Below, in pieces: positions 1 through 64,000 of a DNA stretch of 64,000 bases. A program made the translations under genes and the position numbers. Source of the DNA: Picochlorum sp. 'celeri' (Eukaryota; Chlorophyta; Trebouxiophyceae); assembly GCA_010909725.1 (NCBI GenBank), contig JAACMV010000022.1:1178001-1242000 (forward strand). The letters are read 5' to 3'. The notes below the pieces were generated by a model, which was not told where the DNA came from, made no database searches, and worked only from the letters and a program-made list of their open reading frames with translations. The stretch's first letter is position 1, and each line of letters opens with the position of its first letter.

Positions 1-243
1 CACCCAATGATTGGTCATTGCTTCAGCTCAAGATCAACTACTTATACGAGGAATCCAAGATCCTGATGGCACAAGATCATGACTCTATATAGATATAGAG
101 TCGTGCCGGCATGATCATGATGTGTGTGATGAGATCACTCTTGCTGAAAAAAAAAAACCATCCCATGCACAGATTCAGATCAATAGCATCGGGCCACCCA
201 TTAAGTCGTTTTATATTACTACATTGTTGTGTTTTCAGGCACC
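1..243. other. Upstream region of the DUF1995 gene
   Basis: There is no convincing coding sequence here. It holds a run of 11 A near 148 and an AT-rich patch near 203-225. A TTTTCAG just before the first ATG looks like a splice acceptor, so an untranslated 5' exon could lie further left. Any promoter is probably here or beyond the window edge. Confidence 0.4.
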
Positions 244-1491
244 ATGAACTTATCTTCACGCACAGGGCAGGTCCTAGGACCACAACGTACAAGTAGGAGC
301 CTGGTTGGAATACGAACCACACACGCACGTCAACCGCACCACCAAGGCCGCTGGAGGGGGTCTTCTGTTGCAAAACTCTACTCCAGTCATAGGCATGTGT
401 GTTGTGCGGCAGAGAAGGAAGGGAATAGGGACATAGAGAGTAGAAGAGCTGGGCGAGCCACGTATCGACCTTCAACGTTTACTGAATTGATCGATGATGC
501 GGTCGGATCGATTGTATATGGTATACAAGATGGATTAAATCGTGTTGAAGTCGAGTTTCCTGCAGTGAGTGACGTGGATGGGTACAAGGGGTCGTCAGAT
601 TTGTACATTGACACCAATATCCAACTGGCTATTGCTGCTGCGAGAAAGATTTTCTCTACAACGGCTATGAAGGTGCATCTCTTGGTTCCAGACGAGCCAG
701 AGTATAGGAGAGCTTACAAATTGTGCGTGCATTAGGTGATTTTGTTTGTACATCTGTGGGCAACCTGGTGTCGTTGCAAGGATCGATCCATTTGTCGTGT
801 TTTCAGGTTCAAACAAGCTTTAGAGACATCAGAAGGCGTAACATTAGGACATTGTATGGAAGGAAAGAGCACGTACAAGTATGTGGATGCGAACATCCAA
901 AACTTTGTATCCTCTCTGACATCAAAGTTCTCAATGGGTGAATCCTACCCGGATCCATGTGAAAAAGCCGGAGACGCGGATATGTACATTGCTGTCAACT
1001 GTAGTACTATAGAGTTGACAGATTTAGAGGATTATGCGAGCGAGAAGGTAAAGGAGAAACCTTTAGTCACCTGGAATATGGAGCTGGACAACCTTCGGGC
1101 TGACCTGGGACTCTTGGGCTTTCCTCCAAAGGATTTGCAGTACAGATTTCTCTCGAAATTTAAACCTGTCTTTTACATTAGGCAGAGAGATTACTCAAAA
1201 ACGGTTGCAGTCGCTCCATTCATCATCAACTACTCTGGGGCGCTCTTCAGGGAGTATCCGGGGCCCTGGCAGGTTATGCTTCGGCAGGATAATGGTGTTT
1301 ATGCGTGCGTCGCAGAGGAAACAGAGAGGAGATATCCACTTGGAGAGTTCAAGGCCGAGCTGACCAAGGCTATGGGATTGGATGTGGAGCCTGAGGGATC
1401 CACTGCAGCATTCTTGAGGACAGGATACAAGACCACCACCTGGTGGGAGGATGATATTGACCGTGAAGAGTCAAATAGCTGGAGAACATAG
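244..1491 (+). CDS. DUF1995-domain plastid protein (LPA3-like)
   Basis: Two exons, 244-722 and 807-1491, give 387 residues. The 84-nt intron (GTGCGT...TTTCAG) is removed in frame, restoring ...YRRAYKLFKQALETSEG.... The start is the ATG at 244; an upstream GTG in frame is ignored because this is a eukaryotic gene. The first ~60 residues are rich in Ser, Arg and His, like a chloroplast transit peptide. The mature part has the DUF1995 signature (EFPAVSDVDGYKGSSDLYID at the start, FYIRQRDYSKTVAVAPFIIN later). In plants DUF1995 proteins include LPA3, which helps photosystem II assembly; whether this one does so is inference. It converges on the next gene, with 57 bp between stop codons. Confidence 0.85.
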
Positions 1492-1548
1492 TATATTAAC
1501 AACTTAATAGTCGTAATAAAGGTTGAGTTGCCTGTGTATAACACGAGA

Positions 1549-4302
1549 TTAGAACCTCTTCCACCCATCATCTGCACGTGGGATGATTTCTGGCACTGAC
1601 TTCTTGAGCCTGTACCAGACCACGGGGTCCACGCCCAGAGCAATCATGACACCAAATTGCTGGCATCTCTCTGGCATAGCCCAGATAAATGCACGGATGT
1701 ATGTGACACGCTGAGCATGCATGGGCAGGTTCTGCACAACAGCAGGAAGAGCCTCCCACCACCCTGCTGGAGGTGCATCATCCCAACAGTCGTTCATAAT
1801 CTTCTTCTGAACAGGACCGGAGATGTATCGGCGCACCACAGGCTTGATGTTATCTTCGACGTAGTCGTAATTCTCAAATGCTTGCTTCACAAATGATGTG
1901 ATTGCATCATGCAATGCTGATGTTGCTCCACTCTGAATCATATCTGAAATCTTATTTTGCTCCTCAATCATTGCGTCATTCATTTTCAACGCCATATTAG
2001 GGTGACCAGGGAAGAATGTGGCAATCTGAGGGAAGCATGTATCTCTCTTCAAGCCCGAGTAGAAATCATTCACAGATGCAAATGTTGACCACTGAGATTT
2101 CAGGGCAGACAGGAGCCTTGTATTGTTTGGACTCGATGCTAAATTCTCTGAGGTCGTGTGGATTTTCTCCAACATGGCACGAAGAGCTTCCTGTGCGAGT
2201 GGAAGCTGACTCATTGGCCCCCACTTGTGCTCTGGAATAAACACCTTGAGACGAGCAATACCAGCATATGTTCTCAATGTGAGCACCACAGTGGAGAGCG
2301 TTGCGAGTGCAATCAAACACGTCGCAAGAACCTTTGTCAATGCTGTTTGCACCGTCATATCATACAGAACGGCTGCCCAAGCAAGAGCAGTGAGGGGGAA
2401 CCCAAGGGCCCACATCTGCATGAAGAATTTCTCACTCCACAAAAAGTGACGCCATGCCATCCATGCCATGATGAGACCCATTGATATCGCACTGTAAAAC
2501 AGAGCCTGAGATATTGCATCCATGAAAAAGCCTCCTTGCAATTGAGCCCAGGCAATAGATGCAACAGCAGGTGGTGCAATCCAAATGGCAGCAAACATCC
2601 TCATACGAGGATCTGCATTGTGTCCGAGAGCAAATCTTGGGAATAATGCAGCGAAAAGGACAACCCACATGATGGTGGCAAATCCGAAGAAAAGATAGCA
2701 AACTTGTCTGTAAGATTCGTCAATAATTGGTCCCAAAACTGCATAGATGTACAGGCCAACAGGCGCCATCAACCAAGCACCATTCATATGACCATCGTGG
2801 CGCAGCGTCGACAACCAATTACCCACAATGATCACTGCAATCAGGGTTCCAGTAGAGCTTCCAATCCAGAAGAGAACACGGGCCAAAGGTGTCGAGTATG
2901 TATTCCATGCAAGGAAGGCATACACCCCAAAGGACATGGAAGGTACTGAGAAAGCATTATTCATGGCTGGATGCATCCATTCTGAACGAACTTTGCGTGG
3001 ATAATAAATCATCTTCAAAACAAACGGACCAGTCATGATGACGGTATGGATGAGCGACAAGAGCGTGATAATTTGCCAGACAAGGTTTGGTGCAAGATAC
3101 CGTGGCGACAGCGACATGAACTTGTACAGTGCCGCCAGGGCAACAACACCAATCACAGAGGACTGGAACCCGATTTTAGAGTGCTTGATGATGGCAAAAT
3201 CTTCGCGCTCCCAGTCATCAGTCTTCCCTGTCTTGTAATGCAGATCAATCTTTGTGCTTCTTGTGTGATTTTCAAATTCATATGTAACCCTCTTGGGCAC
3301 CTCTGGATTCACAACCTTGGTCCACTCGTTCCAAGTATACTTTGTTTCTGGCAGTGAATTGATATGCACCATGTAAATTGTGTCCGGAATAATTTTGAAC
3401 CTGATGGCATATCCAAACACCCAGCATCCAGCACAAAAGTTGAGGAAACTCTCCAGCCAGGCAAAGAAAGCGAGAATCGCCGCAAACACTGTCGACGCCT
3501 CCCACTGCTTTGTAAATTGCAAAATCATAATGATTGCTGAAAACAGCACACCAACGGACACAGCGAATTGCTTTGGAGGACCAGCTCCCCACACTGGCCC
3601 AGTGCTCCTTCCAAACACTGCTGGACCTACAAGGTCCCAGACAGCCACAACAAACATAGCAAGCGATCCAACAGGAGAGATGCCTGCACCCCCGTACAAA
3701 CGCAAGCAGAAATCTGTCAAAAGACCCACAGAAAGCCACTTGACAGACCTCTTCTCCTGATAGGACAAGGCAGCAATGATGACACAGATCACAAACACAA
3801 AGAAACCTGTCCATCGAATCACCCGCCCATCCACAGTATTCGGGAACTCGAACAACGCCCCAATCACATGGGGTGCCTCCTTGTCCACCCCTACCAACGG
3901 CACTTGGGCCTCCTTGGCATCACCCTCCTCCACATCTCCACTCCCAACAAGCTTGTCAAACTCCCCACTGGCAATGATTGCCTTGGTCTCATTACACCCT
4001 CCAACCAGATTACCGTTGATAAAGACCATTGGAACAGTCTTCTGCTGAGCATACTCCCTGAGCTCCTCCAATACCGTAGATCCTGGAATATCCCCACCCA
4101 TCTTGTCCATCTTGTAATACCGAAAGTGAACACCCATGTTCATCATGGTTCTGGTCACTTCAATACAAAAAGGACATGTAGATCGACCAAAAACAACAAC
4201 AGTGTCGGCATTGACTGCCGTCTCAATCTTATCCCGCACAGTCTCCCCATCGATACTTGCGAAATCTTCAACATCGATCCCAATCTTCACAGGATCAGCC
4301 AT
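1549..4302 (-). CDS. Glutaredoxin-DUF4395-TDT/SLAC1 transporter fusion
   Basis: A single exon of 917 residues with an ATG start. Residues ~20-115 are a glutaredoxin with a dithiol CPFC centre (Cys43, Cys46), a cis-Pro in TVPMVFING and a GGC near the glutathione site. Residues ~150-310 match DUF4395, a membrane domain with DFCLRLYGGAGISPVGSLA and the LESFLNFCAGCWVFGYAI end. Residues ~380-690 are a multi-pass TDT/TehA/SLAC1-type anion or organic-acid transporter beginning with HPAMNNAF. The ~220-residue C-terminal tail is helical and resembles hemerythrin-like proteins of algae, but the iron-ligand histidines are not obvious. A glutathione- or redox-gated anion exporter is a reasonable inference; substrate and membrane are unknown. 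The first residues do not look like a strong organelle presequence. Confidence 0.8.
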   Translation of the reverse strand: MADPVKIGIDVEDFASIDGETVRDKIETAVNADTVVVFGRSTCPFCIEVTRTMMNMGVHFRYYKMDKMGGDIPGSTVLEELREYAQQKTVPMVFINGNLVGGCNETKAIIASGEFDKLVGSGDVEEGDAKEAQVPLVGVDKEAPHVIGALFEFPNTVDGRVIRWTGFFVFVICVIIAALSYQEKRSVKWLSVGLLTDFCLRLYGGAGISPVGSLAMFVVAVWDLVGPAVFGRSTGPVWGAGPPKQFAVSVGVLFSAIIMILQFTKQWEASTVFAAILAFFAWLESFLNFCAGCWVFGYAIRFKIIPDTIYMVHINSLPETKYTWNEWTKVVNPEVPKRVTYEFENHTRSTKIDLHYKTGKTDDWEREDFAIIKHSKIGFQSSVIGVVALAALYKFMSLSPRYLAPNLVWQIITLLSLIHTVIMTGPFVLKMIYYPRKVRSEWMHPAMNNAFSVPSMSFGVYAFLAWNTYSTPLARVLFWIGSSTGTLIAVIIVGNWLSTLRHDGHMNGAWLMAPVGLYIYAVLGPIIDESYRQVCYLFFGFATIMWVVLFAALFPRFALGHNADPRMRMFAAIWIAPPAVASIAWAQLQGGFFMDAISQALFYSAISMGLIMAWMAWRHFLWSEKFFMQMWALGFPLTALAWAAVLYDMTVQTALTKVLATCLIALATLSTVVLTLRTYAGIARLKVFIPEHKWGPMSQLPLAQEALRAMLEKIHTTSENLASSPNNTRLLSALKSQWSTFASVNDFYSGLKRDTCFPQIATFFPGHPNMALKMNDAMIEEQNKISDMIQSGATSALHDAITSFVKQAFENYDYVEDNIKPVVRRYISGPVQKKIMNDCWDDAPPAGWWEALPAVVQNLPMHAQRVTYIRAFIWAMPERCQQFGVMIALGVDPVVWYRLKKSVPEIIPRADDGWKRF

Positions 4303-4513
4303 GATGCTGGTTATACCCTCGTACGTCGCAGTATAAACGTATAACCCTAGGACAAATGCATGCAGAGTATTTATTATGCCCTATTTTGTCCAAACACGGG
4401 AGCAGAGAAGATGTCGAGGCAACTGATTCCATACACGTCATTCATGACGAGAGTTTAAACTCGGTTTTTAATTTCTATTTAAGGATTTTATTCGTTACAC
4501 ACAATAGTGTAGT

Positions 4514-5398
4514 CTACAATGCCTCCCATATGAATGGTATGCCATCATCTCTCCATTCTACTCTATCCTCACAGATGGCTGCAATACATCTAGGGTATAA
4601 GATATGTTCCTGTTTCAACACTCGAGACGCCAGCGTCTCTGCTGTATCCGTTGGATACACGGGAACAACTGCCTGGGAGAGAATGGGTCCTGTGTCATAT
4701 TCCTCATCAATAAAGTGCACAGTGGGCCCCGAAAACCGAGCTCCCGATCTAATAACCGCCTCGTGCACTCGAGACCCATAAAACCCTTTACCTCCAAATG
4801 ATGGGAGGAGTCCTGGGTGTATGTTGACAATGGCCTTTGGAAATGTATCCACCACAGTCCCCGGGATGAGTTTCATGTATCCCGCGAGGATGATGAGGTT
4901 GACATTGAATTTCTCTTTCAGTTGATCTATTGCCAGCTCCTCTGCAGTCGAGACTGACTCTGAGGTAGAAGAAGAAGAAGACTGAGATTTTCGGGGTGGG
5001 TACACCAGCACTGGGATACCGTGCTGTCTCGCATATTCTGCCCCCCCACAACTCGGTGCATTCGTAACAACTACAACTACCTCTCCTCCTCGAATCTCAC
5101 CCTGACGAATGGCATGGTGAATGGCTTTAAAGTTGGAACCACCTCCTGACACAAACACTGCCAACCGCTTCTTGCCATCCTCTTTTCTTTCTGCTCTCCC
5201 TAGTTGACCACTGCTAGTACTAGTAGTAGATGATGAGGATGCTACTGCTATCAAGGATGCTCTATTGATGCATCGTTCCATTCTAGTGCATGGCAACCAT
5301 GCATGTCGTCGTATGCCATTGCTACCAATCCTCCGAGGTCCTGCCACCTGATGGCTTATTTTCTCCACAGATCTCGGTCGATGGAGTTTTAGTGACAT
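4514..5398 (-). CDS. PURN: Phosphoribosylglycinamide formyltransferase (GAR transformylase)
   Basis: A single exon of 294 residues from an ATG start. It transfers a formyl group from 10-formyltetrahydrofolate to GAR in purine synthesis. The N-terminal ~75 residues are Ser/Arg rich and look like a plastid transit peptide; plant purine synthesis is largely plastid-located. The catalytic core begins at RLAVFVSGGGSNFKAIHHAI. The family Asn and His are in the conserved IVNIHPGLLPSF block and the Asp in EEYDTGPI. A Ser/Thr-rich insertion (SQSSSSSTSESVS) sits before the central helix. TGTAA on the coding strand lies about 15 nt past the stop codon. Confidence 0.93.
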   Translation of the reverse strand: MSLKLHRPRSVEKISHQVAGPRRIGSNGIRRHAWLPCTRMERCINRASLIAVASSSSTTSTSSGQLGRAERKEDGKKRLAVFVSGGGSNFKAIHHAIRQGEIRGGEVVVVVTNAPSCGGAEYARQHGIPVLVYPPRKSQSSSSSTSESVSTAEELAIDQLKEKFNVNLIILAGYMKLIPGTVVDTFPKAIVNIHPGLLPSFGGKGFYGSRVHEAVIRSGARFSGPTVHFIDEEYDTGPILSQAVVPVYPTDTAETLASRVLKQEHILYPRCIAAICEDRVEWRDDGIPFIWEAL

Positions 5399-5585
5399 CT
5401 TTATCTATAGTACAATCGTTGTGGCACCCAACCATGGGGTTTTGAGTTGAGAGATGCTGTCCAGTCCAGACATCGGGTCTCCATCCATGGTTTCGAAATG
5501 CCTGAGAATGTCCCTCATACTTGAATGATCTGATGCTGTTACATTGATCAAAGTACATAAAATACATTATGTGTACAATGTGCGG

Positions 5586-7319
5586 ATGAAATATGCGATG
5601 CATATTGTCCAGCAGCACCGAGGAGGGCACCCTTGTGGGTTGTCGTATTGTCAGCCTCATAGAATTCTTGGTAGCCCACTTCGAGTGTATGGGACAAAGA
5701 GGAGCGTCAGAAATAAAAGAGGGATTGTGTGCTTCTCTGTCGGCAGAGAAGAAGACGAGACACGTGACTATGAGAGGCAAGAGGGAGGACAAGGGACTGG
5801 TACCAAAAAATCGTTTCAGGAGACTGAGTTTGCACTAGTATTGGCAGCTTGCTCCATTGGTTTACTGACAGGATTGGGTGTTGTATTGTTCAACGATGCG
5901 GTTGGAAGTATTCGTCATCTTGTCTGGGGGGATGTGTCTGGTGTGACTGGGAGAGAGTTGCTGGCAGTAGAGGGACATGAGTGGGCTCTGAGATTGGCGC
6001 TGCCTCCTGTGATGGCAGGTGGGGTGGTCGGATTGATAACGCTCGCTTCATCTCCTCGGGCTTTGCCCGTCAAGTCCAAGGGCAAGGCATCGTGGTTTGA
6101 GAGGCTTTCTCGTGTGGGCAGTTCCATAGTGACATTGGGTGGCGGGGCATCACTTGGGCCCGAGGGTCCCTCGGTGGAAATTGGTAGGGATGTTGCAGAG
6201 TACTTTGTGGATACATTGAAGAGCGGCAAGAAACATGTGGCATCTTTTGTTGCTGCTGGGTCTGGGGCAGGTGTTGCCGCTGGATTTAATGCGCCAATAT
6301 CTGGTGTATTTTTTGCTGTTGAGACTGTACTTCAGCGGGAAGAGTATTTGATAGGAAGGACGAAAGTGTTACAGGAGAAGGAGTCTTCAGGGTTGACGAT
6401 TGCCATGGTCTTGCTTGCAGCTGTCCTTGCAGCTGTAGTCTCTCAGGCAGGTTTAGGTAGCTCTCCTGCATTCAAAGTTCCTGATTACTCTTTGGAGAGT
6501 TTTGGGGAGCTACCACTGTATTTTTTGTTTGGGAGTGTATGTGGTATCGTGTCATCTGTATTTTTGTATAGCATTAGTGTCGCTAGGGATACAATTCAAA
6601 TATGGAGGGCGAAAACAGCAAATGAGGCAGTAGCAACGATAGGATTACCCCTGTTTGGTGGCCTAACGACAGGAATCATTGCGCTGTGGTATCCAGAGAT
6701 ACTATACCAGGGTTTCGATAATGTGAACTCTGTCTTGCGATCCAGTGGAGACTATGATGCATCTATTCTCATGCAGATTGTTGTCCTGAAAATTATTGCA
6801 ACCAGTGTTTGCAGAGGCAGTGGACTCAAAGGGGGTCTGTACGCCCCAAGCATTTTCATTGGAGCTTCCCTAGGATCTGCATATGGACTGATATGTCAGC
6901 AATTGGCAGATGCTTTCGGTATTGCTGTCTCACCGCCTCAAGCATACGCATTGGTTGGGGTTGGAGCAATATTAGCATCTGCATGCAATGTTCCCCTGAC
7001 CTCAATTCTGCTATTATTTGAACTCACTAGAGACTACTTGATCATCCTTCCAGCGTTGGCTGCGGTAGGTATTAGCTACTGGGTGAGCTCGAATTGGGAT
7101 CTGCAAGGGGTGAAGCATCAGTCTAATCCTGCCACCATGGATCCAGATGTGTCGGATGCATCAGGTCGTCATGTGGATGGTGAGGATTTGGTGATCCATG
7201 TTGACGATGGATTGACAATCTCGCAAATACTGGCGCTTTGTGAAGCACAGAATAAACGTAATGTCGTAGTTTTGAACGAGGAAAACAATGTTTCTGCTAC
7301 AATTCATAAAACAGAATGA
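5586..7319 (+). CDS. CLC-type chloride channel/exchanger (plastid CLC-e-like)
   Basis: A single exon. The first in-frame ATG is 5586 (another is 5598), giving 577 residues; the open frame extends further left only through a TTG. The N-terminal ~85 residues are basic and Ser/Arg rich, suiting plastid import. The CLC filter motifs are present: GGGASLGPEGPSVEIG (with the gating Glu in GPEGP), GFNAPISGVFFAVE and GSGLKGGLYAPSIF. About ten hydrophobic segments follow. The C-terminus ends with only part of a CBS-like region (DGLTISQILALCEAQNKRN), shorter than two full CBS domains. Plant CLC-e acts in thylakoids on anion balance; that role is inferred. It converges with the cyclophilin gene, leaving 6 bp between them. 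Confidence 0.88.
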   Translation: MKYAMHIVQQHRGGHPCGLSYCQPHRILGSPLRVYGTKRSVRNKRGIVCFSVGREEDETRDYERQEGGQGTGTKKSFQETEFALVLAACSIGLLTGLGVVLFNDAVGSIRHLVWGDVSGVTGRELLAVEGHEWALRLALPPVMAGGVVGLITLASSPRALPVKSKGKASWFERLSRVGSSIVTLGGGASLGPEGPSVEIGRDVAEYFVDTLKSGKKHVASFVAAGSGAGVAAGFNAPISGVFFAVETVLQREEYLIGRTKVLQEKESSGLTIAMVLLAAVLAAVVSQAGLGSSPAFKVPDYSLESFGELPLYFLFGSVCGIVSSVFLYSISVARDTIQIWRAKTANEAVATIGLPLFGGLTTGIIALWYPEILYQGFDNVNSVLRSSGDYDASILMQIVVLKIIATSVCRGSGLKGGLYAPSIFIGASLGSAYGLICQQLADAFGIAVSPPQAYALVGVGAILASACNVPLTSILLLFELTRDYLIILPALAAVGISYWVSSNWDLQGVKHQSNPATMDPDVSDASGRHVDGEDLVIHVDDGLTISQILALCEAQNKRNVVVLNEENNVSATIHKTE

Positions 7320-7325
7320 TAGTGA

Positions 7326-8246
7326 TTACGCAGCACCACAATTTTTAACAATGACTTTCGAGAAGGGCCTGTCAAAAGACATTTCTGCAACGTTTGCTCT
7401 CTTGTCACCAGACTTCTTCCCAGCCTGGAAAAATGGGCTGTTTGTATTATTTTTTACTCGAGGTAGGTTTCGTAACTTTTCTACAATGTCCATGCCCCCT
7501 ACGACCTTGCCAACGATTAAATTGAATCCATCCAACTCTGGGGATGGATTTGTGGTGATGGAGAAACCAGTGCCATTTGGTTGCTGTCCTAAGACCTCTG
7601 TAACATTCACAAATTTACCGTCAATCGCTACCAATCTGTCTTTCGATTCCAAACTCTTGATGGGCCGAACATTGATCGACACAAGGCCAGCTGCATCGTG
7701 TTTAAGATTTGACTGATCCAATTCATCTTCAAGGGCGTCTGCGGTTGGGCCACCAGTGACTAAAACTCTTCCATTTGCCTCGTATGAGAGAGATGGAAGA
7801 GCGCCTACGGTGATGTAAGTATCCAACAACTGTGCCACCTTGGATCGCCTGTATCCTACGCCTTGAACACCTTTAACAAGATCAAGAAAACGCTGTTCCG
7901 CTATCTTAGCTTTGCTACCAAGCAATTCAACCTCAATCCTACCGAAATCTTTTCCATCCACGGCAATGTCGAAAAAGACCCTTCTCTGCTGCGAGATCTC
8001 TTGCTCTGCATGGGCAGTGTATCTGATGGGAACATCTGCCAGGAGAACTGAAACTGATACCAGCGCTTGTGTCAAGTGATTTCTTCGCGAGACTGGTAGC
8101 GATTGACACACTATGGCACGACCAGAATTCCTTGTCCTATCCTTGCCTTTCTGATGCTGTATCTGTCTCTTCTTCCTTCCTTCCACACAGAAATGGGTAG
8201 TCAGAGTCAAGCAAGCCTTATTATTGAGTCGATACAGCCTATCCAT
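7326..8246 (-). CDS. Cyclophilin-type peptidyl-prolyl isomerase, predicted thylakoid lumen
   Basis: A single exon of 306 residues, ATG start at 8246. After a basic leader comes PVSRRNHLTQALVSVSVLLA: a twin-arginine pair followed by a hydrophobic stretch, then a TAHAE-like cleavage site, suggesting a bipartite thylakoid-lumen signal. The cyclophilin fold starts at VFFDIAVDGKDFGRIEVELL and ends near the C-terminus (GFNLIVGKVVGGMDIVEKL). Catalytic residues of active cyclophilins are poorly kept, as in plant CYP26-2-like lumenal members, so it may act as a chaperone or assembly factor. Its 3' end almost touches that of the CLC gene. Confidence 0.82.
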   Translation of the reverse strand: MDRLYRLNNKACLTLTTHFCVEGRKKRQIQHQKGKDRTRNSGRAIVCQSLPVSRRNHLTQALVSVSVLLADVPIRYTAHAEQEISQQRRVFFDIAVDGKDFGRIEVELLGSKAKIAEQRFLDLVKGVQGVGYRRSKVAQLLDTYITVGALPSLSYEANGRVLVTGGPTADALEDELDQSNLKHDAAGLVSINVRPIKSLESKDRLVAIDGKFVNVTEVLGQQPNGTGFSITTNPSPELDGFNLIVGKVVGGMDIVEKLRNLPRVKNNTNSPFFQAGKKSGDKRANVAEMSFDRPFSKVIVKNCGAA

Positions 8247-8380
8247 GCTCCAACTGTAATCAATTTGTGCACAAAACGAAGGAAAAGTAATTTTACTCTC
8301 GCAATCGATGCTACAAGCAGTATCGTTCTGCGTCCAGCAAAAGATGCGATTGGATTTTGTTTCGAATACAAGAAAACTTC

Positions 8381-8453
8381 CCTAATTAGGACCACGGTGG
8401 TCGATCGATCGTGGGCATAGGCAACCAGGCCTTTGATGGCGTACCCATCAAAT
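8381..8453. repeat. Cluster of palindromes in a divergent promoter region
   Basis: A chain of inverted repeats lies between the divergent cyclophilin and LYRM7 genes. It includes CCTAATTAGG, ACCAC-G-GTGGT, CGATCGATCG, and a hairpin with arms TTTGATGG and CCATCAAA. It may be a regulatory or structural DNA element. Similar chains occur near 12.1, 25.0 and 33.9 kb. Confidence 0.5.
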
Positions 8454-8486
8454 TACTTTTTATTTTATACGGAGTGACAGATAGTC

Positions 8487-8977
8487 ATGGCAGCAACGGC
8501 AATCGCAGCTGAGACGCGCAGCGTTTATAGGGGTCTTTTGCGTTCAGTTCAGCAAGGTGCGTCCACGTCTGCGACATCCAAGTATATTCGCGTGCTTCAA
8601 GCTCATAGTTGAAATTCATACATGTGTAGTCTTTAGGGGGGATTTAGAAATGCTTACTGCTGCGAGACAAGAAATAAGGGATAGGCTGGAGGTTGGTCCT
8701 GTTTGCTGTCTAAAAATTCATTCAACGCATACACCCTCATCGGCAACACTTGATTTTGCTGTAGGAACAAAGGAATGTGCACGATGAAGAAGAAGTGAGC
8801 CGACTGCAGGCAGAAGGAAGGGAGGCAGCAGAATTTCTCAAGACGTCCATCATGCAAGCAATGCCAAATGAAAAGGGTCACATTGCTGTGGATTTAGAAG
8901 GGGAGCATGCAAACTGTGTCGTCGAGCCAATCGTGCCAGGGATGGAATTGCCAAGTGGCAAAAAGAAGAGGACATGA
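8487..8977 (+). CDS. LYRM7: LYR-motif protein LYRM7/MZM1, complex III assembly
   Basis: Three exons, 8487-8556, 8630-8691 and 8765-8977, give 114 residues; introns are 73 nt each. Splicing restores RSVYRGLLRSVQQVFRGDLE followed by MLTAARQEIRDRLE, matching the LYRM7 pattern QQVFKND. The first acceptor chosen is TGTGTAG (ending 8629), because the nearby TTTAG at 8636 would break the frame. The C-terminal part (EFLKTSIMQAM, then a charged tail ending GKKKRT) fits the family. LYRM7/MZM1 is a mitochondrial matrix chaperone for the Rieske Fe-S protein of respiratory complex III. The family and exon structure agree well. Confidence 0.8.
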
Positions 8978-9739
8978 TGGTGACTTGTTACAAACGAAGA
9001 AATTGAAATATTGACAACATGCAAACAAAAAAAGTAGTGCTGGAAAAACATTTTTTTTAGAAAAGGATGTTTTGACCTTATGGTTGTGTCTTCTCATGGA
9101 AATCATGCATGGTGAAAGTGATCACAGTAATTCTTCTCACTTTCAAAATGCATATGGTTGTATCAATCGTTCATATCTGCTGCCAGGCAGACATCCACCG
9201 ATGAGTTCACAATGGTCAATGTGTCAAATCATCAGTGGTTTTCAAAGCTCTGGCCCAATCTTTCTGCATATGGTTTGAAAAAAACACGTATGGATAAAAA
9301 TGGAAAACGTTGTGCATTCATCATCATGGTTGTAGTAGGGAAAATCCAAATAAGTAGTTGTCAATCATTTGTCCTCGACATTTTCCAGCCGTCTGTGAAA
9401 TCATCTAGTCTGCTTCCTTCATCATCATCATAATACATTTTCTTCTGCTTTTTCTGCTCTGTACGCTACGAATACATTTGATGGTGGTAAAGCTTTTGTA
9501 TCGTGGTTTGTTGCTCTCACATTGCACCTGTGAGAACATCTGCCTGATCCTGCTTCCTGAACAGCATCATCATTTGAAATCTTTTAATCTTGCTCATCCT
9601 GCTTGCCCCTGCGCTAAAAAAGCATGCAATATCCTATATGAAATAAAATTCTTCAATCAATCCGATCCAATCCAATCCAATCTGACACCTGCCCTGCTGG
9701 AGTTGTCCACACAATTCAAGTGCATCTAATCGTGAATGA
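8978..9739. other. 762-bp region without a clear gene
   Basis: This holds the 3' regions of LYRM7 and of the RR-TZF gene on the opposite strand. Short open frames have no recognisable protein features. The only distinct element is a small tandem repeat of ATCCA units at 9665-9682. Confidence 0.5.
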
Positions 9740-10933
9740 CTAGACACAAAAATCACCAAACATATGCTCGCATACTGACATATCCAAGGAATCGGAGGAG
9801 GAAGACTCTGGAATGCTCAAAACACTGTGGCAATCGCTTCCAAACCTTGGAAGTCCTTCATTCTCTGCAGATTTCCGAGCATGCTGTGGCCAAATCCCTG
9901 TCTTCCTGCTGGCAGCGAGGGTCTTGAGCGCTTCAACGGCATCAGCCACAGCATTTGCTCGTCTCACCTGCTCCTTTTCAAATGCCGCTGCTTGAAGCGA
10001 TGCAAGCTTAATATTCTCGGTAGAATCCCTCGTCACGTATCCTGAGGGTGTCGTGGTTCCAGAGCACACACCAGGCGATGAGTCCGCAGAGCTGCATTTA
10101 CATCCTTCCTCGCTTGGGTCCCTGAGCTCATCCAAGGAGTGGGCAAAAAAGCAAAGGTCCCTCTGGCACGCCTTTCCTTCGGTGCACAACTGTGTTCTGT
10201 ATTTCGAGGGATGCAACCAGGCTTCAAATACGCCATGGCTCAAAGGACACATATCACCCAACTTACAGTTTCCCTTCCTGAAATGAGGACAAGGGACAGC
10301 CCTGTATGTATATTCTCTTGGATGCCTCCTTCGAGCCTTCTCCCCCGGGTGCAAATAGGGACATGCCGCAGTGTCATGCAAGCACGAGTCCAAATGAGGA
10401 CACAATTCCACCTTGTATCGGTACATTCTGAAATCGTCGCTCGAGTAATCACAACCATCGATTTCTTGCAGAAAGCTGATTGGCGTCATCAACGCGGCAG
10501 GCTTGGCACCACCTATGGGACCCTGCTGCTGAGACGCGGTCATCTGCTCCAGGGAATGCCCAGGCACGCGACCGCAGTGATCCATCGCATCCCTGTCTGC
10601 ACCATACTGCACCAATAACGCAATGATCTTTGCACTGGCCATGGACGGCCTGCATGCGCAGGCAAGATGCAGGGCGGTCTTCCCATCACTCGGGGAGACT
10701 GCGGTAGCATCTGCCCCAGCTGCAAGCAGCTTCTCCACACACTTCACTGCCTGCATCGATGCTGCAATCTGTAATAAGGATCTCGTAGACTGCTCTCCCT
10801 CCTTCTCGTTCTGACTCAGGGACTCGTCCCACGCATACCACGAGTCCAAAGAGCCCGTGGGCAGCAGCTCTGGCAAATCCATGAGAACACCATGCACCCA
10901 AGGCATCGTGCTTGCATCCACAGACTCGAACAT
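9740..10933 (-). CDS. RR-TZF protein: ankyrin repeats plus tandem CCCH zinc fingers
   Basis: A single exon of 397 residues, ATG start at 10933. Residues ~50-130 contain two ankyrin-type repeats (LLQIAASMQAVKCVEKLLAA; GKTALHLACACRPSMASAK). Residues ~170-270 hold the plant arginine-rich tandem zinc-finger region: the RR part (YRYKVELCPHLDSCLHDTA), then CCCH modules CPHFRKGNCKLGDMCPLSH and QLCTEGKACQRDLCFFAH. The C-terminal third is Ser/Ala rich. Plant RR-TZF proteins bind mRNA and control its decay and stress responses, shuttling to P-bodies and stress granules; the specific role here is inference. The ankyrin plus RR-TZF order is a green-plant hallmark. Confidence 0.88.
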   Translation of the reverse strand: MFESVDASTMPWVHGVLMDLPELLPTGSLDSWYAWDESLSQNEKEGEQSTRSLLQIAASMQAVKCVEKLLAAGADATAVSPSDGKTALHLACACRPSMASAKIIALLVQYGADRDAMDHCGRVPGHSLEQMTASQQQGPIGGAKPAALMTPISFLQEIDGCDYSSDDFRMYRYKVELCPHLDSCLHDTAACPYLHPGEKARRRHPREYTYRAVPCPHFRKGNCKLGDMCPLSHGVFEAWLHPSKYRTQLCTEGKACQRDLCFFAHSLDELRDPSEEGCKCSSADSSPGVCSGTTTPSGYVTRDSTENIKLASLQAAAFEKEQVRRANAVADAVEALKTLAASRKTGIWPQHARKSAENEGLPRFGSDCHSVLSIPESSSSDSLDMSVCEHMFGDFCV

Positions 10934-11765
10934 ATTCAGTCTTTAATAATGAAATAAAATCCTTCAAGGAAGTCAATTGAAGACACCTGCACACACAAGA
11001 ATGCATGGTACCATGCCATTCCATGATACAAGATACCCTAGGCAGATTTGCTCTTGCCTCGAACCAATCGCCCCGATAGTCTGCCGGCAGTTGCTTGCTA
11101 CAACAACGCGACTCATCCGTACAGAACAAGTCCCTCCCGAATTAGGTATAGCATTATATTGAATATATCAATGGCGCGCGAGTGATGCAGACAACAAATT
11201 CCCGCCAACCGACCCTACCACACCAAGTGAGTCCCACGCGTGCGTACCGAGAAATATTCTCTACCGAATAGCTCTGGCTATGCTACACAAAATGATACCT
11301 AAGATCCGAGTACATAGAGCTGTACCTACTACGACTACATATGAATTTCATTATCCTGTGCGTGGACTGAGTTGGATGCCAATGGGCAGTCAGCAAGATC
11401 ACAAAGCATCTCCAACACTGCCACATGAGCCCGTACAACCACGAGCTTTGACAGGCAGCACCTACCTCGACGTGCCTCGATGCACACGACCGATCGGCTG
11501 TAACGTTTTACCGTCTCATATATTAACATTGACATGCTACGCGATTTCTTCTTGTATGTAGCAGACAGGCGATATCTCCGCCTTTTTAATACATACACTA
11601 GATATTTAGCTCTGGGTCTCCCTCTGTAGTACATGTACACCTCGTAGGAAGGGCCATCTTGTTCTGTGCTCTCTTCGCCCGAAAGGAAGTCTGTGCTGCT
11701 GTCTTTGGTCCAATATCAATTGAAAGGTTGATAAATATTTGTAATTCATTCATTAGCTGGCTGCC
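10934..11765. other. 832-bp divergent intergenic region
   Basis: This lies between the divergent RR-TZF and bL33 genes and presumably contains both promoters. I see AT-rich patches just upstream of the RR-TZF start and near 11720-11760, and a CACGCGTG palindrome near 11236. No RNA gene or coding exon could be supported. Confidence 0.45.
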
Positions 11766-12028
11766 ATGGCCAAGGGACAGAAGGCAGCAACGATACTAGT
11801 CAAACTGCTGAGCAGTGCTGGGACTGGATATTTCTAGTGCGTCTATTCTTCCCTAGAGAATACCTTCCTTTGTGTCTGTCTGTACATGATGTTTCATTCA
11901 TGACGAATGATTTTGGATGCAGTGTTGCCCGTAAAAATCCTAGGAAACTGCCTCAAAAGCTGGAGTTCATGAAGTATGATCCTCGAGTCAGGAAGCATGT
12001 GCTGTTCCGTGAGACAAAGCTGCGATAG
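11766..12028 (+). CDS. Organellar (probably mitochondrial) ribosomal protein bL33
   Basis: Two exons, 11766-11836 and 11923-12028, give 58 residues. The 86-nt intron has a GTGCGT donor and a GATGCAG acceptor; splicing restores [20 protein letters not shown], the bL33 core. The protein ends [18 protein letters not shown], typical of L33 of bacterial origin, and closest in style to mitochondrial and alpha-proteobacterial forms. It is part of the large organellar ribosomal subunit. No long presequence is present, as is common for L33. It lies on the same strand, 305 bp upstream of the bS16 gene. Confidence 0.9.
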
Positions 12029-12124
12029 TGTGCTGGGTGAATTAAAAAATAGGTTGATGCGTGTTCTATGCAGCCAAAGTCCTCCCAATGTACATTCGGA
12101 GAAGTAGTCCTCCTCGTCCTAGCG

Positions 12125-12187
12125 ACACCATGGTGTAAATGGTCTGGAAGCTTGGATGTATGCATACATCCCATATGGGAGGCCTCC
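12125..12187. repeat. Chain of overlapping perfect palindromes
   Basis: Within 63 bp downstream of bL33 are ACACCATGGTGT (12125-12136), GGATGTATGCATACATCC (12154-12171), TCCCATATGGGA (12169-12180) and GGAGGCCTCC (12178-12187). The last three share bases end to end. The function is unknown; the region is the bL33 3' flank and the bS16 promoter flank. Confidence 0.7.
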
Positions 12188-12333
12188 TGGCGAATGGAGA
12201 ATACGTGAAGCATCCCACCATGTTTTTCTGATCAGACCCATTATTTAATATTTAATATGAATGTCATGAATATTCTGGCATAGTATAGTACAGAGGAACA
12301 AGGGAGGACTGATTTCCAGTGCCAAAGAGACTC

Positions 12334-12772
12334 ATGGTCGTGAGGCTTCGTTTAGCTCGTTTCGGGCGTAAGGTGGGTGGTTTGATGTCATTTAATGGTC
12401 CCCATACATGTCTCATGATAGCTTTTACTGCAGAAAATGCCGATGTATAAGATATTCGCCGCGGACGCTAGAAGCCCAAGGGATGGTCGGCATCTCGAGG
12501 TGCTGGGGTATTATGATCCGATTCCTGAGAAGGATGGGCATAAGCATGTGGGTTTAAATATAGAGAGGATCAAATATTGGCTGTCAGTCGGGGCGCAGCC
12601 TTCAACGACTGTGGGGAGGTTGCTAAGTCAGGCAGGGGTGATTCCAAGGTCACCGATGGGTCTCGCATGCCGGGCTGTGAAGAATCCGGATAAGAGAAAT
12701 AAGACCAGGCCAGATCCTGAACAAGATGAAGAGAGTGATGAAGTGAGGGATGCCTCATCTTCTTCTGCATAG
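12334..12772 (+). CDS. Organellar ribosomal protein bS16
   Basis: Two exons, 12334-12372 and 12434-12772, give 125 residues. The 61-nt intron (GTGGGT...CTGCAG) is removed in frame and gives MVVRLRLARFGRKKMPMYKI, the usual S16 beginning. Conserved parts include FAADARSPRDGRHLEVLGYY, LNIERIKYWLSVGAQPSTTV and GRLLSQAGV. The C-terminal ~35 residues are an acidic, Ser-rich extension (PEQDEESDEVRDASSSSA) not found in bacteria. S16 sits in the small subunit body; targeting to mitochondrion, plastid or both cannot be decided from sequence, since plant nuclear S16 can go to either. Confidence 0.92.
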
Positions 12773-12809
12773 CTAGAACTATATTTAAACATTTAATAAT
12801 AATGTCCTG

Positions 12810-14564
12810 TCATTCCTCGTCTGGAGAGAGGGCCAAAATTGTCTCGAGAGATCTTTTGGCGTCTTCAATTGTCTCTTCATCCACGCTGTCTGAAATATCC
12901 GAGACAGTGCGAGGCATTGGCGGAATGATCTCGGTTGGTTGAGGGCCACCAAGAGAGTTAAGCATCCTCTTGTACTGTTCTACTTGGTTCCGCAACAAGA
13001 GTGTGGTGATGACACCCGCATTTGATGATCCTATGCGACCCATTCTGCCAGTCATGTGGAGGTATTCGCTTTCATCTTTCGGTAAAAATGTGCTGTACAC
13101 ATGTGTCACAGCTGGCAGATCCAGCCCTCGTGAGGAATACGAACTGGCAATCAGCAGGCTTGTCTTGTTGTCTCGAAAAGCGTGGAGAGCCTGAATTGGC
13201 TCTGAGCCGTCTGGAAGCAACACTGAAATTGCATGCTTTCCCCACAGGATATTTCGTAAAGGTTCCGCAAGCGCACGAGCATTCTCAGGCTCTTTCACAT
13301 ATACGATCCCTCGGTTGGGCTGAGAATCTATATTTTGAAGCTTTTGATCTGCCAGAACACACCGACACAAGACTCCGAGTTTATCCACTTCATGGTCCAC
13401 AACAACATATGTGTGCTTCACTGTGCTGCTGAGCATACTCCTCTCACCAACGACAATGTCGATTGGATCGTCAAGCCATTTCTGTTCCCGTGCATGGGAC
13501 AACAGAGAATCTGATATTGTTGCTCCACTCAGTACGACTGTTGGTCGCGCCGCCCCGCTCTGTTTATGTCTTTCTTCTTTTAAATTCGATGTAGTTTCCC
13601 GAGTTGTACATGTATGGATGATGTAATCCATATCCTCAGGGAACAGAGTATAGCATGCATCTGCCTCATCAACACATAGACTGACGCAATGTTGGACAAC
13701 CTCAACGCCACGGCCCAGAGCAGCAGCAATAAGTTTCGGTGTTCCTACCACAACGTGTGCCCCATCTAAATATCTATTGGTGACAGCCTCTTCGACCTCG
13801 TGATCCAACACCAACCCTTTCACCTTGAGGCCCCTAGGCCCTTTAAACTGGAACATATTTCCAGGAGCTCCAGGAATCCCAGCGTTTGTCGATCCACCAA
13901 ATAGAGAGTACACTTGCATTGCAATTTGTACTCCCAAATCCCTTGTTGGAGCGATGATCACAAGCTGAGGGCCCTTCAAATCATCAGGATACACATCCGG
14001 AGGATACCCCAGAAGTGATAGCAGAGGCAACAGAAATGCTAAAGTCTTGCCTGATCCGGTGGGAGCCTGAATGATGCAATCCGATCTACTCCCAATGGCA
14101 GCACAAGACCTGGATTGGATGGGTGTTGGGATCCCATACCCAAGATGCTGCACTCTGTCGACCAGCCAGTCCAGAATGCCTAGTTGAGACCAATCACCGG
14201 GCCCATCAGAACTCGCTCCAGGTAATTTGCTCAAGACGCTCTGAATAGCATCCCGAAGAGATGCTGCAGCTGTGTAATCCTCTGCATCCACAGCTTTCTT
14301 CAGTGCTGTGTGCAACTGATTCAAATCGTCTGGATAATCGCCGTCGCTTGAGACAGCCTGGCATCGCATTGATATAACACCCTCTACATTCCGCCGTGCT
14401 CCATTCAAAGCGCCACGCAGACGTGGTCTGCAAACTATGGGGTGACTCCAGGCAACTATGGGTCGACCAACCTTCATCGTCCATAGGATGGAGCACGCAA
14501 CCACCGTGTATTTACTTCTGAATGGTGTGTTACTTGTAGCCCATGACGAGCACCAATGCGCCAT
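12810..14564 (-). CDS. DEAD-box RNA helicase with N-terminal UVR-like motif, plastid-targeted
   Basis: A single exon of 584 residues, ATG start at 14564. An Arg-rich leader of ~70 residues suggests plastid import. A UVR-like helical motif (LHTALKKAVDAEDYTAAASL) precedes the helicase core. Core motifs are Q (PTPIQ), I (APTGSGKT), Ia (PTRDL), Ib (TPKL), II (VDEADACY), III (SGAT), V (RGLDLP) and VI (HMTGRMGRIG). Motif VI departs from the usual HRIGRxGR by having Met-Thr after His. DEAD-box proteins of this kind act in plastid rRNA maturation or ribosome assembly; which RNA is bound is unknown. An acidic tail follows. Confidence 0.85.
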   Translation of the reverse strand: MAHWCSSWATSNTPFRSKYTVVACSILWTMKVGRPIVAWSHPIVCRPRLRGALNGARRNVEGVISMRCQAVSSDGDYPDDLNQLHTALKKAVDAEDYTAAASLRDAIQSVLSKLPGASSDGPGDWSQLGILDWLVDRVQHLGYGIPTPIQSRSCAAIGSRSDCIIQAPTGSGKTLAFLLPLLSLLGYPPDVYPDDLKGPQLVIIAPTRDLGVQIAMQVYSLFGGSTNAGIPGAPGNMFQFKGPRGLKVKGLVLDHEVEEAVTNRYLDGAHVVVGTPKLIAAALGRGVEVVQHCVSLCVDEADACYTLFPEDMDYIIHTCTTRETTSNLKEERHKQSGAARPTVVLSGATISDSLLSHAREQKWLDDPIDIVVGERSMLSSTVKHTYVVVDHEVDKLGVLCRCVLADQKLQNIDSQPNRGIVYVKEPENARALAEPLRNILWGKHAISVLLPDGSEPIQALHAFRDNKTSLLIASSYSSRGLDLPAVTHVYSTFLPKDESEYLHMTGRMGRIGSSNAGVITTLLLRNQVEQYKRMLNSLGGPQPTEIIPPMPRTVSDISDSVDEETIEDAKRSLETILALSPDEE

Positions 14565-14857
14565 TGCATACCTGCCAAGACAAAGCTTTTTAAAATTGTT
14601 TATTTAAGGTATCGCTGGCGTGTATCGTCTTCATTATCGGCCCATCTATGGTGCTGACAAGTGTTTTTTTCTTTATAATAGCACTTGATTCTCTGAGATA
14701 AACATCAGAATACCCCACGGACCTCTGGATATCTACGAGAGAGAGAGATGACGGAGCAAATTCAAACGGAGATGGCGTGATATTCAATCTGTACGCAGAG
14801 AGTGACGTCTGATATGCAATTCTATACTTTTGAATTATTCAGTTGTTGGAGGATGAA

Positions 14858-17338
14858 ATGATGGAGAGAACTGTGACTTTTGGAAAGGGTTTTCAGGCAG
14901 GCAACGACGAGCCTGCTTTGCAATACTCGACAGTGTTCAACATCGAGGGCCCGTCTACGTCCGGACAGGATTCTTCGGGTGATATCACGTGTTTTGTAGC
15001 TTCAGAGAAGCTGTTGGCGATAGGGAGGCTTGATGGACGCGTGGATCTCATCGATTGTGAGGGGGACACTATCAAGACGTTCAGGGAACATCATGCACCT
15101 GTCCGAGGGTTGAGCTTCGATGCAAAGTCGGAATATTTGGCAAGCTGCTGCTCCAGTGGAAAGGTTTTCATATTCTCATTGTATAGTGAGCAGGATAGTT
15201 ATGTTGAAACCTACTCGGTGGGGAAAGAGTTGACCTCTATTGCCATTGATCCCAGGTATGCAAATAGGAAGACAAAGGAAGTCATCGTCGGGGACAAAAG
15301 TGGAAACGTATACTTTCTCAGTAAAGGATGGCTGGGAACATTAGAAAAGGTGTTATTCCGGGGCAAACACCCGATCAGACGCATTGCATGGTCAGGCACC
15401 ATGGTGGCTTGGTCCAGTTCAACTGGTGTGAGGGTGTATAACACGGGATCTCATCTTCCCGTGGGGACAGTTCCTCTGTCAGAATACAATGACGTATCTT
15501 TGTTGTGGGTTGCCTCGGGAAAGCTTTTCATAGGGCAAGGAAAGCAGGTATGGAGTGTAGCAAGTACTTGCATGAATGGGAGTCTGGCAACGACAGACTC
15601 TTCTGGAGATGGAGAGCGCACATGCTTCTCAACAGATCTCGTGTTTGAATCAGATCACGGCACCGTTGAGTCGTTGGGTCAAGGAATAGAATCAATTTTT
15701 GTCCTCACCAGAGGAAGTGATTCATACACAATTCTGAAACTATGTGATGAGGCACCAGCAGAGTTCTTGCATGGAGGGGAGTTGCCATTTCCTGAAGATG
15801 TTGCCGTACATCTTTCGGGCTCAGTTGCTTCGGCGTTGAACACGTCATGTGACACCGGAGAGCCAATGTTTTTCATCCACATGCCGCAGGGGATAGTTGC
15901 TGCCAAACCCTTGGATGCAGTATCCAGACTAGAATGGTTATGTGAGAACCATAGATTCCAAGAAGCTCTTGCTCTTACGAATTCGACGTACAGCCTTAGA
16001 ATGAGGAAAAGAGATGTTGGTGAAAAATATATGTCACACTTGATAGGTAAAGGTGAGTATAAAGTTGCCGGAGTGCAAGCACCACAATTGCTGTTTGACA
16101 GCACGGATGCATGGGAGAGATGGGCAACAAAGTTTGGGCAATCAAAAAAATTACACCTGCTTGCGCCTAATCTTCCATATAAAGACGTACAATTATCCGT
16201 AGGGATCTATGAACTCGCTATAAAGTCTTGCTTTCAACAGAAAGAATATGAAATAGCTGCCCAGATCTTGGATACATGGCCGGTTGAGCTGTATGACGAG
16301 AACGCAGTGTATGCGATGGCAAAGGAGAGATTGACTAGAGATCCCGATAGCACAGGCCTTCTGCAGATATCCCGAATCCTGTGCACCAAGATGGGAATGC
16401 ACCAGAAGGCAATGGAGATCATGATGAGACTCTCTGATGTCAGCGTATTTGATTACATTCGTGATCATAAACTGTTTTGGGCTGCATCTGTAGATGCAGC
16501 AACACTCATGGAAATAGACGAAGTACGCGCAACCAAGATGTTGGTTGAGTATCATGATGAGGCTCCTCCCCTCGAAGTGATTCAATCAATGTGCAGATTC
16601 CAAGAAGGGGTCGCAAAGGCTGACACATCGGAAGAAAATTTTGGCGCATCGCTGTCAGGGAGGGTAAAAGGACTATCAGACATCTGGTCAAAACGGCTGT
16701 ACAAATACTTGGAATGGCTCCGTCGAAGGGACTCTTCTATTACAGATTTTGACACGATTTTAGTGGAGATGTGCGCCTTGTACGAACCAGAAAATATGAT
16801 GACCCTCCTGCAAAGTTCAAATTCTTATTCTCTCGACCAAGCCTTGGATGCATGCGTCAAACATGGCTTAGTGGCAGAGCAAGTATTTGTTCTCGGACGC
16901 ATGGGATCAAACATTGATGCCCTGCATTTGATCGTTGAGAAGATGCAGGATGTGTCTGCTGCTGTGAGATTTGCAAATGAATGCATGGATGTCACTATTT
17001 GGGAAGAGCTGATGCATATCGCAAGCAAGAATGGGAGCTGGGCATCAGAGCTTTTGGAATTTGCTGGAGATGGAATTAACCCTGGACATTTATTGCAATC
17101 CATCTCAGAGGATATGTGTATTCCTGACCTGAAAGATAAGATCCACCTCGCTGCCCAAAGGGTACGTGAGGAGCTCTCAATGCAACAACTTTGCCAGATC
17201 AACTTGGAAGATGATTGCTCAAGGCTTCTCTTCCAATTGTATCAAAAGCTTTGCAGGTCGATTGAGATTCTTGAGTGGGCAAACGGCTCAGATACAGAGG
17301 ATGAGATTCCTGTGATTTCAATGTGGAGCAGTCATTAA
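14858..17338 (+). CDS. VPS41: Vacuolar sorting protein VPS41 (HOPS complex)
   Basis: A single exon. The first in-frame ATG is 14858 (826 residues); the frame is open to a TTG at 14843. Residues ~40-330 form a WD-type beta-propeller, including the diagnostic VPS41 block GWLGTLEKVLFRGKHPIRRI followed by AWSGTMVAWSSSTGVRVYNT. The rest is an alpha-solenoid with clathrin-heavy-chain-like repeats (FDTILVEMCALYEPENMMTL; LDACVKHGLVAEQVFVLGRM). No C-terminal RING finger is visible; animal VPS41 is ~850 residues with one. VPS41 tethers late endosomes to the vacuole. A minimal upstream ORF, ATG AAA TGA, begins at 14853 and overlaps the start region. Confidence 0.9.
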   Translation: MMERTVTFGKGFQAGNDEPALQYSTVFNIEGPSTSGQDSSGDITCFVASEKLLAIGRLDGRVDLIDCEGDTIKTFREHHAPVRGLSFDAKSEYLASCCSSGKVFIFSLYSEQDSYVETYSVGKELTSIAIDPRYANRKTKEVIVGDKSGNVYFLSKGWLGTLEKVLFRGKHPIRRIAWSGTMVAWSSSTGVRVYNTGSHLPVGTVPLSEYNDVSLLWVASGKLFIGQGKQVWSVASTCMNGSLATTDSSGDGERTCFSTDLVFESDHGTVESLGQGIESIFVLTRGSDSYTILKLCDEAPAEFLHGGELPFPEDVAVHLSGSVASALNTSCDTGEPMFFIHMPQGIVAAKPLDAVSRLEWLCENHRFQEALALTNSTYSLRMRKRDVGEKYMSHLIGKGEYKVAGVQAPQLLFDSTDAWERWATKFGQSKKLHLLAPNLPYKDVQLSVGIYELAIKSCFQQKEYEIAAQILDTWPVELYDENAVYAMAKERLTRDPDSTGLLQISRILCTKMGMHQKAMEIMMRLSDVSVFDYIRDHKLFWAASVDAATLMEIDEVRATKMLVEYHDEAPPLEVIQSMCRFQEGVAKADTSEENFGASLSGRVKGLSDIWSKRLYKYLEWLRRRDSSITDFDTILVEMCALYEPENMMTLLQSSNSYSLDQALDACVKHGLVAEQVFVLGRMGSNIDALHLIVEKMQDVSAAVRFANECMDVTIWEELMHIASKNGSWASELLEFAGDGINPGHLLQSISEDMCIPDLKDKIHLAAQRVREELSMQQLCQINLEDDCSRLLFQLYQKLCRSIEILEWANGSDTEDEIPVISMWSSH

Positions 17339-17353
17339 TGTGGTTACAGTTTT

Positions 17354-19516
17354 TTATTTATTGAATACTTTCCCAAGTGCATCACCAATTTCTTTCAACA
17401 AGAAAGCTTTCGATCCTGACATGAAGGACATCCGTTCCAACAATTGATCTTGCAGTACCTGGCATTGTCCGATTGCATCTCTCGCTGTTCCCCATGCAAG
17501 AGGTACATATTCCAAGTCAAAAGAAGGCCCGCTTTCTTCATCATCATCCTCATCTTCCGCTGGACAAATTTTGAACATAAATCCAGTCGTGGGATGGTTG
17601 TAGATGATGCCATTTCCAGATACCTCGGCCTCCAAACCAATATGATCTAACAGCTCCCTTTCCTCTGCAGTTATCCTCGCAAAATCATCCCCGCCTTCCT
17701 GAACAGGCGGCAATTTTGCTCCTTGAATGCTACTGCGGCTGCCCGAATAAAACTCAATTTGCTTCGGTTGACCATCTGGACCCAACAAGGATCCAGGTTG
17801 CACAGACACCCTGCGATGAACCTGCGCTCTAGATTCTTTTGTACCAGGGATATCCCCTTTGCCTTGATGGCCCGAAACTGTACCATGCGTGCTGGAGGGA
17901 TATCTCCCCGAAGGCCCAGCATGAGGTATTGTGGCTTGTGGCTGCATTTCATATGACCACTCACGCTGTCCTCTGTGGAGACCCCACGTGGGCCCAGCTG
18001 CATCTACCTGACCATACGTGTACAAGGAATTGGATGGGACACCCTCGGGCACCAAAGATCGGGCCTGCATCTTGGCAACGCCGTGAGGTGCTTGGATACC
18101 AACATCCATTCCTTGCATGGAGTCTGTTCCGACACACTTGTCAGCAGTAGTGTATATCCGTGCATATTTCTCTAAAAATGCATTCCGTTTTTGCAGCTCC
18201 GTAATACGGCTCTCTTTCTCGAGATTAGAAACACTGAGGTCGTTTACTTCGAGCTCAAGCTCACTTATGCGAGACTGTAACTCCCTTACTTTTTGATTCA
18301 ACTCTGCAACCTTGTCAGTGTCCACAAGATCTGCGAGCCTCTCAGCTTCGGATTTCCAGTGCTCTGCGACCTCCGCGGCAGCTTTACCATGTTCTCTCAC
18401 CTTATCATTCTGTATTTCGATGACTTGCTCGATGTCTTCCCTGATCTTCAAATCCTTCAGGGCTGCATTTTCCTCCTCCAACTTTTTGCATAGATCCACA
18501 AGGGATGCCATGCTATCCCTCATTTCCTGAACATGCTTGCCACTAATCTCCGGTAACTGAATCTTGTATACATCGGGTGACGTCGAGAAATCGTTGAGAT
18601 ACCTTTTGGTATCCAACAGGCTTGGCGATGAGCTGCCCCCATGCAGACCTTCTATTGATTTCATCAGACCAGCAATATCGAACTGATTACCGGCCTCTTT
18701 TACCTTTTTCGAGGAAGAAATATGACCGATTTTGGCTGCGATACCACCGAGCTGATCTGCACCAGCGATTGGCGACCCTTTCCTTTTGACATTCAACTTG
18801 CTTGGCTCTGGGGAGGGTGTATGCTCACTCACAGTCTCTTCATCCAACAAATCCACTTCATCTACCGTGCTCCTCTGATGTGCCCACGGTAATCCAGGTA
18901 CTTCTCGCTTCGCCTCGGCTTTCGTCGAACCCTTTTTACTCCTTCCGCTCTTCTTCTTGGCTGGAGCAGCAGCACCTGAAATTTCTCTGGACGAGGACGG
19001 CAGATCAACTGCAGTACAATGAAAGCATAATTATTCATTTATAGGGGACACAAAATGCCGGGTTGCCAAATCAGGACATGTAGCGCAAGCGTGAGACATG
19101 CGACGAACTCCACTCGAAAGTCAACAACGGGACGTACCGATTGGAACAACAGTCAGGCCGGCATTCCTTCCGCGAGCTGGAATTCGCTTTGTATCTTTTC
19201 CTGACGTGTCATTTTTTTTCTTATTTGTTTGCTTCCCATTGCCGGAGCCCGAACTCTTCTTCGAACCTCCCGAAGTCTTGGCGGTTGGTCTTTTGCCAAC
19301 CACTGGGCTTTCTTTACCGCTATCGGACGCATTCTCCTTATTTGGACTCCCAGCGTCCTTTTTCTTTTTCGATTGAGCTGCTTTTTTCTTTTTCTTTGGC
19401 TCTGCTGGAGGATCGTTGACGTTTGGCTGAATAGTTTTCAGCCAAGCAGGAACCATTCCCGAGCCTTTGTCACTATAGCTCACGGGAGCACGCGCTCGCA
19501 TGCCCCGACCAGCCAT
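17354..19516 (-). CDS. Coiled-coil nuclear protein, Csm1/TITAN9-like
   Basis: Two exons, 19138-19516 and 17354-19008, give 677 residues. The 129-nt intron has a GTACGT donor and a CTGCAG acceptor; phase 1 is preserved (TVVPI then VDLPSSSREIS). The N-terminus is very basic (KKKKKAAQSKKKKD and similar), implying nuclear location. Residues ~290-430 predict a long coiled coil (ELNQKVRELQSRISELELEV). The last ~100 residues (TAEERELLDHIGLEAEVSGN then IIYNHPTTGFMFKI) resemble the globular C-terminal domain of Csm1/monopolin-type proteins such as plant TITAN9, linked to kinetochores or chromatin. That assignment is by pattern only; another coiled-coil RWD-like protein is possible. TGTAA lies 6 nt past the stop. 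Confidence 0.6.
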
Positions 19517-19619
19517 TATTTACAATAAATACAGTTTCAGAAGTTTAATGAATATTTGGAACAAAAATCGTTGGCATGACGAGAAACTCATGTACATTTT
19601 TTTGAAATGGAAAGCGCGC

Positions 19620-20873
19620 CTATTTTTTGATTGGCAAGGAGAGAAATGAGACTGAACCTTCTTCAGAATTTTCCCCTTGGCCTGATTTCCATGCTCCGAT
19701 AGCGATGGCATCCCCTCGGTCAGATGCCGAAATGGAGAGACCAAATTCGTCATTGGTGGTGAACCGGTCTTCGTCAGTAATCGTTGCCAGGTGGATCCAC
19801 TCCCCCTCGACATCTTGGAAGAGGAGGACGCTACCAACATGAGATTTTTCGCCTTCTTTTGAGAGAAATGAGTGTCCCGGAGCCGAAACAAAGAGCAATT
19901 CGCCATTGGTACTGCATGACAGGCTGACACCAAAGAGCCGACCCTCCGTCCTCTGGCCATCGGGCATCTCTATTGTGTCAATAAACTCAAAGGATCCACG
20001 CTCCCCTTTTCTCTCCAATACATACACGCACCCCTTCTTTTCATCATGCCCTGGCGAGGATATAAACATTCTGTTCCCAGACATGGCGATAGAAGTACCG
20101 AAATATTCTCGTTTTCCTAGGGGCACACCAGGCGGAGTAAGTTTCTCGCCCAATTCCCACGAGCCATTCGTGTTGTCCAATAGGTACACAATCCCTCTTC
20201 CTCCTCCACATGTAGGCGCGGCGATTGCACAATATCTTGCACGCTGCTCCATGGCAACGAATTCCCCAAACTCTCCCAATTCATTCTCCCTTCTATCGCA
20301 TTCCTCCAACTCTACTCTTGCTCTCTGCATCCACACTCGTGCAGATGAATCTTTTTCAAAAATATACGCGGCACCGCATTGTTTCCCGTATTGCGGTGCC
20401 CCCACTAGCACCCAAGTAGCTGTCTCATCCATGCAGACAGAGAGCCCAAAACAGTCTCCTGGTTCCAGCCCTGTCTTGGTCGGCCTGATCGCTTGTATTT
20501 CTGTGAACACCCCTCCTGCACTTTTCTGGAACATATACACACACCCAGTGGCACCATCATATCCATAGCTGCCTACAGCAATTGTCGAGCCATCTGGCAC
20601 CACGGCAACTGTCCCAAAGCTGTGGTTATCATTCTGATCAGATGCTGCAAGAACCTGTGAGAGCACTGGCTTTCCAGAGCCCTCAAAGTGGTACACATAA
20701 GCTCTCCCATTGTTGACGAATCCATCACCGCTCGCGTGCCACGCGCCGACGACGAGCAATCCGCATGTGCTCTCCATCTGAACTCTCACTCCAAACCAGG
20801 AACCAGAGCCGTGGTTTAGGCCGGGTGGCCTCAAAACAACATCAGGTTTCAATGTACCATCTCTTCGTAGCAT
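19620..20873 (-). CDS. FG-GAP/integrin-alpha-like beta-propeller protein
   Basis: A single exon of 417 residues, ATG start at 20873. It has seven or so repeats with the FG-GAP spacing: FGVRVQ, FGTVAVVPDGSTIAVGSYG, FGLSVCMDETATWVLVGAPQ, FGEFVAMEQRARYCAIAAP, FGTSIAMSGNRMFISSPGH, FGVSLSCSTNGELLFVSAPG, FGLSISASDRGDAIAIGAW. These fold as a single beta-propeller like integrin alpha subunits and many bacterial surface proteins. No signal peptide, membrane segment or calcium-loop DxDxDG series is clear, so location and partner are unknown. Confidence 0.8.
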   Translation of the reverse strand: MLRRDGTLKPDVVLRPPGLNHGSGSWFGVRVQMESTCGLLVVGAWHASGDGFVNNGRAYVYHFEGSGKPVLSQVLAASDQNDNHSFGTVAVVPDGSTIAVGSYGYDGATGCVYMFQKSAGGVFTEIQAIRPTKTGLEPGDCFGLSVCMDETATWVLVGAPQYGKQCGAAYIFEKDSSARVWMQRARVELEECDRRENELGEFGEFVAMEQRARYCAIAAPTCGGGRGIVYLLDNTNGSWELGEKLTPPGVPLGKREYFGTSIAMSGNRMFISSPGHDEKKGCVYVLERKGERGSFEFIDTIEMPDGQRTEGRLFGVSLSCSTNGELLFVSAPGHSFLSKEGEKSHVGSVLLFQDVEGEWIHLATITDEDRFTTNDEFGLSISASDRGDAIAIGAWKSGQGENSEEGSVSFLSLPIKK

Positions 20874-20986
20874 ATTTATGCCTTTATTTTACATTCAAAA
20901 TTATTCCGGTCTATAGATGACTGATTCGTTTGTTTGTTAGGGTGATCACGTCGCTGACGTGGCCGGATCTGTACACATGTGTGTGT

Positions 20987-22693
20987 TCAAATCAAAGGAT
21001 CAAGGCTGGGAACTCGAGGTGTGTTCCTCCGTTCCTCCAGTTCCTCCTGCGAGAGACGTGGTAAGCTTGAAAGCAGTTCAAAGGATGCAACTTGGTTGAA
21101 ACCTCCTTCCCATTGGATTTGGACAGCATAATTGCCAACACTTCTAATATCCATTGGCTCGATATCATCCGGAATATCACCATCCGAAAGCATTTTCTCC
21201 CCTGTCCATTCGTTGATACTAGCAGCGGATGTGTCATTCCTTCTTACAGTTGCAGGATCCAAGTAGTACGCGGCAGCCTCGCCCTCGCCTGTATGGGCAG
21301 AAGGAGGTTTGACCACAAATGCAGCCACCTCTGAATCATACCGGCATGCATTCTTCGGTACGAGAGCCAACTTTGCAGCTTCTCTCACGACGCATGCACC
21401 TAGTTCTTGGAACACTTGAGAAGTCGCACCGATCGGATCTTCGACGACAAGAGGCTTGCCACCATCCCCAGCAGCAGACAGCCGCGAGTCAATGGGAAAT
21501 TTCACCAGGTGTGGGATACCGAAATCCGTTTGGACCCGCTCGCCAGACCCTTCACCGAATGGTTGATATCGTTTCCCATCATCTCCATCAAAATAGCTCA
21601 TATTCTCTGCAACAGCAACACATGGCACCTCCATTCGCGCAAACATTCTAATACCTTTGGCCACGTCAACAAATGCCAAGTTCTGTGGTGTGGTCACAAC
21701 AACGGCGGCCGTAAAAGCGACTGTCTGGCACAGAGTAAGCTGAATATCACCAGTACCGGGTGGAAAATCGACCACCAGATAATCCAGCTCACCCCATTCT
21801 GATGTCAGGAGAAGCTGTTCAATCAACCCAGACACCATGGGACCCCTCATGATGGCACTGCCTTGTCCAGCAAACCCAAACGATACTCCTTTAACGCCTT
21901 CATACTCAACAGGAGTGATGGCCTGCATTGCGTATACTCATGTCATTGTGTGACGAGGTGACTGACTATCAGAAATATGTCCACATACCTTTGTCTCAGG
22001 GTCCATCTGAAGCACTCGAATCTCCGGGCGTATCATCGTAGGAAGACTGGGCCCATACACATCAGCATCGAAAATTCCCACTTTTGCTCCCATCTGGGCA
22101 AGAGTGTACGCAAGGTTCACGGCCGTGGTAGATTTGCCCACCCCACCCTTGCATGATGACACGGCAATAATATGCTTCACCTGTCGCAGCCCATTAGGCC
22201 TATTCTCTTCCGGCCCAAGGGGAGACACTGGCTGAGCATCCATCTTCACGTCCACGCTCGTCACCCAGTCGATCCCAGACACCACGGCGTTCGCACTCTT
22301 TTCAAACTCCTCCTTTATTGGACAAGCTGGTGTCGTTAATTCCAACCTGAAAGACACCCTCCCTGATCCAGAATCTATCTCTAAATCTTTCACAAATCCG
22401 CAATCCACAATGTTCATTCCAAAATCTGGATCCATGATGGTAGATAAAGCACCTAGGACGTCTCCCTCCAACGTTCGAACCCCACCTTCTCCATGGGCTC
22501 TGCATCGTAATCTAGAGATACGACCACGTCCATCATTCTTAACCACCACATTGTTACTGAGTCCACGGCAATGCCCAATGGAAGTCCTGGCTGGCCTTGC
22601 TACTGGAGACATGTGCGTCCCACATGTGGGCGATACGCGAGCCAAAAACTGAGTGCTCATCGGCCCCCAACCATGAGTTTGCATCAACTTCAT
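20987..22693 (-). CDS. HCF101: HCF101, plastid Mrp-type Fe-S carrier P-loop protein
   Basis: Two exons, 21989-22693 and 20987-21922, give 546 residues. The 66-nt intron (GTATGT...ATGCAG) is phase 0. The first in-frame ATG is 22693; the frame is open to a TTG further up. The layout is a transit peptide (~65 residues), a DUF59/MIP18 domain with Cys in [11 protein letters not shown], a P-loop ATPase with [17 protein letters not shown] and [13 protein letters not shown], and a C-terminal DUF971-type domain ([20 protein letters not shown]). That domain set is specific to HCF101, which transfers 4Fe-4S clusters to photosystem I. The Mrp-family CxxC scaffold motif is not evident, in agreement with HCF101. 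Confidence 0.93.
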
Positions 22694-22868
22694 TCTGAAA
22701 CTATACAAAATCTACAATGCACGGGATCGGGACTGGCAACGGTATTGTTGCCCTCTGGATCACAGCATGCATCCAGCTGGATGAAAGATCCAGAGATGAT
22801 GATGAAAGATGTTGACCATAACAACCTCATCATACGAGCCCAGTCTCCAGATTCAAAACACATTCATC

Positions 22869-24018
22869 ATGTCTGGAGTACACGACTGTGACGAGTATGC
22901 CTTGGAACCAACCTTGGAGAACATCCTAGAGCAGACCTCTCTGAAATGGATTTTTGTGGGAGGCAAAGGAGGCGTAGGGAAGACGACGACGTCGTGTAGT
23001 TTGGCCATTCAGCTTGCGAGAGTCAGATCAAGTGTTTTAATTATATCCACGGATCCTGCTCATAACCTGAGCGATGCTTTTAGACAGAAGTTTACAAAGA
23101 CACCGACACTCGTGAATGGATTCGACAACCTCCACGCCATGGTACGATTCGATTGCTCTTTCAAGTTGGAAAATATGCTTGTTTTCTTATCTTCTTCTCA
23201 TGTAGGAAGTTGACCCGAATCCGGATGTGCCAGAGCTGGAGACTATGGAAGGGCTTGAGGAAGGAGGCTTTCTGGCCGAGATTTCCTCCTCTATCCCAGG
23301 TATCGATGAAGCCATGAGCTTTGCAGAAGTTATGAAGAGGGTCCAATCCATGGATTATTCTTGCATCGTCTTCGACACTGCCCCGACGGGGCACACGCTG
23401 CGTCTGCTGCAGTTCCCAACCACCCTGGAGAAGGGGCTGGGCAAACTCATGAGCCTCAAAGACTCGTTCGGAGGAATCCTGTCGACTGCTTCCTCCTTGC
23501 TCTCTGGCCCTGGAAGCGAGGACATGCTGACCGGTATCATGGAGAAGCTCGAAAAGCTGAAGGAGATTGTGGAAGAGGTGAATGCCCAGTTCAAGAGTGC
23601 CGACCTCACAACTTTTGTCTGTGTGTGCATTCCAGAGTTCTTGTCGCTCTATGAAACCGAGAGACTGGTTCAAGAACTGGCCAAGTTTGAGATCGACTGC
23701 AGGAACATTGTGATCAACCAAGTCATCTTCCCAGAGGAGGTTGGTTCGTCCCGACTCCTCCAAGCCCGAGTCAGGATGCAGCAAAAGTATTTGGAACAGT
23801 TCTACGACCTGTACGAAGATTTCCACATTGTCAAAATGCCTCTGTTGGAGGAAGAAGTGCGAGGAAATGACTCGTTACGTTCATTCTCAGACAACCTCAT
23901 CACCCCGTACAGCCAATCGTCGTTGGAGGACCTCGACAAGCAAGTCCTCATGAACGAGGCGGAGCACCTGAGATCTAAATTGGAACAGGTGGAACAGAAA
24001 TTGGCACAAATGAATTGA
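22869..24018 (+). CDS. GET3: GET3/ArsA-type tail-anchored protein targeting ATPase
   Basis: Two exons, 22869-23141 and 23206-24018, give 363 residues; the 64-nt intron (GTACGA...TGTAG) is phase 0. The P-loop [16 protein letters not shown] begins near residue 31, switch I is [12 protein letters not shown] and switch [20 protein letters not shown]3 binds tail-anchored membrane proteins in the cytosol and hands them to the ER receptor. The Met-rich helical substrate region ([20 protein letters not shown]) is present. The dimer-bridging zinc CxxC expected before QARxxMQxKYL is missing: the sequence there is [17 protein letters not shown]. The C-terminus has an extra ~35-residue coiled coil ([15 protein letters not shown]). 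TGTAA lies 15 nt after the stop. Confidence 0.92.
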
Positions 24019-24072
24019 ATACATTCCACTGCTGTAATTTATTTGTTGATCTCATCGAAAATAGGTACTGCC

Positions 24073-24375
24073 ATGACAACAACAGGCGACCTCGTCGAAA
24101 GTCTCAACCACGCTGATACGGTACGTACGCATGCCAGAGTCATGGCAAGTGGACAATGATTGATTAAAGATTCGCTGCAGACATTGATTGAGACCATTGA
24201 CAAAACTCGCGCGGTTATGGAGCACCTTGCTTCTGCCCAGCCTGACCAGCAGAGTATCCAGACCTTGTGCCAAGAGGTTGTGAAAGACTTGGAGAGCGTG
24301 GGATCTGCATATGGGGATGCGTGTGAAGCCCTCAAACAATCCATTCCGGTCCAGCCTCAGCACCCACCAAGATGA
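24073..24375 (+). CDS. Small helical protein, possibly Mediator MED11-like
   Basis: Two exons, 24073-24120 and 24181-24375, give 80 residues. The 60-nt intron has a GTACGTACG donor and a CGCTGCAG acceptor. The product begins MTTTGDLVESLNHADTTLIE and continues with amphipathic helices (VMEHLASAQPDQQSIQTLCQ; VVKDLESVGSAYGDACEALK). The pattern loosely resembles the N-terminal half of plant MED11 (VMEELAS...), a Mediator head subunit, but is short and has no fixed motif. The gene model is supported by good splice sites and frame closure; the function is a guess. It starts 54 bp after GET3 ends. Confidence 0.5.
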
Positions 24376-24537
24376 CCATGTTGCTTCTTGTATTCCCTAA
24401 AAAGAATGTTGAAAACATTGTGGCTGCTGATGTGGCACCCACCGGTTCCGACACGATTTATTGACACGTGCCTCGACGTGCATTCAATTCAAAAAAAAAG
24501 TTTATTATTATTACGAATACAGAGTATCAGAATTGAT

Positions 24538-24990
24538 ATGATGATGACGAGTGCGAGGGTAGTGACACAAGCAAAACTGGGTGCACTCCCAGTAACTTTG
24601 CCAACACGGACACGTGACCGGTGCCGTCGACTGTGTGTCCGGGCGTCGGACGATGAGGACATGGTGCCAATTTTTTCTGGAAGAAGGAAGAAGGGTTTCA
24701 GCGCAAAGGAGTATGAGCAGCTGAGGAACCCACAACTTTTGGGTGGTAAGACCATTGGGGAGGAGTTGGAGCTTTTGCGGAAGCAGTATGTCTCTGCAGA
24801 GGAGATGGCGTCTGATCAGGTTCAATCTGATTTGATATCGGACAATTGGCAAGGCGATGTATACGTCGGAAGTAGATGGAACACATTGTCGGTTTTATAT
24901 TTGATCATGTTGGCATCCATTGGAGGCATCGGGCTGTTTGCATGGATGTCTTATGGCACCATGTGGGGAGTCACTCCAGGACTATGGTGA
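24538..24990 (+). CDS. Plastid membrane protein, function unknown
   Basis: A single exon; three successive ATG codons start at 24538, giving 150 residues. The first ~35 residues (RTRDRCRRLCVRASDDEDMV) look like a chloroplast transit peptide ending at VRA/S. The mature protein has a charged helical part (IGEELELLRKQYVSAEEMAS) and then the segment NWQGDVYVGSRWNTLSVLYL running into a single or hairpin membrane helix (LIMLASIGGIGLFAWMSYG). I do not recognise the family with certainty; a small thylakoid or envelope membrane protein is likely. It is the last host gene before the Fanzor element. Confidence 0.65.
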   Translation: MMMTSARVVTQAKLGALPVTLPTRTRDRCRRLCVRASDDEDMVPIFSGRRKKGFSAKEYEQLRNPQLLGGKTIGEELELLRKQYVSAEEMASDQVQSDLISDNWQGDVYVGSRWNTLSVLYLIMLASIGGIGLFAWMSYGTMWGVTPGLW

Positions 24991-25041
24991 TAATAAGTAA
25001 TAGGATAGGGTTTCGTGAGTGTTCCACGGAACCCCATGATG

Positions 25042-25085
25042 TAGCTAGCAATTAATTGCTGGCCAGCAATGGAGCTCCATGGAGC
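25042..25085. repeat. Chain of overlapping perfect palindromes left of the Fanzor element
   Basis: In 44 bp, perfect palindromes follow with shared edges: TAGCTA (25042-25047), AGCAATTAATTGCT (25047-25060), ATTGCTGGCCAGCAAT (25055-25070), ATGGAGCTCCAT (25069-25080) and GCTCCATGGAGC (25074-25085). GTTCC-AC-GGAAC lies just before (25021-25032). The block lies 23 bp outside the left end of the mobile element and 51 bp past the stop of the upstream gene. Confidence 0.8.
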
Positions 25086-25108
25086 AGTGAGAAGATCCAC
25101 TGGAAATA

Positions 25109-25146
25109 CCGTAAAAATTTTAAATTTCGTTTAATTAAGGAATGTA
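25109..25146 (+). repeat. Left terminal inverted repeat of the Fanzor element
   Basis: The outer 24 bp (25109-25132) match the inverted right end at 21 positions, and GGAATGT at 25139-25145 is shared too. The outer neighbour is TA. By analogy with TnpB and Fanzor, the sequence directly outside this end (GGAAATA) would hold the target-adjacent motif. Confidence 0.7.
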
Positions 25147-25201
25147 ACATCTAGTCCATTTGACTCTGGTCAATCCGAATCTTCTAGAACCTTGGATTGG
25201 T

Positions 25202-27553
25202 ATGAAGTCGAGCCGCCATCGCCAACCGTGTCATTTCAAAATGAAAAAAAAGAGAAAGGTGTCCGCCACACCATCGAAAAAGGTGAAGAAAAAGAAGTTT
25301 ACTCGATTGGATGTGGCTATAAAGAAGGATAAAGACCGTTTTTTCAATAAGACAGTCGTCAAGTGCACTTTGCAGCCTTTTTGTAAGTTCAAAGTGGTTC
25401 AACGCGAAATTGAAGAATGTGTATTCTATCTGAGTAGACTACAGATTCATGTGCATCATGTCATGCATCTATTGTTATTGAGGAACGGTGGGGCATTTAG
25501 AGACCACAAAGATGAAACTCTCTACGAACTCTACAACAAAATCTACAGACACCTTGCTAATCATTTGCAACAAAAGAAGGAGAGAAAGGATGTTGATACC
25601 AACTTGCGCGACTTGTGCAAGGAATATTGTGAGGAGACTGGGTTAAGAACAGATTGGCCACAGGGTTGTCTCTCTTCTTGGAGAGGCAAAACAATGGAGC
25701 AGATGGCCCAGCAGTCGTCTGTTATGCATACCACGCATTTGGAAACCAATCTTAATGTATATGCATTACGGTATCTGAGATATTTGCTATTTCGAGACGA
25801 CACGGACTTTGACCAAATCAAAAATTTGTCAAAGAAGAAGTTTGGACAAGTATTTTCTGCAATCACACAGGCATTCTGGGAGAGGACGAAAGTCAGTGAT
25901 ATTGTTGAACGTAGACCATCATTGACAGAATTTGCGTCTGATGTGTCAGTATGGGATGAAGCACAGAGAGCCTTGGATATCATTTGCTCGTTGGTGCCAA
26001 AGACGACAACTCTTTCTGAGAAATCCAGAATTTGCTTCTTCATTTTGGGTCACTTGGAGCCATTCGTGGAATCACTGCAACAGAGGTTCAGAAACGGAGA
26101 GTTTGAAGGGAAGAAGAGTATACTTGGAAGACAGAAATGGACATTTTGTCTGTGTCCACAGATGGCCTGGAAACCAAAGCATATCCATATCTCCAGCACA
26201 GCAGTGAAGACTATGGTTGAGCAACTCGCAAAGAAATATCCATATATCAGAAAGATAGTAGATGACTGTCCAGCACTGGATGACTATACAAATAAGTATT
26301 ATTATTGGAAATCGATATTCAACATGAAGCGAGTATTGAAAAAAAAGCACATGAAGGACCAAACGAAACTCAGATTCGGATGCTCTATATGTACTGATGG
26401 CGTCTCTGTTTCTGCTGTTATAGACACTGTGAAGTCGGATCTGGAATGCAAGATAATCCATCTGCAGGATGATATGAATTACGTCAAAGCAAAGTTGTGG
26501 GCCACCTATTGTGGGATGTTTGCAACCAACATTATTGCAAAAAAGATCAGATATGACCCTTTGCGTATTCTCCTTGGTGACATTTCCACCATACATTATG
26601 TTCTACTGAAGCCATTGTTGCATACATTAAAGTCACAAAAGGACGTTCTACAGAAACGAAAGGCTAAAAACAAAGACAAGACAGTCATCACAGAAAGGAT
26701 CAAAAGGTTGGCTGGCATACGCAAAGATGACCATAGTATATATCACACAGATTGTATCATTGTCGGTTTGGACCCAGGTAAAAAGTCAGCGGCCACGTGG
26801 GTTTTTCATGATTCGGAAAAGCAAAAGATCCATGCAAAGTGGAATGCAGAAAATGGTCGTCATACAGAGGTGGAAGACAAATATAAAAGTGATTCTCTGG
26901 GGTCAGGAGAATGGATCTTCTTATCTAGTCAGAAACAGTATACAGCCAAAATGAAGAAAAGGATGTCTGAATACTGTCCTGCATGGATGTCTGTGCCAAC
27001 ATACAAGACAGTAGATCTTGAGAAAATTTTTGAGAGTTACAGATTCCAAGTTTCTATGTGGCCCCAACTGCAACAAGCCTTCTTCGATGACAAAAAATGG
27101 TATCAGAAACAGAAGATGAGGAAATTTTGCAAGGAAAAGTCGGCCATGGAGGATGTGGTTGCTCGAATCTGTGGAACAAGAAACAAAGAGGCACAGAAGA
27201 GAGTCATCGTGGCGTATGGTGATGGTGATAATAACGGCACAATGAGGGGCACTGCTCCTATCATGAGCACAAAACTGTTCAACAAGGTATCGGAATGTGC
27301 CACAGTTGTGTTGGTTAATGAATTCAATACGTCCAAACTCTGTTCTTGCTGTCATGAGGCAATGGAACAGTACAACAAACAATTCAGGATGAAACGTTGT
27401 CACAACAATGAATGCATTCGAAATGTTTGGGACCGTGATGTCAATGCCAGTATCAATATCAAAGACTTGTTTTTGGAAAAGTGTCACAATGGAGCTCGAA
27501 TCAAGGCTTTCAAGAGGACGAGGAAAAGGCAAAGGACATCAACACGGCAATGA
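25202..27553 (+). CDS. Fanzor, eukaryotic TnpB-like RNA-guided endonuclease
   Basis: An intact single-exon ORF; the first ATG is 25202 (783 residues), with a second in-frame ATG at 25244. The N-terminus is highly basic (KMKKKRKVSATPSKKVKKKK), containing KKKRKV like the SV40 nuclear signal. A long helical region follows, then the RuvC-like nuclease: motif I IIVGLDPGKKSAATWV (Asp524), a VIVAYGDG strand lacking the canonical glutamate, and VVLVNEFNTSKLC with Glu707, the alternative position reported for Fanzor. A zinc finger has C714/C717 and C733/C738, and motif III is VWDRDVNASINI (Asp744/Asp746). All catalytic positions are kept, so activity is plausible. Fanzor proteins use a guide RNA made from the element's own 3' end to cut DNA. 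It is the only protein in the element. Confidence 0.93.
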   Translation: MKSSRHRQPCHFKMKKKRKVSATPSKKVKKKKFTRLDVAIKKDKDRFFNKTVVKCTLQPFCKFKVVQREIEECVFYLSRLQIHVHHVMHLLLLRNGGAFRDHKDETLYELYNKIYRHLANHLQQKKERKDVDTNLRDLCKEYCEETGLRTDWPQGCLSSWRGKTMEQMAQQSSVMHTTHLETNLNVYALRYLRYLLFRDDTDFDQIKNLSKKKFGQVFSAITQAFWERTKVSDIVERRPSLTEFASDVSVWDEAQRALDIICSLVPKTTTLSEKSRICFFILGHLEPFVESLQQRFRNGEFEGKKSILGRQKWTFCLCPQMAWKPKHIHISSTAVKTMVEQLAKKYPYIRKIVDDCPALDDYTNKYYYWKSIFNMKRVLKKKHMKDQTKLRFGCSICTDGVSVSAVIDTVKSDLECKIIHLQDDMNYVKAKLWATYCGMFATNIIAKKIRYDPLRILLGDISTIHYVLLKPLLHTLKSQKDVLQKRKAKNKDKTVITERIKRLAGIRKDDHSIYHTDCIIVGLDPGKKSAATWVFHDSEKQKIHAKWNAENGRHTEVEDKYKSDSLGSGEWIFLSSQKQYTAKMKKRMSEYCPAWMSVPTYKTVDLEKIFESYRFQVSMWPQLQQAFFDDKKWYQKQKMRKFCKEKSAMEDVVARICGTRNKEAQKRVIVAYGDGDNNGTMRGTAPIMSTKLFNKVSECATVVLVNEFNTSKLCSCCHEAMEQYNKQFRMKRCHNNECIRNVWDRDVNASINIKDLFLEKCHNGARIKAFKRTRKRQRTSTRQ

Positions 27554-27674
27554 ATTCGGCATGTAAGTCGGCTGCTTTTTGCAGACGCTATGCTTCAAGA
27601 TACAGCAGAGAGAACGATGGAACTTCCAAGTTTGGAACATTCCGTCCGACAAACGAAATTAAAAAATTTTACTG
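27554..27674 (+). ncRNA. Candidate Fanzor guide-RNA scaffold (fRNA/omega-RNA)
   Basis: In known Fanzor and TnpB elements the guide RNA covers the end of the ORF, the 3' noncoding part and the right end, with the guide coming from the flank. This 121-bp segment contains a strong stem-loop at 27616-27646: GATGGAA pairs with TTCCGTC (one G-T) and, across a small internal loop, TTCCA pairs with TGGAA around an AGTT loop. A smaller stem CTGC-TTTTT-GCAG lies at 27572-27584. The right inverted repeat follows. The predicted guide would begin at 27675 (TAATTTACGCGAGCGAGCGA). Boundaries are inferred; no transcript evidence exists here. Confidence 0.5.
27636..27674 (-). repeat. Right terminal inverted repeat of the Fanzor element
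   Basis: The inverted copy of the left end, 27651-27674 for the well-matched 24 bp, with the shared GGAATGT (minus strand) further in. The repeat's outer edge plus the flanking TA reads ACTG-TA-A and so creates a TGTAA motif at 27673-27677, the polyadenylation-type motif used by neighbouring genes. Confidence 0.7.
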
Positions 27675-27676
27675 TA

Positions 27677-28027
27677 ATTTACGCGAGCGAGCGATAGATG
27701 TTGATTCTTTTTTCAAGATAATTTTGAGTATTTTTATAGTATGTGTAATCATGTATCATGAATTTGCGTGATTCTGCTGCTACCTTGTAGGCGACAAGGT
27801 GACATCGAGAAACGCCTTGAAGTTTGAAGGTTCTCGTACCTGAACCACTATAATATGATATTCATCCATCCTTTTTCCGTTCAATAATTTGGATAGTTTG
27901 GATAATCATATCTGATTCGGGGTTGAGTATCAGCAACAAATACAGTACAGTCCGGTGACATAGCGAGCGAGATAGGATTGAATAGATGCTGGTGCTGTAA
28001 CCCACACGAATTAATTAGATTGATAAA
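27677..28027. other. 351-bp region between the Fanzor element and DAG lipase
   Basis: No gene is visible. It begins with ATTTACGCGAGCGAGCGATA, which would be the resident guide sequence if the fRNA model is right. It also probably contains the promoter and short 5' leader of the lipase gene, with an AT-rich patch near 28010-28027. Confidence 0.45.
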
Positions 28028-31000
28028 ATGCCTCAGTTGCGGATGCTTGGACGCCGTTGGCGGCTTGCGAGCGATATGCTGCCACTCATGGCGATTGTTT
28101 TTGTCATCATTCACGTTGCCATCCTGGTTCCAGTGTTCACCATGTATGCGGTTGGAAGGGGTGGTTATTCGTGTCCACAGGAGAGTCTCGTGGAAGGTTC
28201 TATTTTGGCAACACTTCTATGTCACCTGATCGCATTGGTTCATGACGCCGTGATGGTGGTTGTTGGCTTGAGAGGAGGGCCTTTTGAGGAGAAGAAGAGG
28301 AGGTCCATGTCGACCATGATGGTGTCGCGAATCTTTTTGTACCTGCTGACTTTGGCAGCCGTGATTTTGTCGACTGTTGTGGTATATAGTCCCAGTGTGC
28401 AGGACAATTGCTTTGCAGGAGATCCATGCAAAGCAGTTGCTGGTGTGTGTGAGAATGGAAGGCTCATAGAGGCGTGCAGAATTGCATATGAGTTGTCTCC
28501 GAGGGAGCTTCAAGTGTGTCGAACCGAGTGGTTCAATTTAGCGGCAACGTATGCTGTGGTAAATTATAATGCCTCGTACCTGCCACATTACCCAGATGGA
28601 GGCATCACCTATGACGGCATATGCAATGTATCCATGACGGCAGTGTCTGAAGCATTCAAGAAATGGCAAGAGGAGACTGGGCAATATTTCCCGACATACA
28701 GAGAATCAATTCTTCCAGGGCAGCCAGGAGACGATGCAGTATACGTAGGTACCATTTGGGCAGATGATATGGGCATGGTGGCAGAGAATGCCACATGGAA
28801 TGGGTGCCTTGGCGATGGCTGCCAGGGTATAGCAGCTGCTCCGAGCGAATGCCCGGGATACAATGCACTGATTGCTTTTGGAGAAGATAGTCCGCTGTAT
28901 AAGGATGCGCAAGGCGTTGTTTGGGGTTCTTGGGCAATATTGATCCTGGTGCTTGCCATTTTCATCTTCTCATTCAATGCATTCCCAGATTATTCCAAAC
29001 AAGAGAGTTGGACAGGCTCGGTGCGAAGTTTGTCCAGAATGCTTTGTTTCTCTTCCCTGCTTGACTCGATCAAAACAGAGGACGGTAGTACTGCGGCTGA
29101 AGGTCTGGGCGAATTGCTGTTTAAATTCTTTGGAAGCATTGACTTGGATGTGACGGATCAAATTTTAGGATTATATCTTGTGTCAGAGAGACAACAATGG
29201 AGGAGATTTACGGTGGCAACAAATGTGCTCAGCTCGTATGGGTACGAGTACACACGCAAACGCAGAGGTTTGAGCTGCTGTCGTGGGTCCTTGTTGAAGA
29301 GGAAGAAGGCCCTCAAGTCTCGACTGCAGTCATCCTTGGACGGGGAATCTCTTGGTGTGGAAGTTAGAAAACTGGTTCCCTGCCCAGAATCTTTCTCAGC
29401 GTCGTATGAAATTTCTTTTTTATCGCCAAAAATGTACCATAGCTTTGCGAGGCTAGCGGGAGAAGATGTAGAGGTTATACAGTCAATGTGGTCAGCGCCA
29501 CAACAAGAGCACATTGAATCAGACAAGACTGTTGCTTCACAAGCAGCCATGAGAACACTCCAAACTATGACGCTTGAGTTTGATTCGACGACATTTTTGA
29601 CACCAGCCAAATTTTCTCATGGTGCTTTTGAACCACAAATATCTGCTCCTGCAGCAGCAGATGTATACCTTGGCAGTCCGACAAGCTATGTGCCGAAAGA
29701 AACTCTGGAGGACTGCCTAAAACTCTCATGGTTTGCGAAGGCGTCGTATGGCCTTCAGACGGTGAAATGGAAGGATGCCAAAACAGGGAACTGGTGCTTG
29801 GACACACTTGACATGTGCCTTGATTGCCTCAAGTCTATTGGCGCAAAGGTTGTGGTGAAGAATCATTTTAGGAAGAGGAATCTTAACGCAATCATCAATT
29901 ACACAGGAATTGATCCAGCAGATATCCTTCATGTGTCGTACACAAATACTGCAATGGGAATTTTGCCCTACATGGTTGTCGTTGACAGATCATCACAGAA
30001 CATCATCATCTCTGTCAGGGGAACGGTAAATACAGCGGACTTGATCACGGACCTCATGAGTCATCCAAAGGACTGTAGCTCAAGTTTGCCTGAATGGGTG
30101 TTAAGAGAAATCTATGGCAGTGAGCATGGAGGGGATCATCACGGAACCAAGATCTACTGTCATGGTGGCATCTTGTCATCAGCAAAGGCAATACTGGCAG
30201 ATCTGGATTCGAAGGATCTTTTGACTGCCATGGAGGGTGTCACACGCAGTTTCGATGACGAAAGTATTCTCGAAACGCTTGGCGGTGTGGATGGGAGAAT
30301 TCATAGGGAGGTGATTGATGATCTGGGCCAAGAAGATGACGTTTGTCTGCCTCTTGGAAGAGCTCAATCAGTCGTGCACGAAGCAGCAGAGAAAGGTTGG
30401 GGACTCGTCGTCACAGGCCACTCATTGGGTGCCGCCGTTGCAAGTATTGTTTCGTTTAGCCTGATTGAGAGGTTCAGTTTTGCCCGTTGCGTTGTCTTCA
30501 ATCCGCCTGGAGGAGTCATGGACCCAAGACTTGCGGAGCTATCTAACAAATTCTGTACATCAGTCGTAGTTGGATTCGATGGAATATCTAGATTGTCCAT
30601 TTCAAACGTCAGAATGGTGATTGATGACATGGTCCTTGCGCTGGGGCGATGCAAGAGGGCAAAACTGGCTGTCTTCTGTGATGCCATACTCGGGAGAAGA
30701 GAGGATCCGTCATCCGCCCCTCCGACCTTCTGTGATTTTCAAAGCATAGATGATGAGGCAAAATCAATTATATCTCTGTACCTCGAAACCTCGCGACTGC
30801 ATGCCACTGGCGAGACTGACATTCCTTTGCACCCTCCTGGCAAAATTGTCTTCTTGAGGCCGCATTACGATATGGGTTCTTCAAAGCCGCCAAGCACGTG
30901 GGACGCGCTGTATGTCAGGAGAGAAGACCTAATGGATGAAGGAATACTCATATTGAAAGAGATGCTAGTGCATCATCACATTTATGCTTTGCAAGAAGCC

Positions 31001-31033
31001 CTGCAAGCAGCAATGAAGCATGGAGATCCTTAG
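28028..31033 (+). CDS. sn-1-specific diacylglycerol lipase (DAGL-like), multi-pass
   Basis: A single exon of 1001 residues with an ATG start. Four predicted membrane helices lie near residues 20-45, 60-80, 100-125 and 295-320, with a Cys-rich lumenal loop between the third and fourth (CFAGDPCKAVAGVCENG). The class 3 lipase domain starts at LHVSYTNTAMGILPYMVVVD. The nucleophile Ser799 is in VVTGHSLGAAVASIVSF, with SVRGTVNTADLITDLMSHP ahead of it. Human DAGL-alpha has the same order: four membrane helices, then lipase. It would release monoacylglycerol and a fatty acid from diacylglycerol at a cell membrane. An insertion (residues ~710-780) separates the lipase segments, as in animal DAGL. Confidence 0.85.
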   Translation: MPQLRMLGRRWRLASDMLPLMAIVFVIIHVAILVPVFTMYAVGRGGYSCPQESLVEGSILATLLCHLIALVHDAVMVVVGLRGGPFEEKKRRSMSTMMVSRIFLYLLTLAAVILSTVVVYSPSVQDNCFAGDPCKAVAGVCENGRLIEACRIAYELSPRELQVCRTEWFNLAATYAVVNYNASYLPHYPDGGITYDGICNVSMTAVSEAFKKWQEETGQYFPTYRESILPGQPGDDAVYVGTIWADDMGMVAENATWNGCLGDGCQGIAAAPSECPGYNALIAFGEDSPLYKDAQGVVWGSWAILILVLAIFIFSFNAFPDYSKQESWTGSVRSLSRMLCFSSLLDSIKTEDGSTAAEGLGELLFKFFGSIDLDVTDQILGLYLVSERQQWRRFTVATNVLSSYGYEYTRKRRGLSCCRGSLLKRKKALKSRLQSSLDGESLGVEVRKLVPCPESFSASYEISFLSPKMYHSFARLAGEDVEVIQSMWSAPQQEHIESDKTVASQAAMRTLQTMTLEFDSTTFLTPAKFSHGAFEPQISAPAAADVYLGSPTSYVPKETLEDCLKLSWFAKASYGLQTVKWKDAKTGNWCLDTLDMCLDCLKSIGAKVVVKNHFRKRNLNAIINYTGIDPADILHVSYTNTAMGILPYMVVVDRSSQNIIISVRGTVNTADLITDLMSHPKDCSSSLPEWVLREIYGSEHGGDHHGTKIYCHGGILSSAKAILADLDSKDLLTAMEGVTRSFDDESILETLGGVDGRIHREVIDDLGQEDDVCLPLGRAQSVVHEAAEKGWGLVVTGHSLGAAVASIVSFSLIERFSFARCVVFNPPGGVMDPRLAELSNKFCTSVVVGFDGISRLSISNVRMVIDDMVLALGRCKRAKLAVFCDAILGRREDPSSAPPTFCDFQSIDDEAKSIISLYLETSRLHATGETDIPLHPPGKIVFLRPHYDMGSSKPPSTWDALYVRREDLMDEGILILKEMLVHHHIYALQEALQAAMKHGDP

Positions 31034-31068
31034 GGCCTTTGAGATCAAGTTTTTTTTACACATTTTAT

Positions 31069-32489
31069 TCATTTGATATTGTATACTTCCTTTACTTTTT
31101 TTATGAAGTCACTTTTTTCAACGCAATTTTGGCATTTTGTATCTCTTCCTGCCAAAAGTTGCTTCAACTGAGACACCTTCATTTTTGAAAAGTCTGTGGA
31201 TTCATCAACTTGTATCGCTTCTGCACACTTTTTACCTGAATAGAATGAATTCAGCCATTTCACAAGCTTTGTATTTTTCACCTCTCCAGAATACGCCACG
31301 GTGGAGCGGACGTCTCCTCCACAAATTGCCACAACATGGGGATAGGTAGGAATACTAAATTTGCCATTGGAAGCCAGGTGTGAGGACTTTCTTACCTCTG
31401 CAAAAGATATTCTTCCCCTGTAACGCATAGCTAAAGATTTGTATAATGCGCTCGTCTTGTCTTTTGCTGAGAAAAGTACGACTCCAATCCCCCACCGTGC
31501 AGTCTTGGAGGACAGTGTGGTCTTCAGGTAGGCTTCCAAATCAGAATCCGTTTTGAGCGTGCTGATCAGGTCATTTGGGAGCAGGCTAAGGCCCCAATTT
31601 GTCAATGCACTCGCCGACCTATCTCCATTATAATCTACCCAACGTCCATTTTTATATGCCTTGATCGTAGGGTATCCCTGGATGCCCTGACCTTGACAAA
31701 GTGCCTTTTGCTCATCGCAGTTTACAGCAGCCACGCGTATGACTCCGTGAAGCGACTCTGCGACTTTTCGCCATTTACTCGCAAGATTCTTGCAATGTCC
31801 ACTGCAATCACATTTTTTGTGTAGCACTTGTCAGAGTCTTGTCCGAAAACATCATGTACCAAGAAAAACAATGAAGACACATACCACCATGGAGCGTAAA
31901 ACTCAACAAGCCACACCCAGCCTTCCCCGTCTCCTTCCGGCATGGTATCCTCGTCAAGCTCTTGAACCAGGGCATCCTTCTCATAAAAGCTACCTTGGCG
32001 AGGTTGCTGCCTCTGTTGCTGCCTGAACCCACCATTGCCACCAGGAAACCCTTGTCCTCCAAACTGGAAGCGGACATTTCCCCCAGGGAAGCCTCCCCCG
32101 AACACAGTCTCGAAAATGTTGAAAGGGTCTCCATGAGCAAAGCCACCCCCATGGAAACCGCCGCCGCCGCCACCCCCTCCTTCCTTCAAACCCTCTTCCC
32201 CAAACCTGTCATAGACAGCTCTCTTCTCAGAATCGGTCAACACCTCATATGCTGCTGCAATGGCCTTAAATTTCTCCTCGGCTTCTGGATTATCAGGATT
32301 TCTATCAGGATGGTATTTGAGAGCCTGTCTCCTGTAGGCCTTTTTGATCGTGGCCTCTTCGGCGTCTGGAGCAACGCCGAGCAAGTCGTAGTACTTTGTG
32401 TCTCTCACACCCAGCACGACCTGCTGCTGCGACAGCAACAACACCAGGATGACGAACAGAGCCTTGCCATTGGAATTCAACAACTTCAT
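31069..32489 (-). CDS. ER DnaJ-thioredoxin protein (ERdj5/DNAJC16-like)
   Basis: Two exons, 31885-32489 and 31069-31801, give 445 residues; the 83-nt intron (GTATGT...TTGCAG) splits the thioredoxin active site. A signal peptide ([18 protein letters not shown]) is followed by a J domain with the HPD motif ([19 protein letters not shown]), a Gly/Phe-rich linker ([14 protein letters not shown]), and a thioredoxin domain with [17 protein letters not shown] second thioredoxin-like fold without an active site follows, then a C-terminal helical module with CQNC ([20 protein letters not shown]), like that of MANF/ARMET. It would assist disulfide handling and folding in the ER lumen. No KDEL is present. 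TGTAA lies 8 nt after the stop. Confidence 0.88.
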
Positions 32490-32849
32490 GATATCCTATT
32501 AACACATGAAGATAGGTCAATCTCAAAATGCGATGCGCTCCGCTGACAGATCACCTTTCAACGTGGAAGGACTCGAACCAGAATTGACTCTCCGGCCCCC
32601 AGAACTAGCTCGACACAATGCAGGTGCAGGCAGGTCGATCCCACTCTTCAATAATTAAGTCTTCGTTGAAATATTGGGGAGGCCGGTGAAATAGACAACC
32701 AATTGGGGCCACACACGAGGCCTCAACGTTTTAAAAGAAAGTTGGAATACTTTATCATATCATCTATTTAAGAAACTTCCTGCTCCGCTCGAAATGCCTC
32801 ACAATTCGAGTGGTAGTGGTATAAAATTCCCATCAAAGGCATAAGAACC
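32490..32849. other. 360-bp divergent intergenic region
   Basis: This presumably contains the promoters of the DnaJ-thioredoxin and phosphomannomutase genes. A GGTTCGAGTCC on the minus strand (32569-32579) resembles a tRNA B box, but no tRNA fold can be built around it. Nothing else could be supported. Confidence 0.45.
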
Positions 32850-33743
32850 ATGGCTGGGGAGAAGAGAGATCGAAGTAAGGTGCTCGCGCTCTTCGACGTC
32901 GATGGCACGTTGACCGAGGCTCGCAAGGTACGGGGGCGAGATCGATCGGAGCAAAGACTCGTTTTTTGTATTTTATGGATGCATCATGCATGTTGACTCT
33001 TCGAAGTTGTGGTGGGATCGCGTGGTTGTGTCACCTTGGACCTCAACGCTGGTCGGTGCTGCCTGCAGGGTATCCAGCAGCCTATGATTGATATGATGAA
33101 GGAGCTCCGATCAAAGATAACCATCGGGACGGTCGGAGGTTCCGACCTGGTGAAGCAGATTGAGCAACTGGGGAAGACGGTGCTGACTGACTTTGATTAC
33201 TGCTTTAGTGAGAATGGCTTGGTTGCATACAAGAATGGAGAAATGCTGGCAAAGCAGTCTCTCAGCAAGTATCTCGGCGAAGATACCCTAAAGAAAATTA
33301 TCAATTTCATGCTCGGGTACATGGCGAAAATCGACAACATACCGGTCAAGAGGGGTACATTCATTGAGTTCAGAAATGGCATGCTGAATGTCTCACCCAT
33401 TGGGCGCAACTGCAGTCAAGAGGAGAGAGACGCATTTGAAAAGTTTGACTTAGAGCACAATATTCGGAAAGATTTTGTGGAAGCGCTGAAAAAGGAATTT
33501 CCAGATGTGGACTTGTGTTACTCAATTGGAGGCCAGATTTCCTTTGATGTGTTCCCAACAGGGTGGGATAAGACGTATTGCTTACAGTTTGTCAAGGATG
33601 ATTTCGATGAGATTCACTTTTTTGGAGATAAGACATTCGAGGGAGGAAATGATTATGAAATATACACGTGCCCTGATACCATAGGGCACACAGTGACTGG
33701 TCCAGAGGACACCATTAGGCAGCTCAAAGAGCTCTTCTTCTAA
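32850..33743 (+). CDS. PMM: Phosphomannomutase
   Basis: Two exons, 32850-32927 and 33069-33743, give 250 residues; the 141-nt intron (GTACGG...CTGCAG) is phase 0. It converts mannose-6-phosphate to mannose-1-phosphate for GDP-mannose, glycosylation and, in plants, ascorbate synthesis. The HAD nucleophile motif is [13 protein letters not shown] (Asp16, Asp18). Other family blocks are [65 protein letters not shown] and [18 protein letters not shown]. Length matches eukaryotic PMM (~250). It is probably cytosolic; no presequence is seen. Confidence 0.96.
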
Positions 33744-33842
33744 GGAGCTTTTATCACATGTTCATGCGGCGGATGTTTTGCCATGTACCAACCGGTTACT
33801 TATATGAACTGGCACTATGTAATCTGGATACACCTAGACGAT

Positions 33843-33916
33843 AGATCGATCTCGAGATCAGACTGCTGTCCAGCTGGACAGCAATTGCAGCAATTGCATG
33901 GCTGAGCAATGCTCAC
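33843..33916. repeat. Cluster of adjacent palindromes upstream of mitochondrial EF-G
   Basis: It includes AGATCGATCT (33843-33852), GATCTCGAGATC (33848-33859), TGCTGTCCAGCTGGACAGCA (33864-33883), two GCAATTGC (33881-33888 and 33890-33897) and TGAGCA-A-TGCTCA just after. It lies between the PMM stop and the EF-G start. Confidence 0.75.
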
Positions 33917-34010
33917 CCTGGGCGTAATATGAGCAATCCATCGTTCCATGTGAACTATATTTGATTATTTTATTCTGTAAAAGTCCTGAAAGAGGGTCGA
34001 TTATTTATCG

Positions 34011-36317
34011 ATGGCTCAGGTTGTCGTCCAGAGACTACGGAGTCTCCGCTCTCTGCGGCTACAGTCTGTCGCATCCACAGAAGCACTCCTTGGGTCTTTG
34101 AACGAACACATCTTTGAAAACACACCAGGTCGGACAAGTGCAAGCCTGACCTCGTTCTTTTCAGGCCCTCAGAGTGGCCACTGGTTACTGAGTCGACAGT
34201 ATTCCTCGCTTCCTGCTCAAAATGAGGATACACAAGAATCGGATTTATCCAAGATACGAAACATAGGTATATCAGCTCATATTGATAGTGGAAAGACGAC
34301 GTTGACGGAAAGGATCCTTTTCTACACTGGGAGGATTCATGCCATTCATGAGGTCAGAGGGAAAGATGGAGTGGGGGCTAAGATGGATTCCATGGATCTG
34401 GAGAGGGAGAAAGGCATCACCATTCAGTCTGCTGCAACATACTGTAAATGGAAGGACACCCAGATCAACATTATTGATACCCCTGGGCACGTTGATTTCA
34501 CTATTGAAGTAGAGAGGGCACTTCGGGTGCTGGATGGTGCCATCCTCGTATTATGTTCCGTTGGGGGTGTTCAGTCGCAGTCTATCACAGTAGATAGGCA
34601 GATGCGTCGGTATGATGTCCCGCGACTGGCGTTCATCAATAAGTTGGACAGAGCTGGGGCAGACCCTTTCAGGGTGATCAGGCAGTTGCGAGAGAAACTC
34701 CGGCTGAATGCTGCAGCCGTGCAATACCCGATTGGCTTGGAAGAATCACACACCGGTGTAGTAGACTTGATAAAGATGCAGGCCTTTAAGTTCAGTGGGC
34801 CATCGGGGGAGACTATTGAATCCTTTGAGATTCCACATGATATCTTGGGTGAGTGCCAGGCTGCCCGCGCAGAGTTGATTGAGAGACTCGCCGAGGTGGA
34901 CGATGAGGTCGGAGAATTGTTTTTGATGGAAGAAGAAGTACCACAGGAGGTGATGACTGAGGCCATTCGAAGGTCCACGATAGCACTGGAGTTTGTCCCA
35001 GTCTTCATGGGATCCGCATTCAAGAATAAAGGAGTGCAATTGCTTCTGGACGGAGTTACCGGGTACCTTCCATGCCCTACGGACGTGAAGAATGAAGCTC
35101 TCGATTTAGACAAAGACGAAGAAAAAATGGTGATTCCGTGTGACAGAAACGGACCTTTGGTTGCTTTGGCATTCAAACTAGAGGAGGGCAAATTTGGGCA
35201 ACTGACCTATGTCCGTGTGTACTCTGGAAGGTTGAGGAAGGGTGAAATGATTACAAATTTGTCCACTGGAAAAAAGATTAAAGTACCTAGGCTTGTTCGA
35301 ATGCATTCTGACGAGTTGGAGGACGTGCAAGAGGCCTCTGCTGGCGATATCGTCGCCATGTTTGGGGTCGACTGCTCCTCTGGTGATACCTTCACTGATG
35401 GCATCAGATGCGCGATGACATCCATGAGTGTCCCTGACCCAGTGATGAGCCTTGCTGTATCCCCTCAGGCTAGAGATCAGTCGTCCAACTTTTCCAAAGC
35501 ACTGAACAGGTTCCAAAAAGAGGATCCCACATTCCGAGTGTCTCAGGACAAGGAATCAGGGGAGACCATCATTTCCGGAATGGGCGAGCTACATCTCGAA
35601 ATATACGTAGAACGTATGAAGAGAGAGTACAAAGTCGAGTGCGATGTCGGAAAACCGAGAGTCAATTATAGAGAGACCATAACCAAGAAGACTCCATTTG
35701 ATTACCTGCACAAGAAGCAGAGTGGTGGGCAAGGACAGTATGGACGGGTGACCGGATACATCGAGCCATTGCCCGCGGACTCAAAGGAGAAGTTCGTGTT
35801 TGAAAACGGCATTATTGGCAATGCGATTCCCCCGAACTATATCCCTGCAGTAGAGAAGGGCTTTGAAGAGGTGACCAACTCTGGCTCTCTTATTGGCCAT
35901 CCTGTGGAGGGCGTCAAGGTGGTTCTCACCGACGGGGCAGCCCACGCAGTGGACTCCTCCGAGCTTGCTTTTAAATTGGCAGCAATGTACGCATTCCGCT
36001 CCGCGTACCCAGACGCCTCTCCCACAGTACTTGAGCCAGTAATGGAGGTGGAGATTGTGGTCCCCAGTGAATTCCAAGGAACCGTCATCGGAGATATCAA
36101 TAGGCGCAAAGGAGTCGTCGTATCGAGCGAGCAAGAAGGGGACGATGTGATAATTCTTTCCCATGTGCCCCTCAATGAGATGTTTGGATACTCCAGCTCA
36201 CTGAGGAGTTTCACCCAAGGCAAGGGAGAATTCCAAATGACGTACCTCAATCACCAGATGGTCACATCAGATGTTTTGGCTGAGTTAACATCGCATTATA
36301 AAACAATAAAGAAATAG
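34011..36317 (+). CDS. GFM1: Mitochondrial elongation factor G (mtEF-G1)
   Basis: A single exon of 768 residues with an ATG start. A ~75-residue Arg/Ser-rich presequence with no acidic residues in its first 20 positions fits mitochondrial import. GTPase motifs are AHIDSGKTT (G1), [12 protein letters not shown] (G2), DTPGHVDF (G3) and [11 protein letters not shown] (G4). Domains II-V follow, including [20 protein letters not shown] and the C-terminal [17 protein letters not shown]. The pattern [20 protein letters not shown] is that of GFM1-type rather than plastid EF-G, which is also present in this window. It drives ribosome translocation. TGTAA lies 5 nt beyond the stop. Confidence 0.93.
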
Positions 36318-36351
36318 ATTCTGTAATAGCCTCGAAACTCCCCACGGCACC

Positions 36352-37202
36352 ATGAAATTAGAGGACGGTGAGTGTGTCCTTGTCTCAGGTGGCACAGGTA
36401 TGCGTTTTGAAACCCCTCTGGCCTCAAAAGACCAGCTGATTGGATCACAATTACATTTCATATCTATTTTTGGATAGGGATAGTCGGAAGTGGAATTATC
36501 GATGAGCTAGTGCGATCCACGGCTGCTACTGTTGTGGCCCTCGTCAGGTGTCAGAAGGGTCCACAGCTCATACACGACATGGAAGTCTTGGGGCACGACA
36601 TTGGGGCTGTGGGTGATAGATTTGTCATTATTGAAGGCATTGATGCGTCTGGACAGATGAGCGGTCTCGTGCAAAAGATTAAAGAGTCTGGAATCAAATC
36701 TATCAACCATGTTGTCTCCTGCTTTGGTGGTGGATTTAAGAAAGGTCCCATGTCGACCTTAGGCGAGGACGATCTCCACGAGTGCGTCGATAGAAGTATG
36801 CCCCATATTCGTCTGATGAAGGAGATCTGGCCGATGATGAGGGAAAGGGCCTGTGGGCAATCAAACATGTCCTACACGTTCGTTGATGGCATGCTGGGTG
36901 AGCGATGCCATATGCCCCAGGTCGCTGGACTTTCCGTATCGAATTCGTTTTTATACGGGTGTATATTAGCATTTCAGGCAGAAAATAAGGATATAAATAT
37001 AAGAATCAATGAGGTGAGAATAGGAGTTATGGTGAGAAAAGATGCAACATCAGACCACCCTTTCATGGACAAGCATGACAGTTCCGCCGCGTATCCTGCC
37101 AGCCTCGTTGGCCGGCACGTCATTGATCTCTCATTGATGGATACAAGCGCTGATAGAGGAGTGTTTCGCATCACCTCGCAAGAACTAGGCCAACCCACCT
37201 GA
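36352..37202 (+). CDS. Short-chain dehydrogenase-like NAD(P)-binding protein
   Basis: Two exons, 36352-36397 and 36478-37202, give 256 residues. The 80-nt intron (GTATGC...TGGATAG) interrupts the nucleotide-binding motif, restored as VLVSGGTGIVGSGIIDELV. A GG-rich loop in a Rossmann fold with NHVVSCFGGGFKKGPMSTL (like NNAG) follows. The catalytic YxxxK is not clear: the expected region reads GLSVSNSFLYGCILAFQ. It could therefore be an atypical or non-catalytic SDR. The substrate is unknown. It starts 34 bp after mtEF-G and converges on UBC9 with 10 bp between them. Confidence 0.75.
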
Positions 37203-37212
37203 CACACGCGCA

Positions 37213-37866
37213 TCATACAGGTGAGGGGTATTTTTTCACCTGCTCCTTAACTTTTCTTTCGTACGTTTTCCTCCTCTGTGTAAAGTCCATAAAAGCCTCG
37301 CTTTGAGCTGGAGATTTCTCATTTGGTGTATCTAACAAATCCTGAATCCCTGTAAGAATCTGCTTCAACGTGATTGATGGTCTCCACTGCTCATCCTCAT
37401 TCAGGATGCTCAGGCAGACAGTCCCCGAGGGATAAATGTTTGGGTGGTAAAACCCTTTATCAAATGAACACTGCACATGTGTACGCATATCAGGACAGTT
37501 GTCTTGTGTATCCCCACAGAAGAACAGTCTCACCTTTGGTGGCCTTGCAGGATACTCGTTTGAAAAGCTAATTTTCAGGGGGTAATGTCCTCCCTCCCAA
37601 ATCGTCCCTTTCTTTCCAGGAATAATACAATTCCATAATTTGAGATCGACCTCCCTGCAGTACCGTTCGTTATCGCCTTCCAGCTGAGATTCAAAAAAGA
37701 GGACACACGAGGGTCTAAACACCCCAACACGTTCACCTATGCCAAGAATCACGCACCCGTTGTCTCCAACCTTTGGTTTGGCGTGAAATCCAAATGGTCG
37801 ATCCTTCCTCCACGCCTTTCGCTCTTCAATCAACCTATTTCGAGTAACACTGTTGGTTGTTGCCAT
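37213..37866 (-). CDS. UBC9: SUMO-conjugating enzyme UBC9
   Basis: Three exons, 37757-37866, 37534-37654 and 37213-37470, give 162 residues. Both introns (102 nt at 37655-37756, GTGCGT...CTGCAG; 63 nt at 37471-37533, GTGAGA...GTGCAG) are multiples of three without stop codons, so the unspliced frame is open and encodes a false 217-residue form with two insertions. Splicing restores [20 protein letters not shown] and [19 protein letters not shown], matching UBC9 exactly in spacing. The active Cys is in [11 protein letters not shown], and the SUMO-binding N-terminal helix ([19 protein letters not shown]) is present. It transfers SUMO from E1 to substrates in nucleus and cytosol. Confidence 0.94.
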
Positions 37867-37938
37867 GGTTTTGCGGGTACCGATGACGGCGCGTGATTCG
37901 AATAACTTGAAATTTAAAGATGAATAAATATATTCCCG

Positions 37939-39835
37939 TCACTCGTTGAGCCAATGAATTACGAGGCCGGTTGTCCATCCAAATCCCTGGACGCACTCAT
38001 ATTCTCCACCAGACCCACAGGCACCGGCATCTTGGCAGTCGAACTTTTCGGGCAGGGTATGCACCTTCTCCCATGCCAATCGAGCAGCGTGGATGAACCT
38101 CTTCTTCATGCTCTCTGCGAGGTTCTCTGCTTCGGCAGATAGACGCTCCTCGCCTGCTTGAGCCAGCAGGTTGGAAGCAGACGAGCACCCTTCTGCCAAG
38201 AAATACTGCAATGGAGGCCACACATTGGGCCAATCCCATTGTTGTCCCGTTTGGGTTGAGGATGCTGCAATACCTCCTGGTGCGTTGATGACGGACGCTC
38301 TCAAACTATCGACTGCCTTTGACAAGATGTTGACCTCTACAGCATCCTCCATGCACCACAGCGGTACCCAATCAGAGGCATAATCTTCTTGTCTCGAGAA
38401 CCCAGAGGTAGTCTTGATCTCGGTGTGAGGCACATCATCAAGAACCACGTCCCTCCACTTGGAGCGCCCCTTGTCCCAGAATATCGCCTGCAGGGCAGCC
38501 AGCCTCTGCAGTCCAAACTCTTGGAATCTTTTCTCAGTGTCAGAATCGCCTACAACAGCTGCCATCTTCGATACCAAAAATTCTGATTTCATGAGGAGAG
38601 CGTTTAAATCTGCGGGCAATATCCGTGTTGTCCTGATCGAGCTCAAGGAGTTATCAGGGCCCAACCATCTGGAAGAAAAATCCCATCCTGATTCTGCAGC
38701 TGCAGAGATGTCTCTAAATAATTGTTTTTCCATGATTTCTCGGTCCTTTTCGGAGAGCTGGCTCCATTCTATTTTGGATTTCAGATCCTCTAGCGTCTGT
38801 AAATCTTCCCTGAGAGATTCCGGCCTCGGGTTGGTCCAGTTTGCATAATATCTTGAGACGACATATGTTTCACCTGCCATTGCGGGAGCGGTAACTTGCA
38901 AGGTTCGCTCACTCGTCCTCCAGAACATCAATTCTTTCTTCAGCACGGAGAGAAATGTCGTGATGGTTTTAGGCGACATGGTATGGCAATACAGTGCATG
39001 GACCATGGCTGTCAGCATGGGAGGTTGAGATCTGTTGAGATAATATGACCTGAATCCATTTGGAACCAGGCCAAATGTTTCTACCATGTACGCAAAGTTA
39101 CCGACAATACCCTGAAGATGTATTTGATTTGTAACAGCACCAGAACAACACGAAGGAACTGCCAATGCCAACCTACCTCTGCGACTTTGAAGTGGTCTTC
39201 TGTTTTCAGCAGAGCCAGTATGATCCAGTATGAATCCCAGTAATAGCTCTCTCTAAATCGCTCGCCCGGTATGATGAAAGGATTGGGAGCAGGGAGCAGG
39301 GTGGATCTGATACCTGACTCGGATGATGCGGTGGCCCTTCTCAGTAACTCGAGCATGGAGGCAACCAGCTCACTTCCCCATGACAGGCCCCCTCTCTGGA
39401 GAACCGATACAGCCCTTGTATCACTCCCAGCCTCCATGAACCAGCTTGCTATGAAACTTTGCAACCGTTTGCTGTCCTGCCCACACAAATCAGGACCCTT
39501 CTTTCCGTTGCCAAACAATCGACCAAATTCCTCCATAACGAGCCGAGGCTCGGCTTTGAGCGGCATGTCTCTACATGTCACATAACAAAAGTGAATTTCA
39601 GGGCGCATCAGTGAATGATGATGCGCGATCGAGGCGTGCTTTTCGTATGCATTTCCTCAAGCTGGAACAAGAAAGAACAGGAGGAAAACTGAGAATGGTC
39701 TCGACATGCAACTCACACAATCGTCTTACTGTCTTCATATACATTGGCGTATGCGCAACACTCATAGAACTTGCCCATTACGCTGAGAAACGCATCGTGT
39801 GCTCGTGCCAAGTTTGTTTCCTCACCCTTGCTCAT
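37939..39835 (-). CDS. Trehalase (GH37)
   Basis: Three exons, 39717-39835, 39177-39570 and 37939-39111, give 561 residues; introns are 146 nt (GTGAGT...TGTAG) and 65 nt (GTAGGT...CTTCAG). The first exon supplies MSKGEETNLARAHDAFLSVM and the join restores DSKTIVDMPLK, the trehalase start block. The two signature motifs are PGERFRESYYWDSYW and QQWDWPNVWPP. Catalytic Asp and Glu lie in the (alpha/alpha)6 barrel; DWVPLWC and FGWTTGLVIHWLNE mark the C-terminal part. It hydrolyses trehalose to two glucose. No signal peptide is visible, suggesting a cytosolic enzyme. Adjacent genes are unrelated. Confidence 0.9.
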
Positions 39836-40112
39836 GGTGAACGCAGGTACCCAACAGGCAGTGCCGCCTCAGGGTATCCTCGGCATACTTTCGATTGATT
39901 TTTTGATGTACCCTGTTAAGCACTGGCGCTTCTTTTGTGCAGCAGGCCCGCTCGATTCCTCGGCCCCGATGCAGTTGGGATCGAACTCCCTTCTTCCGTC
40001 GTCTCAAGGGTCCGGCGGGGCTCTCCGCTCTGATGACCATCGGATTGATTCCGCGTGCATCCCTCCAAAGGCCCATTAATTGAATTATCGGAGATGAATA
40101 CTTTGAGATAAG

Positions 40113-41117
40113 ATGGAGGATCGAGCTGAACGATTTAAAACCAAGACACGGGCGTTGAACGACCAGTTTCGAACGTGGGTCACGAGCGAAGTAGAGGCTA
40201 AGCCAGAAAAATTACTCTCAGCAGGCTGTGCTGACTACATGAGACATAGTGCAAAGCTTCGGTTCCAGTATGAAGATATATTTGACGAAGGCGATGACAC
40301 CGATGATGCCAGGCTGTCCGGTGGGACGAGGAAGCCCAGTGCAACCTTGCTAGGCTTGGCACCTTTGGTTCAGACAAAGATAGTGCACTTCATACGCCAT
40401 GGAGAGGGTTTTCACAATGTTGGGATTGTCAACTTGGACTCTAAACTCACGAAGAAAGGATGGGCACAAGCCCATGCTCTGGGAAAGCACGTTCGGAGCC
40501 AGGTCCATGGTGTAGCATTAGTCATTTCTAGTCCCCTGTCAAGGGCACTGGAGACGGCTGTGGGCGTATTCGGAGACCCTCAGGGCGCCTCTTGTTTGAT
40601 GAAGGAGCAAGGGGATATCCATAATGAACAAACACGGCACGATGCTGCCAGTTGTGCTCCAGGAATCAGATACATAGTACATGAAAGTTGTAGGGAACGG
40701 CTTGGTCCTTCCAATTGCGATGCCCGCCGCGATAAGGCTCTCTTGGAACAGCATTTTGTAGGATTTGATTTTTCGAAAGTTTCTGAAGGCCCCGATTCCA
40801 TGTGGAAGGAGGGCAATGTTGAGAGTGAAGCTTCGGTTGCTGGCAGAGGCATGGCATTCCTCCAATTCGTCATGTCTCAGCCCGAGCAAAATATCGCGAT
40901 AGTAAGCCATTCGGCTTTTCTATGGTTTACTCTGGCTGCTTTTGGGGGTGATTACTCAAAAAAAGTACGAGAGAAGATGCAGAAGTGGTTTGAGAATGGC
41001 GAGATGAGATCTCTAGTTTTGACAGATGGAGGAAACTTGAATCCTATAGACCCCTACGGCTTTGAAGGCGGCGAAGCTGCTACGGAGCCTCAGCAGGCAC
41101 TCATCGATGAAAAATAA
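40113..41117 (+). CDS. Histidine phosphatase (phosphoglycerate-mutase-like)
   Basis: A single exon of 334 residues with an ATG start. The phospho-acceptor motif is IVHFIRHGEGFHNVG; helix LTKKGWAQAHALGKHV, ISSPLSRALETAVGVFG and the final catalytic block IAIVSHSAFLWFTLAAFGG follow, all typical of branch-1 histidine phosphatases of plants. Between them, SCRERLGPSNCDARR is the family's variable specificity part. The N-terminal ~85 residues are an extra helical region. Cofactor-dependent mutase activity is not implied; plant relatives are of unclear function. The 3' end meets HRQ1 with 9 bp between. Confidence 0.85.
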   Translation: MEDRAERFKTKTRALNDQFRTWVTSEVEAKPEKLLSAGCADYMRHSAKLRFQYEDIFDEGDDTDDARLSGGTRKPSATLLGLAPLVQTKIVHFIRHGEGFHNVGIVNLDSKLTKKGWAQAHALGKHVRSQVHGVALVISSPLSRALETAVGVFGDPQGASCLMKEQGDIHNEQTRHDAASCAPGIRYIVHESCRERLGPSNCDARRDKALLEQHFVGFDFSKVSEGPDSMWKEGNVESEASVAGRGMAFLQFVMSQPEQNIAIVSHSAFLWFTLAAFGGDYSKKVREKMQKWFENGEMRSLVLTDGGNLNPIDPYGFEGGEAATEPQQALIDEK

Positions 41118-41126
41118 TCATGTGAT

Positions 41127-44100
41127 TCACAAATTCATTTGTAAGGCAGCCTGGAGGATTTTCTGAGCCCCTCCTTTGGACAAAACACTATTATACTCAG
41201 AACACACTGTGCTCTGTATGCAACCAGGACAGCCCGAGTCGCTTTCACACGAACAACGGACGATGAGGTTCAGTCCCTTTTCGATCAAATCCCTGAAAAT
41301 TGGTTGCGCTTTTTCGCACAACCCAATCCCGCCTGGGTACCGGTCAAACAATAGCAGTCTTTCAGGTTTGTACCTGGTATCATACAAATTATCACACTCT
41401 GTCCCGATATCCTCCGGATTACACATCAGGTAGAGAGGCAGCACATTCATCAGGGCGTGCGCAGCTGCATGAACCGAATCTCGAAAGCTGTAGCCTGCCA
41501 ATTGGACGATTTGCCTGGCGGTTGGTGGCAGTCGCTGAGACACTGCAACAGTCTCGTACAGGACATCAGGGAGAAATAGATCGACAGTATCAAAGACTTT
41601 CCCTGAACCCCTCCATATGCGAGCGAATCCCATCCAATGTGTTGTGACAGCAGCATATCCTACGGACGCTGAGTTCTGCCGAGCACACGGCGTGTAACAC
41701 TTTTTATCGCCTATCAAATGTACATCCGTGTAGTCAATCGTGGTCGTGTAGTATTTGACATCTGTAGGATGCACGATGGCTATCCTAGCCTTGTGATCCA
41801 CAGATTTGACGATGAATGTGCCGCTTTGAAACATGTATATTGCGCCTTCGTACACAACAAAAAAAGCCTTCCTCTTCTCTATCTCCTCTAGAACTTTTCC
41901 ATCAGAACTTTCATCAATCACAGTATATTTTTCCTGGTCAATGTCTCGAAGTGTGATGGCTTTCGAGGGAGATGAATGTCTCCCTGCGTACACCAGAGAC
42001 CCGGGATCACTTGCATGAGGGACCAAGGCACTGCTTTGGATGAGAAGGCGCACACTGTCCACAAATCCATTTCCAAAAACTGGAGCATCCGAAGCAGCAT
42101 TAAGTGGCATTTCATACGCAGCACATGTAATATGAGCTTTTAGTACCTGAGGATTGGCGATATCAATTTGTGCAGCTTCAATTGTACGCCCAAAGAGCTC
42201 TTCTGGTTTGGACATGAAGAATTGATCCAATGGACCATCCCAACCAACATACACGGACAGTGATTTTTTGTTGCGTCTGCCAGCACGACCTGCTTGTTGC
42301 CAAAGTGATGCAACTGTACCCTGAAATCCAAGATGAAGTGTGACATCCAATCCTCCTGCAGGCAAAGATCAGAATGAGTGCCAAGGGCAACAGATGCATT
42401 CTCGTGGAGAGCACAAACCTATATCAATACCCAACTCCAGCGCATTCGTTGCTGCTATACCCAAGAGAGACCCGTCAAAAATTCTGCGCTCGATGTCACG
42501 CCGCTCAGCCGGGCTGTACCCGGCTCTGTACACTGAAATAGTGGAAAGTAGGTTGGAAGAGGCTGATGCTGCGACAATTTCTCTCGTGTATGTGGCAACG
42601 AGCTCAGACAGCTTTCTCGTCTTGCAGAATGCTATGGTTCTCAAGCCATGCTTGACGCATTCGGAGAGAAGATATGAGATTTCTACAATGGGACTAGACC
42701 TTCTAGACTGTAGTTTGTTCTGCATACGCCCAACCTTTGCTCGCCAGTCAGCCCCCCTAGTAGCGCTCTGGGTTGATGATTTGTTGACAGTAGCCGATAT
42801 CGCAGCCATAGCCTCTTGAGCTATCTTCGACTTGACCTTAAACTCTGGCTGTCCTACCACAACAGATGTCTCCCATTGCAGATCCTGTTCCGGAGACTTG
42901 CCTAGCAATGATGGAAAATGCCTTTCTTGTCTTGCATTTCTCAATGCTGTCCTTCTATCCTCCTCTTTTTGAATCTTGACACCGTTTCTCTCACTGATAA
43001 TGGGTGGATTATACAGGACAAATGTCTTCTCCTCCCGTGGAGACCCATCAACTGAAACTAATGCCAAAGAATCTTCGCCGGTCAAATTTGAAGCGTGAGC
43101 CTGAGGATTCGCAACGGTAGCCGTTGTTAGAATACACGTTGGACTTGATTGATACATTCTCGCGCAAATCCTCTTCAATCGACGTATTGTCAAAGCCACA
43201 TGACTCCCAAAGACACCCCTGTACGAATGAGCTTCATCAATGGAGATCAGACGAAGATTGGCGAGAAATTTTGAGAATCCGCGATGGTACGGCAATATGG
43301 AACAGTGCAGCATGTCAGGATTTGTCAGGAGGACCTGTGCATTGGCCCGAATTTCCTCTCTGTCAGAAAGCTCTGTATCCCCATCATATATGCAGACTTT
43401 AGATTTTGCAAATACCTCTCCCACAATATGAGAAGCAAATTCTTGAATATTTCGAAGTTGATCCTGAGCCAAGGCCTTTGTTGGAAAAATGAGCAAGCCG
43501 CAAGCTGACGAATCTTTGAGCAGGAATTCAAATAAAGGAACCAAATAGCACATGGACTTGCCAGAGGCTGTGGACGTAGACACAACGCACGATTGTCCCC
43601 CCAGTATATGCTGAATTGCTTCCACCTGGTGTGAATAGAGTGAATCGATTCCCTTTATATTGCGTAGATATTGTTTCATTTCATCTGACAGAGGTACATC
43701 CTGCTCTAGGGCCAAAGTCTGGGCCTCTCTTCTCGGCAAGATTTCTTCGTGAACAATCTGATTCTTATAGTACTCGAGTGATTTTAAATGCTCCAGCAGA
43801 TGGTCAGGGGATAATTTCTCATTGCTGGTGCAAGGAGGGGTTTTCTTCAGCAGGAGCGGCGGAGCTGCAGAGTGTCTTTGTCCACCCACTGAAAGAGCCC
43901 TGACTGTATCATTTTTGACGAAAGCAGATTTCTCGACCACTTCCTCCAAAGACATTGGAACTATACACGATTGGAGATCCGTTTCCCCCTTTTCCATTGG
44001 TGGTACCCCAGAATACTCAAGACCAGAGATTGAGTATCTCCACGGGCTGTTCTTTCCCCTGCACTCCAGGATGAAATTTATCAAAGACTTGCGCAGGATC

Positions 44101-45111
44101 CAGCTCTGTCGCACCCTTTTCTTGCTGCATTTCATTCCTTTCGAGATCCTCGTCGCCAGGTCCACTTTGAACTGTTCCGGCACCTTTTCAGACCGTGCTT
44201 TCCATACGTCGCTAAACTCCAGTGTGGCATGCTCTCCACACTCCTCGCACAATGCCATGCGACATGCACCCGAACATCCCGCAGATCGATATATCGCAAT
44301 AACACATGGACAAAGACGCGCAAGAATATCGATATGGCTCGAAACTAATTCCCTTTCCTCGTCATCTCTCAGCATGCCCTTGACAGTTTTCCACTGACAC
44401 ATGATTTTCCTTGCCATTAGAAACTCTATAATGCCCCAGACCACGTCAAACACCCTTTCTAATTCTTCAAATACTTTTGGAATATGTAAAACTGCCAATG
44501 CATCGTTGCCAACGGTGCATCGTGGGTGATTACCATCATTCAGTACTGTGCCCTCATCATCTTGGCATGGGGCTGTCACCATGTTTCTTCTTCTTTTCGA
44601 ATCCTTCACGGGCGAAGGATTCGGGCGCAATCTGTACCCAGGTAGCATTGTATCCATTTCCTGAGATTCCCTGATCGGCAAGGGAGGCTCCACATGTTCT
44701 GGCACCTCCTCTGGCAGCACCTTATCCTTGGCCTTTGTCCTTTTCCTCAAACAGGCCACCTGCGCAACATCACAGTAGCATGCTACCTTTTTCTTGTTTG
44801 CTTCATGCAATGATGATATGTTCGTACCAAAAAACAACCCTCAGCTAAACCCAATTCGCAAAGCTCCCTATCGTTCTTCAAAACCTCTCCCTGCACCACA
44901 GTGGAAATAGTATGCCAGGCGGGCTACAATAAAAAGGCACCACGAGACTCGATCGTACATTGTACATAATTTTACACCCCTGAAATCTAGCATCGATATC
45001 TCTCAATTTCCTCCTCACATCCCGAACAGTTGATAGTGGGTACCCACCGCCCTGACTGAGTTCAAACCGTTGCCCTCCACACAGGGTCTTGACTTCAACA
45101 AACTCCACCAT
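41127..45111 (-). CDS. HRQ1: HRQ1-type RecQ-like DNA helicase with N-terminal ubiquitin-like domain
   Basis: Four exons, 44959-45111, 44828-44890, 42419-44759 and 41127-42355, give 1261 residues; introns are 68, 68 and 63 nt. Exons 1-2 encode a ubiquitin-like fold (MVEFVEVKTLCGGQRFELSQ to LKNDRELCELGLAEGCFLV) as in plant HRQ1. The SF2 core has VVSTSTASGKSMCYLVPLF (motif I), SIDEAHSYRG (II), TTATV (III), ALELGIDIGGLDVTLHLGFQ (V) and QQAGRAGRR (VI). The C-terminal MZB/DUF1998-type region ends with the Cys cluster CSCESDSGCPGCIQSTVC, a metal-binding element. HRQ1 unwinds DNA and acts in crosslink repair. The exon 1 start is the only ATG consistent with the frame. Confidence 0.9.
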
Positions 45112-45259
45112 TGTACCCAATGGTCTGTACCAGCATGAAAACTCACATGATTCTTTATTTTGCTGGTCGATGCCGTCAGACCTCTGCCCTTCGGACCCAC
45201 ACGATAGCTGTAACCAGATGCTCTGTTCATTCGGAGGGAGAATCCAATCCAACTCTGGT

Positions 45260-45279
45260 CACGTGCATGCATGCATGCA
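45260..45279. repeat. GCAT palindromic repeat
   Basis: CACGTG (45260-45265) overlaps TGCATGCATGCATGCA (45264-45279), a short tandem GCAT repeat that is also a 16-bp palindrome. It lies between the divergent HRQ1 and PGDH genes and may be regulatory (CACGTG is a G-box core). Confidence 0.5.
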
Positions 45280-45350
45280 GATCATCGACATCGGGCGACC
45301 AAAACACGCTCTCGCTGCATTTATTTAATCAATAATCCAATATATGTGAT

Positions 45351-47390
45351 ATGATGATGACGATGAGACACACGCGTGCCGACAGCAGGCTGACAGCAAC
45401 TGTCCACCGGGCGGCCTCTGCTCGAACTGCGTCCAGAGCGATGATCGTGCCTTCTTCCTTACATGGATCTTCCATTACCAAGGTGTGTGATTTGATACAC
45501 ACGGTTGCATGGCATTTAGGGTGTCTTGCAGCAGTGGCCATGCAACATTGAATCGGTTTAAACGTAGTCGTTGTACCTTGATATGCAGCCGTTTCAGGGG
45601 AAATCGACCATTTCGAAGACTTTTGTAGCCAGAACTACATCTCATATCTGTACGTTGTTCGATATAAGGCGTCTGTGCTCCGGACTATTTTTTTCTCTGC
45701 ATGTGTCTCCTGACCATCACCGTCCATGACTGCAGGCGCGGCAGCGGATGCCGACAGTACTCCCCCAACGATCCTTGTTGCAGAGAAGCTTGGTCAGGGG
45801 GGTGTTGATATGTTGAAGACTGCTGGTGAGGTTGACTGTAGTTACGATCTCTCACGGGATGAGCTCCTGGAGAAGATCAAAAGTGTGGATGCCATTGTCA
45901 TTCGCTCGGGAACAAAAGTTGATCGCGAGGTATTTGAAGCGTCGGGAGGGAGGCTCAAGGTGGTTGGCAGGGCCGGGGTTGGTATTGATAATGTAGATCT
46001 GGCTGCAGCCAGCGAGACTGGATGCCTTGTGGTAAATGCTCCTACAGCAAACACCGTGGCCGCTGCTGAGCACGGAATTGCTCTTCTCTGCGCCCTCGCT
46101 AGGAATGTGGCACAGGCAGACGTGTCCATGAAGGCTGGAAGATGGGATCGCTCCAAATATGTCGGTGTCTCCATGGTTGGCAAGACGTTGGCCATTATGG
46201 GATTCGGAAAAGTTGGCGGAGAGGTTGCCAGAAGAGCCAAGGGATTGGGAATGAACGTGATTGCTCATGATCCATATGCTTCCGAAGAGCGGGCCATGGC
46301 TATCGGTGTGAAGCTTGTGTCCTTTGACGAGGCACTGTCAGCAGGAGATTTCTTCTCCTTGCACATGCCACTCACCCCCGACACCAAGGGATTGTTCGGG
46401 GACGATGCCTTTGCCAAGATCAAGAAAGGTGCTCGTATCATTAATGTGGCACGTGGAGGAGTGATCGATGACGATGCTCTGGCAAGGGCTCTGGATGCTG
46501 GTATAGTTGCCGGTGCTGCTCTGGACGTTTTTGAGCAAGAGCCACCCCCAGCTGATCATCCATTGGTAGGTCGCCCTGATGTGATTTGCACCCCACATTT
46601 GGGAGCTTCTACAAGAGAAGCGCAGGAAGAAGTCGCGTATGAGATTGCCGAGGCAGTGATGGGGGCATTGAAGGGTGAACTCACCAGCAGTGTAGTCAAT
46701 GCCCCAATGGTGGCCCCTGAGGTTCTCAAGGAGCTCCAACCATTCGTTGCCCTTTCCACAGGTCTTGGAAGAGCAGCTGTTCAGCTTGTATCAGACCATG
46801 GGTTCTCAGAAATTGAGATCACATATCACTCCAGCAGGGGAGGTGATCTGGACACAAGACTGCTGAGGGCCATGGTCGTGAAGGGCATCCTGGAGCAAAT
46901 CACAGAGTCGCAGGTCAATATTGTAAATGCGGATCTTTTGGCCAAGAAGAGAGGTCTCAAGATTGTAGAAAAAGTTGTGCCTTCCGAATCTGGTGCAATC
47001 ATCACAGAAATGGAGGTTGCCGTCTCGAGCAAGGACTCAAAGTTCTCCTCTGCAGTGGACCCAAATACGAATAAAATCACGGTGGGCGGAGAAGTGAAGC
47101 AGAATGGCATTCCTTTCCTCACCAAGATTGGCGCTTTTGACGTGGATGTCGCAATGCTCGGGGATGTTGCTTTGGTAAGGCAGACTGATCAGCCAGGAAT
47201 CATTGCCGGCGTCTCCACCAGATTGGCAGAGTACCAGTTGAATGTGAACTACATGACTGTCTCAGTGGCAAGCAAGGGCCAGGAAGCCATCATGGCAATC
47301 GGGTTGGATGCCAAACCAGGAAGTGATGTTTTGGATGCCATCTCCAAAGTTGAGGGAGTCAAGGAAGTCACATCCTTCAGCGAACAATGA
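45351..47390 (+). CDS. PGDH: D-3-phosphoglycerate dehydrogenase, plastid
   Basis: Three exons, 45351-45482, 45589-45649 and 45736-47390, give 615 residues, the usual plant length; introns are 106 nt (GTGTGT...ATGCAG) and 86 nt (GTACGT...CTGCAG). The first two exons encode a plastid transit peptide (MMMTMRHTRADSRLTATVHR ... FVARTTSHIC). The catalytic part begins PTILVAEKLGQGGVDML, with NAD motif GFGKVGGEVARRAKGLGM, the substrate block GRAGVGIDNVD and the catalytic His in CTPHLGASTREAQEE. An ASB-type domain and a C-terminal ACT domain (QPGIIAGVSTRLAEYQLNVN) follow, the latter used for serine feedback. It starts phosphorylated serine synthesis. TGTAA is 47 nt past the stop. Confidence 0.92.
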
Positions 47391-47449
47391 TCGACCCTTT
47401 TGCATGGAAAATAACGTCTTATTTTTCTATGGTGTTATGTAATGTATAA

Positions 47450-49219
47450 ATGATCAGACTCGGGTCGGCAAGCAAGCCAGACAGCGCTGCTCGAGTGCAA
47501 CGGCAGCGTGTGCTCAACCCACACGCTACGAGGCGCATTCTTCACGGAAAATCTCCACTATATAGATATTTTCAGGGTTTTAGACATCATTCGAGGCCTT
47601 TGAAAAGCACAGAGAGGGCTGTCGCTGATGGAAATGACGAATCTAGCGAGGACTTTAGGTTTCGGAGGAACTTCGACTGGACCAGGTGTCTCAGCCTTGC
47701 TGGATGCTCTTTCGAGGCGTATAATGATTTGGATGAAGATTCGGAGCACCTGTCCCGGTTGACGACGAATGGAACCGAAATCTCGTACTTGAGTCTGGAC
47801 TTTTTGAAGAGCCAGTACAAGGGACTTTTGATGGTGCGCATCCATAATGCTAGAGACCTCAAGGCCATGAACTGGATGCCCTGGACCAAGAGTGATCCTT
47901 ACATTGTTATATCTTGCGATGGAAGCGTGTACAAGACCTCGACCGTGTGGGGAAATTTGAACCCTTCATGGAACGAGACTGCCTACTTTTACGTACATGA
48001 TCTAGAGAGCACAAGGCTTCGATGCCGTGTTATTGATGATAATATAGTGACCGGGGACAATCTGATGGGTTCCGCGTTCGTACCTGTGAATGATCTGATG
48101 GACAACGAAGAGCACGAGGTCACACTTCCTCTGGTGGGCACATCAGGAGAAGTTCGTTTGAGCTTGAAGTATTCTTCATTTAAGGAGGGTGACTCGTTGG
48201 ATCCCGGCCTTCTGGCGGAGATTGGGAAATCTACGTTGGTTGGGAATATTCCGAGAAACGTCACAGAGTCTGCATGGAGGAAGATGATGACCACAATCAT
48301 ATTGGCCGAGGAGCTGGCTGACATTGAGTTTGACCCTGTGAGCTTCATTGAGAATAGAGACACTGATACTCAAGCCTGGATATTTTGGAACACGACGAAC
48401 AAGCGCATTGTAGTTGCCTTTCGTGGGACTGAACAGACAGAATTTAAAGATCTGCTCACCGATGCCTCGTTGATCCCATCTAGAATTGCCGCGGAGGATG
48501 GGAGATTGGCACCAAGCAATCAGTCGATGGATGAGCAGAGCGACCCATGGGTTCATTCCGGCTTTTTACGAGGCTATTTATCCGTTGCATCCGAAGTGAA
48601 GGAAATTGTGCAGCAGATTGTTGGTCAGGAACGCAACCGCTGGGAAATACTCTTCACTGGCCACAGCCTTGGTGGTGCCCTGACCACGCTATGCGCGTAT
48701 GACATTGCGAAAATGGAAGAGAGCAAAGAAGATAAACTGTTCTCATCCATTGATGTTTACAATTATGGTTCGCCCATGGTAGGGGGAGAAGCTTTCACAT
48801 CAGAGTTCAATGCGCTGTTGCCAAATTGCTGGAGAATTGTCAACGAAAATGATGCCGTTTGCAGGCTGCCCCGATTTTTAGGATATGGCCATGTGGGAGG
48901 CAAAGTGACTCTGCATCGAGATGGCTCGGTTATCTTTATGGATTCGAACGAGAAAGAGGTGTCGGAGGATATCTCGGTAACCACTTTCCTCAAGAAACTC
49001 GGTTACCAGTCCCTTTCTTCCTTTGCATCTCAGGGCAAGTACGTCGAGATACTACGCAACACCCTCGCGTCAGATATTAGCAGGGACTTTGACGTGGATC
49101 AATGTATTCAGGAAGAGATCCAAAGCCTCGAGGCATTATTGGAAGGAAGCGCCGTGGATGAGCACATGGAAGATGAGTACTTTGCGGCATTAGAGAAAGC
49201 CATCCAAAGCAACCTCTGA
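47450..49219 (+). CDS. C2-domain class 3 lipase
   Basis: A single exon of 589 residues with an ATG start. The first ~60 residues are Arg/Ser rich and may target plastid or mitochondrion. Residues ~125-240 form a C2 domain (GLLMVRIHNARDLKAMNWMP; SDPYIVISCDG; NLNPSWNETAYFYV; LRCRVIDDNIVTGDNLMG), with Asp residues for calcium. The class 3 lipase follows, with VVAFRGTEQTEFKDLLTDA and nucleophile Ser406 in LFTGHSLGGALTTLCAYD. The C2-lipase order is known in plant plastid lipases, such as those with a role in membrane lipid turnover; substrate unknown. Calcium-dependent membrane binding is inferred. TGTAA lies 9 nt beyond the stop. Confidence 0.88.
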   Translation: MIRLGSASKPDSAARVQRQRVLNPHATRRILHGKSPLYRYFQGFRHHSRPLKSTERAVADGNDESSEDFRFRRNFDWTRCLSLAGCSFEAYNDLDEDSEHLSRLTTNGTEISYLSLDFLKSQYKGLLMVRIHNARDLKAMNWMPWTKSDPYIVISCDGSVYKTSTVWGNLNPSWNETAYFYVHDLESTRLRCRVIDDNIVTGDNLMGSAFVPVNDLMDNEEHEVTLPLVGTSGEVRLSLKYSSFKEGDSLDPGLLAEIGKSTLVGNIPRNVTESAWRKMMTTIILAEELADIEFDPVSFIENRDTDTQAWIFWNTTNKRIVVAFRGTEQTEFKDLLTDASLIPSRIAAEDGRLAPSNQSMDEQSDPWVHSGFLRGYLSVASEVKEIVQQIVGQERNRWEILFTGHSLGGALTTLCAYDIAKMEESKEDKLFSSIDVYNYGSPMVGGEAFTSEFNALLPNCWRIVNENDAVCRLPRFLGYGHVGGKVTLHRDGSVIFMDSNEKEVSEDISVTTFLKKLGYQSLSSFASQGKYVEILRNTLASDISRDFDVDQCIQEEIQSLEALLEGSAVDEHMEDEYFAALEKAIQSNL

Positions 49220-49303
49220 AGACCACATGTAAATTGATATTTCATTCTCTGGTACATATATTGACGTCTGTCTGGTCGATGTGATTCTTCCTTTTCCAAA
49301 TTC

Positions 49304-49507
49304 ATGGTCCAAGAGAAGGTCGACGAGACAACCACAAAACCGGCAACAAGAACAGGCTATTGCCTTGAAGAGGCCAACAGACTGTTAAATTGCGTCATAT
49401 CAAAGAAATCTATTAGTGAATGCGAGGATTTATGCGACAAACTGCGGAGGTGCACCAAGAAACAGGCACGTTCTCGAATTCGTTCTGGCTTTCCATCACG
49501 ATCCTGA
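49304..49507 (+). CDS. Twin CX9C (CHCH) small protein
   Basis: A single exon of 67 residues, ATG start. Two helix-type CX9C motifs appear: CLEEANRLLNC and CEDLCDKLRRC, 11 residues apart, with flanking charged residues. Twin CX9C proteins are imported into the mitochondrial intermembrane space by MIA40 and often assist cytochrome oxidase assembly. I cannot assign a particular member. A basic C-terminal tail (ARSRIRSGFPSRS) may be the true end or an unspliced stub of a second exon. It lies 85 bp after the C2-lipase. Confidence 0.7.
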   Translation: MVQEKVDETTTKPATRTGYCLEEANRLLNCVISKKSISECEDLCDKLRRCTKKQARSRIRSGFPSRS

Positions 49508-49623
49508 TCCAATCTCCATTCATGCATGCAGAATATTGTTAAATTTCTCTTGGAAGAATCTGCCGAGGAGGAAAAACCCTAGACAACGCTTCGCATCACC
49601 AAGTTTAAAAAAACGAGAAAGGT

Positions 49624-50004
49624 ATGTCGGGGTTGTATGCCAGGTCAAAGACATGGAGGTTCATTGTCCATGCTACCCAGCAGAGCCCATTATACATGGG
49701 AGCATTTGCAGCAGTCGCCATAGGAGTGCCATATTTTATTGGTGAAACGGTGATGAACACGACAAACAGCCCGCGAGCTGATTCTTCTTTGGAAGAAGAC
49801 TTGAGAAAAAAGACAACTTTGGAATCTCAAATGTTGGCAAAGGCACAGAAGGAACGATTGCAAGTGCTTTTTGACGAAATAAAAGACGGAAAGGGTGCAG
49901 AGAGATATCAGGCAGCATTGGATGGTCAGAGCTTGGGATGCCATTCGTCAGGAACAACAATTGGGGCCAGAGCCATCACAACAGCAGCGGACAAACGGGA
50001 TTGA
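49624..50004 (+). CDS. Small single-pass membrane protein, conserved-looking
   Basis: A single exon of 126 residues, ATG start. It has a basic leader (LYARSKTWRFIVHATQQ), then a membrane segment (LYMGAFAAVAIGVPYFIGET), then a helical charged part (EDLRKKTTLESQMLAKAQKE; RLQVLFDEIKDGKGAERYQA). The ALDG-type sequence near the end resembles small plant membrane proteins of unknown function. The last ~20 residues (CHSSGTTIGARAITTAADKR) are low in conserved features. Mitochondrial location is likely but not certain. It converges with the RIQ-like gene, 62 bp apart. Confidence 0.6.
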   Translation: MSGLYARSKTWRFIVHATQQSPLYMGAFAAVAIGVPYFIGETVMNTTNSPRADSSLEEDLRKKTTLESQMLAKAQKERLQVLFDEIKDGKGAERYQAALDGQSLGCHSSGTTIGARAITTAADKRD

Positions 50005-50066
50005 TCCGTGGACTATTATGTTATCAACACAAGCAAAATCATCATTTAATATCGTATAGAATGGAT

Positions 50067-50803
50067 TCAATCCTCTTGGAGTGCAGAAACCACAAAACCA
50101 GCAGCCACAAAACCCTGCACAACACACAAACCACATGACGGGCAAATCTATCAATACTGTCGCATTTTGGATACGTACCGTAGCCACACCGCCAAATATC
50201 AGGGCAAGTCCATAGCTGAGCGTGGTCTCCAGTCCGTTATCGTGGGGAATCAGCGAAGCAGACAAGACTGCCAACACAATGAATGGCAGAGAGTTGGATG
50301 CGAGCGTAGCAGGGTTACTCGTGAGAACGTCTTCTGCGACTGCAAGTAATCCAAGTCTTTCTGCGGTGCTTAGCAAACCCGCCGACTCGATTTTGGAGAG
50401 AGTCAAACCTGACTTTTCCAGCTTGCTCAAGATGCCAGCCTTTTCAACAGAAGAGAGCAGTTTCTTCTCCTCGATTCGCTTGAACGCGGACTTTCCGCTT
50501 TCCTCACGATCCTCCAGGAAGAGTCCCGTTCCAAAGAATCCTTTCTCCCACTCTTCGTCGTATGAGTTGACCTACACGAGAACAAGTACCCGGGCTAAAT
50601 CCGTGTTCCTCTCTCGCAGCACCAGCAGAGCCAACCAAATCAACGCAATGACACATCTACTGCTCTAAATTACAATGAAAAGTCAAATGTACCTTTTTCG
50701 TCCCAGCCATGGCAACAGTAAGGGGAGATTTCCTTCCACTGCGACGCAGGGAGACCCCGCGAGGGGCCGAAGCGGAAAGTGATACAATGGAGGAAGCCTG
50801 CAT
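50067..50803 (-). CDS. RIQ/DUF1118 plastid protein (thylakoid grana and NPQ)
   Basis: Three exons, 50693-50803, 50179-50571 and 50067-50114, give 183 residues; introns are 121 nt (GTACAT...TGTAG) and 64 nt (GTACGT...GTGCAG), both phase 0. Exon 1 is a transit peptide (MQASSIVSLSASAPRGVSLR). The mature part has the repeated DUF1118 pattern (KAGILSKLEKSGLTLSKIES; AGLLSTAERLGLLAVAEDV) and two membrane helices (SLPFIVLAVLSASLIPHDNG; LALIFGGVATGFVAAGFVVS). In Arabidopsis RIQ1 and RIQ2 set grana stacking and light-harvesting complex behaviour. Without the last splice the frame runs into a false Cys-rich tail. Confidence 0.85.
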
Positions 50804-50983
50804 GTCTTTACTTCTATGTTTAAGATAGATGATATTTAGCTCGAATTATATTTTTGGGGAGGCTTGATGACGCCGGGCCGTGCCCTATGAACCAGCTTGC
50901 TTTTATTATCATCCAGATAAGATTTTTTTTTTACACCAAAAACAATTGTATTGTATTCATCATCATGGACGTTCGTCAGGCAC

Positions 50984-53516
50984 TCATGCAGCTGGCGCTT
51001 TGCTAGCAATAATCTCTTCTTGGATATGGGATGGAACCACCTCGTACTTGTCGAGCTTCATGGAATACTGGGCTCTGCCCTTGGTCATACCACGGAGGTT
51101 AGACACGTAGTTGAACATCTCAGAGAGTGGGACCTCGGCCTTGACCAACTTCATTCCTCCTGGCTTATCGATGAATTCCTGGACCATTCCTCTCCTGGAG
51201 TTGAGGTCTCCGATAACATCACCCATGTGCTCTTCTGGCGTTGTCACCTCGACAGACATGATTGGTTCCAACAGCTTGGCTCCGGCCTTCTTCATTCCGT
51301 CCCTGAAGCACTGGCGGGCGGCGATTTGGAAAGCAAGAACAGATGAATCTACATCGTGATAAGATCCGTCATATAATGTGCATTTCACGTCCACCACTGG
51401 GAAACCTGCCAAACTTCCGTTTGCCATCATATCCTCAAGTCCCTTGACAACACCAGGGATGTACTCCTTTGGAACTACACCACCCTTGATCTCAGAAACG
51501 AACTCAAATCCACTACCAGGCTCTCCTGGCTCGAATTTGATCGCGACGTCGGCGAATTGGCCGGATCCTCCACTTTGCTTTTTGTGCACATATCTAACAT
51601 CGGAAGGCTTTGAGATTCCTTCCCTATAGTTCACCTGAGGAGCTCCCACATCGCATTCGACCTTGAACTCTCTCTTGAGACGGTCGACAATAATTTCGAG
51701 ATGAAGCTCTCCCATGCCTTCAATCACAGTCTGGTTTGTCTCCTCGTCACGTGAGAAGTGGAAAGATGGATCCTCCTGTGCAAGTTTGATAAGCCCTCCA
51801 GTCATCTTGTCCAAATCTCCCTTGGACTTTGGCTCGATCGCAACCTTGATCACAGGGTCTGGGAACTCCATGCGCTCCAAGAGCACGGGTTCTTTCTCGT
51901 CACAGAGCGTGTCTCCAGTGACAACATCTTTCAGTCCCCCGACAGCTACAATGTCTCCGGCACGAGCCATCTTGATGTCTTCCCTACTGTTAGCGTGCAT
52001 TTCCACGAGGCGTCCGATACGCTCTTTCTTTCCTTTAGCGGCATTCAGGGCATAGGACCCAGCTTCCAAAGTTCCTGAGTACACGCGAATGAAGGTCAAT
52101 GATCCCACAAATGGATCAGTCATGACCTTGAATGCAAGAGCTGAGAAGGGCTCATCATCGGAAGACTTTCTTCTCATTTCCACCTCAGCATCATCCACCT
52201 GAGATCCTTTCACATCTTCGACGTCAGTTGGTGCTGGAAGGTACTCGACCACGGCATCCAAGAGGGGCTGCACACCCTTGTTCTTGAAGGCAGTTCCGCA
52301 GCACATTGGGACAAAGTGTCCACCAATGGTTCCCTTTCTGATCAACTTTTTCAACTCGTCTTCACTTGGTACTTCTCCTTCCAGATACATCATCATGGCA
52401 TCATCATCCATTTCCACCGCGGCTTCGATCAACTTTTCGCGCCACTCCTCAGCACTGGCCTTCAGGTCCTCTGGGATTTCTACCTCATCAAAGGAGGCAC
52501 CCAAATCTTCTCCATTCCATACAATGGCCTTCATCTTGATGAGATCAATCACCCCTCCAAAGTCTTCCTCTGCCCCAATAGGGATCTGGATAACCAAGGG
52601 ATTGGCTCCCAAGTTCTCCACAATCATATCTCTTGTGCGGAAGAAGTTAGCTCCCATCCTGTCCATCTTGTTGACGAAGCAAATTCGAGGAACTCCATAC
52701 TTGTCTGCCTGACGCCAGACGGTTTCTGACTGGGGCTCTACCCCTGCAACAGAGTCAAAGACGGCAACTGCTCCATCCAAAACACGGAGGGCACGCTCCA
52801 CTTCCAGGGTAAAGTCAACGTGCCCTGGGGTATCGATAATGTTAATGCGATGGCCCTTCCATGCACATGTGGTGGCAGCAGATGTGATGGTGATTCCACG
52901 CTCCTGCTCCTGCTCCATCCAATCCATGGTAGCACCTCCATCATGGACTTCCCCAATCTTGTAACTCTTTCCGGTATAGAAAAGGATGCGCTCGGTGGTC
53001 GTGGTTTTCCCGGCGTCAATGTGTGCCATGATTCCAATATTACGGTATTTGTCAAGAGGGACCTCGCGCTTCTCTCCGTTTGCCTGGACAACGAGGGCCT
53101 CAGACCTCCTCTGTGAACCAGAGGTTGTCACCCGAACTTTCTGCCCCTACACACAATCAATACCAATGAGGCCAGAAATATACACGGTACATAACAATCA
53201 GATATAATTGCAGTGCAGCGACTGTGTCTCGTGGGCACATGTCCAGACCAGGTCTCGCGACACGAACGAGAGGTGGGAGAGTTTTGGTGCCGCCTTCGCT
53301 CTTGGGACCCCAATGAGCGCGCATGATCACAATGTACTATCGCATTTCATTAGATATCCAAAAACGTACAGCAAATGATGAATTTGTGAGGTCGGTTGAG
53401 AAACCAGTCGAGGCTGAGCGCTGGTTCAAGCGTGCTCGTGCAGCAACTCCGCGAGCAAACGCTCGTGGGGCTGCAGGCACGGCAGATTTTCCATTCACAG
53501 CTGTTTTCTGGTACAT
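50984..53516 (-). CDS. cpEF-G: Plastid elongation factor G
   Basis: Two exons, 53370-53516 and 50984-53146, give 769 residues; the 223-nt intron has a GTACGT donor and a GTGTAG acceptor, phase 0. Exon 1 gives a transit peptide ([20 protein letters not shown] ... [11 protein letters not shown]); this exon is less certain than the rest because the join is not conserved. The mature enzyme starts near [20 protein letters not shown]. Motifs G1-G4 are [28 protein letters not shown] and NKMDRMGAN; domain IV-V has [20 protein letters not shown] and [17 protein letters not shown]. It works on plastid ribosomes. TGTAA occurs 49 nt after the stop. Confidence 0.93.
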
Positions 53517-53745
53517 TGTGACACACAAATTCAAGTAAAAAACTGAATCGATAGAAATAGGAATGGTGGGCAATGTGGGTGTCCCAAGGCCTTCCTCTCT
53601 ATCGTGAGGCTCTCGGGCCATACAGTGCACTGGGATTCCTCTTGTGGCCCAGGTGGCGAATTGAGATCGACATGCCGACAGCGCTTCACAAGTTCATTCC
53701 TTACACATTCAAATACATCAGACAGCGAAAAAAAATGACTGACAA

Positions 53746-55321
53746 CTAGCGATCGCCTGCACGAACGGCTGCTGCCTCTATCAGACGCCACTGCTCCTGC
53801 CTCTTGGCACAATTGGCCCTTTCCCTGGCCAAACTTTCCTCGTACGCCTTCCTGCACCGCTCGTACAGCTTCGGATCCATGTTCTGAAACATTTTCCTAA
53901 CATTCATTGATAAATTTTGAACGGCTGGATTCCAGTGTTGCTTTGCATTCTCCTCCAGAGCTCCAACAACCAGTGGGACAACACTAGCCTTGTTGTGATG
54001 GAGCAACTGCACAATATACTCGTTGTTCCACAAGAACAGCGAGCGCTCTCCCACCTGAAAGTGGTTTGAGGTCAAGCATTTCGATATTTGCTTCATCAGA
54101 GGTTCTGCCACGGCGGCAAACTCCTCATCCCTCGTGAGCTCCAAAACTTCCTCCAGCTCCCCCAGAAAGAGCACCTCTTTGTGGCTGTTGGTCACGGGCC
54201 AGAACTTCAAAAGGCCTCTGATGACCACTTCTGCTAACGAATGATCCTTTTCTACAAACTGTGTCACGCAGTACGACAACTGTTGATGATATAGTGGAAG
54301 ATTTTTGGGCTTGTGCAATGGCAGGAGGGCCCTCTGCAAGAATGTCTTGTGCTCCTCCTTGAGCGGCAATGCAAATCCGTTGATGATCGACCCTAAAATT
54401 TCCAATAATTCAGCTATTCCGTTGTGCCTATCTGTTTCGTAGACGAATCGATAAAATACATGATTGATAGACTTTCGAATAAAGGGCCGATGTGCCATGA
54501 ATTTCCCATAAATCCTGTGAAGAATGGTCTTCAGGTAATCTCTCTCCCGAGGATCTTCGCTATCAAACAAATCCAGAAGCTTCAAAATAAAATGATGGTT
54601 AATATATTGCTTGGCTACCTTGGCATCGGTGTCGCTCGACACGACATACCGGAGCAATAATTCGTATACTATAGAGAGGTGCGACCACGCAGGCTCCAAC
54701 AGCGGTTCCTCCTCGTCCAACTCATAACTCTCCCCGGTGGTTGAATGCTTGCTGGGTGGCAGCTCTCTAAATAAATTGGCAGCAATCATATGGACAACAT
54801 GAGGAGATACATCTTCTGTAAACTTGCCTCCTCCAGAGTTGATGTAATCAATCAAATCCTGCAGAGCCTCCCGCTTCATCTCCTTCTCCCTCACATCTAC
54901 AGCCGGGCTGGTGAAATCAAAGGTGTACGAGCACATTTCCAACTTTCTCACGAAAACTTCCTGTCGGTGATGGATGTCAACATTTCTCAGATGAGGAAGC
55001 GACTCTGCAGATGGCAGACAAGAGCAAAAACCTGTGAGTAGACCAACCCAACAGACTTGCACAACACAAAACCCCGCTCGTACCTCTATATGCATTCAAC
55101 ATAGACTCTCTAGATTTCGTCCTTTTAATTTTAGTATTCACATGAGCTGGTTCAGAGTGCCCTCGCCTGAGCGGGTGCTGCATTTTGGCCGATGACCCTG
55201 ACTGGTCCACGTCGCAGCTCCCTTGCCTCCTGTGACCTTGCTGTTGCGCCTTCCCCTTGACACTCGTCATACCCAGCTTTGCCTTCATGGACTTGAACAG
55301 GCTCGGCGTGTTGTCCCCCAT
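53746..55321 (-). CDS. PP2A regulatory subunit B56 (B-prime)
   Basis: Two exons, 55084-55321 and 53746-55004, give 498 residues; the intron (55005-55083) has a GTACGA donor and a CTGCAG acceptor behind a pyrimidine-rich tract. A second in-frame acceptor at 55032 would add nine residues (GFCSCLPSA). The N-terminus is basic and Ser rich (MGDNTPSLFKSMKAKLG). The B56 HEAT-like core is clear: RQEVFVRKLEMCSYTFDF, HVVHMIAANLFRELPPS, EPAWSHLSIVYELLLRYV, LFDSEDPRERDYLKTILHRI, LKFWPVTNSHKEVLFLGELE and ISKCLTSNHFQVGERSLF. It directs PP2A to LxxIxE-type substrates. TGTAA lies 41 nt after the stop. Confidence 0.93.
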
Positions 55322-55631
55322 CGTTCACCCCAACAAACAAGCGACCCGTGTTGATTGGTGAATGATTCTTTGTTTGGAACATACGTACACACCGAGGTGT
55401 GTCTCTTGTCCGGATATGTCTCCTGTTACTTTGCAATCGGTAGTTTTCAATATGTTTATGGATCAACCCCAGGCATGACATGGGTCTATCCTGTGCAAAC
55501 TGGAGACCCAGATCTCCGCATAAGATCTCCTTGTGCATACAAGATGTGCCTTTTGGGCCATGATGACACTGTAGCACTGGGCAGAAACACTTTCATCTAT
55601 TTATAATCATTGCATAGTCCATTGATTCGAT

Positions 55632-57056
55632 ATGGTGGCGACAGTGCACGCCATTGTCCTCGTGGACGCTGCACGGGAATTGGGTGCGCTCACTGCGGAC
55701 AACAAGGGGTGTCCGGTCGGCGTTCTATTGCCCATAGCAAATAAACCAATGATAAGCTATGTTTTAGAGGCATTGAGCAGGTCCGGAATCGTCAACGTGA
55801 CTCTGGTGCGTGCCAATTTTATTTTTTTTTGTCCTGCTGCTTTCTTGGGTGCTCTCCTGTTCAATCCTCATGCGACCTCGGTGCCTGTCATCGTGTAGGC
55901 TGGAAGTAATGAGGATTCCATGCGTTTGTTGTCGGAATGGTGTCGTTCCGGGTATTCAGGTCCTTGCGTCGTAGACACCTTGTGTGACGGGAATTGCGGG
56001 AAGGCCCCCGTGAGCCTCATTCGCCAACTCCTTCCCAAACTGACAGGATGCGAGAATATAGTCGTTATGGAGGGCAATGTAGTCACCGATCTGGCGCTCA
56101 GGGCGCAGATGCTGGCCCACGATATGAAGGAGGCGCTTCTGACCATGGTTGTGGGGAAGGCACCTGTGGAGACAGGAGATTCCGGAAAGAGTGTCGCTCC
56201 GACCGACTACTTTAGTATACAGCCGGATGGGGTTGTATCTGTATATTGCCATGCCCAAGAAAAATTGCGGGACGTTAGGATTGCAGAAGCGTGTCTGTCA
56301 AAGCATGTCCACCTGACCATTCGAAAGGACTGCAGGGATATGAAGACGTATATTTTCCGCAGGAATAAGCTATCTTCTATTTTAGAAGAGAATACTGGAT
56401 TAACGGATATACAGAAGCACCTGATTCCGTACCTAGTCAGGTATCAACTGGTGAGTAGCAACAAGGTGGGCAACTCAATGGCGACCCTCGATAGAACCAG
56501 CAGTACAAACCTGACAGCTTGCTCTGGCAGCGAGTCTCACCTCCACTTACAGTCGATGAAACACGATTCTCAGCAACAGGCTCACGCTGTGATCGCGTAC
56601 AGGGTTCCGCAAGACGTGTATTGTGAGCTGATTGATTCTCTGGCCTCGTATTCCAGTGCCAACAGGGACGTGTTAGCACCTCACATCGCCAGCAAATTTA
56701 TCGATTTGAAGCCGAATGCTCGATCTGATGCCTTTATAGATAGTCCAGTAGAGTTTGGAAATAAAGTCACGGTTGGTAACGGAAGTATTGTGGGCAGAGG
56801 TAGTACCTTGGGAGACAGATGCAGCATCAAGCGCTCGGTCGTTGGACCATCCTGTCACATTGGAGCGAGCTCCAAAATCATCAATTGCGTTATACATGAT
56901 GGAGTCAATATAGGAGACGGTTGTCACATCCAAAACTCCATCATCTGTTGCAATGCGGTCATTGCCAGCAAGATTTCCATGAAGGACTGCCAAGTCGGTG
57001 CTGAAGTGACTGTAGCCGATCCAGGCAATTACAAATCCGAGGAATTTTTCGATTGA
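55632..57056 (+). CDS. EIF2B3: Translation initiation factor eIF2B subunit gamma
   Basis: Two exons, 55632-55805 and 55899-57056, give 443 residues; the 93-nt intron (GTGCGT...GTGTAG) is phase 0, restoring GIVNVTLAGSNEDSM. The N-terminal half is a nucleotidyltransferase-like fold (VHAIVLVDAARELGALTADN; VGVLLPIANKPMISYVLEAL). The C-terminal half is a left-handed beta-helix with hexapeptide repeats (GNGSIVGRGSTLGDRCSIKR; ASSKIINCVIHDGVNIGDGC). This pairing is typical of eIF2B gamma, which with epsilon forms the catalytic GDP-GTP exchange module for eIF2. TGTAA occurs at 57079 beside an AAAT repeat. Confidence 0.9.
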
Positions 57057-57081
57057 TTGATCCTTTTATGTTGTGGTGTGT

Positions 57082-57101
57082 AAATAAATAAATAAATAAA
57101 T
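57082..57101 (+). repeat. AAAT microsatellite
   Basis: Five AAAT units in the 48-bp gap between the eIF2B-gamma stop and the convergent gene's stop. It may supply polyadenylation signals to both strands. Confidence 0.8.
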
Positions 57102-57103
57102 AT

Positions 57104-57931
57104 TCATGGCATGATGCGAATCATGGCGAAGAACAGCGGCCTAGGAAACAGCCGAGAAAGACCTGTTGCTGCAGGGGTCTCCTCTTGGTACCCGAGCCCA
57201 ACCAATACCCCGGGACCCACGACGCGCACATAATCAGTAAAGTCTCCATCGAAAGGAGGAGGGTTCTTTCTGGGTCCGACCCATCCAAGATCTGATGCAA
57301 GTGCTGCAAGTTCCCCTTCCTCCTCCTCCGGGAGGGCATATGACAATACCATATCACATGTGTCTGACAACATTGGCACCAGAGAACCGCCGACGGCAGC
57401 CTTGAAGTACAGAGGGCCTGGATACCCTCTGTTCTTCAGAACATTTCCATGGAAAACCCTGCCATAGATATTAGGGTGGGGAGTCTCCTTGTCCTCGCCA
57501 GGCATGGAGAAGAAGGCCTTTTCAAAATACTCTTGCCCCAACAGCCTGATGGGCAACGCTGCCCTGCCACGGTATCGAACGAGGCTAGAGTCTTCGCCGG
57601 GTAGATCATTCCAAATGCTGTAGGATGGGACTTTGGACGAAGAAATATCCGCGATGGAAGCCTCGTGCCGTTGTCCCGCCAACCGCCACATTCGTAAAAT
57701 ATCTGCGTTCGTCAACTCATCCAGCATTTTCACCCTATCTTCCTCTGGTATCTCATCAATCTTATTCCATAACAGAAGCCCGAGGTTCACACTGTCTTTG
57801 CTGTAAGGCACGAGAGTCTCAGCAGTTTTCACCAGATTGACGACACTCTTGACCGCGCTGGACCTCGCAATCCCCAGATGCCTCGTTTGACCGTCCAGAC
57901 GGGTATATTTCCATTGCATGCCGATTACCAT
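57104..57931 (-). CDS. Uncharacterised protein, 275 residues
   Basis: A single exon from the first ATG (57931). I do not recognise the family. Visible parts: an N-terminal Lys-rich segment, a helical region (NLGLLLWNKIDEIPEEDRVK; MLDELTNADILRMWRLAGQR), a central LVRYRGRAALPIRLLGQEYFE block and a C-terminal half rich in Pro and aromatic residues (FDGDFTDYVRVVGPGVLVGL), ending near a hydrophobic PLFFAMIRIMP. Codon use looks like the neighbouring genes. A possible upstream exon with an ATG near 57996 (MYKPLAVPPNRSLSAQRALE) would supply a presequence but could not be joined in frame. Confidence 0.65.
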   Translation of the reverse strand: MVIGMQWKYTRLDGQTRHLGIARSSAVKSVVNLVKTAETLVPYSKDSVNLGLLLWNKIDEIPEEDRVKMLDELTNADILRMWRLAGQRHEASIADISSSKVPSYSIWNDLPGEDSSLVRYRGRAALPIRLLGQEYFEKAFFSMPGEDKETPHPNIYGRVFHGNVLKNRGYPGPLYFKAAVGGSLVPMLSDTCDMVLSYALPEEEEGELAALASDLGWVGPRKNPPPFDGDFTDYVRVVGPGVLVGLGYQEETPAATGLSRLFPRPLFFAMIRIMP

Positions 57932-58055
57932 CTCGTTCGAGGGCCCTCTGCGCCGACAGACTTCTGTTCGGTGGAACCGCGAGGGGCTTGTACATGGACG
58001 GCCTTTCCCAGATGGACAATTCTTACAATATCAATTACAATATCATGCATATACA

Positions 58056-59204
58056 TCAATAGACGACGTCATATCCGAGCAGCTTTTCGAAGGTGGGATT
58101 CATCCTCGCATTGACCGCTTCTACGAGGTGCGATGTCTCTGTGTCTCTCTCCTCCGTTTCCTTCTCTAGGGTATGGGCCCGAAAGTACACACTCCTTTCA
58201 AAGTAGTCCTTCGGAGCCATGCTAGTACCAGATTGCGCCCTTCCGTGATACCCGGTCAACACGGTTGGCATCTCTCCTTTCATGGTCCACCCAGTCAAAT
58301 TCTGCACGGCCCGAACAAAAGCCTCCTGCTGCATGGGCAACACATTCTCCTCCGCTCGAACGACCATCACACAGTTGCTGGATGTGATTGCTGACTTTAA
58401 ATGGTTGCAAAACTTTTTCATTCGTAGGTCGAAAATGTCCTCAAATGACTCGCCCGGAGTGATGTGGGCACCTCTCTGCCAGGGAGTCGAGACAAACTCC
58501 AGAGGGCCCTTCCTACTCGCTCGGATCTGCGCCGAGTCGCAGAAGTAGCAGTCTCGCATCATCGATCTGACCCAGTCGTATGCATTGCGAATGGAAATGA
58601 CCGTTAGCCCGGGATAGAAATGCCCATCATCCTGCTGTGAATTGTGTTTATGATTGTTCAGACCAAATTCGCGCTGGAATTCCGCAACTTTCACCCACGG
58701 AAATCGCTTTCGGATCTTTTCTTTCGATTCCAACATGACGTCGAAATTCGCATGGACGAGGTCTGCAGCAGCATTCGAGCCACAATGCCTCTCTCCAAGA
58801 ATGTGAAAGTGTCTTGACACCTGTCCTGTGCATTTCTCATTCACCGAGACGCCCTCCGGAACTCTGCAAACAGAGATCAAAGCATCCATATCAACAGGTT
58901 TCATGTGTTGATGCACCAGGCCAGCGTATCTCCTCTGCTCTTCAGGCCTTGTGGACCCAGCATCGTCCTGCAGCTTGTTGTCACCAGGACGCACTTTGCG
59001 GCCCTGTAGACCCGAATTCTCTGCTGCCAAGTTGCTGACGGAGAGACCATACAGCCCCTTCCACAGGAGAATAACAATCACGAGGACGGTCGCGAGCGCC
59101 TGTGCTACCTGCCCCAACCCCGCTGAGACCTTCTTCTTCTTCTTCTTGTTCTTCGCTTGCACGGAAAACAGCCCATGACCTGATTTCCTCTCGCTCCTTT
59201 GCAT
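58056..59204 (-). CDS. Type II membrane protein, sulfotransferase-like
   Basis: A single exon of 382 residues, ATG start at 59204. A cytosolic Lys-rich tail (AKNKKKKKKVSAGLGQ) precedes one membrane helix (ALATVLVIVILLWKGLYGL), the arrangement of Golgi enzymes. The lumenal part has FHILGERHCGSNAAADLVHA, where GERHCGS resembles the 5'-phosphosulfate loop, and VISIRNAYDWVRSMMRDCY, which fits the 3'-phosphate RNPxDxxxS motif of PAPS sulfotransferases. A role in sulfating glycans or proteins in the Golgi is inferred; the substrate is unknown. Six Cys residues may form disulfides. Confidence 0.7.
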   Translation of the reverse strand: MQRSERKSGHGLFSVQAKNKKKKKKVSAGLGQVAQALATVLVIVILLWKGLYGLSVSNLAAENSGLQGRKVRPGDNKLQDDAGSTRPEEQRRYAGLVHQHMKPVDMDALISVCRVPEGVSVNEKCTGQVSRHFHILGERHCGSNAAADLVHANFDVMLESKEKIRKRFPWVKVAEFQREFGLNNHKHNSQQDDGHFYPGLTVISIRNAYDWVRSMMRDCYFCDSAQIRASRKGPLEFVSTPWQRGAHITPGESFEDIFDLRMKKFCNHLKSAITSSNCVMVVRAEENVLPMQQEAFVRAVQNLTGWTMKGEMPTVLTGYHGRAQSGTSMAPKDYFERSVYFRAHTLEKETEERDTETSHLVEAVNARMNPTFEKLLGYDVVY

Positions 59205-59243
59205 CTATCTGTCCTATTGATACTACATGATATTAGAACAATT

Positions 59244-59462
59244 ATGTCCCAGCCTCGTGCTCAAGGTTCACCTAGGGCTTCTCATCGTTGGCCAGCTCAG
59301 AGTTCCCAGTGGGAATCGACGATCTGTTGGCGGTTTTGTCAACGAGCACCAGAGATACCACGATGTCCTCCAATTGGTGGAATGCACGACTACAACCTCG
59401 AGAATGAATACATAAAGTTGAAATTTTGTGAATTGGTCGACAGATACTCGCAGAAGGTATAA
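59244..59462 (+). CDS. Small hypothetical protein, 72 residues
   Basis: ATG to stop in one exon: begins MSQPRAQGSPRASHRWPAQS and ends HDYNLENEYIKLKFCELVDR. The C-terminal helix looks like a protein, the N-terminal half is low complexity. No family is recognised. The stop TAA overlaps a GTATAA that could act as a splice donor, so a further exon is possible. It lies divergent from the sulfotransferase-like gene, 39 bp from its start. Confidence 0.35.
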   Translation: MSQPRAQGSPRASHRWPAQSSQWESTICWRFCQRAPEIPRCPPIGGMHDYNLENEYIKLKFCELVDRYSQKV

Positions 59463-59655
59463 TTGTCTACCACAAGTCACCCAAACTCCTTTGGACCACA
59501 CACTGCCAAGTGGTGAGAGGGTTGGGACTTTGGGAACACAATTGGATGCGAATGATATTATATTTGAGCATTTACTATCTTAATTATAACTGTCTCTGGA
59601 GTGATCGTTACGTGCGTTGATCGGGTACGGTCGAGATACTTGAGTCGAAGAAGAT

Positions 59656-61686
59656 ATGGAGGGAACTACCACGCTCTCTGCGGAGGAGGGTAGCCTTCTT
59701 TGCCAGGGAGGGTACGCAGAGAAAGGTGAGGAAGGAAGAATGCCATTGTCCAAGGATGAGGTGGCACCCGCGTTGACGCCTGGGAGCGTACCAGAAGTTC
59801 AACAAGGGGCATTTGGTGAGGATGCTCTTCCTTCCAATCTGCACCAGATACATGCTGGTAAGAGCGACCACACGAACAATGAACCATTGATCGCGTCATC
59901 AGAGGTACGTGTCGAGAAGTTTCTCCGGGGTGGGGTTGTGTTCCTGCAACAGAAGGCAACTGGGACAATTTTTATTTTTTTGATAGGATTCCAGGAGTAT
60001 CTCGAGCACGCTCCTGACATGGATATGATACGATGTGTGCAGGAAAAGTTGAGTGACGGAATGAATCTGTTAAACATGACCAATCGCACTGGAATGGATG
60101 GAGGATCTCCGAACAGGGTTGGCATGGCCAAATCCTCCAACGATGGCACAGGCACGTCTGCTGATGAGTTTTCGGGAGCACATGAAACAGAAGGTGGAGG
60201 GATTGGATCTAATAGGATGGTACCGCAATTTTCAAGGTCATTGCCAACCGTGGGATGCCAGGGCATCATCTCCAGTGAGGCCAGCATGTTCTCCTCATCA
60301 CAGAGCGACTCTCCTACTCGATTTCTGTGGATTGGAAACCTCACTCCCATGGCGACCCGGCCAGTACTGTGCACTATTTTTGAAAGGTTTGGGCCTCTGG
60401 AGGATTTGATAGCGTTTCCCTCCAGAATGTATGCATTCGTGACGTACCAGCACACTGAGAGTGCGGTGAAGGCCTTGCAGTCAATCCAGGGCGTGGTTAT
60501 CAAGGATATCACGGGCGAGAAAGGCATGATCATCAAGTATAGACCGGAGAGAAAGGCTACTACCCAGTCGATGGACGAATCCAGCGGGAGATCGCATGCT
60601 GGAGCTGACATGGATGTTGAGCCATCTCCGAGAATCTGGTTGGGAAACATAGCTCCAACAGCAACAGCAGCGAATCTTCAGAGTGTGCTGGGTCGGTTTG
60701 GCCCGTTAGTAGATGCAGCTGTATTTCCAGCGCGCATTGGTCCCCTGGGATATGCGTTTGTGAAATTTGAGAGACTGGAAGATGCCATTAATGCATACAC
60801 CACGTTGAACAATGCAGTTGTACCAGCTTTGTCAGGCTCCAAACAGGTCAAAATGAGGTATAAACCAGTCACAGAAGGTGTTCCAGCACGAGATACTGCT
60901 CTTGATGCCTTGCAAGCATCCATTCCATCAAGGCACATTTGGATTGGGAACGTAACACAGAAACCCTCAGAGGAGGTGTTGATGAGGATTTTCTCTCGCT
61001 TCGGAACCATCGAGTCAGCCAGAGTGTTTTCAGCAAAGTCATACGCGTTCGTGAATTTCTACGAGATCTCCTCGGCGATTGAAGCGATCACCAAGTTGGA
61101 TGGAGTTGCAGTGCCTGTGCTGACAGGCCTGAAGCCTCTGGTCATGAGATATCAGCATGACGCCAATGCCCCAAGCAATTCTGCAAACATAAATCAGCAG
61201 CTCAATAACAAGATGTTGGAAATCCTATCGCGGTCCAGAATGGTCCCTGATTCTCAGCAGAGTCACTTGAGAAGCCAAGTCTCTCTTCCCCAGCAGATGT
61301 TGGCTCAGTCTTTTTCCATGCACGTTGATAATGCTGCGCAGGCTGCTAGCACACAACACCAAGATCAGCTCAGGTTTTTGGGTCAGCCTTTGCCCGCACA
61401 TGCTGGAGATTCGTCTGCAATATCCACAGTCTTGCAAAATCTAGCAGCCCTTGCACCGGCAGCAAACCCTGCTCCTCCGATGTTTTCCCAAGGATATCAG
61501 AGTGCACACACGCAGGTCAATACTGCAGAGCAGACTTTGCTCCACGAAAGTGTGTGGCGCCAGGAAGATCAGTGGATCCCAAGAGCCAGCAGCATGCCAT
61601 CCATGGCACAGGCAGGTCAGGCAGATAATGTATCTCTGCATCTTCCAGACACCGGTTTCCACAAACCTTGGGATGGCAAATTCTAG
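59656..61686 (+). CDS. RNA-binding protein with three RRMs
   Basis: Two exons, 59656-59857 and 59987-61686, give 633 residues. The 129-nt intron (GTAAGA...TTTTTTGATAG, strong pyrimidine tract) is a multiple of three without stop codons; the unspliced frame would carry a 43-residue insertion ending in TGTIFIFLI. RRM1 has FLWIGNLTPMATRPVLCTIF and MYAFVTYQHTESAVKAL; RRM2 RIWLGNIAPTATAANLQSVL and LGYAFVKFERLEDAINAY; RRM3 HIWIGNVTQKPSEEVLMRIF and SYAFVNFYEISSAIEAI. A Gln/Ser-rich tail follows. The arrangement recalls fungal Mrn1/Pin4 and plant SPEN-like proteins of mRNA control; the exact ortholog is uncertain. Confidence 0.8.
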   Translation: MEGTTTLSAEEGSLLCQGGYAEKGEEGRMPLSKDEVAPALTPGSVPEVQQGAFGEDALPSNLHQIHAGKSDHTNNEPLIASSEVRVEKFLRGGVVFLQQKATGTIFIFLIGFQEYLEHAPDMDMIRCVQEKLSDGMNLLNMTNRTGMDGGSPNRVGMAKSSNDGTGTSADEFSGAHETEGGGIGSNRMVPQFSRSLPTVGCQGIISSEASMFSSSQSDSPTRFLWIGNLTPMATRPVLCTIFERFGPLEDLIAFPSRMYAFVTYQHTESAVKALQSIQGVVIKDITGEKGMIIKYRPERKATTQSMDESSGRSHAGADMDVEPSPRIWLGNIAPTATAANLQSVLGRFGPLVDAAVFPARIGPLGYAFVKFERLEDAINAYTTLNNAVVPALSGSKQVKMRYKPVTEGVPARDTALDALQASIPSRHIWIGNVTQKPSEEVLMRIFSRFGTIESARVFSAKSYAFVNFYEISSAIEAITKLDGVAVPVLTGLKPLVMRYQHDANAPSNSANINQQLNNKMLEILSRSRMVPDSQQSHLRSQVSLPQQMLAQSFSMHVDNAAQAASTQHQDQLRFLGQPLPAHAGDSSAISTVLQNLAALAPAANPAPPMFSQGYQSAHTQVNTAEQTLLHESVWRQEDQWIPRASSMPSMAQAGQADNVSLHLPDTGFHKPWDGKF

Positions 61687-62145
61687 AGCTTCTAATAGAA
61701 GTTTCGGTCAGTACAGTGGACAGGTGTTTTTGATAAATGACACATGAATACAGAATTTTTTTCTCGCAGAATGAATACCGATTCACCGGAGGTGGTATTT
61801 TATTTTGTACAAATATACAATTACACATTTTAACACTGCATGGATACTCCATCGATGGATCTGCTCCATTGAATGATCTTGTCCCATGAGAGGAAGCTGC
61901 TCCCAGATGGCCTGATGATCTTCCCATCACTTCTTCCCACCACGCTCATACCTGGCACGTCTTCTCTCAGTCAGCAGAATCCTTTCAAATTTTTTATAAT
62001 ACCGGTGATTGGTGGCAGTATTGCAACGACGAGGAGCATAGACTCTATTTATTGTCGCAGTCAACGTGATTCAAACGCGGGAACGTCATTGCAAACGTGA
62101 TTACTCATTTAGATTTGGTCATCAATTCATTTCTTTTCCATAGAA
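61687..62145. other. 459-bp intergenic region
   Basis: No gene is visible; open frames on the minus strand are shadows of the RRM gene. It contains the RRM gene's 3' flank, a TCCATCGATGGA palindrome (61848-61859), and the promoter flank of the next gene. Confidence 0.45.
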
Positions 62146-63281
62146 ATGAGTTACAGCATGCTGGATGATGACCCTCGGGGTTTCAGGTGAGCAAACGCGT
62201 GCTTTTTTGCGTGATGGCCAAAATTGTCGCCAGACAAGCAGACGCTATCGCAGCGATTCCTGTACCGCGCATTTTAATCGATATTTATTTTCGTATATAG
62301 GAAGAAGAAGAGCTTCGCTTCTCGTTTGCTGAGACTTCACAGCCTGCTCGCTTGGCTGTTGGTGTTTGTTCTGGTCGTGTTGTTTTGGAAGACCAGGACA
62401 TCCCTGATGAAACAGGTTGCAGAGCTAAAAGATTTTTCTGATTCCACTCAAAGTGAAACGTTCGAGAAAATATCAAAGATGAACGAGAATATAGGAGCCA
62501 AGAACCGTGAAATTGCCGAGTTGAGCAGGGCACAGAGAGCTGATAAAAAGACCATCTCACAGGCACGTGCACATTTGTATTGCGACGATGTATGGCATAA
62601 CTCTAACCTCTATTATTGTATAAATTGCAGTGTGAGGTTGAGAAATCCAACCTGATGAGTGAGAGAGACCAATTATCCACCAAATACGATGGCTGCACAA
62701 AGGAAACACAATCTTTGAAGCAGCAGTTGGAATCTCTTCGTGTGGAGGCAGAGCAGAATCACCAGGTGCATACCGATACCCATCAGATGAAAGATACTAG
62801 GATTCAAGATCTGGAGAATCAGGTCAAGAACCTCGCAGACCAACTGAATGCACAGAGGAATGTCAATACGCAGCAGCAGCAGCAGCAGCAGGCCAACAGG
62901 GAGACACAAACTGTGGATTCCAACAATGTGCGTCAAGAACCACGACGACAGAATAATAATAACAATGTCGAGGCCGGCAATTCGAACAACAATATGCAGC
63001 AAAATAGCCCTGTCAAAGGAGCAGATGGAAATTCTAACAGTGTGCAACAAGAGCAGCAGCAGCAGCAGCAGGGCATTCCTAGTAAACGAAGAGGGCAGCG
63101 AAGTCCCGACGAACAAAGTAATGGCAACATTCGAATCACAGATTTGCCTGATGAACAGAAAGATGTTGGATCTGGCCGTGAAGACAGGCCGCTACCCAAG
63201 CCTACTCGTGGAAGAAAGAAAAAGTCCATGGGCATGCTGAAGGAGCACATGGGCATCCACCTGGGGGATGAAGAATATTGA
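62146..63281 (+). CDS. Type II membrane coiled-coil protein with Gln/Asn-rich tail
   Basis: Three exons, 62146-62186, 62301-62562 and 62631-63281, give 317 residues. The first intron is GT-AG (114 nt); the second, 68 nt, uses GCACGT after CAG, a GC-AG intron, the only phase that keeps the frame. A short N-terminus (MSYSMLDDDPRGFRKKKSFA) precedes a membrane helix (LLAWLLVFVLVVLFWKT) and a coiled coil (LKQQLESLRVEAEQNHQVHT; IQDLENQVKNLADQLNAQRN). CAG repeats encode poly-Gln at 62871-62890 and near 63053-63071. The layout resembles Golgi proteins such as GOLM1/CASC4, but the family is not certain. Confidence 0.65.
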
Positions 63282-64000
63282 AATACATTTAAAATTTAAT
63301 TCTCACGAGAAAATTGAGCGCCCAGTCAAAATCAATTCAGACTGTGGAGCTGATCACGATGACATTGACCAAGCTTGGTCCTTACAGACAGCAGCGTGTC
63401 GATCAGGTAACCCATTTCCCCGTGGCCAATCCAGAGAGTGTAATGGCATTTCAGGCTATTGGATTTAGTTCCAGTGGTTGAGTTTCACTGCACCCTGCAG
63501 TCAGGAAAGAGCCAAACAAGTCAATGGGAGAGGCCTCATTCTCCATGGTGACAGAATGTCCTCCTACGAGAATCCGAGACAGGAGATTTCTTGCTTTTGC
63601 AACAGAAATAGGGGGAGATTCGACACAGCATTCCAGTTTGGCAGACCATCAGTTGAAAAGTGCCGCGATGAGGTCTTGCTGTGGGACCCTGCCCATCAAG
63701 AAACGATATTCAGATGGAACTGTTTGCTGTTTGTTGCTGTAGAAAATGGTGTTTTCTTCGTCTTGCTGTGTGTAAAAAAGCTGGACCGTGCAGTAGACAT
63801 CACTCCCGTTGTCGGAAATGAACGCAATGAAATTTTGTCGACCCACGTCTCTCCCCTTGTAACAGTGGTGATAATGGCAGTCTAACTGGTCACTTTTTTT
63901 TATTGTCTCTTTTTACGAACGAAGAGAGCAACCAAGGTGGCTTCTTTTCTCCCGGTCCAGTAGTTCGATGGACCGGACCATCGCGCGTCTCTGTGGTTCG
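63282..64000. other. Right edge, 719 bp, gene content unresolved
   Basis: Both strands are open over 63478-63885. The minus-strand frame looks more protein-like (see next entry). A hairpin with arms CCGGTCCA (63952-63959) and TGGACCGG (63969-63976) lies near the end. No confident start site, exon or RNA gene can be drawn, and a gene may continue past the window. Confidence 0.4.
63451..63885 (-). CDS. Possible partial protein-coding exon with an in-frame TGA
   Basis: Read on the minus strand from 63885 the frame gives LDCHYHHCYKGRDVGRQNFI, then AFISDNGSDVYCTVQLFYTQ and RFLMGRVPQQDLIAALFN, then TGA (63649-63651). The same frame then continues open for 65 codons (ESPPISVAKARNLLSRILVG; MENEASPIDLFGSFLTAG) to a TGA at 63451. 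No family is recognised. It might be the 3' exon of a gene starting beyond the window, two exons, a broken copy, or noncoding. The start shown follows an AG (63886-63887) with a weak pyrimidine tract. Confidence 0.3.

Follow-up and report, generated by a model that had tools for sequence, protein, structure and literature searches.

The DNA analysed here, called the window, is a 64,000-nucleotide stretch of the Picochlorum celeri genome. It contains a forward-strand open reading frame that begins with an ATG and runs for 783 codons to a stop at 27551-27553. The ORF list and the translation show no internal stop or frameshift, and the intact 783-residue frame of the preliminary description is confirmed. 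An ArsA-type ATPase in two frames (22809-24018) and a 150-residue frame without a Pfam match (24538-24990) lie to the left, and a class-3 lipase (28028-31033) lies to the right. The earlier placement of the ORF between ordinary host genes is therefore true of the neighbours, but it is misleading as to a lone gene because the ORF is the cargo of a transposon, one of 20 near-identical copies.

The ORF fills a 2,566-bp element (25109-27674) that ends in imperfect inverted repeats and is flanked by a TA dinucleotide on either side. Alignment of the copies with their flanks was used to place this boundary, which reads TA, CCGTAAAA...ACTG, TA. The left and right ends match at 21 of 26 bases without gaps. 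The right end is identical in 19 of 19 fetched loci and the left end was found in 18, with variation in the first bases of the element in L011/L012, L013/L014 and L021/L022. A TA duplication fits all nine sites by eye, whereas a 3-bp duplication (TAN) fits only four of the nine and was rejected. At four of the nine sites (L011/L012, L013/L014, L019 and L021/L022) one and the same base follows the left and the right TA by eye, which may be chance. The GC content of the element is 40.9%, compared with 48.0% in the rest of the window. The Fanzor is the sole sense ORF of at least 120 residues within the element, and its three antisense ORFs have no Pfam match. Across these sense and antisense ORFs the element has no DDE transposase of its own and no serine recombinase TnpA (IS607, the carrier of Fanzor2). 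The window element is probably a non-autonomous DNA transposon of the Tc1/mariner/pogo kind that inserts at TA and has a Fanzor1 as its only gene.

Features of the transposon in the window, with strand and basis of assignment
Position	Strand	Feature	Basis
25107..25108	.	Left TA target-site duplication, with an A in front (ATA, candidate TAM)	Copy/flank alignment
25109..25132	+	Left terminal inverted repeat CCGTAAAAATTTTAAATTTCGTTT	Copy/flank alignment, end comparison
25133..25240	+	Leader, with the first in-frame ATG (25202); alignable to the 5' end of the C20 element (transposase plus Fanzor)	Alignment
25202..27553	+	Fanzor1 ORF, 783 aa plus stop; start possibly Met14 (25241)	ORF list, Pfam, alignments
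25241..25303	+	Lysine-rich N-terminal stretch, residues 14-34	Translation
26393..26401	+	TDG motif T398-G400, characteristic of the Fanzor1 WED domain according to the literature	Motif and alignment
26771..26779	+	RuvC1 DPG motif D524-G526	Motif and alignment
27320..27439	+	E707 (alternative RuvC2 Glu), C4 zinc finger C714/C717/C733/C738, RuvC3 Asp D746	Pfam and alignment
27599..27676	+	Predicted omega-RNA 3' scaffold: closing stem UACAG/CUGUA including the TA duplication, a hairpin whose loop is AGUU, and a second hairpin formed by the inverted repeat	Folding
27649..27674	-	Right terminal inverted repeat, reverse complement CAGTAAAATTTTTTAATTTCGTTTGT	Copy/flank alignment
27675..27676	.	Right TA target-site duplication	Copy/flank alignment
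27677..27696	+	Flanking DNA predicted as guide ATTTACGCGAGCGAGCGATA	Fanzor right-end rule and element boundary

Pfam finds the Cas12f1-like TNB zinc-finger domain in the protein (PF07282, E 1.2e-8, 35.5 bits, cut-off 26.3). All 33 aligned sequences have the DPG of RuvC1. The alternative RuvC2 glutamate is separated from C714 by six residues (E-x6-C), and it is conserved in 32 of 33 rows, as are each of the four zinc-finger cysteines and the Asp of the RD that follows them (D746); the other row is a gap. In the TDG motif, D399 and G400 are invariant (33/33) and T398 is present in 32 of 33. DPG together with E-x6-C is a Fanzor fingerprint and TDG is a Fanzor1 feature (Yoon et al. 2023, PMC10711439). 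D524, E707, C714/C717/C733/C738, D744 and D746 all lie where the preliminary description put them. Its assignment of D524 and E707 as RuvC acids is borne out, but the third acid is more likely D746 than D744 because position 744 is D in 27 rows, N in five and a gap in one.

The AlphaFold model of the protein has a pLDDT of 82.6 and a pTM of 0.76; an earlier model built from 12 sequences was poor (pLDDT 54.9). Comparison of the fold with the PDB places SpuFz1, PpFz1 and GtFz1 in the top seven rows. The best structural match is SpuFz1 (PMC10432273), with an alignment that spans residues 47-773 and 12-16% identity in structural alignments. Sequence searches were less sensitive to the relationship: a profile search reached GtFz1 weakly (E 0.0014), and phmmer against the PDB and an NCBIfam scan gave no match. 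In viral contigs, scanned once for two peptide patterns, no relative could be confirmed. The Pfam domain, the signature motifs and the fold support the Fanzor identity first proposed, and by these sequence characters the ORF is a Fanzor1. Nuclease activity has been demonstrated for SpuFz1, whereas for the window protein it is a candidate function read from sequence and model.

The lysine-rich residues 14-34 are likely a nuclear localisation signal, and the alignment shows a basic N-terminal stretch in homologues too. The true start may be Met14 rather than the ATG at 25202: in alignment A1, ten of the other 13 sequences start at this Met, and the stretch that encodes residues 1-13 can be aligned with leader DNA in the C20 relative described below.

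Copies of the element were sought in 27,412,692 bases on 30 contigs, which pair as two haplotypes. The published P. celeri assembly is a phased diploid that totals 27.43 Mb, with 15 scaffolds in each of its two sets (PMC7225527). The 30 paired contigs (27.41 Mb), together with a relative of the C20 Fanzor in Picochlorum sp. BPE23, fit the algal nuclear genome assumed at the outset. A protein search gave 58 matches, 13 of which are full-length frames without a stop, as checked by translation. At the DNA level there are 20 near-identical copies (one visible only in part) at nine or ten sites, and this copy count, which had been called for, comprises 13 intact and seven broken ORFs. The broken copies are on C2, C30, C1, C13, C29 and C21 (two), with an additional fragment on C22; some of their frameshifts may be long-read errors. 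An intact ORF amid ordinary genes could also be a domesticated host Fanzor gene, but this explanation is contradicted by the 20 near-identical copies, which share their ends and occupy unrelated sites, and is scarcely credible.

One site carries a longer version of the element. In both haplotypes, on C15 and C27, a histone-deacetylase gene contains a 5.3-kb version (L021:953-6275, equal to C15:912451-917773, and L022). The HDAC reading frame is restored by eye when this version and one TA are removed, and two other HDAC genes with 55-57% identity remain in the genome. The 5.3-kb copy was considered as an autonomous element and rejected. Its extra 2.75 kb is a repeat that also occurs near other copies, and the longest frame in it has 167 residues; two frames have no Pfam match. 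At L017 (C27:10559) and L029, the left flank is subtelomere-like and the right flank continues on C15 as uninterrupted EF-hand-like sequence by eye. The flanks of this one copy were therefore rearranged.

A transposase-bearing relative was reached on C20 by two routes, a DDE_1 search and a looser inverted-repeat pattern. The genome has eight PF03184 matches. The looser pattern gave 66 matches against 20 with a control pattern, chance matches included, and its C20 and C5 rows, with one mismatch, were used. The C20 unit consists of a terminal inverted repeat, an 893-residue ORF with a DDE_1 domain (E 5.7e-13) and an 809-residue Fanzor that is 50% identical to the window Fanzor. The DDE_1 domain presumably marks a pogo-type transposase, and pogo transposons insert at TA. 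The alignment of the two elements covers the first ~140 bp of the C20 element and reaches the Fanzor start of the window element, with a score beyond the first 30 bases of 76 compared with 55.5 for the best of 500 shuffles. Its inverted repeats are similar, not identical, to those of the window element. The same transposase is split in three pieces on the homologue C5, and the C20 Fanzor is 99% identical (716/726 residues) to a protein annotated in Picochlorum sp. BPE23. The Tc1/mariner transposase models PF13358 and PF01359 have no match in the genome, which says little because they matched in only three and none, respectively, of 14 control genomes. The similar repeats, the related 5' end, the DDE_1 transposase and the 50%-identical Fanzor make the window element look like a derivative that lost its transposase and is moved in trans; events may also have run in the opposite order. 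Inverted repeats like those of the Fanzor element also bound a 531-bp MITE-like element without a Fanzor (L042/L043, C2:1322212-1322742 and C22:1296350-1296880).

The right end of the element was folded as RNA. The last 78 nt form a closing stem and two hairpins, and the C20 relative has the same plan with different helix sequences. The z scores against 500 shuffles are -2.35 for the window module and -3.71 for the C20 module, with module ends picked after the folds were seen. With longer stretches the advantage over shuffles is small or absent (129 nt, z -1.28; 196 nt, z 0.29). Pair probabilities in the closing stem are 0.45-0.59 for the window element versus 0.77-1.0 for C20, and in one intact copy (L014) UAAAG replaces UACAG in this stem (GATAAAG versus GATACAG). 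An Rfam scan of the predicted scaffold gave no match. Fanzor1 RNAs carry the inverted repeat and the target-site duplication within the scaffold (Yoon et al. 2023, PMC10711439). The scaffold predicted here likewise closes on the TA duplication, and the guide would therefore start at 27677. The insect-virus Fanzor1 systems of that paper share with the window element a three-stem RNA that includes these two features, as well as DPG, the alternative Glu and TDG; the RNA of the window element is a prediction only.

All ten distinct left flanks read ATA, and A precedes TA in 36% of the cases in the window. The count omits L018, which is missing its left end, L024/L027, which share the flank of L023, and L012, L014, L016, L020, L022 and L026, which are alleles of counted sites. 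ATA is thus a possible TAM, and with the scaffold and the guide start it completes the predicted guide and target rules of this copy. It resembles the CATA of SpuFz1 (Saito et al. 2023, PMC10432273), and the TAM of PpFz1 is given as ATN (PMC11423790). The ATA may instead reflect a preference of the transposase, because the Fanzor-less MITE sits at ATA and the C20 Fanzor element sits at TTA.

The element boundaries, the copy number, the intact frames, the Fanzor1 signatures, the fold and the transposase-bearing relative are direct observations. We infer in addition movement in trans, a guide RNA, a TAM, cutting and copy-back, which probably act together as follows. A pogo-type DDE_1 transposase like that of C20 would act on the similar inverted repeats of the window element and so cut and paste it in trans. 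The right end of the element would give rise to an omega-RNA with a scaffold that closes on the TA duplication and a guide made of flanking host DNA. Guided by this RNA, Fanzor would cut the matching empty site (ATA plus guide) either on the homologue or, once the element has been excised, on the sister, and the element would be copied back during repair.

The Fanzor could also be an inert or nearly inert passenger of ends that spread by the pogo-type transposase, with frames open only as the copies are young. The copies differ from the window copy by less than 2% in DNA, the youngest copies show dN/dS values of 0.5-2.0, each based on 7-15 changes, and the MITE shows that like repeats exist without a Fanzor. 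Against this explanation, the signature residues are still present in relatives with as little as 34-38% identity across residues 380-783, dN/dS to a diverged copy is 0.34, and the 3' fold is similar in the C20 relative despite the different helix sequences. A passenger role is accordingly judged doubtful, and omega-RNA-guided copy-back of a trans-mobilised element remains the preferred explanation.

The haplotypes were compared at six sites where the element is present in both. The element has 2 SNPs in 18,193 bp and the flanks have 128 SNPs in 41,001 bp, a difference with a circular-shift P of 5e-5 (20,000 shifts, coding constraint of the element ignored). The first 500 bp of L010/L026 were dropped since they do not align. 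L019/L018 (no element SNPs) was left out with one copy truncated and the flanks grossly different, and L023/L024 and L023/L027 (four element SNPs each) were left out with their repeated, subtelomere-like context. Copying between homologues is a possible source of this SNP pattern, which is confounded by SNP-free tracts and by a long-read-only assembly. Homing could in principle be the main force of spread between homologues, with insertions made homozygous by cutting of the empty allele. Consistent with this, no whole match to any of the nine joined empty sites was found among the 40 of 114 candidates scored. The guide of C27:10559 has one candidate target (ATA plus guide) near C15:5047 that is uncut and mismatched at guide position 9 (n = 1). 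One DDE_1-bearing insertion without a Fanzor match is on one homologue only (n = 1): opposite ~0.1 kb of the window (47780-47882), contig C2 has ~7.4 kb (C2:1244090-1251508) that includes a DDE_1 frame and no match to the window Fanzor, and the insertion is therefore heterozygous. Several observations weigh against homing. A 9.1-kb tract of the window without a Fanzor (12147-21287) is SNP-free, so low-heterozygosity tracts arise anyway, the Fanzor-less MITE is identical on both homologues over 931 bp including flanks, and the polishing of the published assembly (PMC7225527) used long reads only, which can homogenise repeats. Homing as the main force of spread is considered quite improbable. 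A natural homing drive, in which the right-end RNA directs Fanzor1 to cut the empty allele and leaves young insertions homozygous within short identity tracts even in the HDAC gene, is put forward as a tentative and somewhat less unlikely idea. If true, this would amount to a trace of Fanzor at work in vivo, left in the genome of a eukaryote. The SNP-free tract is either a loss of heterozygosity or an unphased part of the assembly, and divergence is clearly higher from ~31 kb on. The sequence at C5:732205 was rejected as an empty site; its match runs 13 bases past one junction and then differs from the joined flank.

Elements of this kind are already known: Bao and Jurka (2013, PMC3627910) described Fanzor1-only elements that have Mariner inverted repeats and duplicate a TA. 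Like the window element, PUl-4 of that paper has Fanzor1 as its sole gene, TA duplications, and inverted repeats that it shares with a transposase-bearing family. The transposase of PGv-1/PUl-1 is Mariner-like, whereas the present element is in a phased diploid green alga, has a pogo-type DDE_1 partner and has many young copies. In Auxenochlorella, also a green alga, the most abundant repeat encodes a Fanzor, termed uncharacterised in that paper (PMC12633428). The proposed logic, in which a right-end guide marks the site and empty copies are cut, is that of TnpB of IS200/605 in a plasmid gene drive (PMC11870625). That system is bacterial, plasmid-borne and experimentally demonstrated, whereas the evidence here is an indirect haplotype pattern. 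The single open-licence paper found to mention Fanzor, gene drive and homing together deals with bacterial plasmids. A full-text search of open-licence papers found no link between Fanzor and pogo and no description of the window family, its DDE_1 partner or the haplotype pattern. The 20 near-identical copies (13 intact), the transposase-bearing relative, the short predicted guide RNA and the two phased haplotypes make a good natural test of the role of Fanzor. This alga has already been edited with Cas9, and copy retention and homing are directly testable in it. The window Fanzor is also a candidate genome editor with a predicted TAM.

More distant Fanzor lineages occur in the same genome. 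L031/L030 (C20 and C5, ~47 kb) belong to a lineage with 38% identity in which DMG replaces the DPG of RuvC1 and E-x6-C, the zinc finger, RD and a TDG are retained. L039, L040 and L041 (C10, C14 and C11) are further long lineages of 959-1026 residues with ~30% identity.
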